Source of the DNA: Acanthochlamys bracteata
Taxonomy: Eukaryota; Streptophyta; Magnoliopsida; Pandanales; Velloziaceae
Direction of reading: 5' to 3'
Length of the DNA stretch: 64,000 bases
Assembly (NCBI GenBank): GCA_019914995.1
Contig: CM034143.1
Location: forward strand, 5,557,501 to 5,621,500
Made by a program: the position numbers and the translations under genes. The notes beneath the pieces are model-generated. The model ran no database searches, was not told the origin of the DNA, and saw nothing but the letters and a program-made list of their open reading frames with translations. This document shows, one piece after another, positions 1 through 64,000 of this stretch (within the stretch, counting starts at the first letter, position 1; each line of letters opens with the position of its first letter).

Positions 1-1988
1 TCTGTTTTCTCAGAAGAAGCTAGTACCACAGCACCTGGTGGCACTAGTGAAACCTGCACTTGATGAAAAAGTACAGTTTACTCTGAATGCTATTGCTTTA
101 CGTGAATAAAAAACCAAGCCAACAATGCATGACAGAGGAGGCAGATAACTTTTCTTGTCATCCTATAGCAAGTTCACAAAGCAGTAATATTTATTATCAT
201 TAATCTTGAGCTGAGACGCAAGAATATCTTTTAGAACAAGGAAGATTATCCCATGCAAATCCAGAGACCGAGCACTCGCAGGCATTATTACAAAGATGAC
301 ATAATGCAGTTAATTTTAGAAGTTCCACCACATACAAATGCTCTAGCCATACCGCGGTATCAGTTTGGAGGGCAATCTAACCTCTTTTCTGACTGAATGC
401 TCATCTAGTTTTCAATAAGCATCTTTTAGACTAATGCAAGATTGTCATGCTGAAGTATGTAGTTTTTTTACAGCTAATATGCAAGAACTATAAAATTGAT
501 GTTCCTTCTAATTCTTTTTGTTATACAAAGTAAATTCTTGACTAAGTTTATTGTAGATAGCATAGCCTCTTGTGTCAACGAGAGGACTCTAATGGATATG
601 AAAAGGAGCTACACATTTTGAGCATGTGCTATCAATCACCTTATAACCAACTAGTCCAAGTGAATCAAATAACACAGAAGCACATAAAAGAAAAAGGAAA
701 AGGCAACTGCAGAATCATGAAAATATAGTCAATACCAACAACGGCAACCGATCCGTTTATTATCTATTCAACCAGTTCAAGCATTCTGTCACAGCCGAAG
801 AAACAAAAGGCATAAATTACCTGGTCTCGGTGGCTCTGAATAGCATTTAATTTTGACGGCAGCTCCAGCCCATAAAACGCCTTGATCTTCTCAGCATCAA
901 TGTTGAGAGTCTTCACACCTACCTCCCAACCAACAGCAGCTCTCCCTGTTTTCCCTCCTAGTGCCCGCGCCAATATCTGCATAAGTGACCATAAAAAGAC
1001 AAGCACTTTCAACTGCGAACCACAAAACAACTTTTCTGCTTTTTGCAAGCCAGTTGAATCTTTTCTTCTTTTCAATACTACCTCTTAAAAAAGGGGCTCA
1101 AAAACAATTTTAGCACCAAGTTGAAACTAGACGACCAGAGCCTATAGGAGTGGAAGCTAAGGCATATTTCTCCGCAATGAGAAGTCATGGATTCAACCTA
1201 AGTTAAAACCAAACAGCAAAATCTGATGCACGGATTCTAGAAGATTCATCTTTCACATTTGCTGCAATTCAAGAGCCATATTCACTTAACATATTCCTAC
1301 AGAAACTGCAACTTTCGATCTTGCAAGATACCAAACCTCAAATTTATCACAAAATACCATTCTGTTTAGTTCAACTACCATTTACCAATTGGGGCCACAA
1401 CAACTAGATACCCGATTCATTCAAAGACTGAACAACAAATATCTGATCAAAGAATCCCTTAAATCCTTTCTATGCGCTGCAATTCAAAGACCATATTCAT
1501 GAAAATCTTCATGCAAAGCTTCAAAGGTCAAATTTATCTCCAAAAGAAAATTTCCATCTCCTTCCATCACAAATTGATGATGCTATGATAACAATTAACA
1601 TAGATTTCCAAACAAAATGAACCAATCACCTTCGTAATCTAAGTAATACCTGATGACCAAAACAAATTCCGAGAATTTTCTTTTTCCTAGCATGTAAATC
1701 TTCAATCACACCGACAAGTCTATTAATCCACGAAGTACTCTCATCATGCGCATCAGCAGCACTACCAGTGATCACGAACCCATCAAACTCATCAACAGAA
1801 TCAGCAAATGAAAAATCTCCATCAACAACATGAAAGATCTCCCAGCTTTCTTTCTCTTGTTCATCGGGAAGGAGTCGAGCGAGCATGTGAGCATATCCGC
1901 CATGTTCTCGCTCGATGTAGGCAGTGGAATGTCCTGCTTTCAACACGGCATACCGCCGGTGCTCCACCATGGTGTTGGAGGAAGACAT
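1..1988 (-). CDS. Gamma-glutamyl peptidase-like class I glutamine amidotransferase (5' part; runs off the left edge)
   Basis: Three exons read in phase on the minus strand: 1650-1988, 821-976 and 1-53 (partial). The ATG at 1988 starts MSSSNTMVEHRRYAVLK. Exon 1 ends at GICFGHQ, so the nucleophile Cys is residue 109. Exon 2 continues ILARALGGKTGRAAVGWEVG and ends SHRDQ; exon 3 opens VSLVPPGAVVLASSEKT. Both junctions are phase 0 with GT..AG borders, and the order matches plant GGP proteins (family length about 250 aa). The catalytic His and Glu would lie beyond position 1. In this family the enzyme is a cytosolic peptidase that removes gamma-glutamyl from glutathione and its conjugates; that role is inferred from homology. 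An in-frame upstream extension exists, but the start at 1988 best fits the family. Introns are 54-820 and 977-1649. Confidence 0.9.
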
Positions 1989-3591
1989 AGAATGGACGGC
2001 TGCGATTGAGCGATGGAGAGCTCGGACGATGGAGATTTGGCCATGGTGGTTGTAGTGAGTGGGTTTTATATAGGTCTGTAAGGGATTGTGGAGAGAGAGA
2101 GAGAACATCGTCGTTGTCTCTTGTTGGAGTTCACGGAAGGAAATGAGTTTGTTGTAGCGGAAACGGGCTACTATTACCTTTTTGACATATACCTTATTTG
2201 TAGGACCTATTTTGCAAATTATTTTGGCGGACATATATAAATTCCGTACCTCCAGACCTGTTAATTTATTTCAGTTGCAGATCTCCTATCTCGAAACTGA
2301 CGTCAGCAGTGGCGGACTCTATCTCTGCCGCCGCCGCAGTTACCGCCGGCGTTTAAGCGGTGGGAGCTCCGTGTCCTTTTTCTATACGCCGTCATGTTCT
2401 ATTCCAATGCCATCAACATCTCTCACCGCCTTTCTCGCAGTACTCCGCTGTAGCTGTCTCTATCTCCTGATTTCTCTAAAAATGTTATGTAATTCAACCA
2501 CAGTTGGTCGATATCTGAATTTAATGTTGGTTATAGGGAAAGGCTTTATGGACTCCGAGACGGCTGGATATCAGTTCGACTCGATTATGCTTCCCTTAGA
2601 CAATCCTTGTAATTTTGCTTCTGATTGAAAATTTCTTCCGGTTTTTTAATGATCTGTAGTTTCACATATTCGGTTTTCTAGGAAGTTTTTGTTTATATGA
2701 TTATTCCTTCTCTCTCTCTCTCGCTCGCTCGCTACAGATCATTGTAAGGTAGAAATGGATTGACATGACACTCATTGCATTGTATTTTATTTTGTTTTAA
2801 TCCATCCTAGTTATGAATTATGATCATAATTTTGTTCTGCTTTGGGATGAACGTTTGTTACTCAAGTTTGGTTACTTAAATTCTAATTTTCATTAAAAAA
2901 TTAAAAATTATTTTTTAAAATAGAATAAAATATTTTTTATTTTAAAAAAAATAATTTTTATAATTATTTTCAAACGTTCCCATTATTGACCTAACAAACT
3001 CATGTTTGATAGGTGGCAATAATCTCACCGGATACGTCATAGGTTTCCCCCGACAGGAATCAATTGGTTGATCTCACGATTGCTACAAAGATGGTACGTA
3101 TACAACATTTTTGAAATGTCATGTTCATACCTATCAATTATCTGACTGTTACATTCTTGGATATTTGCATTTTTGGTATTGCTGAAAAAGTAAAGGTTTG
3201 TTTTTGAATGTATAATTATTTCTTGACTTAAAACTTTTTATATCTTTTAAATTTTTTAAAAAAAAATTCTATACTATGGAGGACTTTTAAACTTGAAAAG
3301 CTTACATATGACATAAGTCATATGTGCTTAGCAGTAAATTATTCCTTACTTGATATAATCCAGTCCTGTCTACAGTATATTTTTCTTTCTTCCGACCATT
3401 TTACATGCATAATTTATGCTATACATCCAAGAGTCAGAGAAAATTTAGTGTATAGTAAATGCAATCAACGCAGGTGCCCATTAACATAGAGCATATTAAA
3501 TGCAAGAAATTGCGTCTAGACTACTTTTTTGGACATGCTCAAGTGCTTACTGAATGTTGAGCAACATTCTTGCAGGGTTTAGACTAATCTA
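1989..3591. other. Intergenic: GGP leader and promoter, then unassigned sequence
   Basis: Positions 1989-2200 are the presumed leader and promoter of the minus-strand peptidase gene and include a CT/GA run near 2090-2105. Positions 2250-2640 are GC-richer and open for 148 codons on the plus strand, but the protein resembles no family I know and the other frames are interrupted. A (CT)n/(CTCG)n tract lies at 2709-2733. The rest is AT-rich with no recognised gene. Confidence 0.5.
2850..2978. repeat. AT-rich MITE-like island with AACGTTTG/CAAACGTT ends
   Basis: The left edge reads AACGTTTG at 2850 and the right edge is its exact inverse, CAAACGTT, ending at 2978. The interior is A/T homopolymer-rich and can fold back. 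No target duplication is evident, so this is an inferred miniature inverted-repeat element. Similar islands occur at 9549-9793 and, less clearly, near 10740, 19440, 30300 and 47940. Confidence 0.45.
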
Positions 3592-3849
3592 GGCATATTT
3601 CAAATACATCAAATTTTACTTTTTCTCTCTATATTTTAAATTAGACTATTTTACGTATTTTAATTTTCATTCAGAATTTTACTTTTATTTTCACACATTT
3701 TTTATAAAAAATTTATTCCAAACTCTATTTTGTTTAGTTTCAATTACCATTCTGAATTTTACTTTCCACCAAATTCTATCTTTTATTGAACTTTACTTTC
3801 ACGAAATTTCTTTCCGTGAAACTTTCTTTCATGTAATTGAAACACGCTC
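3592..3849. mobile_element. Tourist-like MITE, copy 1 (about 258 bp)
   Basis: The left end reads GGCATATTTCAAATACAT and the inverse of the right end reads GAGCGTGTTTCAATTACAT, an imperfect terminal inverted repeat. Flanking triplets are CTA (left) and TTA (right), close to the TWA duplication expected of PIF/Harbinger-derived Tourist MITEs. Length and end sequence match the better-preserved copy at 30912-31173. There is no coding capacity. Confidence 0.55.
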
Positions 3850-4564
3850 TTAACATGAAAGTTCTTAGAACCCATACTTCTCAGTGGCAGATGTTCCTTA
3901 ATCAACCACTGAAGATAGGTACTGCTTGCCGTGGTAGAGATAACAAGTGAAACGTTTTTGGTCGAGAAACTGGTCCTTCTTCAACAAATGAACTGAAGTT
4001 CCTGCGTACAGCTGCATAGCTTGATGCTTGATCTTATAACTTTCAACGATACGTCAGTTTGAGTTTCGGTCGTTCAGTATAGTTACATTCACTTGTCAGA
4101 GGAACAAATTTTGATCTGCCAAGTCTTTCTTTGTGCTTCTCTTGTATGTATTCGTTCGCTGTTTACAAAGACATCTGATTCAAACTACATTGGGATTTCA
4201 GTTTTTTGTGCAGCTGCTGTTCTTTATAGAAAATTGCCGAAGTTGTTTGTTAATTCCTCGCAACTTCTTTCGGTAGAGTTTCCCCTTTAAAACGAGAGAG
4301 TTCTTCACAAATTAAATGCAAAAGCCACAAAACATAGACCACCAACCATGTCGAAAAGAACTATCATTCTTCAAGCTAGAATGCATCATGTTCTAAGGAA
4401 TGGATGACACCAACATGTGACAAAGAATATCACACACCATTGGATGAAACTTCGTTGAATTTGAAGAGCTTAACAAAGGAACCATAACACAATCGGCACA
4501 AGAGTCATCTGACAATAGCCATAACAGATAACAATAGGTGTAAAACGAATCGCGGTACAACAAA
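3850..4564. other. Intergenic between MITE copy 1 and the EBF 3' UTR
   Basis: No homology to a known protein was recognised. Short open frames at 4093-4290 (plus) and 4393-4575 (minus) lack any family signature. The stretch probably holds the end of the EBF transcription unit and spacer. Confidence 0.4.
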
Positions 4565-5341
4565 GACGTTCCCATAATAATAGACCTTTATTCATTCAAT
4601 ATGGTTGCCAATCTTACAGTTCCAAACATGAGCCAGTTAAAAACTCGGAGGTTGGTAAAAAAAACAGCTGCATGAAACCAGCTGTCATGGCAGACACTAG
4701 AAAATCTGCTGCCATAACCTTAAGCCCCCGAGGATTTCCAGGCGGTGACAGAACCACTCGAAAGCAACCAAACAGGACTTATAACAGACACGACCAACTA
4801 CAGAGACACAGACACCGACTCATTAATAGCATAACCAGAAACCAAGGCTTCAGACTGGAACGGCATTAGAAGACATTGAGGCTTGGCTAGAACACACCAG
4901 GGTTGAGATACACACAAATGCCCCAGTAACACCACAGCCAGGACCCAGTAAAAAGATACAGAAACTGGAACAATCATTACCAGCAAACTAGACCACCAAG
5001 AAACCACGGCACAGTGAAGTGTCATAAAACCAAGAACCAAGGTCAAGCAACAGCATGCTCCTGACAAAACAGAAGCGAAACACTCTGCAACAGGTCTCCA
5101 ATGAAACAGAAGAGAACCTGAAAAAATGAGGCTTGACCAAAGGAATCTTGGAAAATCAGCGTTGCCATGGAGGAAAGCCAACTATGACTGACCTAAGTGC
5201 AAAATCAATAAATACTTAAACCATGAAATCTGCTATATCTATATATATATATTTTTCCTTTTCACCTTATGCTGGAGATTGAGCCCACGAATAAGCGGTA
5301 TTGGAAAGACCCAGCACAGCACTCAGACACCTTCACATTTT
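4565..5341 (-). promoter_or_regulatory. Long EBF 3' UTR with poly(A) signal and U-runs
   Basis: The EBF stop codon is followed on the minus strand by about 750 nt without a gene. AATAAA occurs in mRNA sense at 4592-4587 (TTTATT on the plus strand). U-runs in the transcript include an 8-U tract (4657-4664) and a 6-U tract (5121-5126). In Arabidopsis, EBF1 and EBF2 3' UTRs carry poly-U elements bound by EIN2-dependent machinery that represses EBF translation under ethylene. Equivalent use here is inference from gene identity and U-tracts. Confidence 0.5.
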
Positions 5342-8057
5342 TCAGGAAAGGATGTTGCACCACCAGAGCTTCTCATCGAGTATGTTAAGCATGTTGTCGG
5401 TGATCTTGTTGCACTGAAGAAGGTTCAGTCCTACGAGGGATTTCCCCAAGTTGCTCAAGAACGGGAGGCTCCTGTCAGTTACACTGGAGCAACCAGACAG
5501 AGAAAGAGCTCGAAGATTGATCCGCCTTGCACTGGCCAAGACAGCAACACCATAGTCTGTAACACTGCATTTAGACATCTCAAGGTCCTCAAGTACAGAG
5601 CAGCTTTCTCCAATCATTAAAAGACTCTTATCTGTGACCATTCTGCATCCACTAATATTGAGACTCTTGAGAGTCTCTCCATGAGCAATCACCAGAGCAC
5701 AAATAAATGCATCGGTCAGATTGACACAACCACTCAGATTGACCTTGACCAGTCGTGACTCAGAGCTCTGCGCAAGATGAAGAAGTCCAGCATCTGTGAC
5801 GCCAGCAAGGCCACTCAGATCAATCTGCTGTAAACCAGGGCAGATCTTCTGAACAATGACTAAGCTGGAGCTTGTGAAACCCGGGCAATTACGGATAATC
5901 AGAGATCGGAGTGAAGGGCACCGGGGAAGCTGAGCAGGATAGTCCACAATGTCCTTAATTCCTGAACACTTGATCAAGGATAGGCCCTTGAAGTTTGGGT
6001 TGCAGCAAAAAAGAGAAGCAAGAATGCCATAGAGTGTCACCTGATTGCAACATTCCAGGTGCAAGCCCTCCAGAGCCCTAGCAAACTGCCCAACAACTGC
6101 AATTCCAGTATCAGAAACGAAGGCACAATTGCGAAGGTTAAGCTGCTTCAGGTTTGGGCTGCCCTTCACGATTGCTTCTAGTCCAAAATCTGTGACACCA
6201 CTGCACAAATAGATCATCAGATTCTTAAGCTTCTGCAGTCCTTGGGCACTACCCATGACCCAGAATCCTCTTTCATTCACATTTTGGAGACCAGAGAAAA
6301 CCAATTCAGTGAGCGACTTCCCGTAATGGCCAATGACAGCAAGAGATGCATCAGTTATATTGACATTCTGAAGCTTTATCTTCTCAATGGAAGCAGCCGC
6401 TGAACAAACAAGACTTGCAACTCCCTGGTCACCCACCTTAGCACAGCGCTTGATGGAAACGGACTTGAGTAGTGAGCAGGACCGGCCAATTGCTCGGAGG
6501 CCTTCATTCTCAATCCCTGAGCAAGCTTCCAATGATATGGTAGTTAGCTTGGGGCACTTCTGTGCAATGGAAATCAATCCCTTGTCTGTGATATTTGGGC
6601 ACATGATCAAATCAATCTTCTCCAGCATGGGACAGCCCTCCGCAATTTCTGCGAGCCCTGCATCTGTGACAGAAGGAACATTCCAAAGAGAGAGAACCTT
6701 AAGGGCTGGGCAACCGCGAGCAATGGCAGACAAGCCAATATCGGTAACTCCTCGAGTTGGATGGCTGCCTTGGATTAAAAGCTTACCAAGCCCTCCGCTG
6801 CCACTGATGCCAACTGCAATGGCAGCAAGTCTATTATCAGTAGCTTCCTTCTCCGACAAGCTCCTAGTAAGATGATCACCACTCTCATCTTCCCCTTCCT
6901 CTTCATCAGCAGCTGGATAACCATTCAGATCAAGTTGGGGCTTCTTGGGAGATCTTGCAGATGCTTCCTTCTCAAGATGCTTCATGTCAGAAGCACACAT
7001 GCTGCTCAAAAGCAAGAGCCAGCGTTTGGAGACACAAGCAGAATTGCTCCTCTCCTTGCAGCCAGGGAGACTTCGAAGGATCTCAAAGAGGCACTCATCA
7101 GGGAGGGAATCAATCGTCTTCTCCTCCTGCTTATCAACATCTGCTTCGAAGCTGAAGACAGAAGGAACAACGACTCGGGTCTTCTTAAGAGAAGGCCAGT
7201 AGACATCTCCTTTAGGAGCCACGCATGTAAATACATCTGAGTAAAGCGGTCTCTTATGACAGAAATCACCTGAAACCAAAACATGTAGAGCCTGCTCAGA
7301 TCATGTACTACCTAAGCAAATTAAGAAAACTGACTTATTCGAATAGTAAAGGGCTATAGGATATTAAACTACAACTCCATAGGAAAATTTAACGCAGAAA
7401 ACACAAGTTATATGATGAAATGATACAGATCATTTAGGTCAACGAAGCTTTCATGTTAGCTTATTCTGAGGAATGATTAACTGATCAGACGAAAAAAAAA
7501 TTAAAAAAATATATTATAAAGCATATCAAACAGAATTTATGATCAAGGATCACAATCTACATATCAGATAACAGATCCAAGCAAACCAGTCAACTAGATC
7601 TAGAACTAACAACTCAGCTGCAGGTTAATTAGCATGCAAAGCCTGAGGTAGATTGAGTTGATGGAAGAATTGAGGCAAGAAGAATCACCTAGAAGCCCAA
7701 AAACAGAGATCTGAAGCTACAAACCTAAGATTAGCTAGAAGAAGATAAGCTCAGACTTTAAAATTTTTAATAGACAACAAGGAATCTATTAATAGAGCTA
7801 ATCACAAGGTGAAAATAAAGTCCCAGAAACGTATTAAAATTGAGGACGTTAGAAGCTAAGTTGATCTAATCAGCTAGATACGCAAATATTTAACAATCAA
7901 AACCCAACAAGCACAAACATTTAACACATAATTTGATAGTGTCTTTCTGCAGAAATCCAAATCACAGACAAAATCTAAACATTTCTAACATAAGTAGGAA
8001 TTTTTCTTTCAAGAATCAAGAAGAAAAATTACCTCCATGGTTGACGAGTGCGGGCAT
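5342..8057 (-). CDS. EBF1: EIN3-binding F-box protein (EBF1/EBF2 type)
   Basis: There are two coding exons, 8033-8057 and 5342-7269, joined in phase (GGA G|GT GAT) to give MPALVNHGGDFCHKR at the N-terminus and 650 aa in total; EBF proteins are usually about 620-650 aa. An F-box lies at residues ~60-105 (IDSLPDECLFEILRSLP). From about residue 150 to the end runs a series of leucine-rich repeats of the CPxLxxLxLxxCxxITDxGL type, ending LWWCNILS. EBF is the substrate receptor of an SCF ubiquitin ligase that marks EIN3/EIL1 for degradation in the nucleus and so damps ethylene responses. The intron (7270-8032) falls after codon 8. Which of EBF1 or EBF2 it corresponds to cannot be settled by eye. 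Confidence 0.96.
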
Positions 8058-8240
8058 GTTTGCCCCAAAGTGAGATCAGCCAAGAGCCCAAGAAGAAAAC
8101 CACCAAAATCAACAGAAACAACAGCAGCCACCACCACCAACAAGAACAACAACAATAAACCAACAACAACAACAACAATCAATCCCTTCAACTCTTGATG
8201 CATCAACTCAGCCAAAGATCACAACTTTATTTCATCAAAC
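8058..8240 (-). promoter_or_regulatory. EBF leader with upstream AUGs, one overlapping the main ORF
   Basis: Upstream of the EBF ATG the minus strand carries a minimal uORF (AUG-AAA-UAA, 8235-8227) and an AUG at 8203. The second opens a frame that crosses the EBF start in another frame. Its first ~45 codons come from (GUU)n-rich DNA and encode a Val/Leu-rich hydrophobic stretch. The 8203 AUG has U at -3 (weak), while the EBF AUG has A at -3 (good), so leaky scanning could still reach EBF. The pyrimidine-rich sequence at 8300-8400 suggests this is leader, but the transcription start is unproven. Confidence 0.5.
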
Positions 8241-9548
8241 CCTACTCCAGTAGGTAAAAAACAGTTTTTTTTCGAAAATTTTCAGAAATTATTAACAAGA
8301 AAAAGAAAAGGTGCGGGTGGCTGAGGAGAGAAAAAGGGAAGAAGTGAAAGAGGAGAGAAAGAACAAGAGGACCTTTGCCCCTCTGGTTCTGGGAACTTGC
8401 GTTTATCTATCTCCACAATAACACAACCTCTCAAAGATTAATAAATCTTCATTAATAAATTTCACACAGCACAAGTTGTTGCATATAATAAAAAAGAAAG
8501 AAAGAAATTCTCGAAAACGAAAAAATTGAAGATGACCCACTTGAAAGAAAAGTCTTCAGTTCTTCTCCCCTCACCAGCACCACTTCTTTCCAGGTTCAAA
8601 GAACCAAAGAACCAAAGCTTTCTGGCAAACAACACAACTACATCACCGGTAAAAAATAAAAATCAACTAACTAATCTAAACAATTTTGATAAAAAAAATA
8701 AAAATGTTTAGTTTTTATCTTACTAGTTACGGCACTAAAGCTGCTAAATTATTTTTCTGCATGTACTTATTTTTATTTGACAGGGGTATAATGGGAATAA
8801 AAAACAGAACTTTTAGTAATAGTACATTAGTAGTAGTTCTTGCACAGGGATAGAATGCAAAAATGAAAAAAACTAGAAGTTATTATCAGTAGTAGTTAAT
8901 ATCTTAATGATGTGTTATATTTGTTTGCCTTTAGATTTAATTAGTGTAAAGTTTTACCTTGCGCAATAATTAATTTTGATGTTTTCAATAAAAAATTAAA
9001 ATTATGCTAAAAAATGATTTATACATAATTATTTAAAAAAATTATTGTATTATGTTTATAACTATTTTTTGTTTTGTTTTTAATATTAAAAAGTATAACC
9101 ATATTAAAAATAAAATGCAATTTATGGGTAAGTTAAAATGTATATCAGTTTACTGTAGTTTTTAATTATAATTTATTTTTAAATATAACCAATACAAATA
9201 ACTAATTTTAAATTAATTTTTAAAAATTCACTAGGTTGTAACTTACATAACTAAGGTGTTGTTTGTCTAAATTTTTACAAAAATTTTATTTTAACGTTTC
9301 TAATAAAATGCTTATAATATTTTATAAAAATTTCTAAAATTTTTACGTAATAACAATATTTTTAATAAAAACTAAATTTTATTTAAAAAATTTCATAATA
9401 TTTTTATTTAAAAAAATTACTTTTTTTAAAATAAAGTACTTTCAGATATATTATAATTTTACTAATTTGAAGAAGCAAGCAATTACAACATCCATGTGAG
9501 ACCAAGTGACAAAACAGTAATATTGAAATAAACAATTTCTTTACCGTC
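8241..9548. other. EBF upstream region and AT-rich spacer
   Basis: Positions 8241-8480 (minus sense) are CT-rich and likely hold the EBF leader and core promoter. Beyond that the DNA is very AT-rich, with poly(A)/poly(T) islands at 9240-9440 resembling the other AT-rich repeat islands. No gene was recognised; the 61-codon frame at 8526-8711 has no family signature. Confidence 0.45.
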
Positions 9549-9793
9549 CGCGTTTGAAATTAATTATAAAATAAAATTTTTTTAAAACAAAAAATATTTT
9601 TATTTTTTTAAAAAAATAAATTTTTTTTATTTTTTAAAAAATAATAAAAATTTATAATAAAAAGATTTTATTACGTAAAATTTTTCTATATATTTTAATT
9701 TTTAAATAAATTTTTAAATATTTATAAAATATGTATTGAAAATATAAAATAAAAAAAATAAAAAATTATTTATAAAATATTATAACAAACGCG
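9549..9793. repeat. AT-rich MITE-like island with CGCGTTTG/CAAACGCG ends
   Basis: A perfect 8-bp terminal inverted repeat, CGCGTTTG at 9549-9556 and CAAACGCG at 9786-9793, bounds 245 bp of almost pure A/T that can fold back. The contrast between GC-containing ends and A/T interior is striking. No target duplication is visible. It resembles the island at 2850-2978. Confidence 0.5.
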
Positions 9794-9795
9794 AT

Positions 9796-9838
9796 TATAT
9801 ATATATATATATATATATATTTTAAAGAGAGAGAGAGG
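9796..9838. repeat. (TA)n followed by (GA)n microsatellite
   Basis: A run of about 12 TA units (9796-9820) is followed by a GA run (9826-9838), directly beside the inverted-repeat island. Simple sequence, likely polymorphic in length. Confidence 0.9.
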
Positions 9839-11308
9839 GAAAACAAGTTGGCTATAACAAAAAGGTAACAACTTGCTTCAATTTGCTTCGCGTTTCAAAT
9901 CCAGGTTGGCAATTGAAATGAAATCCTTCTTTTCATTGATTTAGAATATATTTAGCGATGCCTATTCTTATTATTAATTTGATTTTATAATTCTTTTATA
10001 ATAATTTAAATATTCATACATTATAAAAAAAATTTAAAATAATTTTATATTTTTGAAATGGCAAAGAAAGAAAACTTACTTTAAAATTTTTTTAAATAAT
10101 TTAATTTAAAATTTTTTTATTTAAGACTCCTAAACATAGTATCAGGAATCAGAACTGTTTTATGAAATTTCATCTTACAGAAAATAATCAAGTTTGGGTA
10201 AAAATTTTGAACATGCATGCATCTTCAAAAAATGAACCCCACCAACTGCCATTATAAGATTCTAGTTGGACTTGTCAGTCATACGATACATGCACCGCAT
10301 CACTATAGTACATAATAATCTATAAAATGAATTGATGATAAACAAAAATAAAAATATTAAACAGAATATATAAAAAATTTTAATATTTTTATTTATATTT
10401 TTAAATATTATTATATAAACTCTTATTAAGAAATATAAAAAAAATTTTAAAAAACTTTATTTCACAAAAACTTTTCTAAATATTTACAATTTAAAAAATT
10501 TTAGTTCATTAGCATTTTCTAATAAAAATTAAAATATTTTTTGTTTTACAAAAGCTTTTTAGAAGACACTCTCAAACATACTCTGAAAGACATGAGTTGA
10601 ATGCAATGAATATAGAAGGATTTGTAATCCTTTCTTGTTAGCAACTTGATCTTTCAGTTCATGTATCTTCTCCTCCATTTGTCTCGTTCTATAGATAGTA
10701 TATGAGATTCAACTCGGAGGTTTCTTAACTCACTACGAACCCGTTTGAGTTAACGTTTCCCGTACGCTATTTTTAAATATATATTTTTATAAATATTAAA
10801 ATATTTATTTAAAATTTATAAAATATAAAAAAATTTTACATAATAAAATATTTTATATTTATATATTTTATTAATTTTTAAAATAAAAAAATAAAACTTA
10901 TTTTAAAAAAATGAAAATATTTTTTATTTCAAAAAAATTTTATTTTATAAATACTGCCAAATGCTCTCTACGTAGTTTCTCTCTGACTATCGACATGCTG
11001 CAAGCATTCCATTCAAGATATAATTACATCATATAAAGAGCAACACGATTGTGTAGACTGAATGATAGATTGCAGATTGAATTGGCAAAACCTGGGTAAA
11101 GACTGGCAAAATTTTACCAAGCAAACTTCATAGATATCAGGATATTAGTGATTGGAGCTAAGAATTACTTAAAACAGCTTAAACAAGAAGATTATCAATC
11201 CATGATTCAGTTCCCATAATGTTCCAACACCTACACAAATCCCTTTAAGGTCTTTTTGGAACAAAATCATATAACTCTGCAAGTAATCCTCCCCCGATCC
11301 CAAAAGAC
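9839..11308. other. AT-rich spacer between EBF and eL38
   Basis: Further A/T islands lie at about 9957-10135, 10340-10570 and 10741-10975. The last begins CCCGTTTGAG and ends near TGCCAAATGC, suggesting decayed copies of the same kind of inverted-repeat element. No protein-coding similarity was recognised. The right part (about 11080-11308) is the likely 3' flank of eL38. Confidence 0.4.
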
Positions 11309-12770
11309 TCAAACGTCCTGGACGCTTAGACCTGAAAAAAGAAGAGAAATCACATTTTATCCTACTATTGAAGTATCACTACCAAATAAAAAATTATCTC
11401 AGTAACAAGTCAAAGAGACACTATTCATGAAAGTCAAGACATGCACACAGCATTAACATCTACCGACTAACAAGATAAACATCAAGTTAATCACAAGTAA
11501 ACCTGAAATTGCTTTCACAATGAACAGTTTTGCTTGTTGCTGGTTGCAGTTGATTGTTTATTAATTATAGATTTCTACTTGGCTACTCCAATGATTTCAT
11601 CAATCTACAATCTCTGTTAAGGAGCGGCATGGCAAATAGAGCAGACTCTAACAAGGACTCAACAGCGAAACCGAATAACAAAGACTCACCTGGGGGAAGT
11701 GACTGCTTCAACTTATCAGCCTTCTCAAGGTCAAAGACACACAGTGTGTACAGATACCTGGCACACCTGACCTTGAACTTCACGACATCCTTGCTCCTCT
11801 TGATCTTCACCGACCGTGCATCCTTCCTCCTGGCAGTAAGAAGGAAGTCCTTGATCTCGTGAATCTGCTTCGGCTGTAGACCAGATCAGCAGAACAAATT
11901 GAATCAGCACACATTAAATATCACAGCCAATTTACTAATCATTACAATCTAATCGTAGAAAGCAGGAATAGCTACTATTGTTTCAACCAACCCATTACTT
12001 ATTTAACAATGAACTGTACTCCTCATCAAATCTACCCCAGCATGCCACGTACAGACCAGACCTGACATTTACCAAAATCACTTGATTGACAGGGAGACGG
12101 CAGAATATTTAGTGATAGCTGGGAGAGAAGTATTACTAGGCCGTCAGACAGTTTATGAACAACATAGAAAGACAGATGAACCACTGTCAAGGAACAATGC
12201 ACGTAACAGGAGAAACAACTGAAGGATCAGGTAATAGACAAATCTACACAACAAGTTCAATATTTAAAACATGTTTACCAAAAATCTCTTCTTCAATGAC
12301 AATAATAAAGACCTAAACTATAATACAGCATTAGTAATTCATAATAAAAAGGACATCAAGGGCTAGTTCAATATTGCATTTAGTTTCGAAAAATAAGGAA
12401 ACAAATGTAACAGCATCACTATAAGGACGACTTACAACCCAATCAAGCATTGAAAACTGAAAGAAATAACCATTGCAAATCTATTGCTCATAGCAATAAT
12501 GATAACCACACTACCCTAGCTTTACTTACAAATTGCATTAGAAACTCAAAGCGATCTCAACCAAAAATTAGTTCTAAACTAACTTTATCATCACCACAAA
12601 CAGAGTGAAAATTATAATTCTATCGACACACCAAGGACAGTTAACCGATTGAAAACAAAAACATAAAGCTAAATCTAATCGGAGATTCAGCAGGGATAAT
12701 AAATGAATCAGAGTGATCTAAACATAACGAAAATTGAAAGAATATAGAAGAAATGTTGGAAACAAACCAT
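11309..12770 (-). CDS. RPL38: 60S ribosomal protein eL38 (RPL38)
   Basis: Three coding exons: 12768-12770 (the ATG only), 11690-11873 and 11309-11331. They join in phase to a 69-aa protein starting [20 protein letters not shown], with central [19 protein letters not shown] and ending LSVQDV. Length and sequence match plant eL38 over the whole protein. It is a small component of the large cytosolic ribosomal subunit. The first intron (11874-12767, 894 nt) begins immediately after the start codon, and the last exon carries only seven codons plus a split Gly codon. A telo-box in the leader and three site II motifs upstream fit ribosomal-protein gene regulation. Confidence 0.97.
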
Positions 12771-12877
12771 TGTTTTTCGAGTTGGAATTTGATCTGCGGG
12801 ATTTCGATTGACGGCCGAGTAACAGATAGAGATACCACAGATGTTTTCTGGCGGCTGAGCGTTTTATTCGAGATGCA

Positions 12878-12885
12878 AAACCCTA
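12878..12885. promoter_or_regulatory. Telo-box in the eL38 leader/promoter
   Basis: AAACCCTA lies about 110 bp upstream of the eL38 ATG. Telo-boxes are characteristic of plant ribosomal-protein and translation-factor genes and are bound by Myb-type/AtPurA-like factors in Arabidopsis. Confidence 0.75.
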
Positions 12886-12958
12886 GTTCTTCTAGCGGAT
12901 GCTTCAAATTGTTCCCTAAATTGCCCCTATATGCTCTTCGATTAACACAGATGGTTAT

Positions 12959-13036
12959 TGGGCTTGTAAGACGGTAGACCGGGTTCACTAAGATCACGCT
13001 TTACTTCATATGGGCTACATACGTTTAAATTGGGCT
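12959..13036. promoter_or_regulatory. Three site II (TGGGCT) elements upstream of eL38
   Basis: TGGGCT occurs at 12959-12964, 13011-13016 and 13031-13036, within 270 bp of the eL38 start. Site II motifs (TGGGCY) are TCP-factor binding sites that act with telo-boxes in plant ribosomal-protein promoters. All three are in the same orientation on the plus strand. Confidence 0.7.
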
Positions 13037-13657
13037 TACATTTATTTTAAATGTCCCACTTTATAGAACTATTAATTTGCAATTTTTGTATCTTTAAACT
13101 TTACTTTGCTAACATTCTATCCAACTCTGTTTAATTAAATTTTTTTTAATAATAAATTTTGTTAATTTGGTGTTTATAGAAATATTATTTTACATGTCAG
13201 TATCACATCAACAAAATTTATTATTAAAAATAACTTAACAAACAAAATTAATAGAAATGGGTATAGTGGTTTTGAAAAATGAGATTGATAAAATTAAAAT
13301 GATTAAAAACTGAGATGAGTCAAAAAACATTTGCACTTTAGGACATCAAAAGCTTAAAAAAATTGTTCAATGCTGAAAATTTTCCAAAATGCTACCGATT
13401 CTTAGCAAAGAAAGATGGAAATTTTTGAGAATTATACTTGATTAGAGGGGCAAAATTGTGAAGGAAAAAACAATATTTTTTTTTTATCCATGCATAAATA
13501 TGTACTATATAGAAATATACACAAACTTGCCAATATCTGAAACAATTCAAAAGATTTTTTTTTTTTTTCAGGAACAATTCTTTACTGTATAGTGTACGAG
13601 GAATAAGTAGAACAAAAACATCAAGATCCGTTTTAATCATTTGCCTGCCCGCACAAC
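13037..13657. other. Intergenic: eL38 upstream region and transporter 3' flank
   Basis: No coding similarity was recognised. Poly(T) runs lie at about 13471-13481 and 13555-13569. The right part should contain the 3' UTR of the minus-strand transporter. The sequence at about 13130-13260 is AT-rich spacer. Confidence 0.4.
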
Positions 13658-16600
13658 TCAGACCGAGGGGAAGAACTTGTTGAGATTGAACGGTAACGAG
13701 TAGAATTCCTCGCTCCTTGTGTCCGTTTTGAATGAACGGAACCTGTCCCACCAGTGATAACCACGGTCTCTTCTGACGGCCCTGTCGTGCCTATGCAGTG
13801 TGTTGTCCAAGAAGAATGCAACCAGTCCAGCGACAAATGGTTTTGAGGAGAAGATTACGTTTACGATGTCGTTGAACTGAATGAAGAAAAACCGGTAGCC
13901 AATCAGAATATCTGGTAAATCAAAAAAATTAAATGAAGATTGATGAATATAGGTGTGTTGGTTTCTTTAACATACCCATCCAGCGCGAGTGTGCACTGGA
14001 CCGTAACCTGCAACAGAAGTGTATTCGTTGAAGTACTGGGGAACGGAGAGTCCCATGAAGACAGAGAAACCAAGAATAAATTTTGTTCTGAAGCTGTTGA
14101 GGTTACAGAACTGAAGGAAACTGAGACCAGCAGCACCTGCGAAAAAATTATAGCAGTAACAGTTAGGTTAAGGAAAAGCGTTTCAAGATGACTAGAATTG
14201 CAAACAACGATCAGTGAGTGGATAATACAAAATCTTTACATACCAACATATGCAAAGAAGAGGCAGTACATAGCTGCAAATATTGGTGCTGGGATAGAAG
14301 CAAAAACTGCGCCAAATTTTCCTGCACCGAGAAAAGAAAGAGATAATTATATATGATATACAAACTGCATGCCTTAGGCTGTTAGGCAACTGCTTGCATT
14401 TGTATACACTAGAAGAACCAATTTGTTTCTTCCATCACTGTCATGTGTGAAGTCCAACATAAGTTGACGAGAATTTTGTTTTGTTCAAATAATCAAAAGT
14501 TCACTAAACTCATTATTGAACGTAGGAGAGAAGCTCTTTAATCAAAAATCAAAAACTTTCTCGAGATTCAGTGATATAATATATCTATGCATTGAAATAC
14601 TTACCCAGAATGGAGAAGAAAATCATAAACCCAGCTGCTATCTGCACAACTCTCCGGCTGCCAACACGGGTCAAAGCTAGTAAACCAGCATTTTCCCTGT
14701 AATAATGGAAAAGGATGTAACTGTAAACCTTAAACCCAGGACAGCAAACTAGCCTAATATAATTTGTCAATGATTAGAAGCAAGACCCATTCAATATTTC
14801 ATGAAGCTTACACAGACACTGTTGATCCGTTGGCTGTTCCAAATAGCCCATCCAACAAGATGCCAATTCCCTATGATATACAGCACACTGTAACTTCATT
14901 GCAATTTCCATGAAAACAGACATAGTCCAATTAACCATAAATTTAAGTTCCCTACCTGCCAACCAATACCCCGACTAAGAACAGAAGGAGGCAGAGGTGT
15001 TGCACTTGCATACCTCGAAACAGCAATGAATGTACCAGTGGACTGTACAACAGCATTACATTCATTAAACAATTTATTCAGTATTGGAAGATGCAAAAAA
15101 CTACAAATCTTCAAGTACACGTATAGCAGGATGAGGTATGCTGAGTTGAATATGTAATAATAGATGGCATGAACAACCATACCTCTACCAGACCCACAAA
15201 TGCAGCAGCCATCATTGCAAAAGCTTCACCCGCATCAAATGTTGGTGCTCCCCATTGAAAAGGATATGGAACTCTTATCCTGACAGAATTGAAGTATATA
15301 ATCAACTTCATTATCGCGTGCCAATGTTGATTACTATGTTAATATTCCGTCAAGAATGTCTTTGCTCAATAAGCTCAAATGTCATAGTGAATACCAGGGA
15401 GCTCCACTAACAAGGCCAGAACGATCAGTGCGACAATGTAACTGAGTCTTTGGCACGGCATGCCTATATGCTCCGCCAACTGTAAGTAGGAATGCATAGA
15501 ACCAAACAATTGCAACAGAAAAGATGACAGCAAAGCGGTCAAAGACATGCCTCTCAGCATGTATAAGATGAGGTATGTACTGCAAAAGAGGTCAGGCAAG
15601 CAAGAGAAATCAATCAAACAAATTTGTATTCTAGATGAAGCATATCCTTAAGATTCAGTAAGAAAAAGGCTCCAGATAAGAGAAAGGAACATGGATGATT
15701 ACTGAAGTTCATAAGGACCAAACAGCACACCTGGGATATTACAACTAATATAATTAGCATTGGAAGGCCAATTTCGACGCATTTGGCAACCTGCATGGGG
15801 TAGAAGCTACCATCTTAGGAAAAGGGGAAAAACACTAAGTAACATAAAGACACTTCAAGTGAAACAACGTTTTCACATTGCAATCAAGTTGAAATATCAT
15901 AGAGTGCATGATAAGCTCACCCCAGGAAACCCAAGCTCATAGAGCCCAAAACCAGCCAAAGCAACCAAAGGAACTGCTGAGAGTGGACTTAGAAATCTAA
16001 AAACATAAACATATGAGAGGATTACAGACCAGAAGTCCTGAAACAAAGTATCCTTAAGCATAAAACAATGCGAGTAAAAGGGATATAACCTAACCTTGTT
16101 ACATTATGCCACAGCCCACTGAAGCCAACTATGATCTGAAGAGTAGAAGCCACAATGAGAGCTCCTTGGGTTCCACGCATTATGCGCAGAAATTTCTGCA
16201 TAATAACAATTTCAGGTCCAATAGTTGGACACATTGGGAAAACATCTTGAGTAAGAAGCAAATTTAGTAGGAAACCGTATGGGGATCTGCAATGGTGCTA
16301 TAATGACCCGCAAGAATAATAGAGATGGTGGGCACTGCAAAGGAGTATGATCCTCCAATTACTGCTGGCAAGCGAGTACCAAAAAATGTTTGCAACAATG
16401 TGTTCAAGCCAGCCACAAAGAGTATAGTCTCTATCACCCTGGCTTTATCATGCTTCAAATTAGACCAGAAATTAAGTAAGAAAGAATAGAGTTCCTACAA
16501 ACTCAAAAAGATTCTCGGAGTTGCTTACATTGTCTCCACCCATCTGAGGGACAAGAGCAGTAGGAATGATGACAGTTGTGCCAAGCATAACAAGGAAATG

Positions 16601-17431
16601 CTGGAACCCGAGAAGGATAGCCTCAGCTGCATTAAAAATCCAAAATCTAGTATTCATCATCTAATAGAATTAAGTCACAATGCAGTAACTAATTACAAGA
16701 TTCACGCTCATGTTCCATTCTGATCTGGAAATAACCATTTTGAACATTAAACGAAAATTTCAAGAATAGAAAACAAGTAACAAAGATGCAAACCGTGAGA
16801 AACACTACAGGACTCTCTCTCAGTTGAACAAGAACTGATAGAAGAGATTTATGCATTCACTAAGATGTAACTGTCAAAAATTGGTAAAATAGAAACATAT
16901 TTTCATGCTTCAGCGAAACAACAAGCTATAGGAAGGATGCTTGTTAAATTAATTAGGAACACAAGAAACAGAACATTCCTTTATGCATCACGTTAGAATT
17001 ACCACAAACTAGAAAATTCTTGACTTCAACATCCCAGACAGAAACTCAAGTCAACCTGAAGTAAAAGAAATTTTACTCATACCAACTCTTTGACATTTCA
17101 AGAAGCAACAAGAATTACAACATCACAACATCCTTTTCGTATAAAAGGTAAAAATGCAGCAAGGTATGAGCCATAATTTTGTGTTAGAAACATCTAAGAC
17201 AATCATACACAATCACCATCTACAGATTCTCCAATGACACAGGAGCATTTAAGAAAACCTGCCAAGAAAAGTAAGAAATGAACAATTATAGTGAAAAATA
17301 AGAAATAAAGAAAACTCACGCCATGGTGGTGGGCTGGTGATGCAGTAAGAGACATGAGGTAGTTGGTCCTTCACTGGATGCGGCACAAGTTCATCGGCCT
17401 TCGGCGCCGGCGCTCCTCCACCTCCGGCCAT
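13658..17431 (-). CDS. NAT6: Nucleobase-ascorbate transporter (NAT6-like)
   Basis: Fourteen exons read in phase: 17320-17431, 16529-16626, 16276-16452, 16095-16195, 15921-15996, 15731-15790, 15395-15579, 15183-15279, 14956-15042, 14812-14870, 14605-14696, 14244-14321, 13976-14136, 13658-13876. They give 533 aa, the usual NAT length (about 530). The N-terminus is MAGGGGAPAPKADELVPHPV. The QH motif is in the first membrane segment (LLGFQHFLVMLG), and the NAT signature ENAGLLALTRVGSRR lies near residues 351-365. About 12 membrane segments are expected, and the C-terminus is EEFYSLPFNLNKFFPSV. Members are H+-coupled transporters of xanthine, uric acid or other nucleobases at the plasma membrane; the substrate of this one is unknown. 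The segment before the signature reads GTANGSTVSV where relatives usually have GTGNGSSVSV. The exon 3 donor (ACG|GTTTCC) is weak but needed for phase. Confidence 0.95.
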
Positions 17432-20159
17432 CTTCTATCTTCTATAAAAATATCTCTATCTTCAAGTCCCCTTACATAGATTAAACAACCAAGAAAAGGA
17501 AAACAACTAAATAATCCCTTTAAGGGGAACAAAAACCAAGAAAAAGATAATGCCAAAATCTAACAAATCCCAGATGTTAAATCACCAAATGCACATAACT
17601 GAAGTTACAAATCCACAGAAAATCTTAGACTCAGAAAGAAATCTACGAAAAGTCTACTTAAAAAATCACAAAACCAAGATGCTTCTTCAATGCCCGCCCC
17701 ACTTAAAATCCTCAAGAAAAACTCACAAATCCAACGGATTCCAATTCAAAGTACTACTAAAATAGCAAGAAAAAACTCCCAAAGATGAAAAATAAAACCG
17801 GAGTGTGTAGTGTACCTACTTGAAAACTTAAAAAATACTCCAGATCACGGAGACCCCCTAAAAACAGTTACCTCTGCCAAGAAAGAAAGAAAAAAGCTAA
17901 AAAAATTGTTGTGGGTAACAGAAGAATAGAATGTGTGTGGAAATGTTAGAGATCCAGAGACCACAATGGTCAGAAAGGAAGAAAAACAACAGCCCAGCTA
18001 CAGCTATAAACCTACAAGCTACAGAAATAGTTATAAAGCAAACACTTTTTTGGCCACTCTCTTTTAGTTCTCTGTTTCTTTCTAACCAATGTAATAAATT
18101 GAAGAAGAAAAACAATTTTTTTTCAAGATTAGTGAAAAAACGGAAACAACTTTTCAAGATTAATGAAAAACATAAAATGTTTTTGGTTCTAATGATTGAA
18201 GAACTAGGCCAAAGAAACCAGTGGGTTTTGGAAGAAAGAATCTAACTTTAGCTTTTTGCGAGACCAGTAGTACTGCTTCAACGCTTTAATCTTTGTTAGA
18301 ATTTCTTTTTCTTTTTTTATAGAAAAACAAATTTCTCTTTGTGTGCTTGTTTAGTTTTGGTTGGATTGCAATTGGAAAAAAAAATTATAAAAAGAAAAAA
18401 AAAAGCTATTGAAGTGAAATGGAAATGCAATGCAGTTGACTAATTGAAATGAAATGGCAAGGAAAAAAAAAGAAAAGAGAAAAATAAAAGAGACACAGAG
18501 TGGTGTCGCAAAATTAACTATATGACTAATTATTATTAAGAGTGAAAATGATAAAACACATCAGATTTAAGAATATTTAAATTAATATTTCACAAAAAAA
18601 AGTAACGATTTTTGAAAGTTTAGTTATTAGTTGTTCAAATTAACTGTAGCAATTTATGATTAAAACAAAAACAAAAATAACAATCTTATTTGTTAGAGTG
18701 TACACAAATTTTAATGGCTTCTGAAAGTCAAATTGTGTGGTTTTGGCAAATTAATTACTGCGTTATCTCGTCTTTGTTGGAATAATTAATTTTGGGATGT
18801 CAATTAATTGAAAGATATGTTTTTAAAAAAATAATTTTTTTATAAATAAATTTTTCAAAAAAATAAAATATTCAAAAAAATAAGTAAATAATTTTCAAGT
18901 AGAAAAGGAAATTATTTTTGGGTGTAAAAATATAGTAATATACACACTAATTCTATTATCAATAATATATTTTAAAAGATTAATTAAGAAATAAGGTGAG
19001 AATATCACTCCATATTAATATACTATAGTTAGTTGGAATTTTTCTTAGATTGCTTGTTCGGGATATTTGGCATTAATTATCACGACATTATTTTTTAATT
19101 TTTACTTTTATATTTTTTGATTAGTTTAATAAATATTTAGAAAAGTTATTTAAAATTTAGAAAATATAAAAAATTCAAAATAGTGAAATTTTTATTAAGT
19201 ATTACTTTTTTAAATTAAACAAAATAAAACTTATTTAAAAACATTACTTTATATTTAAAATATTTTTATTTAAAATACTTTAAAAAAAATGAGATGTGAT
19301 ACCTACTGGTATCACTATCAATAAATCACACACAAACAACAGCAACCATCACTTTCCCTCAAAAGCCAAATTTGATTTGTGTAAAAAACAAAAATAAAAT
19401 AACTTTGTATCAAAATTATTTTTAAAAAAACTATTTAGAGAACGTTTGGTGTTAATTTTTTAATTACTTGTCATTCTAAATAGTTTTTTATATTTTTTAA
19501 TAAATTATATAGAATATTTAATAAAATTTTTAAAAATTAAAATATAAAAAACTTATATATCATACTATACTTTTATTATTTTAAATATAAATTTTAATTT
19601 AATTTTAAATAAATTTTAATTTTAATTTTAAACTAATTTTAATTTAGAAAAACTTTGTTTTTAAAATATTTTAATTTTTTAATTGTTTAAAAATAAATTC
19701 ATCTTTTTAGCTTTAAAAAATAGTGAATATATATATATAAGCTTTAAAAAATAGTGAAAAATATATATAAGTGTAACAACATATAATTCGTTATATCTCC
19801 TAAACTTGAAGAAAAATTTAATATTAAGATTGACAAATAATAAGATTAACAAATAAATAAAGGTGGAAAGTAAAGCGATAATATTTTGAGAAAATATTTG
19901 AAAATATTTATTAAATTTTATAAAAAAAAAGAATATTTAAAATTTTTGAAAAATAAAATTTAGTTTTTTTATTTTAAAAATAATAAGAATAACTAATTAA
20001 AAAAATATTTATTTGACAAATTCGAATACGGATCATTCGCCCGAATTTATGAAAAAATCGTATACAATTGATCTACTTAAAACCGTTTTAATTCACTTTG
20101 ATCCGTTTTAATCGTAACTATCCGTCCGTACATGGGTTAATCTGGAATGTTTAAAATGA
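17432..20159. other. Transporter leader/promoter and AT-rich spacer
   Basis: Positions 17432-18300 are the likely leader and promoter of the minus-strand transporter. The rest is AT-rich, with A/T islands at 18810-18900, 19090-19300, 19440-19700 and 19870-20010. A short tandem duplication sits at 19710-19770. No gene was recognised. Confidence 0.45.
19710..19770. repeat. Two-copy 30/31-bp tandem repeat
   Basis: The unit GCTTTAAAAAATAGTGAA followed by an AT run occurs at 19710-19740 and again at 19741-19770, nearly identical. Likely replication slippage. Confidence 0.85.
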
Positions 20160-22137
20160 AAACCTAACTAACCCGGGTCATAAATTCCTAATCCGATTCA
20201 AGATTTTGCAGCTCCGCTTTTTCTGCTGTCCATTCTCCAGTTCTCCTCCGACGAGCTCGCTTGCATTCTCGACTCCGACAGCGTTAGGATTTCTCCTTGG
20301 GATTCTCCATCACCTCCAGCTAAGTTCTCCATCACTCAGGCAGAGCTAGATTTCTTTCTCCGAATCCCGTTCACCGCAACTCAACTCCGGCTAAATTCCA
20401 AGAGCTTCTCCATCACCTCCGGTGACAAACAAACTTCGAGTTCGTACTCCCTCACCCTTCTCCGGATAAATTCTAACAGCTCTGCTACGGATTCTTCAAC
20501 ATCGACGCATCCAAGCCGAGACTGTTATTCACCAGTTTTTCGGTGTCATCGTTGATCTAGGGCTAGAGACAAGACCGGCGAGAAATTTTTTTTTCTTATC
20601 CGAAATACTTTGAAGTTCTGTTGTTCATGTTCTTCGATTTTGGAATTTGATTACATACAATATGTTTCATGCATCGGTTTATCATTGTCCGTTCTTGTAT
20701 TATATACAATCTATTTCATGCCTTGCAGGTGTTCGATGATATGCCGCTGAAGAACACCGATGTCCGGTGCTGTTTCATATGCTTCAGTGAGTAGTTGGTA
20801 TCGTGTTACTCGAGTTCGAGTTACCATGTTGTGGTTGTAGTTCACGAGGTAAAGGGATTGCCGGAGTAGATCGAAATCCGGCAGTCTTTCTTATTATCAA
20901 ACTAAAAATACAACCGTTACAATCATACTAACCTTCATTTTGTTGCTGACTCGAGTGGAATAGTTGAGTTCTTAGTGCCTAAAGATATTTCTCTGTGGCA
21001 TCCACATCCATGGCTGAAGACCGTCTCCGTCACTGATCTCTTCACTGTCTCGGCGAGCTCCTTTGCTCTCTTCATTGTTGATCTGTTGATCTGCTGGATC
21101 AATTCAAAAACCGTCGATCCGAATAGTTTTGCGGATCGAAATTTCGATTTCTATAAATATGGTTCAAATACACATAATTGAGGTTTACGAAATTTGAAAT
21201 TCGTAAAAGTAAAATTAGTATGAAAAAAAAAGTGTTGTTGTTAAGAGAGGAAGTAAAATTCGGTATACTTGAAACAAACCTCTAGTAACATCCATTGCTT
21301 GAAGATAATATCGCCGAAGATGGAAAATTTTCAAACATTAGAAAGTTCAAACTCGGTTTTGCTTGGCATGCAATTCATGAAATAGATGTAGATGAACAAA
21401 TATATGGATCTTGATTGGTTACAGACCTGTACGGTGAATGTAGACGCTTGGAAGTAATAAAATAATAGACAATACGATGGCTTTAGGAGAAAGCTGAAAA
21501 TACACATTCATTACAATATGCTCATGATTGGTGCGAAGGCTTAATAAACATATGCCCGATTCGGTAGCAGCCAGGCATCTAGGTAAACATCTAAGGGGAT
21601 AACAGTTTATATCTACAATGAAACTATTAGCAATGAAAAAAGAAAATACAACCAACCCAAAAGGAAAAAAAAACAGCAACACTGACAAAACTCAGTGCCA
21701 CTACATTACATGTGTTACACTGGAGGAGAAGAAAACCTTGAAAGCAGTCAGATGAATGATGATCACTTACCCTACATGGTGTCCAGTATGATGCACCCTC
21801 CATGAACACACTAAGCAGCAAGAAAACTAACATGTGAGGCTCAAACTCGCATATAAGCAAAAGGATGTAATGGGTCCCGACTCCCGTAGTTCCTTATAAA
21901 GTATCTCTGCATCACTGATGGATTCCTAAGTTACCCACACTAGAGGGAAAGTGATCATATCTTCCGAGTTCTGGTGCCTGCAATACTGTTGCTTTTAACA
22001 AAAGAGGAAGTGAGTAAAATTTTTACACCTAAAGTACCCAGGTAACTTCATATGAAAAAGAGAGACAAAATAAGGGCTTATAGCTTACATTGCCTGCTTT
22101 TGCTAATGAATACAACATGTGATCAGTTTTTTCCATT
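20160..22137. other. GC-richer unassigned block and SUO-A 3' flank
   Basis: Positions 20200-20600 are notably richer in C and contain repeated TCTCCATCAC phrases, like a transcribed leader. After an AG at 20729 comes a short frame reading VFDDMPLKNTDVRCC, reminiscent of a pentatricopeptide motif but stopping soon after. On the minus strand an ATG near 21083 opens a frame of about 47 codons (MKRAKELAETVKRSVTETVF) with a TATA-like stretch upstream. Neither can be called a gene. Positions 21900-22137 are the 3' flank of SUO-A. Confidence 0.35.
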
Positions 22138-25100
22138 TTACTGCCACGATGGTTGCTTGTAGGCAAATCGCTCTGTATCCCAACCCCCATCAGGTTCTTT
22201 CCTTTTCAGACCCGCACCTATCACCTGGTATATTCTAGCTCTCTCATCAGCAAATGATTGTGAAGCAGCAACTGGAAGTTGCCTCATGGTCGAAGCCAAT
22301 CTTTCACTCTCAACATCAGCACTCCCTGGACCTGCATTTAGATCTAGACCTTGTCTGTCTGTCTTGCGAGTATTCTCTGATCCGCCACTGGCACTGCCTT
22401 CTGGAAGGCTTATAACACAAGACCTGACAAAAGGCGACGAGACAGCACCAGCTGAACCCACAAGCTGAGAAGGAACAGTAGCAAAGCACGGACCACCAGT
22501 CAGAGAATCAACATAGGACGTGGAACCTGAGAAAGAGGATGAGGCAAGAGGAAAAGCAGAGCTGAAAGGGTATCCAGCATATGGAAGTGCAGTAGTATGC
22601 GAGAAAGCCATAGCTGGAGATGATGAAAGTACTGGACTTCGGTATATGTCAGTGGCTGTAGGACCTAGCACTCTCTGAGAGCCTGCTGCTGGAATGAATG
22701 AATATGTCTGTTCTCCTCGGTCTGGCAAGAAGGAAGGAATAGCAACAGTAGGATAGGAGTTTCTCGGAGGAAACCATGAAGTCATACTTCCAACTTCAGC
22801 ATCATTCATTCTGATGCAAGCAAACGAAGATTGCAAAGGAACACCATTAGTCTTAGCCTGCTGGCTCCTTATAGCATGTTCTATGCCTACTTCATCAAAG
22901 CCAGGTCCGTTCAGATCAAAGCCTCTTGCCATACTGGAATCTACATCAGGGAGTCCTCCAGACAGCGGCCGCATTGCAATTAGAGGCACTTCCACTCTAT
23001 GGGTATTGTTTGCCAAAAACTGACTGTTGTCAGTGCTTTCGTCAACTCTATTAAGATCAAGGTCAAGACCTCCAGCCAATTTTACAGATAGATTACTCTC
23101 AATGATTGCCCCAGGCTCTGAGCCTACAGTGTGCGGATAACTTTGTACTGTATTGTCTTCAAAAACTCTATCATCAGATACATTAAGATCAATGTCTAGT
23201 GCAGGCCGGACCTGTTTTGCTGGAGTAGCATCAGAGGATGGAACAGCATCTGAAGCATTGAGTGGCATTTCTAGAAGTCTCCGAGGTTCCGCAGGACGAA
23301 AGGCACTGGTAGCTGCTGAACCTTTCCAACCCGGCTCTGACTTGTTCCTCAATAGATTTTCTGGAGGGACAAAAGGTCCTTTTGCCGGAGCAGCTACAGT
23401 TATTGGAACAGGCAATTCACCTGATAATTGGGATGCTGCTAACTGTGGCAGTGGAATCGGATGTGAGTGCATCTGTGCTGCTGAAATAACATGTTCCCCC
23501 TGGTTATCATCTCCAGGGAAACCTTCATTTAAGTCAATAACAAGCTTGGATGCACCATCTGGAACAGCAGGACCAACTTCAGGAGAAATACCAGATGTCA
23601 GACTCATTTTCTCCTCTGTGGCATAGAAAGTCTTCTCTGGATCTTTTGATACATAATTGGATGGTGTTACGGCCTCTTCACAGCTGGCAGCTACAAGAGA
23701 AATTTGGGTAAAACCCCTTCTAAGTTTCGAGGCATCTTCTAAACCATTTCCAAGATTATCAACAGTTCGAGTGACAAGTTTTGCACCTTTGTTGTCACTA
23801 TCACTTGTTCCTGAATGACTGGAAATCATAGGGCTCTCAGGCTTCTCAGTGTTTACACTGTTTGTATTATCAAGATGCATAGCATTATCTACATCAGAAC
23901 AAGCAACGGCATCTCCACTTCTCACAGAAGTCTTTGCATCAACCCCAACAGCACCTTTATGCTCTTCGGAAGGAGAAACAGCATTAGATCCTATATCGGT
24001 TGCACTACTCTTCTTTGCAACCTTATCACAAGAAACCATCTCGTGCTTTGTGCCTGATGCATTGCCACCTTCCTCTTTAACACAACCAATTTTCTTCTTG
24101 TCATTTGATAATAAATCTGCTTCCTGCTGTTTACAATCAGTACCAAGATCACCTCCATATTCCCTTTCCTTCTGCCTACTTTTGAGAGGATGAGTTGCTT
24201 GTCCCTCTGTCCCTAGTTTAGTTTCAGAAGAAGGGGCAGGAGACATTACACAATCATCAATTTTTCCCAGAGACTTGACACATTGAAGCACTGTATTCTG
24301 GAAAGATGTAGCTAAACAAGGTAGTTGTTCGGTCTGCTCACCTGCTAACTTATCTTCCTTTACCATGCTATTTTGGTCACTTTGGGACCTGTTGCAGATT
24401 GCTTGCAGCCCATCCTTATTGACTGCACTAATTGATCTATCTCCATCCTTTACTGACTCATCACCAGAAGACTCAGCAGTGTGGCTTTGATTTTGAGGTA
24501 GAGCAGCATCAGGTGCAGATCTACTATGACCTCTATTGTTGTCTTCACAACTGTCATCTGGACCAGGTGGAAACACTGGAGATTCTGCCAGTGAAGCTAA
24601 GTTTGACATCTCCCCAGAAGCCACACTAGCAAGTAGATTCATACCAGTATCATCACCCACTGATAAAGGAGGGCATGCTTCTGAGTCAGTTGAACGACCT
24701 TCAATTAATGCACTTATAGAGCTCAAGGAATTCCTCATCCTAGTTTCTTCCAAGACAACCTCCTTTTCATTGCCAGATGACGCACACGTGACTTCAGAAG
24801 ATTCTCTGGTTTTTCCGGCTTCATCAGGAGTCCTACAAGATTCTTCACACTGGGAAGCTCCCTGTGATCGTTCAACTTCATCAGGCGCCGCGAGACCTTC
24901 TTTCATATCATTGCCCTGCAATGGTTCTGTGTTGACATCACCAAACCTAGATACCTCAGTCTTAACTTTTATCTTATGATCATCCTGGTCATCTTTACCA
25001 GCATCTCCAGGCGAAGATGCCTTCAGCCCCAAGAGTGAAGGGTCATCAGATGAGCCTCCGTTGCCACTTCGTCCAGGGCTACAGCCAGGATTCGGAAGCC

Positions 25101-28100
25101 TAACAGTGAGCCTGTGGCTGTTACTATGATCTGCAGAAGGAATATCCACTGTCCTTTCACATGTTGATCCACTTTGCAATACCTTATCCCCAACCAAGGT
25201 CCTATTGATGGAATTCGGCTTACCAATGCTCGCTTCTCTCTGCAATCCAGGGGCAGTCGTGGCTGCAACAAATCCATTACTTGACCTACGATGGCGAGAT
25301 GAACTACCAGCCATCTTACTTGAGTTCGTTGAACCAGAAGCATGGTTCTTTGCGTCCTCTCTCAGAGATGGACTAATCACCTTACCATGATCACTTGAAC
25401 TGGATTGACAATTGTTCTGGTAATGCCCGTTTTATTGATCTTCTCCTCCTTTGCTGGTAGCATTGGTAAGTCTGACGTTCCAGCGCCTCCTAATGGCCGC
25501 CCAGACAAATCCTTCAAGCTTACAGCCAAAGGAAAAGGCAGTGATGACTGCACTTTTAATGCCCCTGGTGTAACAGGTAACACCTTCGTGTTAGAATCTG
25601 AGGTACCAGGTTTACCAGCAACAGCAGCCTTACAAGTGGATGACTGAACCATAGAGCTCTTAAGCATTGCATCAGCTGAACTAGGCCTTCTACTTCCACC
25701 ATGAGAAACATCGGAAAACCCTGACTTGGAAGGCGAGGAAGTAGCCTGGTAGGAACCAATTGATTTCGCATCGTCAATTTTGGCCATTTCTGCATCAACC
25801 CGTTTCTTCCAAGTGTCAACAAGACTCCTAGCTTTTTTCTGAATATCAGGATTCTTATGACTTCGCAGATGATTTACGGATTTACCAATATTACATGTCT
25901 TCAGAGCATTAAGATTAACTGGCAACTTATCTAAAGCACGAAGAAGGGCCACCAGGAGTTCCTCCATTGATTTATCAACTTCCCCGGGACTGCCGCAATT
26001 GCCACTCTTCCCTTTGTGCACATCCTGGAGCCAATCATCCAAAACAGGCACACCTCTGAGCTGAACAAATCTACCAAGGCAATCTAATCTATCTGTTGCT
26101 GTAATTATATCTGCAAGCAATACTTTGCTAGCAAAATCTAATTTACTGTCAGGTCTATCAAGCTGCATAAGATTTATCAGTTGCTCTACACCCTCCACAT
26201 TTGTAAGTCCGCCCTTCTCTGTTATTTTGGCAATTTCTGCCTTGATCATCTCAAGTCTACTAGAATCACACACATCGTCTTTGCTGCTGCAATCTCTCTT
26301 GATGGATTCCATGCCTTTGTCACCTCTTTCCCTCTTCTTTCCCTTGACCTGTACAGGAATCAAAGTTCCACAATTTTGTCCACTATCAGGACCAGGTTTC
26401 AGCTGCTGTGATGAAGGTGGATTACTCAAGTTCTTAGGTGAGCACCCTCCAGATTGTAATGCATGCATTTCTAGCTGTGTCTTATCTAAAAGCAGATTCA
26501 CTTCGTCTTGCCGCTCCTAAGTGGCAAAAATAAAATGGATGTTTCAAGATAAAAAGATTTTCACAGAAGCTACAGACCTATTAAAACAGATGTAAAGAAA
26601 TCTCACATTGATGTAGTCTTGATCACTCAACCACCACAAACATTTGTTCTCAATGTCATAAACTCTCCTACAGACAAATGAAGGTAACCCTGGTGGAAGT
26701 TCAACACCTTTACGAAGGAAGGTAACTTTGCATGGATGAAGCAATGAGGCAGCCGGTGTCTCATCACGATGGAACGAGTAAAAGACTTCGTTTGGAGCAG
26801 CTTCAAGTAAACTGCCTTTAGCAAGCTTGACGTCAGCAGGTCTATAAAGCCAGTTCACACCTAGCTTAAGATGACCATCAGTGCATGCAGAAATCCATCT
26901 TATGATACCAATAAATGGTGGAGCATGGCCAGCTTGGAAAAGAGCACAGTCACCAACTTGAATCTTTCGTCCATCCTGTCAACCAAGATATTGAATGAGC
27001 ATAAAAGTGAGAAGAGAGTGTGGAAAAATCATCACACAACAAAAGCACTGCTGTACTAAATTAACAAGGACCAAGAGTTACTATTGACATGAGGTCCCTC
27101 CATAAAGATTCTACTGGAAATAAACAATCATATAGCTGCAGTAAAAATTGGCAAATGGCGTACCACAATGTGAAAAAGAATTGATAGAACTACACAATAA
27201 TATCTGATATGGGGACCAAAAAAAAATGCTCAGCCACCTTAGCAACTCTGATCATTTTATGTCTTCTGCAGCAAATTCATACTATAAATATGAGAAATAT
27301 AGCCAAAATAGAGTAAAAGAATACTAAATAAACACTTCACATAGCACACGCTCCGGAAGAAAGTGGTAATAAAACATTAACCTTCTGGTTACAGAAGACA
27401 ACCAAAAGAATTCCGTGCATTATATGCTATACTCGCACTAGCACTTTTCCTCACTGATGAAATCGTCTCCAAGGAAACTCATCTAGTCTAACTACAGCTT
27501 ATTCAACAACACTACATGATCCTGATAGAATACACACAATATAAAATCATATAATCATTTTTCCCAGGACTCATTATGATATGCTTTTCTTTTCATTTAC
27601 ATGGCTATACTATTTCCTTGCATCAAAAGCACAATAAGTTGAGAACTACAGCTTTAAAAACAACTGTTAATGAGTCGTAACTTTCTCATGTCAAAATCTT
27701 GCAGTAATAACGGCTAAAAAGAAAATGAAGTAAGAAAACTTTTGCTCACATAACAGATAGAGAAAAATCAGCAAAGCTTCTTAGAAAGAATTTTTTTTTC
27801 CTTCTAGAAACAAACTTGTGTACAAACAAAAAAGCAGAACTTGGGAGAAAACATCACATGCCAAAGGAAATAAAAAGCAGCTATAGACATGAAGATCATT
27901 GAACTTTAGGGTTCAACAAGAACAGTGAGAAGAAAGGAAACTAAAAAGAACAAAGGACGTTCAGGTGGTGTTCTTCCTTCATAACTGCAAACTTCTTACA
28001 AAACTAAAAATTCAAAAAAAGGGTGGGTCATTGAAACTTACAGCATCATACTTTTATCAAGAACCTAAATTATCAACTCAAATTTCAGAAAAGCAGGACC

Positions 28101-29388
28101 AAAAATACAGTTCCTTGTCATATCTGGCTCTGTTTTAGTTAAGTGAAACACAATCCTCAAAGCTATAATTCAGTGGTGGATAAAAATGTTAGGAATAAAA
28201 GGAGGATCACTTATGAGAAGGGGAGCTAGAGGTAACCCTATAGGTTTCTTATTATATATACTCATGTAAGTGAGAAATTAATACCAACAAATCAGAGAAG
28301 CACCTAAAAATGGAAACTGAAGTCAGGCAACATTACAAAGCGTTGAAGACCTGACTGAAGCAGAATAAGCTAGGATATATCAGTTGGACAATCCAATCTT
28401 TCCTCTGATAGGCAATCCTTCCATCAGGAAGAGACACCTTGCTTATCTTCTACTATGAATTGGGAGGAGCAGATCTATAGAAAGTTAAAAGTAAAATATA
28501 GTAATTATTGAAAATAGACATTACATTTAATACTTGGGTGTTAATTAACTTAAATCATGTCCAGTCCGCAACTTAGACAATTGATTACATGTCCATCCTC
28601 AAAAAACATTCTACAAGTACAAGCAACAGAAAGTGCTAATACACAACATTCTTTTTTATTATTACAATACATAAGAAACGAAAGAATCAAATCCAGATGA
28701 GTGTTCCCATACAAAAAATAAAAGCTGTCAAACAGAAGTAATTACGGGTTGACTGAAATAACGGGAATTAAACAATAAATAACTTATCTAAATAGTGCAT
28801 CAGCTTTACAAAAATCCTGGAGGAGCTGAAGTTATCTTCTTTCCCAAAATTAACACTTTCCCATGTCCTAGAAACTTCCATACAACACGTTTTCCAGAAC
28901 TAAAATTCAGATAATTACTTGAAAGCTGGAATTGAGAAAGGTAAATGGAAACATAGAAAGCTAAATATTAATATATATTACATATAATAGGAAAACTATA
29001 CACGTACGAACAAAACGGGTAGGGGCCAATTAAAATATGCTAAATTTTGCAAACTTCTCTTTTTTCCCCCCTTATTACTATCATAAGAAAAAATTGGTGA
29101 AGTTACAATATTTAGAATTGCTTACAAAAGAGGAGGGAAAAAGATCAAATTACAATTCAAAACAATTGAAAGGATTATTCAATGATAATAGCAAATTCAT
29201 AATATGAGGGGGAAAAAAGGTTACACCTTCTCGAAGAACCCGGTGGAGCGCAAAACCAAGCGGTCGTCTTGTTTGTTGTTGTCTCTAAATGGAGCGGGAG
29301 CTACTGCACAAGTGGGGGCCGGCACCATGCCACGTCGGTAATTCTCACGGTTCCTCGGCGGCCGCAAAGCTGCTGCCTTCCCAAGCAT
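22138..29388 (-). CDS. SUO: SUO-like BAH/TFIIS-N protein, copy A (one internal frameshift)
   Basis: Exons: 29227-29388 (54 codons, ATG at 29388), 26607-26975 (123 codons) and 22138-26516. The BAH domain starts at the exon 1/2 junction (FFEKDGRKIQVGDCALF) and fills exon 2. A TFIIS N-terminal helical bundle follows at about residues 310-425 (LLRALDKLPVNLNALKTC). Then comes a long, low-complexity, acidic/Ser-rich region with LDLNxN repeats and two GW motifs (SEPGWKGSA; DGGWDTERF), ending YKQPSWQ. The predicted length is about 1636 aa if the frame were continuous; Arabidopsis SUO is about 1600 aa. Exon 3 is 1 nt short of a whole frame: near 25424 it lacks one base relative to copy B, so the literal product is 556 aa, ending VNPVQVIMVR. 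Arabidopsis SUO is implicated in miRNA-directed translational repression. The lesion could be real or an assembly error. Confidence 0.9.
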
Positions 29389-30911
29389 GATACCTTCGAC
29401 GTGGAACCATTCTCGCCGTCGATCGAAATCAAAATCACAGCAATCGCTCCTCCTCCTCCTCCTCCCATCAAATGATTCCTTCTTCAAATCAACCCTAACC
29501 CTAGATCCGTCTCTGCAACCGTTTCCATCCACCGTTTCCAACACCGTTGAATCTTATCTTAATTACAATAAAATCAGATGCAGAAAATACCCTACGTTAT
29601 TTCCGGTATTCCTCGTACCGAAGCTTGCAAAATCTGACGGCTGGCTTTCCGGCGGCGGCGGAGTGAACGGCCGAGAAAAGAAAAATAGATTTGCGATTTT
29701 CGCGATCGCGAGATGAGAGAGAGAGATTGCGAGACCGAGAAATGTAGAGATTATAAGAGAGAACTAAACGCAGACGGCAAAAAAAGCAATATAAGAACAA
29801 CTGCACAGTTCAAGTAAATAACACTAATACAAACCAATACAACTAATCCACGTCATCATTAAGAGAGAAAGTGGTACATTTATAAGTTGTTTATAGTGTT
29901 TGGTGTTCGTTGATGTCGTAGTTTGATAGCTGACAGGTCAGCTATGTTAACACCCAATCGAAATTAAGTGGGTCCCACTCTATGTTTCTTCTTTGGTGGA
30001 TTCAGTTTTGTTGATTTGACTACGCAGCTTGATTTTATTTACTAGAACAAGCATGGCCAAGTTTTCTTTTTTCTTTTTCTTTTTTTTTTTTGGGTTCTGG
30101 TCAGTTTGGTTAGTTGGATAGTTTGGTCAGGTGTTTGGTTTACTTTTTGGAAACCAACAAACTGGCTTCAAATTCTGAGAACATGTCTGCAGATTCCTTG
30201 TGATTGATTGCAGAACATTAATAATTGTTGGTCTAATCTTAACTTCGCACTCAATCCTTCTATTAGATTAATAAATTAGCAGATGGATATCAGAACCCGT
30301 TTAGTTTAGCTTTTTTTACGTTATTTTTTAATTTTTAATTATATATTTTTTACTATATATTTTATAAATATTTATAAAAGTTTTTAAATTTAAAAAATAT
30401 AAAAAAATTTATTTCGTAAGTATTTTTAAACGTCATCTCAGAAGTAAAGTAACATGAAGATATTGTTAACCAAAAAAAAATGGAAAATTTTCACTTGCAA
30501 GAATGTAAAGCAGTGACAAGCAAACTCCAGCACTTGTGGAAATGGGTGTTAAGGCCAAAATGGTCCTCCCTATGTTGGTTTAGAGCTCTATCATTTGCTG
30601 AAATAAGGGGGTGGTAGGTGTTAAAAGGACTTCAATCCTACCATGTCTGTCCGATATTTATTCTGAGCTTTTTATAAATTTTTATGCGGCGCTCATTTTT
30701 TAATATGGACTCGAATCACCTAACCAATTCAGCTGAAGTAATCCCCTTTCCGATCCGAGGAAAGTTGTGTGAGTGCTTTGGCAGAAATAGAAATTAAGTT
30801 ACCAGAGAGATCTTCAAAGACAATTCATACAAAAAAAGCTCCATGATTTCTTATTTTGTTTTTTACAATCAACTTTATAAAAAAGTACTATACTCATCGA
30901 AGCTAAGCTAA
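29389..30911. other. SUO-A leader and promoter, and spacer
   Basis: The first ~350 bp (minus sense) should hold the SUO-A leader; the sequence near 29700-29760 is GA-rich. A telo-box doublet lies at 29491-29504. An A/T island at about 30296-30433 is bounded by CCCGTTTAG and TTAAACGTC. No gene was recognised in 29850-30911. Confidence 0.5.
29491..29504. promoter_or_regulatory. Telomere-like doublet (telo-box) in the SUO-A leader
   Basis: AACCCTAACCCTAG lies about 105 bp upstream of the SUO-A ATG. This is a short run of near-telomeric repeat of the kind found in plant promoters and leaders. Confidence 0.65.
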
Positions 30912-31173
30912 GAGCATACTTTAATTGCAATAAACTTCACATCCTCCTTTCAAAAATTTGAATTTTATTATTTCATATGTTTCAATTATCACTTCAAATT
31001 CTATTTTTATTTTCATACAAATTCCAATTCCATCAAAATTTAACTCCAAAATTTAGTTAATATGTTTCAATTACCATTACAAACTCTACTTCATCAAATT
31101 CTATTTCTCATCGAACTTGATTTGTACGAAACTCATTGTTGTGAAGCTCACTATATGTAATCAAAACATGCCC
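30912..31173. mobile_element. Tourist-like MITE, copy 2 (262 bp, TAA duplication)
   Basis: TAA at 30909-30911 and again at 31174-31176 flanks the element. The left end is GAGCATACTTTAATTGC and the inverse of the right end is GGGCATGTTTTGATTAC, an imperfect terminal inverted repeat. TAA duplication, GRGCAT ends and size fit PIF/Harbinger-derived Tourist MITEs. The interior (TTTCAATTA-type phrases) is shared with copy 1 at 3592. Confidence 0.7.
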
Positions 31174-31401
31174 TAAGCTTTCCTAGCGCATAACTTCCAT
31201 CTGTTGTGAACTTGACAAAACAAATGTTAAGCTGTAGATACCTCCAAAAATATTATCGCTGCACTTCCAGATCAACCAAAAGTGCATGCAGAGTAAAAAG
31301 AATTCCTAATCAACCAACAGCAACAGGAATATTGAACTTTATACATAAACCTGAGCATCATGCAAGCGCAGAATTGCAGATGCGCTGGAGGAAGGAAATA
31401 A

Positions 31402-31633
31402 GAGCATGTTTACCAACACTTATAACTTTTTTCCTCCAAAAACTTTTACTTCTAACTCACATTCAAATCAAAATAAGCACAAAAACTAAACTCAGGTTGT
31501 TTGGCCAGAACTCCACTTCTAAAAATTCAAATTTTAAAACTACAAACTCACTTTTAATAACACAAAAAACTGAAATCTTTTGAACTTCATTTTTTAAAAA
31601 CTCACATTCAAAAACAGCATAAGAAACACGTCT
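31402..31633. mobile_element. Tourist-like MITE, copy 3 (232 bp, TAA duplication)
   Basis: TAA at 31399-31401 and 31634-31636 flanks GAGCATGTTTACCAAC at the left, and the inverse of the right end begins AGACGTGTTTCTTATG. The ends match the other copies while the interior differs. It lies 230 bp from copy 2, between the two SUO loci. Confidence 0.55.
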
Positions 31634-31636
31634 TAA

Positions 31637-32281
31637 ATGTCCAATGAATTCGCATATAAGCATATTGAAGAATTCAACAGAAGGTGACCAGTTATCTGCA
31701 AATCAACTCAAGATCAAAACATATACCACCGATATCTGGAATATGCATAGATGCAAGTTGCACACATTAAAAATCAACAACAATCATCTCCAAAGCTATA
31801 TGACTCTCAATCAAGCTTAGTTTCTTATAGTGCAAAGACCAGACCAGAGTTATCATGTTAAAAGGAGGTAACAGGCACGATCACCAAAGAAGAATGTTAC
31901 AATAATGAATAAGATGGCCAAGGAAATTCTTATAGCGTTATATTAATGTGCAAGATAGGAAATATTCCACCATATAACACTACTCTTAAGTTAGAAGATA
32001 GTATAGGGTAGACAGTTCAATAATATTTTAAAGTACAAGTAGAGGAGGTACTTACTGTATAATATTTACTCTAGTCTAACACTATCCCAATTCCCTTAGC
32101 AGGTTTATTATGGGCATTTGCTTTAACCAATTATACAAGAGGGAATCAAATCAGAACTATAATGCCGTTATAAAGTTCTCTGGCAACTATATGGTGTGAA
32201 GAATAAGAAAAAATGGAAAGATCAAACAACTTATATTGTGCATTTTTGTTAGTTCTCAGAATATACGCATCGTAACTCACT
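31637..32281. other. Spacer downstream of SUO-B
   Basis: No gene was recognised. The stretch corresponds to the 3' flank of the SUO-B pseudogene (minus strand). Confidence 0.4.
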
Positions 32282-35200
32282 TTAATGCCAGGATAGTTAC
32301 TTGTATGCATCCCAACAGTTATCAGGTTCTTTCCTCTTTGAACCACCACCTATCAATGCATACATCCTAGGTTGTTCTTCAGTAATTGGAAATTGCCTCA
32401 TTCTAGAAGCCAATCTATCACCATCAACATCAATACTCCCTGGACCTGTATTGAGATCAAGACCTTGTCTACCAGCCTTACGACTTTTCTGACCCACCAC
32501 TGCCACCAGACTGGCGAAGGGTTCCAGCAAAAGGCCTCAAATATGGGGATGACAGAGCATCTGAGTGTCCCACAACCTGAGAAGGTATGGTGGCATAGCT
32601 GGGAGCACCACCAGAAGAATCAACGAAGGGTGTTGAGCAAACAGAAAAAGAGGATGATGCAAGAGGGAATGCAGAAGTAAAAGGGTAACCAGCATATGGG
32701 AATGCAGTAGCGTGTGAGAAAGCCGTAGCAGGAACTGATGAAAGCATTGGACTTCTGTAAACATCACCTGGAAAAGAGTTACTACTGGCAGTTGGACCCA
32801 AAAACCTCTGGGAAGCTGCTGCTGGTATCACTGAGTAAGACTGCTCACCTCTGTCAGGTAAGAATGAAGGCATTGCAAAAGTAGGATAAGAGCTTGCTGG
32901 ACCGTACCATCATGAACTACTTACTAGTTCACCATTGTTCATTCTGATGCCAGCAAAGGGTGATATGAATGGCACACTGCTAGTCCTTGCATGCTGCGCC
33001 CTTACAGCAGGTTCTATACCTATTTCATTGAGGCCAGGGCCATTGAGATCAAAGCTCCTTGAAATACTCGAATCTTGATTAGTTGGTTTTCCTGACACTG
33101 GCCTAAGAGGAATTAAAGGCACCTCAACTTTATGGCTACTGTTCACAAAGAGCTGTCCATTGTCAATACCTTCATCGACTTTGTTGAGATCAAGATCAAG
33201 ACCTCCAGCAGATCTTACAGGCATACCTCCTGATGTAGGGTCTGCAGCAGAGCTATGTGAGGCAAACTCTTCAAGAAATCGATCATCAGGAACATTCAGA
33301 TCTATATCCAGTACAGGCCAAGGCTCTTTTGCAGGAGGGCTAGTACTAGGCAAACAAGTGTCAGCAGCATTATGTGGCATCTCTAAGGTTTTACGAGGTT
33401 CTGCAGGACGAAATGCACTGGTAGCTGCTGAACCTTTCCATGGCTCTGATTTGTTGTTCGGTAGATCTTCTGGAGGGACAAAAGGTCCTTTTGCTTGAGC
33501 AACTACAGTTATTAGATCAGGTGATACACCTGACAATTGCGGTGCTGCTAACTGTGGCAGATTGTGCAAAGTAATAGGATGTGAACACATCTGTGCAGCT
33601 GAAATAACATGTTCACCCTGGTTATCATCTCCAGGGAAACCTACATTCAAGTCAATAACAAGCTTGGATGCACCATCTGGAACAGCAGGCCGAACTTCAA
33701 TAGAAATAGCAGATGTCAGTCTCATTTTCTCCTCTGTGGCATAGAAAGACTTCTCTGGTTCTTTTGATACGTAATGGGATGGTGTTATGGCCTCTTCACA
33801 GCTGGCAGCTACAAGAGAAATTTGGGTAAAACTCCTTCTAAGTTTCGAGGCATCTTCTAAACCATTTCCAAGATTATCAACAGTTTGAGTGACAAGTTTT
33901 GAAACTTTGTTGTCACTATCACTTGTTCCTGAATGACTGGAAATCATAGGGCTCTCAGGCTTTTCACCCTTTATACTGTTTGTCTCATCAAGATACACAG
34001 CATTATCCACATCAGAACAAGCACTGGCATCTCCACTTCTCACAGCAGTCTTCACATCAACATCCACAGCAGCTTTATGCTTTTTCAAAGGAGAAACGGT
34101 ATTATATCCTACATCAGTTGCGTTACTCTTCTCTACATCCTTATTGCAAGAAATCATATCGTGCTTTCTGCGTGAAGCATCGCCATCTTCCTCCTTCATA
34201 GAACAAATTTTCTTCTTGTCATCCGCTAATAAATCTATTTCCTGCTGTTTACGATCAATGCCAAGATTGCTTCTATCTTCGCTTGCATTCTGCCTACTTT
34301 TGAGCAAATGAGTTGCTTGCCCCTCTGTCCTTGGTTTAGTTTGAGCAGAAGGGGCAGGAGACATTATGTAATCATTAATTTCTCCTTCCTCAACTTTTTC
34401 CTGAGACTTGCACAAAGCGTTGTATTCCGGAAAGATGTAGTAGAACAAGGTTGTTGTCCGGTCTCCTCACCTGCTAACTTTTCTTCCTTTATCATGCTTT
34501 TTTTGTCAATTTGGGACCTATTGAGGATCGTTTGCAGTCCATCCTTATCGACTAGTGATCTCCGTCCATCCTTTACTGACTCATCACCAGAAGAATCAGG
34601 AACATGGTTTTCATTTTGAGGTAGAGAAGCATTAGATGCAGATCTCCTAAGGCCTCTATTGTTGTCTTGATAACTGTCATCTGGGCCAGGTGCAAAAACT
34701 AGAGATTCTGCTGGTGAAGCTAAGTTTGACATCTCCCTAGTAGCCACACTAGCAAGTAGATACATACCAGTATTATCACCTTCTAATAAAGGAGGGCAGG
34801 CTCCTGAGTAAGTTACACAACTTTCAAGTAATGCACTTATAGAGCTCAAGGAATTCCTCATCCTAGTTTCATCCAAGACACCCTCCTTTGCATTGCCAGA
34901 TGACAAACAGGTGATTTCAGAAGATTCTCTGGTTTTTCTGGCTTCATCAGGAGTCCTACAAGATTCTTCATAACGGAAAGCTCCTTGTGAACGTTCAACT
35001 TCATCAGGCCCCGCAAGACCTTCTTTCATATCATTGCCCTGCCATGGTTCTGTGTTGGCATCACCAGACCTGGATACCTCAGTCTTATCTTTTATCATAT
35101 GATCATCCTGGTCATCTTTATCAGCATCACCAGGAGAAGATGCCTTCAGCTCCAAGAGTGAAGGGTCATAAGATGAGCCTTCGTTGCCACTCTGTTCAGG

Positions 35201-38200
35201 ACTACAGCCAGAATCAGGAAACCTAACAATGAGCCTGTGGTTGTTAATATGATCTGCAGAAGGAATATTCAGTATACTTTCACATGTTGATCCACTTTGT
35301 GATACCTTATCCCCAATCAACGTCCTACTGATGGAATTTGGCTTACCAATGCTCGCTTCTCTCTGCAACCCAGGGACCGTCGGGGCAGCAACAGAACCAT
35401 TACTTGACCTACGATGGCGAGATGAAATACCAGCCATCTTACTTGAGTTCATTGAACCAGAAGCAGTGTCCTTTGCATCTTCTTTCAGAGATGGGCGAAT
35501 CACTGTACCATGATCACTTGAAGTGGACTGAGACTTGTTCTGGTAATAACCCGTATTATTGATTTTCTCCTCCTTTGCTGGTAGCATTGGGAAGTCTGGC
35601 ATTCCACTGCCTCCTAATGGCCTCCCAGACAAATCCTTCGAGCTTACAGCCACAGTAGAAGGCAGTGATGATTGCACTTTTAATGCCCCTGGTGTAACGG
35701 GTAACACCTTCGTGTTAGATTCAGAGCTACCAGGTTTACCAGAAACAGCAGTCTTGCAAGTAGTTGGCTGAACCATAGAGCTCTTAAGCATCGCATCAGC
35801 TGAACTTGGCCTTCCATTTCTACCATGAGAAATGTTGGAAACGCCTGACTTGGAAGGCGAGGAAGCAGCTTGGTAGGAACCAACTGATTTCGCATCGTCA
35901 ATCATAGCCATCTCTACATCAACTCGTTTCTTCCAAGTGTCAACAAGACTCCTAGCTTTCTTCTGAATATCAGGATTCTTATGACTTCGTAGACGATTTA
36001 CGGACTTACCAATATTACATGTCTGTAGAGCATTAAGATTAACTGGCAACTTATCTAAAGCACGGAGAAGGGCCACTAGAAGTTCTTCTAATGATTTATC
36101 ACCTTCCCTGGGACTTCCACCATTGCCAATCTTCCCTTTGTGCACATCCTGTAGCCAATCATCCAAAATAGGCACGCCTCTGAGTTGAACAAATCTCCCA
36201 AGGCAATCTAATCTTTCAGTTGCTGCAATTACATCTGCGAGCAATACTTTGCTAGCAAAATCCAATTTCCTCTCAGGCCTATCAAGCTGCATAAGACGTA
36301 CCAGTTTCTCTACGCCCTCGACGCTTGCAAGTCCAGCCTTCTCCATTATTTTGGCAATTTCATCTTTAACAATATCCACTCTACCAGAATTACTATCACC
36401 AGCTTTACTATGACGTTCTCTCTTGATCGGATCCAAGCCATGATTAACCCTTTCCCTTTTCTTTCCCTTGGCCTGGACAGGATAGGAAGTGCCACTGTTC
36501 TGTGTACTATCTGAACCAGATTTCAACTGTTGTGAAGATAATGAACCATTTGAGTTTCTTGGTGAGCGTCCTCCTGATTGCAATGAGTGCATTTCTAATC
36601 TTGTTTTATCTAACTTCTGGTTGAGTTCTTCTTGTCATTCCTGGTACAACCAATAAAACAAGTCTTTACAAATCATGCTTGACAAGAGTTAACAGGAAGA
36701 GAAAAAGGACTCACATTAGTTTAGTATGGATCGGTCAACCACCACAAAAACTTGCTTTCAACGTTGTAAACCCGCTTACAAACAAATGATGACAAGCCTT
36801 CTGAAAGCTCAACGCCCTTCCCAAAGATGGATGAAGTAACAATGCAGCTGGTATTTCATCCCAGTGGGAGGAATAAAAGACTTTGTCTGGTGCAGCTTCT
36901 ACAAAGATGCCCCTTGCAAGCTCAATGTCAGCAGGTCTATACAGCCAATTAACACCGCGCTTGAGGTAGTTATCATCAGAAGGGGAAAACCACTGTATGA
37001 TACCAATAAAAGGTTGGGCATGACCACCCTGAAAAAGAGCACAGGCACCAACTTCAATTTTACGACCGTCCTGCGATACAGGAAATTTCTTAGGAAATAA
37101 AGAAAACAGAAAAAGAAAAGAAAAAGAGAAAGAGAAGGAAAAATAATATAAAGTAGATATAACAGGAAAGTATTAGATTAATCAAAGATTTAATTGGAAA
37201 ACAAGAACATATTCAATGCAGAATTCATTACTAAAGCAGGCTACTTCAAAAGCAGCTATTGGTGGTGCTAAGTGAAGGAAGAAAAAGCCTGTACTAGTGC
37301 AGGCAACTCACTACAATGTTATTACCCTATCGGATATATGAAAGACAAAAGTATTGGTATTAACAAAACAACAAAATCTCTAGGAACTGAAAATGGTTAA
37401 CAACTACAATCTGCTTCACAAGTTCATGACAGAAATAAAGAGTTCAGACAAGATGGTCACTAAAGCGGTTTATTGGTATCATAATATCAACAGGAAGGAA
37501 TGATCACCAGCAGGCATCAGCAAGCAGTTTATGCCTACAGAAACCTACAAACAAGGGAGTTCATTTTGTTCAGACTAGGTCCTCGTCTAATACACATGCT
37601 GATACGTCATCATAAGCGTGCAGGGCCTTAAGCTTATTATCTCTATAATCTCAGTAAGATTGCTCCAAGATCACAAAGCTATCGATGGTGTTCCAGTCAA
37701 AATGACTCATTTTACTTTGCAAAAGATTGAATATACCAAGGCGTTTGACTTCAGTGCGGCTTGGACACCTAATGAAAATACAAAAGCTAGATTGTGTGCC
37801 TTGTCTAAGACAAAAACAGCAATCCACAGCCGAAAAGATAAACCAGCTGAGTTATTCTTCCTTGAATGAGTCCAAGTATAACTTGCATAATAATTTTTAA
37901 CGCCATCTGCATACTGCATGAATGCACTTCTTACATGCCACAAAAAGCAATTCTTGCATTATGTATTGCTGCTAGGCTCAAGCATAGCTCTATACTTCAT
38001 CTTTAGCTCAAATTGAATCTCTAGTTATCCTGCTTCGATGTGAAGGTCTACCTTTATCAGGGTTAACTTGAAAATCTGATACAACACAGGTGCAAACACC
38101 CCAAGCTGTAATTAAACATCCATTGTCTTACAATATCATGAAAAAGGATAGGAGAATTGAGTAATTGCAAAAACCAACAACTTTGCCTTCAAGTGACTAC

Positions 38201-38368
38201 AAACCAATTTTGCACTATGATGTTTCCATGGAACACATCCACAAATTTGAAATGAGGTCCAAACCTCAGCCCAGCCTTAGAAATTTGGAATTCTGAAATT
38301 ACAAATGCAAATCCAGGGACTTCTGATTCAGTGCACACCACACTGCTCTTCTTGGTTCAATTCACAGC

Positions 38369-38404
<36 letters not shown>

Positions 38405-39304
38405 TTCCTTTTTGCACTCACTAAATGTCCCCTATAAATCATGCACCGCAAACTTCAATATGCAGGTTGTCTCTATTCTCTTAAAATTTTTAAATAAATC
38501 TATTTCCCGCTCCAAATCTCTATATATCTCTCTTTGATTTCTAGAGATAAAATGGATATAAGAGGCATACAGGTTTTGTCATGTGCGCAAGCAGAAATAT
38601 AGCTGAAATTTTCAAAAGTTTATAGCTTAGCTATGTTCGAAAATTTGTCCTGGCTTTGCTTATATTTTGTCGACAAGCATTAAGTCTCATCAATATCATG
38701 GAAATGTGTGATGCATTCATTTGCATGTAGTACTACAAAGGAAACTTGTACAAATATAAAAGCAAATAAGGAATTTTAGAATTTCATTTTTTTAGAGAAA
38801 CAGCATTAAGACATGTAAATAAAGCACGTTTGTTTTCGTTGAGCATATAGGCAAAAGTAACACAACAAGTCTAATGCATAAACTAGTAATTATGTTCTGG
38901 CCACTATTAACTTTAATCCTGCAACAGCAGCTTCCTGTCTTTTACATAAATATATCTTAAAGAAACACTTAACAACAATGAGTACCATAATTGACCTATG
39001 ACTTTTAACGACTTACAAGAGAGAATCATTTTTTAGCTCAGTTTTTGCTTCACTGGTACAACTAACACAAAAATTTTGCTAAAACTCCATCGCGTGACAA
39101 TCTTCTGTGTCTAGTTAGTCTCAATTCATGTGTAGAAACAGAATTCAAATGCTGCTGAACCTTTAGAAAGAAACCCGGCGGATGCAAATCACCATCCGCG
39201 ACCTAGCTGTCGTCACTCGTCAGTTGTCATTGAACTAGAAAGGCTCGACACCATGCCACGTCATCATTCTTCGTCGACGGCTGATGCTGCTCCCTTCCAA
39301 GCAC
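32282..39304 (-). pseudogene. SUO-like copy B, tandem duplicate in decay
   Basis: The layout matches copy A: exon 1 relic 39161-39304, BAH exon relic 36715-37070, long exon from about 36640 to 32282. The position matching A's ATG reads GTG (39304), and the exon 1 frame soon hits TGA. The BAH exon has a deletion frameshift after LLLHPS and TAA where A reads DYIN. The long exon opens E-stop-QEEL (TGA at 36637). After that 742 codons are open to about 34440, where a net 4-nt loss shifts frame, then 512 codons to a TGA just upstream of 32910. Another frameshift lies near 32485, and the ending YKQPSWQ reads YK-stop-LSWH. Both GW motifs seen in A are gone (SEPWKGSA; DNCWDAYK). At least eight disabling changes, yet the remaining protein is close to A, so the decay looks fairly recent. 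Confidence 0.9.
38368..38402. repeat. (CT)n(CA)n compound microsatellite
   Basis: About 11 CT units run directly into about 6 AC units inside the large first intron of the SUO-B relic. Likely length-polymorphic. Confidence 0.92.
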
Positions 39305-39422
39305 AACACTCTCCACGTGGCAGAATACTCACCGTCGATCGAATTCACGATTCCGGCAACAACAACTGCAGCTACTACCATCAACTGATTCCAGTCACCA
39401 TCGAGAATTTCGAGAAAGAATG

Positions 39423-39430
39423 AAACCCTA
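39423..39430. promoter_or_regulatory. Telo-box in the former SUO-B leader
   Basis: AAACCCTA lies about 120 bp upstream of the lost SUO-B start, at a position comparable to the telo-box doublet of SUO-A. The duplication therefore carried its promoter. Confidence 0.5.
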
Positions 39431-40161
39431 GGTTGGACCCAGTCACAGAATACGTGCGGGTTTTTGGGGATTGCTGCTGTGTGTGAAATTAAACGACGGA
39501 AATTCGCCGGAAATAGAACTGAGTTGCGGCGGTGCAGAGAGAAATTAGAAAGCGGAAAGAAAGATTGGGCCCCGAGATTCCGGGAACGCGAGATTTGGCA
39601 AAAAAATGGGAAAAAAATAGGTAAGAGAAACGAAATTTTAATTTTACGAACGAAGAACGGTAAAAAGAAATAAAAAATAAATGAGAGTAGAATGAACTGT
39701 GTAATAAAGTAACCTCTGAGTGTGTTTATTTAACGCTAAATACATTTAAAATAAGTTTAAATAATTAAATTAAATTAAAAATGTTTAATATAAAATAAAT
39801 TTATATATTAATTTTGTATTACTAGTAAATTTTAAAAAATTAAATTTTACAAAATAATTTTTAAAAAATAAAATTAGGGTTGTAAGTAAACACGTCCTCA
39901 CCACGTATAACCAATGAATTTCAAAGAAATAGAAAGGTTGCGTGGGACCCGCTGTAACTAAATGATTTTGATGGTTGAAATTTGTGTTAGTATAGTGGAA
40001 ACTGTACAGTAGTTAAAGTGAAGAAGTTACCAGTGGAGAACACCGACAACTAGATTATATTAACTAACCTCTGATCTACGTTTAATCCCGTAAGGTTAAA
40101 GTTTGGAGAGTTTTTTAAACTGTCAACATATATCATTTTCCAGTTTGGATCAAGGAGTTTT
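39431..40161. other. SUO-B upstream relic and AT-rich spacer
   Basis: The segment is the former SUO-B leader and promoter, followed by an A/T island at 39720-39890. The 69-codon frame at 39464-39673 is Lys/Arg-rich and has no family signature. No gene was recognised. Confidence 0.4.
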
Positions 40162-40169
40162 AACTAAAC

Positions 40170-40926
40170 CATTGTTGTCAACTCGGACCGAACCTACCGT
40201 CGATCCGAACGATAAATTAATCCGAATTTATAAAAAATCGTCTATATAATTAATTCCGTTTGACCTAATTCAACTCGATCGATCCATCCACCTGATCAAA
40301 CCGGATTGAATAAAATTTTAAAAAATAAAAAAAAAATTTAAATTAATAATATATTTAATATAAAATAATTATTAATAGTTTTATTTTAAAAAATAATATG
40401 TAGTTTAGATTTTGTATTTGGATGTGATAATATAAAAATATAATTGATTATATTTTATTTGTAAATATTAATTATTAGTGATTTTTAAAATTTTATATTA
40501 TAAAATATTCAGAATCAAATATGTATACATAAAAAAATTAGTTATATCTCTTTTTTATGATTTTATTTTCTTCTAATTTCTAATTTATTTAAATATTTCT
40601 CATTATAAATTGTTATTGTTATTATTATTATTGGTAGTGGTAATGTCATAGTGGCAATATTTTAATTTTTACTGTGATTATTATTATTATTGTTATTGAT
40701 AGTAATACCATAGTAAAATATTCTAATTTTTTACTGTAATTACTGCTACTATTATTATTACGAGTTACTATAATGGTAGTAAGTTTTTTATTATAATAAT
40801 TATTATTATTAGTTAAAAATATTTTAATATTATCGATCCGATGGTTTAACCGGTCAAACTGGTGGATCAACTAAAAAATAAAAATAATTTTTCGATTCAA
40901 TATTAGATCCGGTTCTGACAATCATG
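40170..40926. mobile_element. Non-autonomous DNA transposon, 757 bp, with 8-bp target duplication
   Basis: AACTAAAC occurs at 40162-40169 and again at 40927-40934, directly abutting the ends. The left end is CATTGTTGTCAACTCGGACC and the inverse of the right end is CATGATTGTCAGAACCGGAT, an imperfect inverted repeat with a shared TTGTCA core. The interior is A/T-rich with long TTA/ATT runs (40613-40810) and CCGGT-type phrases near both ends. An 8-bp duplication suggests the hAT group; a 9-bp Mutator-type duplication with one mismatch is the alternative. There is no transposase. Confidence 0.7.
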
Positions 40927-41024
40927 AACTAAACATATAGCATTTCATTTCTCTTGTTTGCATTGTCCCTCTCTAGTCTCTAATTAGCGTTTTTGCAACA
41001 TTAGTCACGTAAAAGTCGTATAGC

Positions 41025-41036
41025 AAACCCTAACCC
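41025..41036. promoter_or_regulatory. Telo-box upstream of the phosphoesterase-like gene
   Basis: AAACCCTAACCC lies about 100 bp before the ATG at 41131. Confidence 0.6.
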
Positions 41037-41130
41037 TTTGGAAAGTTGTATTATTACTACTAGTGCTAGTACTAGCCCGACTGGTACTGCACTCAGTAAT
41101 AACGCTATCTAGTTCGCCGGAATTAACAAA

Positions 41131-41862
41131 ATGTCCCACTCATCTCCGACGCATACGGCGGCGGACCACGACTCTTCTTCTTCTCCTTCTCCACCACCAT
41201 CAACATCACCATCACCAACTCCGCCGCAGCCGCTTCCCGATAACAACAATAATAACCGCAACACCAACTACTTTATCGAGCTTTACTTCGATGCAGCACT
41301 CGAAAACCAAGTCCTCAAGTCATGGAACGCTCTTGCTCGCCGCCAGATCACTGACCGGTTAATCGATCTTTCTTCTCGCCCACATCTTAATCTCCTTTCC
41401 ATAAATTCCCCTTCTTCCATTTCTTCGATTTCTTCTTCTCTTCGCTCTGCTGTTTCACGTTTCTCTCCTCTTCCACTCTCTCTCTCCGCCGCCACAATTA
41501 TCTCACCAAACCCAAATTCTTCTGACACTAGTTCGAATTCTAATGATTTTTTCTTCGTTCCGACACCGACGATGTCGTTGTTAACGTTTCATTCTGGGAT
41601 TTGTGATGTGATACGGAAAGAGATTGGGGAAGGATTGGTCTTACCGGAGGAATACCGACCTGACGCGTGGCTTCCTCTCTGTCCAGCTGCGCTTGATGTA
41701 CCGCGCGGACAGATGGCTGATGCGTTGGCGTTGTTGCAGGATTTGCTTAAGGCACCTGTTTCGGGGTTTGGAATGGAGATTGCTGTTGTTGAGCGCTTGC
41801 CGAATGTAAGAGAGGTCTTTTCTGTGTCTCTTGGAGGCGGGTCTGCTGGCATAGATGGATAG
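41131..41862 (+). CDS. 2'-5' RNA ligase/2H-phosphoesterase-like protein, motifs degenerate
   Basis: Single-exon frame of 243 aa from ATG 41131. Residues 1-45 are a Ser/Pro/Asn-rich linker. The conserved part starts at YFIELYFDAALENQVLKSWN and includes RPHLNLL, FFFVPTPTMSLLTFHS, EEYRPDAWLPLCPAALDVP and VSGFGMEIAVVE, the layout of the plant 2'-5' RNA ligase (LigT-like) family. This fold normally uses two H-x-[T/S] motifs. Here the first reads H-L-N, and the position expected for the second (usually W-x-P-H-C-T) reads WLPLCP with no His. The protein may therefore be catalytically weak or inactive, or bind RNA or nucleotides without cleaving them. That reading comes from the motifs alone. There are no membrane segments or targeting signal that I can see. 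Confidence 0.8.
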   Translation: MSHSSPTHTAADHDSSSSPSPPPSTSPSPTPPQPLPDNNNNNRNTNYFIELYFDAALENQVLKSWNALARRQITDRLIDLSSRPHLNLLSINSPSSISSISSSLRSAVSRFSPLPLSLSAATIISPNPNSSDTSSNSNDFFFVPTPTMSLLTFHSGICDVIRKEIGEGLVLPEEYRPDAWLPLCPAALDVPRGQMADALALLQDLLKAPVSGFGMEIAVVERLPNVREVFSVSLGGGSAGIDG

Positions 41863-44731
41863 AGGTTTTGTTGTTTGTTTGATTCTTTTAATGGAACTGG
41901 GTTCACTAGATAAAAAAAAATTGTCTTTATGTATTGTATCTGCCATCATCTTGGCTTGTAGTGCGTCGATGGTAATCTTAGTTTACAACCTGAAGTTCGT
42001 TTGTTTGGAATTGAAGTTTTCCCATACATGCTAGTGTACTTTGATAATGTTCTAGGAATTCACTGTCTCATGCAAATGTATCTGCTCTTGCATTAGTTGT
42101 CGATGCATTGGTAATTTTGTTCTCATGTATTTGTACTCATGGTTTTGCTTCCTACTGAAAGTTTCTCGCCATTATGCTGTACATATAAGAATAGTTTAGT
42201 TCCCCTGCCTTGATAAGTACCAATGACCAAGAGGTAGTTTTCAATGTGCTAAAAGGAAATTAAGAGTAAAAGAGCGAAAAAAGGGTTCCTTGTGTTCCAC
42301 TCCAAGGTAAGGTTGAGTTATTACTTTTACTTACTCTCAATAGGAGAAGATGATGTAGTACTACTTTTCCTACCTTTCACAGCTTGCATTGTCCTTTTTA
42401 CTTCATAATCAGCTCTTTTCATTCACTAGCCTTTAGTTTTGCGTACACACATCTAAGCCCGATTGTTGTGGGAGTTATGTAGTCATCTTATATTGTGAGT
42501 CCTTTTTACAATGTTAACTATGGTAGAGCAGTATTAGCAAACTGGATTGTTGACCAACCATTTCTAGTCTCCCAGAGCAGGCATCCTCATTATTCGAGAC
42601 TCTTATTTTCACAAGACAAATGCTTGATTAAGTTCATAAGACTGCGCTTGGTCTTGTGAAATAGTTTGGTCAAGACAATCTTCAATATCTGTCTTGACTG
42701 AAGTGATTCCTCTTGTCAGACTAATTCTCTCAGCATTTCTTACACTTATTCTTGGTGAGGTCCCTTCCTTTTTGTTCTTCCTTTGTATCCCAGTGCACTC
42801 TTACATGTTGGAAGTGCTCCTTCTACAAGTTTGGGAGGTTTACATTGTTAAATAGTACTGTATGGATTGGTAGCAGCAATGCTTCATTGTCTCACTACTG
42901 AACTAGATGATACTGACCCAATTGCCATAGAAGTAACAGTCGCTACTTTTCTAATTGTCACTCCAAGAAGCTTCTGCTTTTCAACTCCAAGCCATAACAA
43001 TAGCTGGTAAAATTTTCAGGAGTTTTACTGCTGTATTCTTCCACATCTTCAACTTGGAATTTGAGTACAATGATTTGAGCACCTCAATAATGGTGGTTGT
43101 GTAACTACGTCCTAGCAAATGGTACAGGAAACTTATTTGACTAACAAATAATATATTATAAGATAGTGTATACCTTTTGGAGGCTGCATCATCCTGCATG
43201 CCTGTTCAGTTAGCATCCTGTCTGTAGGCTTTTATAGTTTTTGGGATTGTTGATCTACCTGTTATTATTATTATCATTATTTTGTGAGATATACATTTTC
43301 TTTTCTGCACTTCTTCATCTTCAGCACGGGACTACAACTTCCAGATTCTATATATTGTTACAAGCCTAATATCCATGTTACTTGCAATCGTGTTCTTTCT
43401 CACCTGTGGCTATTCTTTATTAAAGTAACATCTTCCTGATTTGGTTTCCCTCTTTACTCAATTTTCCTCTTTCTTCTATGCATGCATGTCTCCAAAGGCT
43501 TTGCTTTTCACATTTAGTATGTTCATTGCTTGTCTTTTTCACCATATCATAAAATCGTTCTTTAGAATGTTTCTTGGTTTATCTTCTCAAGAACCAACTA
43601 TCTTTGGGAATTACCCTGGACCTTCGAGGCATGGATGCATTCTCTATTTGTTTCATACACCAATTCATCATTGATAGGTACTCGGATGGGTTGATTTCAA
43701 TATTTCATACCATCAAATGCCCATTCCATGCAACAGACATTCTCATGGCTTAGTGACCAAAAATAGATCCCAGAGTTCATCTGTTTTAATAACAATAGCA
43801 AGATGAATAGTTTGTTTTCATCACTGTATCATACCTTATGGTATCTAGGTTTGTGGAAAAGTTCCTAGATGACAATTGCCTATGTAGGATATGAATAATA
43901 TTTATATACAGGTTAGTGATGTGCAACGCCCTATCCCTTTGCTGATGCTAATTTATACTTTGGTGAATTCTTTGATTTTGCAAATGACTTTCTTGTATAA
44001 GTAATGATAGATATAGGCAGCTGCTCCGAGCGATTCTCTTCACCTACCCTAAATTATTTCATGGCATAGCCATCCTCCTGTTTACTTTGGGACATAGTGA
44101 TTGTGATTTCTGCTAATATTAGGATTTGTTTTGATATTTTTTTTGGGTGCTAAGACTTGATTGTCATATTTGTTGGAAATGAAATAGCATGAGCAAGTTG
44201 TTTGACTCAATTGAGGTGCAATCATTTGTTAACTCAGTTGTTTGTGACCTAGTTCTGCTTGCTATCTTAACTAACATGATCCACTGGATCTTCTCATCCT
44301 GCTTACCTGTTGAGATTTTTCTTTTGTCTTAGCAGATTAGTTAGAGGAGATGGAACAATTATGTTCAGCTTTGCACTGAGGATTTTGTTATTTGTTTGGT
44401 AAAAAGCGAGCTACCTTGGAAGGAGAGGTTACTTACAGTTGTATTTTGATGGTATGTAACTTTCTTAGTCAATCACTGCTAGACCTGGGTTGCTACTGCT
44501 GCTGCTGTTGCTGTTGTACAATTCTTAACTCTCCAATAGGAAGATTATGGACCTAACATAATCCCAAGCTTTAGAAGTTAAAAATTCTTATTCCTTGAAT
44601 GAACTGGAGAATGTAATTCTAACCTTTCTCTGTTTGTAAAACAAAAGATATGGGATTCTATTGCTTTTCAAATGCGTGCATCAGTCATCTGCATATTCTT
44701 TTTGTCAAAGATTATATTTATGGGAAATGAC
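41863..44731. other. Long non-coding stretch downstream of the phosphoesterase-like gene
   Basis: The first few hundred bases are probably 3' UTR. The rest (about 2.5 kb) is T-rich on the plus strand with only short open frames (for example 43441-43674) and no protein family I recognise. It is more complex and less A/T-repetitive than other spacers here, so an unannotated non-coding transcript or a decayed gene cannot be excluded. Confidence 0.4.
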
Positions 44732-47700
44732 GGGCATGTTTGGCTAAGCTTTAAATTTAAAGCTTTTGGACGAAAGCTGCTGTTTATGTGCTTTTGCTGA
44801 AAAAAACGACCGTTGAACTTTTGATTAGAAAGCTGTTTTTCTCTGAATTATGTTTGGATAAATTTTACTGTTTAAAGCTTTTTCGTAAAAAGAAATTAAA
44901 AATATGTTTGGCTAAGCTTGTGCTTATAAATAAATAAAGTATATAATGATTAGAATGTCCTTGGATATATAATAAATGATGTTAAATTTGAAAATCTATT
45001 TTCATGTATTATTTGGTTTATTGAAAATTATTTTTATAACATATTTCTAAAATATATTTTATTTAATTTTTTATAGTAGTATTTATAAACCTATTAATAA
45101 ATATATTATTATTATTTATAATAATATTTTAAAATTATTTTAAATATATAAATATACTATTATTTAGTATAATTAAATAATAATTAATAATAAATTAGTA
45201 GAAATGAATATATATACAGTAATACATACAAACAAAGCTTGAAAATAAGCACTCGCAAACGTTTAACACATACATACGAATGGATTCACATTCAAAAGAA
45301 ATGAAACTATACATCTTACAGTAATACACCACAAAAAAAAAAGTCTTATATTTCACACACTTCGGACTCTTACATGTATATTTATGTAATATAAATATTT
45401 TAACACTAGCAAATAACAAACACTCCCACTAGTTAGCATGTTGGTCTCAAATAAGAGAAGTTACACAAACTGAAACAGATATATAGAGAACATATGTTCA
45501 TTGATCAAGCAAAAATTTTGCATGATAATTTGAAATTTTGTACAATAAAAAGAGTCATGCTCTTTGAAACTTAATGTACAAAATAGATAATGATATATAG
45601 CTATCAAATAAAAATCATCATATTAATCAAGGCATACATACATATAACCAAATAATTTAAATACAGGATACATAGTTATGGCTCTTCTTAGCAGCAAAAT
45701 AGAAGTTGTCCAGTTTGTCCATGACTACAAGTGTTAGATGCATTCTGCTGATTTCTAAAATAATTATTTGAACAGACCCATTGCAATTCTGAGTTTGATC
45801 ACTTTGAAGTTGTTGCTTATACAGGTTCCCTTTAGCTTTTGAGTTCAGAAATCGACCCCCACATCCTCAACAGTATCTGTTGGAAAAGGAATCCTAGCTT
45901 GATGCATGCCTATCATCTGCAGGTGTATCCAAATATGTCGGAGTACTAGCTATTCATTCTAAGAAAAAAGAAACAAAAAAAAAAAACAGAGAATCTTCCT
46001 GTCCAAAATATATCAAAATGATTGGTTATTCTTATAACTGAACAAAAAGTCAAAAGCTTGAACTTTTTATAAAAATTTAAATACTAAATTGCATGGTCAT
46101 ACTAACATATGACATAAAAAATAACTAATAGAATATCTTTCTTCAAACTCTGAACAATGAACCGGCTTTGAGATGTTCCAGTTTTAGTTGACTATTAAAT
46201 ATTTAAACAAGTCTTTAGATAAGATTAAAATAAATAAATCACAAATTTGTATTAGGACAATATGATAAGTAGCTCTGTATCTACTAAAAAAAATGGACTC
46301 TTGGATTTATGTCTGTATTGTATGTTTCACAGATTTTTTGAATCAACACTAATTTTTCAGAACATCAACAAAAGCTTCTTAATCCAAATTTCTTACATAA
46401 AGTAAGGAATCATATTACCTAATCAACTAAGCATACATACAAGTAAAACGTAACCTTCATACATACATGACAAGCAAATGAAAAATAAATATTTGAAAGA
46501 CTTACATGAACTGCTGGTTGTCAAAGTATAACAGATTCAGGATTGAGATGGGACATTTTTTCAGAGAATCTCTTTAACTGTTATGGGTGTTTAATATCAA
46601 ATTGCACTATCATACTAAATGTGGTCTATCAAACTCCAGCAAACCAGCACAATCCAATTTTTCTAAAGAGAAAACAGACCTAAAACTTATAAGCAAGTAC
46701 ACATAAAAACCAGTATGTATGATCCAAGGCATACATTTTCTTCAACGCATCATTTGCCACTTACATATGAAACAAGGTTTGACAACTCCCACTACTGCAG
46801 ATTATAGAACCCTCAGAATTTACATACAAACAAAATCAGTTCATATAAACTAAAAGCACGATAAACTAACTGCCACCAAACATCGTTAAAGTAGAATATA
46901 TGTCAAGTGTAGGATTTTGCTTACATTAAAAACAAAAGAAAATCTCTCTGGTGGTGCTCAGTATATGCTGCAACTGTTGTTGAGAATGCATCCGACCGTT
47001 CCAAGGACAACAATGGTAGCATATTGATCGAATCGAACACCTGCGAAAACGAAATTGCGAAACATGTTGAGGTTACGGGTCACATAGATCCCTAATCGCA
47101 AATAGGTGTCTGTCTCACGTGACGGTGGGGAACTAGCTGAGCAGAACTCAGACCATCAGAATGACGCTGTAGATATCAAGCCACTTAATCATGCTCGCAG
47201 AGATGTCAATGAATGGAGTGCTGAAATCTTAGAATTCTTCACCTTCCTCGCAGCTAGTGTTCTAAGATTTCTTAATTCCTCAAACTTCTCAAATAAAGAA
47301 AGAAGAAGAAGGCGAAAAAGAATGTGAGAGAGACAGAGATATCACCTTGATTCAAGTGAGATTAGGGATGAGTGCGGAGAACAAATTTCTCCGTTCGGCT
47401 ACAGGAAAAAAAAAGAAGAAGAAAAAAATGTTAGAGAACAGAGCGATCATCTTAATCCGGCGAGATTAGGAATGAGAGCAGTAAAGAAATTTCTCCGTTC
47501 GGCTAAAGGGAGAAGAGATTAGGGATCGAAAGAGCAAGAGAGCGGAGAGAGCAGGGAGAAGAGTAAGGATCGAAAGAGCGAATGAATCAGACAGATAGAA
47601 GAGGAAGGGTAAGAGGGTATATAAATTATTGTAATCTCGTAAACTTATTAAGGATACATAACCAAAAGCCCCCGCGTTGCTTTTATCAAAAGCATCAATC

Positions 47701-47826
47701 GATGCTTTTTTCATAGAGCACCGTAAACAGCTTATCTTGACAATAAGCATGCGTTGCCAAACATTAATTTTATTGTTTAGTGTTTTTTTTTCTATAAACA
47801 GAAAAAAACCATAGCCAAACATGCCC
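44732..47826. mobile_element. 3.1-kb non-autonomous TIR DNA element
   Basis: The ends are perfect inverse copies: GGGCATGTTTGGCTA at 44732-44746 and its complement ending at 47826. The octamer ATGTTTGG recurs inside both ends in the orientation of its own end: 44736, 44850 and 44904 at the left; 47757-47764 and 47815-47822 (as CCAAACAT) at the right. This is the pattern of subterminal transposase-binding sites. GGGCATGTTTGG ends suggest PIF/Harbinger. Flanking triplets (GAC, AAC) do not make a clear duplication, so old age or rearrangement is possible. No transposase frame was seen; the short frames inside (45195-45419, 47106-47327) match nothing I know. Confidence 0.6.
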
Positions 47827-48217
47827 AACATATGCATGTTTCCATCGAGACCGGCAATTTGCCAAGTATAATGATTGTGATGTTTTCATAATGCTCATAA
47901 TAGCAAAAGAATTAGCTGCTCCCTTGCACGTTCCCAAAGATATGTTTTAATTTTTAATTATATATTTTTAAAACTTTATTCAAAAAAATTAAAAAATATA
48001 AAAATTTTACATAATAAAATTTTTTATTATATATTTTAATTTTTTTAAAAATAAAAATATAAAATTTATTTTTAAAAAAAATTTATTTTATAAGTATTTC
48101 TAAACGTCTCCCACCTAGTAAATCTTCATCGTCCCCTGTTACGTTACTGTCCCATTGACGCCATCATTTTAATTTCATTTTTTTCTAATCTCCTGCAAGG
48201 CCGCAGGTAATGCGTTA

Positions 48218-48481
48218 TGTTTGGCGCATTTTAAATACCTATCTTTTTAGTCAGATTTGATTCAAAAATTTTATATGTTTCAATTATTTATTAAATTAAA
48301 ATTTTCACTTCTAATTTTACTACTTAAGAGTTCATTATTTTAATTTTTAAAACCCCAATATTTTATTTTTTTAATTCATTTTTAAATAAAATTAATATGC
48401 AACATTTAAACACTTTTTATTTTTTTAAAATACTATATATTTTTATTTTTAAATTTAATTTCGTCCATTTAAAATACGTTC
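48218..48481. mobile_element. Possible Tourist-like MITE, copy 4 (264 bp)
   Basis: TTA at 48215-48217 and 48482-48484 flanks the segment. The left end contains GCGCATTTTAAATAC and the inverse of the right end contains AACGTATTTTAAATGG. Size matches copies 1 and 2, and the interior again has TTTCAATTA phrases. The ends are more diverged, so this is less certain. Confidence 0.45.
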
Positions 48482-49095
48482 TTAAAGAAAAATTGAGTAC
48501 GTCTGAATCAAAAGAACATCACAGGAACCAAAACAATATAAACCAGAGACTTCCATAAATCTCCAAATTATTCAATAAAAAGATTGTTTACCTTATAATT
48601 ATATTGCAAAATTATATGAGAATTGGACTACCACTCTCTTTCGTGTTAATCCAGATTTTTGATTGAACGTAATTCTATTCATCTGTTGTGAGAATCAGAT
48701 TCCAAACATAGAAATCATATTTCGTTATGTTGAATTGTTTTAAGAAATTTATCAGAATAATCAAGAACCAAATAATTTCGACGGTAATTTCTTTTTGAAG
48801 TAAAATTCAGCCGCTATAACTCCGACCTGTTCGTTTTTACCATTCCGGTTCACGTTTGAACCGGCTGCAGTTATTGTTAATTATCCCTTCTCAGCTCGCG
48901 GCCTTCCTCCGTCTCTCAATGGAGAGACTTCACAACCTTCGTTCTCATCCCTTCTTCTCCTTCTCGTTCTTCTTCAATCTCGTCTTTCGAAATTGAAATT
49001 CTCTCTCTAGTTTTCTATATCTCTAAGTACCCCACGCGGCATTATCCATTCTCCAATCCTTCAGTTCCCCTCGCTCTAGATTTCAAGCGGTTGCG

Positions 49096-49110
49096 AAACC
49101 CTAACCCTAA
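49096..49110. promoter_or_regulatory. Telomere-like doublet (telo-box) in the SPT5 leader
   Basis: AAACCCTAACCCTAA lies about 100 bp before the SPT5 ATG, comparable in position to those before SUO-A, the phosphoesterase-like gene and eL38. Confidence 0.7.
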
Positions 49111-49207
49111 TTTCCAGCCGCAATTCGAGTTCTACGGAGCTCGAAGCCTGATTTAAACCTAGATTTCAGAGGCGGCGGCGGGAGTAGCTGCAGTAGCAGA
49201 AGCAGCG

Positions 49208-52200
49208 ATGGCGCGCGGGCGGGACGATGAAGATGAGTACGAGGAGGAAGAAGGAGAGATGGAAGAAGAAGAAGAAGAGGAGGAAGAAGAAGAAGATCAG
49301 GGACGAGGAAGGGGATCAAAGCGTGGGCCGTCAGAATTTATTGATGATGCCGCGGAGGAGGATGATGAGGAAGAGGAAGAAGAAGATGACGATGATGATG
49401 AGGATTATGGTGGTGGAGGAGGGGTGAGGAAGAAGCAGAGGCGACGGACGGGCTCGGAGTTTTTCGAGCTTGAGGCGGCTGTTGATAGTGATGACGAGGA
49501 GGAAGATGATGGTGATGCTGAGGACGGTAAGTGTTTGATTCTTAAATTTTTTGTATTTTAATTGAATTTTGCTGGTTTTTTAGTAGAAAGATTAAATCTT
49601 TAGGAGATTGTAGATGAGATTGTTGGGTGTGCTTGGTGCTGGTTCAATAGGGAGGTCTGAATTTCTTTTTGCCTTTTCTTTCAATTTTATATTGAAAGAG
49701 TGTTACTTTTTGCACTCGATGAGTTGGTATTCCTTGAGATGCTGTTGATGTTCTAGTTGCAACTAATTGATCGGATAGCTACTTTGGTTAAGAGGCCTCA
49801 AGAACCTTGTTCTTTGCCCCTGTTTATACCCTCAGACTCCTCATCCATACTCAATATCTAGAAGTTTATGAATTTTAGTTGATGGTTGCATTTGAGAAAT
49901 TTGATGGCGCAAAAACTTTTTCACTTGATTAGAGAATCTATTTAATGTGAAAAGCTGCTTGATTTTGTCCGGAGGTTTGGATGGTTCTCTGTATCTGTTG
50001 CTGATATACTGTGACTATGGAGATGTGGATACAATGAGCAGCAACTAGGAACTACAAAGTCTTTCTCTTAAGCTGCAAATTTAATGGAAGCTTGACAATG
50101 AGAAATTTGGAAGAACTCAAACTAAAAGAAAGAAGCGTAAGGTTTCTTTGTAACTTTGGTACTGTTTCAAGGTAAGAAATTTGGGGTTAAGTCTTTCAAG
50201 TGTGGTGCAGTTTTAGTTTCTTTTTGGGTTGGATATTTCCTTCATTTGTCTTTAAGAGACAAGAGAGTAAGAATTATTTTAATTGTAGCGAAGAGTTGAC
50301 GGGATTATGGGATGAGAACTCCAATTTAGTATCGAACCCAGAATGCTTTAAATGTCAATTGTGGTGCACTTTTAGTTTCTTTTTCCGTTGCAGGATGGAT
50401 ACCCCTCCATCTATGTTTTAAATGTCAATTAACTTCCTAGAAGTTTGGCACGAGAACTTTAACCTAGTTTGGAATCAGGGATGCTTTCAATTGCGGATTA
50501 TAGAATTAAGAATGCTAACCTAGTTTCATGTTTGACTCTCGTTCTGAATATAATGTTAATGAATGTTAGCCTTATAACTAACAAAATACAACAAGATACA
50601 AAAGCAGCCTATGACATTCCAATGTCATTTCTCTCTGCAGTTACAAAAGAAAATAGAGAGTGAAGAGACGACAATTTCATTTTGTCCCGTTTAAGTTTTT
50701 CTTGTAGCGGTTGGTCTACACTGTACCTGTTCACAGATCCTTTAGATCTCTTGTTTCAGGATAAAAATGATTGAACTCTGCAAGTTTTTTCTAGTTCTTC
50801 CTAGCTTTGCAGATCTGTTGGTGATTTTGTTTCTTATCTATTGTGAAACTTATCATCGGATGCAAATTATACAGATTTCATAAATGATGCTGGAGCTGAT
50901 CTTCCTGATGGCAGTGGGGGAAGGCGAGTACATCGTCCCTCACTTTTACGACCTGAAGACCAAGAAGAGGATATGGATGATATTGCAAGAATGATCAGTC
51001 AGAGGTATTCTCGACAAAGTCATGTCGAATATGGTGAGGATGCTACTGAGGTTGAACAACAAGCCCTTTTGCCATCAGTAAAAGACCCAAAATTGTGGTT
51101 GGTCAAATGTCAAGTATGTTTCCTCTTCTGATAGAGTATCTCCTACAAGGCTGTGTTTCTTTGTATCTTCGTTGAATTTTAATTTGCTTAAATGGATGAT
51201 GGATGATCCAGCAAAATCACGAGCGGGAGTTAGCTATATGCTTAATGCAAAAGTTTATAGATAGACCTGATCTTCATATCAGATCAGCTATTTCATTGGA
51301 CCACCTGAAGGGCTTCATATATGTGGAAGCCGACAGAGAGGCCCATGTCAAAGAGGTACTTCAAATTGATGATATTATCTTATTTTTATGACTACCTTCT
51401 AAGATTTTTTGAATGATTGCTTCGCTACATACTTCTCAGGCTTGCAGGGGCATGAGGAACATATTCAGTTCTGCAAAAATAGAGTTGGTCCCTATTAAAG
51501 AGATGACTGATGTGCTTTCTGTTGAAAGCAAAACTGTTGATCTAGCCAGGGACACATGGGTGCGAATGAAGATTGGAGTTTATAAAGGTGATCTTGCAAA
51601 GGTATGTTTGCTTTTGGCCGTATTCCACATTCAGTAACATCTTAAATGTTTGATTTGTTGGTTCTGGAGCTGCGCAGGTTGTTGATGTTGATAATGTACG
51701 ACAAAAAGTGACTGTGAAGCTGATTCCAAGAATTGATTTGCAGCATCTTGCTAATAAAATAGTAAGGCCATCTCCATTTTTAGGGCATGGATGCCTTTGT
51801 CTTGCTTCAGATGTTCCTTGTGTCTCGTAGAACTGAGATTCTATGGATATTAGAGGAAATATATGTTTTGATGTTGTTATTTTCTATATATAATCATCTC
51901 AGATTATATTTTTAAAGTTGATGAAGTGCATTTGTTTATGTTAAAAGAATTTGCAATCTGACGAACTGCATTCTAAAGCTAATTGCAATTATCATGTTTT
52001 CAGGAAGGTAGGGATTCTGCTCCTGGAAGAAAGAGAACATTTGTACCTCCTCCGCGATTATTCAACAGCAATGAAGCAAAGTATAGTTACATTGTTCTTT
52101 CATTGTTTTATTCACTCACAATATTATGATGTTTTTTTCCTGATTTTCTATGTGTTGCTTGCATTCAGGGAACTTAATATTCATGTAGAACACAGAAAGA

Positions 52201-55200
52201 ATAGAGAAACCGGTGAACGTTATGAAATGGTTGACAACATGATGTTCAAAGATGGTTATCTTTATAAGATAGTGGCGATGAGGTCAATCACAACACACAA
52301 CATTCAACCAACATTTGATGAGCTTGAAAAGTTTAGGGCTCCTGATGCTGATGGCAGCGGAGATGGGGAAAGCTTGTCTGCACTTTTTGCAAATAGAAAG
52401 AAGGGACATTTTATGAAAGGTGATGCCGTTATTGTTGTTCGAGGAGATCTCAAAAATTTAATGGGAACTGTGGAGAAGGTTGAGGAAGAGAATGTTCATA
52501 TTAAGCCAAAGATGGCAGGCTTGCCGGTAATCACTCAATTGACTAAAATTCTTATTCCTACCATAGTAATGTGGCAGAACCAGAGGAGTTGAAGTTGTTA
52601 ACATGATTGAAAACATGCAGAAAACTTTAGCCTTTAATGAGAAGGAGCTGTGCAAGTATTTTAAACCAGGAGACCATGTCAAAGTGATATCTGGTGTTCA
52701 GGAAGGTGCTACCGGTATGGTAGTCAAGGTTGAAAGTCATATTCTGACCATTTTATCAGACACCACAAAAGAAGATGTAAGCAGGTCTTTCAGACAATGT
52801 CCAAAAAATTGAATACTCTATGTGACAGATATTACTAATTGTAGCTGTATCTCCTCAGATCCGAGTATTTGCGGACAATGTTGTGGAGAGTTCAGAGGTA
52901 ACTGCAGGAATTACCAAAATTGGGGATTATGAGCTCCATGATCTTGTACTTCTAGAGTAAGATTTTGCTTTTATCTGCATGCTGTTGGTTGAATTTCTCA
53001 ACACAAATGTGAACCTTGTAAAACATCTTTTCTTACTTTTTCACACTGTTGTTCTGATGCAGTGATACCTCATTTGGTGTAATCATACGTGTTGAAAGTG
53101 GAGCAGTTCAGGTGAGATTGTAATCTGGGAAGGTGATTTCTTATTATTGTTATTATTTTTTTGGTTTTAAATTTATCATTCTGTTTAGGTTCTTAAAGGA
53201 GTTCCTGATAGACCTGAAGTTGTACTTGTTAAATTGATGGAAATAAAGGCAAAAATTGATAAGCCAGCTAGTGCTCAAGATCAGAAGCGTAACAAGATTT
53301 CCTTGAAGGATATTGTCAAGGTTGTTGAGGGACCATGTAAGGTGTGTTTTTGGTAAACTACCTGGCTATTCTATTAATTGCCTTGAAATAGCTTCTGGTT
53401 AATCACTCATTTCATATTGTGAATAGGGACGACAAGGGCCTGTAGAACGCATTCACCGGGGGATCCTGTTCATTTACGATCGCCATCACTTGGAACATGC
53501 TGGCTTTATTTGTGTACAAGCCCAGTCATGCATTCTTCTAGGCGGTTCACATGCGGGAAATGATAGAAATGTATCTAGTTCTCTCCTCTCCTTCCATACT
53601 TATGTTGTAAGAAGTGTGTATTGACTAGTTCATTGTTAACACACGCAGGGTACAGGTCCTATGGACTCGAGATTTGATGCCTTGAGATCTTCGCCTAATT
53701 TCATGTCTCCAAGCCGATTACCTAGACCAGGATTTCCTGATTGTAGGTGTTTCAGACATACTTTATTATTATTTGTGATTTTGTGTGTAATCCTTTACTT
53801 CAGAATGTCTTTGATGATTTTGTTCCTTTATTGTGTGTTATTATGGCCAATCCTCTCAAGCTTTACTGGCTCTGTGACCATTTCTCTCTTTATAAATTGC
53901 ATGCAGCTGGAGGAAGACAGAGAGGCGGAAGAGGATTTGATGCTTTAATTGGAAAGTCCATCAAAATCAGATCCGGTCCTTTCAAGGGATATCGTGGCCG
54001 TGTTAAATCAATAACGAATGCTCATGTAAGGGTTGAACTTGACTCACAGATGAAGATTGTTTCAGGTATGCCTTCTTGATTGTTACTTTAATCTTAATGC
54101 TTACTTCATTTAATAATAATTTGCTATTGATGCAGTTAAAAGAGATGAAATTGCTGATGCCACTGGGTCAGCTTTCTCAGGCCGGTAATACTATTGCGAA
54201 AACCCTGTTTAATTTTATTACTTTGCTATAGTGCTGGACTTACTGACGTTACCCTTTATCGGCAGTGAGACGCCTCGATATGGATACGGTAGCGAGACTC
54301 CTATGCATCCATCACGTACTCCACTGCATCCATACCAGACTCCAATGCGAGATCCATCAGGTAAAGACCATTCTATACCTTGTCTTTTGGCAACTGTTAT
54401 ATAAATCTATCTCTTTTACAACTGTACTGTTACTTCATTTTTGGGAAATTATGTTGCTAGAGAATTCTTTTGTTTGTCTTCTTCTTTGCTACTTAATTCA
54501 GATTTTAGAAAGAGATGCTGTATTGACACTGGCAATATACTTGTATTGCTGGGGTCAAATTTTATCTTCTGCTTTAGTGACTTTATTTATCCACATAGTG
54601 AAATTCAGATCTGTGCATTTGCAGCTACACCTATACACGATGGTATGAGAACACCTATGCGTGATCGTGCTTGGGCTCCGATGAGTCCTCCAAGGTTTGC
54701 TTTTTTCTTATGGTGCTATTTCTTATATTAGCTACTGCATCCTATCCTATCATTTTGCTCAACCCTTTTGTGATTTTTGCATGGGCCTGCCTAATATTAA
54801 GTACTCACTGATTGACTGCCTTGTTTAGTTTGTAGTAGATGTGCTGTCAAATGCCTTTATATAAAGGGTGATGGACCTTCTCACTCTGTTATTCACTTGT
54901 AAAGGCTACTTTTTTTTCCCCTTTTGGAGTTCATTTTTTTATTGAACACATTGACATTTTGCTTTTAGTTCTCTTTCGTTTATACTTTTCTTTATGCTTT
55001 TCTCTATATTTTGTTCTATGTAGTAATTTTTATAGAAAAAATTATAATGTTTGCCACCATGTGAAAAAAGAAATACCCTGGCAATGCGTTTTTGCAGAAG
55101 AGCATGAATCTGGTAGTGCAATTATGAAGGGTTGAAGTTGCAAATACTAGGGAAACATGCTATAATAGATACTCTTCTAGCCTATTGCTATGTGGTTTTA

Positions 55201-56407
55201 GTTACATTTGTGTATATCTGAAAGGTTGGAGAACAAACAATATGTATTATTGAGTTTCTTAAATTCCCATTACCAGATGGAAACATGTATTAAGTTACTA
55301 ATAGTGTAGCTTTGTCTTAAACAAACTACAGAGACCATTGGGATGACAATCCAGCCCCATGGAGCAGCAGTCCTCGATATGAGGTATGCTGGCCATCATA
55401 TATAATTTTTTTAATTGAATTACACCATTATCTGATGATGTTTTACTAGTGTCTTGAGAGGTGTGTTTCAAGAGTATTTTTTTTTAATTATTATCATTTA
55501 TCTTTTTTTGAAGCAACCTGGAACTCCTCCAGTGCGGACATATGAAGCGCCCACACCTGGTTCAGGTTGGGCTAATACTCCAGGGCTAAACTATAATGCT
55601 GAGACGCCAAGGGACAGCAGTTCCCCCTATGGTATGTTATGATTTAAGTTGATAACTGCAGTTTGGAGGTGCCTTTAGCAGCTACGTGTTCAATTCTAAA
55701 GTTACTTATTACAGGTAATGTAGAAAGTCCCTATGTTCCCTCTACACCTGGCCAACCAATGACTCCAAGTTCTTATCTTCCGGGTACTCCTGGCGGGCAG
55801 CCAATGACACCTGGGAATGTGGGTATTGATGTGATGTCTCCTACAATGGGTGTGTTGCTTTGGACTGGGAATATGTGCATTCATTGTCTCCTCACACCCA
55901 TCAGTAGTGTTTAAAAGGATGCATAACATTTTGATTTATGGTGCAGGTGAAGGTGATGGTAACTGGTTCATGCCAGATATATTGGTCACAGTTCAGCGCC
56001 CTGGAGAAGATCCTCGTACCGCAGTTGTGAAGGAAATGCTCATGGTATGTTTGTCCTTTCCTAGTTCAAAATCTCAGAAATAGTCATGTTACAATTAAAC
56101 ATAGTTTCTTTACTTTCTGTTACTCTACATCTGCTCATTTGTAACTGCAATTGCTGCACAGGATGGAACCTGCAGGGTTGCCCTTGGATCAGCTGGCAAC
56201 GGAGAGATTGTGACTGTTGTACCAGCGGAGCTGGATGTGGTAAGACCACGGAAGTCAGATAGGATCAAAATATTGAGTGGCGGAATGCGGGGATACACAG
56301 GGAGGCTACTTGGTCTTGATGGCTCTGATGGTATAGTGAAGTTGGACGAGAACTTAGAGGTCAAAATATTAGATCTTGAAATGCTTGGGAAACTCGCAGC
56401 ACAATGA
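49208..56407 (+). CDS. SPT5: Transcription elongation factor SPT5
   Basis: Twenty-two exons read in phase: 49208-49526, 50875-51113, 51212-51355, 51440-51601, 51678-51761, 52004-52080, 52169-52526, 52621-52776, 52859-52956, 53063-53111, 53189-53341, 53427-53570, 53649-53742, 53907-54065, 54136-54184, 54266-54360, 54625-54694, 55332-55383, 55514-55631, 55715-55849, 55947-56044, 56162-56407. They give 1032 aa (Arabidopsis SPT5-2 is about 1040). Order: acidic Glu/Asp-rich N-terminus (1-107), NGN domain from DPKLWLVKC, several KOW motifs (KGDAVIVVRGDLKNLMGTV; FKPGDHVKVISG; GPFKGYRGRVKS), a Thr-Pro-rich C-terminal repeat (TPMHPSRTPLHPYQTPMRD), and a final KOW (RKSDRIKILSGGMRGYTGR). SPT5 with SPT4 forms DSIF, which clamps RNA polymerase II in the nucleus; the TP repeats are likely kinase targets. 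Two exons are only 49 nt. Intron 1 is the longest (1.35 kb). Confidence 0.96.
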
Positions 56408-57068
56408 GTGAGCAGCTGTAGAGTTTGGGAGATACTTATCCCCCTGTATTCTATTTTTATATCTTTATGTATACAAAAAGGTAAAATGTAATATCTTTTT
56501 TTAGTCGATAACCAGTTGTAAATTACGAGTTTGTTACTAATGATAAGGTAATTACATTTAGTGGTTGTCAGCCTATTATGCAAAACCTTTGTAACACCTG
56601 CTGCAGGGCTCACCGAATGAGGCAGTGTTTTTTTTCTGTGACTGACTTTTTTTTAGAAAGAATAAGTTTCAAATAAATTTTTAATAACATGTTAATATTT
56701 GAATTTCACCAGCAACAAACTTCTTGGTTGACTGCTGTTTAAATCAGAGTAGAAATTATGATTAATGAGCAATTACTTCCTTGTGGATTTATGCATAGCT
56801 GCATTATGTACAGGGCTTGCTAAGTTGAAGTACATATTAAAACCTATACAATAAAAAGAAAGAAAAACACATGTTTATAAGAAAAAAGACGACAAAGACA
56901 GGTATATCCGGCACAAAACAAGCTATTGCTGATCTACTGTATGCAGTTCTCCAAATGAATACCACCGTACTTCCTTTATGAATGAATGAACACGCTTGTG
57001 GGAGAGCCCTAGCTTTCTTTGCAACTTTTACCTCTTGCAACCCCGGAAACCACTCAATTTTTGGTGTT
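56408..57068. other. Convergent 3' flanks of SPT5 and the SRF-like kinase
   Basis: SPT5 (plus) and the receptor kinase (minus) end tail to tail 661 bp apart, so this region should hold both 3' UTRs and termination signals. Apparent frames here on the minus strand are shadows. No other feature was recognised. Confidence 0.6.
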
Positions 57069-60000
57069 TCAAAATATTTCTGTAGATGCTTCATGATCTG
57101 GAATCCTGCACGAAAATCCCACGTCATCACTAGATTGTCGTCTGACTATGCTTGCCCTCTGCATCAACCTTACTAACGCTTGTACAACTTCAGACATAGG
57201 AGGTCGAAACTCTGGCTCCGGCTGCAGAGCAGAACATATGATTCTTCGAGACAAACATCATGAACTTTTTCTTGAAAAAGTTGGAGCAGTTTCTAGTACT
57301 ATATAGATTTAAGTGAATCGGACACTACCAACAAAGGTAAGTGAGATGCGCCATTGTATGACAAGAGCAAAAGGCTACAATTAATTTAATACCTGAACAC
57401 AGACAGCAATGATATCAGCAAACCGTGAGAGGGATTTTGCTGGATACATGCCATTTAAGGCAGGATCAACCATTTTTGCTAATGCATCAATATCATGAAG
57501 CTGAGGTGTAGCCCACCTAACAAGGGACTGTTCTGCTCGTGTCCTAGAGCTGAAAACAACAAAGTGGTGAGATGAAGGCATCCATACAAAAGGATAAAAT
57601 AACTTAGCTTAATGCCAACCTATCCAATGGCTTTCGGCCTGTCAGAATCTCTAACATCACTACTCCGAAGCTGTAGACATCACTTTTGATGGTATAAATA
57701 CCAGACATGGCAAACTCGGGAGCGCTATAGCCAAATGAACCAATCATCTGGGTTGAGACCTACCATCACATGCATAAACAGAGTTGGCTTGAAAATTTCA
57801 ACAAATGCATGAAAGTATTTTGTCTCAAATTGATGTAACCTTCACTTACTGGTCTCTCTGTATTTGGTGTTAATGCAGCTAGGCCACAGTCTGACAAGTG
57901 AGGATTAAGCTCCTCATCAATGAGAACATTTGCAGATTTCATATTTCTATGGACAACAGAGGGCAAGCATACTTCATGTAGATACCTTCACAAATGGAAT
58001 GGCTTGTTATCATAAATAATAAATATGTTAAAGTTAAAATAGGAAGCATTGGGATTAGGCTGCATTAGTCGACAAGCTTACTCTAGAGCTCTACCAATGC
58101 CTAGAGCGATCCTCATACGTTGATTCCACGAAAGAGTCTTGCTGCTATCATCGGCAAAATGCAGCTTATCGTGTAAAGTTCCATTTTCAATAAATTCATA
58201 AACAAGAAGGTGTTGCCCATGTTCAGTACAGTAGCCCACAAGGGTCGTGATGTTTGGATGCCTAAGGCGTGACATATTCGAAACGGCTTCAAGAAAGTTA
58301 TCCTCTTCTTGCAAGGATAGAGCTGAATTGTCAATCTTCTTCACAGCCAGAACCTAAAGAACAAATACTTCATGCTACTGAATGTAACCAAAAGCACTCT
58401 AAAGGGGTAGGAGAAAATTAACTAGCAAAGTTAACATGCAACAAAAGATGGAAATAGACTATATATGCTCATAATAGATATACAGTGTGATTGGAGTGGA
58501 GATGAATAATTACCTTCCCATTAGGGAACTCTGCCCTATAAACCCTGCCAAGGGAACCTTCACCAATAAGGAAATCCTGGCTAAAGCTATTTGTAGCAGA
58601 CTGCAGCCCAGCAACAGTATACGACGTAGCAGTTATAGGGACTTTTGGTCTCCTCATTGACCCATTATTCCCAGAAACGCTCTCAATTATCACCTTCTCA
58701 CTAGGTGGAGGTTTCAAGGATGCCCTTGGAGGAGTTTTTAGCTTCTGGTCTGGTGGCACTTTGCTTGTTACTGCAAACAAAAGCAAATTGTGATGATCAG
58801 TAAAAACATGGTTGCAAACCTCCAATACAACCGAGCAAATAGTATTTACGTAAAAGAATTATTATCTAATATTGTACAATATGAAGAATAAGAACCACAA
58901 AGCTACCTTCAATAAGAAAGTAATATATCACTTTCATTAGCGCATCGCCACCACTTATAATCTAATGATCAACTGTGTACATGCCTCATTATGTATGCAT
59001 GTCATTTTGCAATCCAAAGTGTTTCATTAATGCTATATATTGGTATGAAAGCTCCACCTAGATTTTCACTGCCGGATGAAAGGATGGCACTTGACAGCGA
59101 GAAGCAACGTCACAAAGAGTAAGAAATAATCACAAGGGGAGGGCAATATCTGATGTAGCATCACCTCTTATGAAATAATACTACATCAAATCAAATATGC
59201 CCGACACAAGACTAAACGCTCACTTCCTTTTTTCTTACACGAGTAACATGCATTAGTGGTATGCATTGCATTTGATAATATCTAGGTTTATAGTTGAGAT
59301 CAATCATAGATAAGGCTGCCTCATAGAACATAAACGGAACAAGAATGTCCTATTATACCTCTCTCTGTTAGAACTGAATGTGTCCTTGACATATCCATTG
59401 TATTCTTATTGCGCACATGGTTGTGTTTATGCAGTTTCCGATAGCAAAAGATGACAGCTACTGTTGCAAATATTCCTCCAAAAAGTGAACCAACAACTGT
59501 GCCAATTATCTGACCAGCAACCCAACTTCTTTTGCTGCTGCTTTGATCTGGGGTAGAAGGAAGACGAACGGGTGGCTCCAGAGTTGTACGTGGTGATGGT
59601 GCCCCCTGAGTGTGATTATGGGTGTTATTAGCTCTTCCAGGGGGAGGTGGAGTGAAGGGAGGCGGTGGAGGGGCAGGACTGCTGGAAAAGGAGTTACCTC
59701 CAATTCTGTGCATAATATAGAGCAGATTAGTGACAACGTCTAAAACAAATAAATAAAGAATAAAAAATAAATACGCGGGGAAAGCACAAGATATGCTTAA
59801 AAGGAGTGGTCAAGATGACATCAACTACTCACACTAGATTTGGAATAGAACTGAACTCTGAGGGTATCCAGCCACTGAAATTATTATTTGCAATATTTCT
59901 GTTGAAGAAAAGGATAGTGGGTATTAGCATAACATTGTTAAAAAAAGATGTTTTGTAAAGAAATTACTTACAAGTCGGTCAAGCTAAGGTTTGTTAAAAG

Positions 60001-62556
60001 ATTTACGGTACCAGTCATTTGATTGTTTTGCAAATACCTGGAAAATTGATGACGAAATAAAGCAATGAACATAATTTGAAATTTTGATTGGAGAGACTAT
60101 TGCTCATCAGATACTTACAGGCTAGACAGGTTAGAAAGAAGGCCGAAGGAGTTTGGAAGATCTCCAGTCAAGTTATTGAAGGATAGGTCTCTGTTAGATA
60201 AAACAAAAGAACCGCATGACATATATACAGATACATATATTTATATCAGCATACTACAAATTTTTACAAAAATAAAAGCCTAACAAGAAATTATCTTGAA
60301 GATCCACATGACCATCTCATGGGCAGAAGAAATATAAACTTCCAATAACGATTACCATATATAACAAGTATATACATGATTTTCTTTATGCATTTCTCAT
60401 CATGAGAATGTTAAGAACAATAGCCACATTAAAACCACCCTTTTGGATCAGTTGAACACATGATACCATAAGGAGATATCACGGTAACATGAGACTGTTG
60501 ACTAACGTCTCGGGCTTGTAGGAATGAAACTTTAAGTTGCGATATGGAAGGAGGATTCGTATCAGCAATAAATCTATTTGAAAGAGAGGTTTTACATAGA
60601 AAATTACCTCATTGTCAAATTATAAGATGACTTACAAGATAAAAATTAAACACACAACTACATTCCAGAAGGGGGAGAAAACCCTGAAATATCCATATGA
60701 CAACTATTTGCTGAAAGAAGTTCATAAGTTCTTCCAACTTAAGCAAGTATATATTTTTATTTCCAAGCATAAAGCTCATTTCTAAAAAATCTAACTCCAA
60801 AGAGAACAAAGGAAACGAGCTGAATATTAAGAGCTAGGGGAGCTAAATATTGAGAGACAGGAAAGAACTCATAACGCATGACTAGGACCAAACTACGCTC
60901 AACTCCAATGAGTATGCCTTGGATGGGTTTGTTTAAGAGTCTATGTATTTTAATTTACAAGGAAGTCATTGTTCCAGTTTACTTATAAAAAAAGTGCACT
61001 TGGAATCTCATTTGCACGTTAATGTTATTAGTATGCAAGAAACTGAAAACGATGTTTTAGAATTGAATTGGTGGAAAGGGAGTTGGAATAAAGAATGTCC
61101 TGCAACAGCATGCACCCCAAAGCACTTACAACACTGACAGATGTTGGAGATTTGTAAAGATATCTTGAATTGGCTGGGACAGCATATTGTGGCTCACATT
61201 TCTGTAATCATACAGATAAGGCATAAGTTGATGTAGTACAATCCATAACAAATTAGGCATAAGCAGTAAGATGTTATGCAAAGATCTGTCACCTACAGGG
61301 AAGTTAGTGAGACAATAGTGGATATAGAGTAAGGGAGGTTTCCACTTAGGTTATTGCTGGCAAGATTCCTGCAAAGTTATTCAAATTGCGCGTTAGCAAT
61401 CATATGAGTGCTACAGAGGAAAATTGGGAAAAGAATGAACTAAAATGAAGAAGAATTACAAGTAGGTTAAATTTGGTGGCAGTTGATAGGGAATGCTATC
61501 ATGTATGTAGTTATTGCTCAGATCCCTACAAAGACAAGATACCAAATTTCAGAAGTGAATCCAATACTTTTCAGTTAGCTAACAAAAGAACAGTATGCAT
61601 TTTTCTTACAATGTTTTCAACGATAAGAGGTTTGAAAGTAGGTAGCCCAGGTTTCCATTAAGCCCAAGCCCGGACAACTGGCTGCAAAGAACCATTATTC
61701 ACATAAGCACACAGAACGTATCAAACAAAAATTGCAAACATATTGAACAACAGAGGAACATAGAGTAAAGATGGTTCTGTTCTACATGGACGTGATAGAT
61801 GAGCCAGAGCAGGAGATTCCCTTCCATGGTTCCCCACATGGATCCCCACCATCTGACCTCCACCCAGTGAGTTGGGGTGCATTATTGAGAGATCCATACA
61901 GGATGCCTAGAGCTTGGACTGCAAAATATGGAAAACAAGCCATTGTCCAGTAAAAGCATAATGCTAAACTGAAAAGTAAAATTCTAATGGGGGCTGACAA
62001 TGTGATGCAACATGTTAATCGAAAAATAAATGCAAAATGCTTGCATGTAAGGAATGAAAAGAATAATGAAATAAAGCAAGTTTCTATATGTGCTGTCAAA
62101 ATATTACACAGACATTTCATTGCATACCTGCAGAATCCTTCAATGTGACATAACCGAAAAGTACCCTTCAACTTCCAGACACTCCCCTCCCCAATTCCCT
62201 TTTCCCATTTTAGTAGTCTTTGACTAAAATTGAACTTAAACTATATGTATTCTTGAGAATCACCAAAATCCCAGTAACGGAAGCATAACTATAAATAAAA
62301 ATGTCAGTAATTCAAATTTCCCCTCTAATGCCATTCAAGTAAAAAAAACAACCAGGGAATAAGAGAAACATGAATAAAAATAAACTAACAACATGAAAAA
62401 GTGGAAGAGGACAAAAAAAAAAGTGAACTTTAGCAAAATAAAGAACATGAGAACCAAAACATTACCATCAGAAGCGTCGGTGGTGCACTCAATGTTCCAA
62501 ACCAACTCCATTACAACACCGATCACAAGAATCACACACCATGTTCTTGAAGCCAT
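57069..62556 (-). CDS. SRF8: STRUBBELIG-receptor-family LRR kinase (SRF8-like)
   Basis: Sixteen exons read in phase: 62466-62556, 61786-61918, 61610-61681, 61460-61525, 61297-61368, 61139-61201, 60119-60190, 59972-60037, 59833-59898, 59359-59705, 58514-58770, 58082-58353, 57850-57985, 57620-57759, 57393-57549, 57069-57221. They give 720 aa (Arabidopsis SRF8 is about 700). Order: signal peptide ([20 protein letters not shown]), SUB-type cap with [18 protein letters not shown], about seven LRRs coded by 63-72-nt exons, a Pro-rich stalk, one membrane segment ([21 protein letters not shown]) and a cytosolic kinase domain. The kinase has [13 protein letters not shown] and VLAVKKID, but reads HRN in place of HRD and DCG in place of DFG, so it is probably an atypical or inactive kinase, as in STRUBBELIG. 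The role is inferred as plasma-membrane signalling; the ligand is unknown. Introns 1 and 6 are the longest (547 and 948 nt... intron 9 is shorter at 127 nt). Confidence 0.96.
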
Positions 62557-63490
62557 AATGGGGAGGGGAGCTTTAACGAAAATACTGAAAAAATCAATAT
62601 CAACCAATGAATCTACAACTCCATTCCTTCTCTAACACCCTCATATAAACAACCCAAAAACTTCTCCAAGATTCTTTCTTGGTGCAGAGTGTGAGTGCAA
62701 GCCAAGCTTACAGATCAAAATTCTCTAAAGAAACAAAAAAAAAAAAAAAAAAAAAATCAAGAATCTACAACAAACACTACTACCACCTGGCTTCTGGTAG
62801 TCGAACAAACAGAAGGAGAGAGAAGCTAGAAAGAAAGCTTATGGATTGATAATTGATTGATTCCAAAACCTGAATTAAAGCTTGGAACTTTGGAAGAACA
62901 CAAGCTTCACAGAAGCCCAGACACGGAGTGTATAAACATTTATTTTCCTTTAAACTAACAATTCTACCCTCACTGAACACTTAATTACTCAATATTTGGT
63001 AGGTGGTTGAACTTTGTTTAGAGGGTAGTTAGGTCATTTACAATATATAATAATAATACATTCAATAATACTTAAGTGGTTAAAAATGTAACTTTTTAAT
63101 AATATATTTAATTTAACTAATTGTCTTTACAACTCTTAGTAGAGCCCTTTGAAATTTAAAGATTAGCATATTGTCCTTATACAATTATTTTTACTATAAT
63201 TATGATGTGATGAATGAGAGTGTGAAAATTGAAAAATATTTAAGCTAATTATGGATTAGGTTTTAAATGATTGTTATTAGGGCAGGTGGATTGAAGTGTT
63301 AGATGGTTGAAACTTTTTCTTTCTTTCTAGGTTGAAATGTTGTACCTTTTTATTATTTTTTCTTTATTATTAATAATGATTATGATTATTTTTTTCTTTC
63401 AATTATGGACTGAAAATTAAAGTTTTTAGCAAAATGGACTTTTTAAGCTCCAACACTAAGTCCAACAGTGATGGGCGTTTAACAAACGGA
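62557..63490. other. SRF8-like leader/promoter and spacer
   Basis: The minus-strand leader is CT/A-rich and contains a run of 22 A (62735-62756; U-tract in the transcript sense) about 180 nt upstream of the ATG. Positions 62960-63420 are AT-rich spacer with no gene recognised. Confidence 0.5.
62735..62756. repeat. Poly(A/T) tract of 22 bases
   Basis: An uninterrupted run of 22 A on the plus strand upstream of the SRF8-like gene. Likely length-variable, and it may lie in the 5' leader as a U-tract. Confidence 0.95.
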
Positions 63491-63491
63491 T

Positions 63492-63555
63492 TGGGCTTTT
63501 ACGGCCCTAATGGTAAATTCTCATGCTCAAAGCCCATTAGAAGCTACGGTGGGCC
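63492..63555. promoter_or_regulatory. Site II cluster before the right-edge gene
   Basis: TGGGCT at 63492-63497, its complement AGCCCA at 63531-63536 and TGGGCC at 63550-63555 lie within 65 bp. Such clusters mark promoters of growth-related plant genes. They sit about 200-300 bp before the putative leader exon to the right, but could also serve the divergent SRF8-like gene. Confidence 0.5.
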
Positions 63556-63639
63556 AGCCAATTTGGCTAACGGTTGAATTCTTTGCGTGGTGTTTGATTA
63601 ATAGCAGCAAGATCAACTAGTACTACTCGAGTACGAACG

Positions 63640-64000
63640 CAGCTTACTAAAAACCTCTTTGCTAAACGTGGCGAACCCGTTAATCGACTTGGCGAACAAG
63701 GGTACTTCAGGTATTTCCATCGACGTCACACACAAAACAACACCATAATGTCAAAAAATAAATATATTTATTTTATTCTCGTGCTTTTAAAACTCGCTCT
63801 CTCTTGCATTTTTATTCGATCTCTATGCTCGCGATCGATCGCCGCACCACAAGGTAATTGTTCTGCTCGATCTGTTTCTTCGATTGTGAATCGTAGGTTT
63901 CAATTATTTGATTGCGAATCTCGTAGATCTGTTTCTCTGGTGGGGAAATTTCTAATATAATGATTGTTTTAAGGGTTTATGCTTGGATCCGTTTGTTCCT
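63640..64000 (+). other. Probable 5' leader exon and leader intron of a gene running off the right edge
   Basis: From about 63770 the plus strand is CT-rich (CTCGCTCTCTCTTGCATTT, GATCGATCGCCGCACC), then reads CACAAG|GTAATTG with the junction at 63853/63854. The following sequence is T-rich with repeated CTCGATCTG/TCGTAGATCTG phrases, typical of a plant leader intron. No coding exon is inside the window, so the product is unknown. An in-frame ATG at 63748 exists but shows no family signature. Confidence 0.45.

What the first reader, a model, noticed from the sequence alone, without database searches (positions are those of the whole stretch)
22138..39304. Tandem SUO-like pair in which both copies are damaged
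Two full-length BAH/TFIIS-N/GW genes lie head to tail, with matching exon layout and leaders. Copy B has at least eight disabling changes. Copy A has a single frameshift. Arabidopsis also has SUO and a close homologue as neighbours, so this locus either keeps an old tandem arrangement or re-duplicated. If both lesions are real, this genome has no intact SUO here and would need another locus or tolerate a 556-aa truncated form.
Basis: partly seen in the sequence, partly recalled or inferred. Interest (0 to 1): 0.72.

Follow-up and report, generated by a model that had tools for sequence, protein, structure and literature searches.

The report
Old plant gene pair, partly overwritten
Two neighbouring copies of a plant gene resembling SUO (a protein linked to microRNA control) are both broken in this assembly, but open sister copies sit on a duplicated chromosome segment, and the middle of the dead copy was overwritten long ago by its neighbour; this is an instructive but ordinary case of gene decay after duplication.

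Summary
Two head-to-tail SUO-like genes (BAH, TFIIS-N, two C-terminal GW motifs) lie at 22138-29388 (A) and 32282-39304 (B). A has one 1-nt frameshift near 25432, leaving a 556-codon frame. B has eight disabling changes (seven in exons 2-3, plus a lost frame in exon 1) and has lost both GW motifs.

The worry that the genome lacks an intact SUO is not supported. A collinear segment on contig C16 carries the same tandem pair, both open (A' 1633 codons; B' open from a second ATG). Protein searches of the assembly found four close loci in all.

Old tandem or re-duplication? Leader, intron 1, exon 2 and the 3' part group A with A' and B with B', so the tandem pair predates the C16/C18 duplication (probably whole-genome). 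About 2.9 kb inside exon 3 groups B with A instead: an A-to-B gene conversion, about 0.6-0.7 as old as the A/A' split.

B died later. A's frameshift is very recent or an assembly error: the 1,097 codons behind it are open and evolve like A'. 'Matching leaders' is not supported: A and B leaders are 37-57% identical; each matches its C16 partner.

The parts
29227..29388 (-). A, exon 1 (54 codons, ATG at 29388)
   Evidence: open frame, GT donor, same start as A'
26607..26975 (-). A, exon 2: BAH domain
   Evidence: Pfam PF01426 E=7.8e-15; 90% identical to A' in protein
22138..26516 (-). A, exon 3: TFIIS-N-like (Med26) domain, long C-terminal region, two GW motifs
   Evidence: Pfam PF08711 E=3.7e-16 in the part before the frameshift; GW at residues 701 and 1083 of the part after it
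25431..25434 (-). A, 1-nt deletion (frameshift) beside a run of four A; the frame then stops at 25377-25379
   Evidence: alignment with B, A' and B'; 556 codons to the first stop
39161..39304 (-). B, exon 1 remnant: frame lost, in-frame TGA from the second ATG (39254)
36715..37070 (-). B, exon 2 (BAH) with 13-nt deletion at 36828 and TAA at 36723
32282..36640 (-). B, exon 3 with TGA 36637, 4-nt deletion 34413, TGA 32912, 2-nt deletion 32486, TAA 32299; both GW motifs lost
33386..36335 (-). B, gene-conversion tract copied from A
   Evidence: change-point gain 142 log units against at most 12.3 in 200 permutations; AU test rejects the other two topologies, p about 0.001
23274..26211 (-). A, donor stretch matching the conversion tract
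34364..36634 (-). B, central open frame of 756 codons (742 from the first ATG at 36592) still holding the TFIIS-N-like domain
   Evidence: Med26 E=8.9e-17; first ATG

Best explanation
This is an old tandem pair of SUO-like genes in a plant genome with duplicated segments, and it is being lost from one of the two homoeologous segments. Order of events: (1) tandem duplication gave A and B; (2) segmental, probably whole-genome, duplication gave A/B on C18 and A'/B' on C16; (3) on C18, about 2.9 kb of exon 3 of A was copied into B (ectopic gene conversion) while B was still under selection; (4) B later lost its start-exon frame, BAH frame, C-terminal frame and both GW motifs; (5) A acquired a single frameshift very recently, or the base is missing only from the assembly. 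Shown here: the four loci, their lesions, the mosaic and its direction. Inferred: that A' and B' carry the function and that their redundancy allowed the loss; that a 556-aa A product, which keeps BAH and TFIIS-N but lacks both GW motifs, would not do SUO's job.
For: C16 is collinear in patches with window 13402-63989 and carries A' (1633 codons, no internal stop) and B' (exons 2-3 open, stop three codons before the usual one; exon 1 in frame from the second ATG). Protein searches of the assembly find four close loci; the next hits are 34-39% identical. Site patterns outside the tract: 611 for (A,A')(B,B') against 35 and 32 for the alternatives; inside: 33 for it, 84 for (A,B), 34 for the third. 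Topology tests: leader, intron 1, exon 2 and 3' part favour (A,A')(B,B') by 130-543 log units; the tract favours (A,B) by 22 (AU p about 0.001 for both others), and each half by 10-12 (AU p 0.005-0.03). B in the tract since conversion has omega 0.48, and omega = 1 is rejected (2dlnL 15.2), so B was alive after the conversion. Lesion clock for B, all exon 2-3 lesions: 0.017 neutral substitutions/site (0.007-0.034), against about 0.10 for the conversion and 0.16 for the A/A' split per lineage (my arithmetic from the branch lengths). A behind the frameshift: omega 0.45 (grid range 0.35-0.7), 3' part 0.26 (0.15-0.45), both below 1; raw N:S 43:33 against 44:29 in A'; no second lesion in exons 2-3, so dead for at most about 0.007 neutral substitutions/site if dead.
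Against: In the tract since conversion, A's omega is 0.81 (0.55-1.2), higher than A' (2dlnL 7.9), which would suit an older relaxation of A; raw counts do not show it (54:22 against 125:63, p=0.56). The neutral branch lengths of A and B in the tract are unequal (0.215 and 0.374), so omega and dates there are rough. Six of seven exon 2-3 lesions of B lie outside the tract (p=0.017, found after the fact); lesion clocks for flanks and tract differ (0.036 and 0.004), which a single late death of the whole gene does not predict well. One middle piece of B's tract has omega 1.1. The permutations treat sites as independent. No expression or read data. No second species was available, so 'whole-genome' is inferred from one collinear segment.
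Confidence: 0.88

Rival explanations
1. A's frameshift is an assembly or sequencing error, and A is an intact third SUO-like gene.
For: Single 1-nt indel beside an A run; the 1,097 codons behind it are open and contain both GW motifs; post-frameshift omega equals that of A' (0.45 and 0.46); no other lesion in exons 2-3.
Against: A young real lesion predicts the same pattern; omega of A in the tract is somewhat high. No base-level error rate for this assembly was obtained.
Confidence: 0.45
2. A's frameshift is real and recent, perhaps still polymorphic; A yields a 556-aa BAH/TFIIS-N protein without GW motifs, or its mRNA is degraded.
For: The sequence as given; two open copies on C16 make loss tolerable; slight rise of A's omega in the tract.
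Against: No accumulated lesion and no relaxation in the 3' part (omega 0.26). The constraint cannot separate this from an error.
Confidence: 0.5
3. B was re-created by a recent whole-gene duplication of A on C18.
For: A-B identity of 81-95% per window over the middle of exon 3.
Against: Leader, intron 1, exon 2 and 3' part of B group with B' by 130-543 log units.
Confidence: 0.01
4. The A-like middle of B is an assembly chimera rather than a gene conversion.
For: Two near neighbours of similar sequence can be confused in assembly (general knowledge; no result here supports it).
Against: A chimera should be nearly identical to A; the tract differs from A at 5-19% of sites per window and has its own 4-nt deletion.
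Confidence: 0.02
5. B is not fully dead: its central open frame (from an ATG at 36592) still makes a TFIIS-N protein without BAH and GW parts.
For: 742 codons open with the domain; omega 0.20 in the TFIIS-N part since conversion, omega = 1 rejected (2dlnL 21.6); only 1 of 7 exon 2-3 lesions lies in the tract.
Against: The same constraint is expected if B died late; the next tract part has omega 1.1; it needs a new promoter or an internal start; the lesion skew was found after the fact; N:S of B in tract and flanks does not differ significantly (69:33 and 39:12, p=0.35).
Confidence: 0.06

Closest known systems
SUO of Arabidopsis (At3g48050)
   Same: N-terminal BAH domain and two GW repeats at the C-terminus, as a review describes SUO (PMC7766579, passages); here BAH and Med26/TFIIS-N by Pfam and exactly two GW motifs in exon 3 of A', B' and A. 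The locus number beside the name was seen in passages of PMC6027899.
   Different: B has lost both GW motifs.
At3g48060 of Arabidopsis
   Different: Whether the Arabidopsis pair descends from the same tandem duplication as A/B could not be tested.
Ectopic gene conversion between tandem paralogues, followed by pseudogene formation (general phenomenon; recalled)
   Same: A sharply bounded tract with donor-like phylogeny inside an otherwise old paralogue.
   Different: Only in setting: a second, unconverted pair on the homoeologous segment fixes order and direction.

Membership tests
SUO-like (BAH / TFIIS-N / GW) proteins | N-terminal BAH domain | tested here: met
   PF01426 in exon 2 of A, A' and B'; B's exon 2 was not scanned, its frame is broken by a 13-nt deletion and it does not appear among the BAH matches
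SUO-like (BAH / TFIIS-N / GW) proteins | TFIIS-N-like (Med26) domain | tested here: met
   PF08711 in A, A', B' and B's central frame
SUO-like (BAH / TFIIS-N / GW) proteins | two C-terminal GW motifs | tested here: met
   present in A', B' and A behind the frameshift; both absent in B
SUO-like (BAH / TFIIS-N / GW) proteins | orthology to At3g48050 | not testable with these tools
   no Arabidopsis protein at hand; PMC3252893 not held
SUO-like (BAH / TFIIS-N / GW) proteins | role in miRNA-guided translational repression, P-body localisation | not testable with these tools
   described for Arabidopsis in reviews, passages only
Ectopic gene conversion tract | phylogeny switches at sharp borders within one gene | tested here: met
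Ectopic gene conversion tract | recipient and donor identified against unconverted orthologues | tested here: met
   inside the tract B leaves B' and joins A and A'
Pseudogene (B) | several disabling changes and relaxed constraint | tested here: met
   eight lesions; N:S outside the tract 39:12 in B against 12:13 in B', p=0.019; omega of B outside the tract is 0.55 and still below 1 (2dlnL 4.8), as for a gene that died late
Pseudogene (A) | relaxed constraint behind the lesion | tested here: not met
   omega 0.45 post-frameshift and 0.26 in the 3' part over the whole A branch, both below 1; N:S as in A'; but omega 0.84 in the tract part behind the lesion since conversion, not different from 1

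The most novel reading that the evidence does not exclude
The C18 locus has become a source of GW-less SUO forms: A encodes a 556-aa BAH/TFIIS-N protein, and B's converted middle survives as a TFIIS-N fragment, either of which could compete with the full-length C16 proteins.
Probability: 0.06. Interest if true: 0.5.

Novelty: new member of a known kind. Interest (0 to 1): 0.3.

Why it matters
It is also a clean natural example in which four copies (two tandem paralogues on two homoeologous segments) reveal the order of tandem duplication, segment duplication, gene conversion and gene death. It warns that a single tree of the whole coding sequence would mislead, because about 60% of B's coding length comes from A.

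Tried and rejected
Rejected: whole-gene re-duplication of A into B; absence of any intact SUO; assembly chimera for the tract. The comparison of B with A lists many apparent stops because A's own frame is shifted; I set those rows aside and used the comparison with A'. B' shows a paired 1-nt deletion and insertion at one place, an alignment effect with no net frame change. The exon-1 query was read one base out of frame, so I do not use its protein identity; the in-frame exon 1 is. One search ran the topology tests but printed no result rows; they were repeated with output. I considered -1 ribosomal frameshifting at A's lesion and dropped it because the sequence is not a usual slippery site (my reading; no call).

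Assembly error rate: a local ORF comparison was meant to show whether other genes here carry 1-nt frameshifts. It is inconclusive: at 13.9-15.3 kb neighbouring matches change frame, and the DNA there shows many indels against C16, some of 1 nt, but six open frames from that stretch have no Pfam match above cut-off, so it may not be coding. The species was not identified; a literature guess (listing only) was not pursued. Literature searches listed no paper whose title or abstract start describes this pair; that is no proof of absence.

Full report
What is there. The window is C18:5557501-5621500 of an unnamed 195.5-Mb assembly in 557 contigs; the gene content says plant. Two genes lie head to tail on the minus strand. 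Both have three coding exons with GT/AG borders at the same places. In A, A' and B' exon 2 carries a BAH domain and exon 3 a Med26/TFIIS-N domain. A, A' and B' each have exactly two GW motifs in exon 3, near the C-terminus, which agrees with a review's description of Arabidopsis SUO (PMC7766579, passages). The reviews seen differ on mechanism: PMC10298304 says direct binding of AGO through GW has not been investigated, PMC5732267 lists interaction with AGO (passages).

Lesions. In exons 2-3, A differs from its sister copy A' by one frame-breaking change, a 1-nt deletion at about 25432 next to four A's; the first stop comes after 556 codons. B has seven lesions in exons 2-3 and a broken exon 1, eight in all. 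Both of B's GW motifs are gone: PGW has become PW, and GGW has become NCW.

The rest of the genome. Two protein searches and a Med26 search (top four of 11 matches) show four close loci: A and B on C18, and A' (5684345-5677563) and B' (5693698-5687044) on C16. The BAH search (14 matches) found three of the four; B's damaged BAH exon was missed. The tool scores only the best candidates, so a further weak copy cannot be fully excluded. A' is open for 1633 codons. B' is open in exons 2 and 3 up to a stop three codons before the usual one, and its exon 1 is in frame from the second ATG. The next protein hits, on C3 and C5, are 34-39% identical. Window 13402-63989 and the fetched C16 stretch match in the same order in patches. 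So the genome is not short of an intact SUO-like gene.

Age of the tandem pair, and conversion. I aligned the four genes with leader and introns. Outside the middle of exon 3, A goes with A' and B with B': 611 sites support this against 35 and 32 for the two alternatives. Likelihood tests favour it by 130 (leader and exon 1), 543 (intron 1), 133 (exon 2 to start of exon 3) and 198 (3' part) log units. The tandem pair is therefore older than the C16/C18 split. Within A 26211-23274 / B 36335-33386 the picture reverses: 84 sites support (A,B) against 33 and 34, and that tree beats the others by 22 log units (AU p about 0.001), and by 10-12 in each half (AU p 0.005-0.03). A change-point model gains 142 log units; the best of 200 permutations gained 12.3. 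Because B leaves B' there and joins the A/A' side, the copy went from A to B. From the tract tree, A and B are about 0.067 substitutions/site deep and A and A' about 0.10; from the codon model, about 0.10 and 0.16 neutral substitutions/site (my arithmetic in both cases). The conversion is thus roughly 0.6-0.7 as old as the A/A' split.

Order of decay. B was still constrained after the conversion: omega 0.48 in the tract, with omega = 1 rejected (2dlnL 15.2), most clearly in the TFIIS-N part (0.20; 2dlnL 21.6), less so in the last part (0.50; 2dlnL 4.9) and not in the middle part (1.1). A lesion clock, using stop-codon opportunity and the indel rate of intron 1, puts B's death at 0.017 neutral substitutions/site (0.007-0.034), later than the conversion. 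The flanks alone give 0.036 (0.013-0.079) and the tract alone 0.004 (0.0001-0.022): six of seven exon 2-3 lesions lie outside the tract (p=0.017; noticed after the fact). Outside the tract B shows more amino-acid changes than B' (39:12 against 12:13, p=0.019), but B's own flank and tract ratios do not differ significantly (p=0.35). These hint that B's ends decayed before its middle, but the hint is weak.

Is A's lesion real? The sequence behind it is open for 1,097 codons, has omega 0.45 over the whole A branch and 0.26 in the 3' part, both significantly below 1, and N:S counts equal to A' (43:33 and 44:29). With no second lesion, A cannot have been dead for more than about 0.007 neutral substitutions/site. 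Against this, A's omega within the tract since the conversion is 0.81 and above A' (2dlnL 7.9), though raw counts show no excess (p=0.56). A real, very young lesion and an assembly error fit about equally well.

The leaders of A and B match each other poorly (37-57% identity per window); each matches its C16 partner. The worry that no intact SUO exists is answered by C16.

Limits. No reads, no transcripts, no second species and no Arabidopsis sequence were available, so orthology with SUO, the term 'whole-genome duplication' and the reality of A's lesion remain inferences. Neutral branch lengths in the tract are unequal between A and B (0.215 and 0.374 per codon), so omega values and dates there are rough. 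B' is hard to align in the fast-evolving middle (52-62% identity in places), but the (A,B) grouping also shows directly in A-B identity exceeding A-A' identity over most windows of the tract. I could not measure how often this assembly carries false 1-nt indels; a local test was inconclusive.

Noticed in passing
window 44732-47826: About 3.1 kb of dispersed repeat, 93-94% identical to copies on C10 and C13 and with many partial copies elsewhere; it falls in a stretch with no match in the collinear C16 segment, so it is probably a fairly young transposon insertion on C18.
   Followed up: partly
window 57381-57709: A stretch of about 330 bp that is inverted relative to the collinear C16 segment, 85% identical.
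   Followed up: no
L011, C16 about 5693700: B' lacks about 70 bp around the position of A's first ATG and appears to start at the second ATG; it also ends three codons early with TAG.
   Followed up: partly
G000:C3 8975716-8977728 and C5 2484730-2486721: A pair of more distant proteins that share both the TFIIS-N stretch and a C-terminal stretch with SUO (34-39% identity, open frames of 931-938 aa); neither came up in the BAH search.
   Followed up: no
window 33386-36335 against the rest of B: Only 1 of B's 7 exon 2-3 lesions lies in the converted tract, although it makes up about 60% of those exons; a surviving central product or chance could explain it.
   Followed up: partly
window 13400-16650: Conserved stretch against C16 (about 66-90% identity per window) with many small indels that break matching open frames; coding status unclear, no Pfam match above cut-off in six frames tested.
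   Followed up: partly
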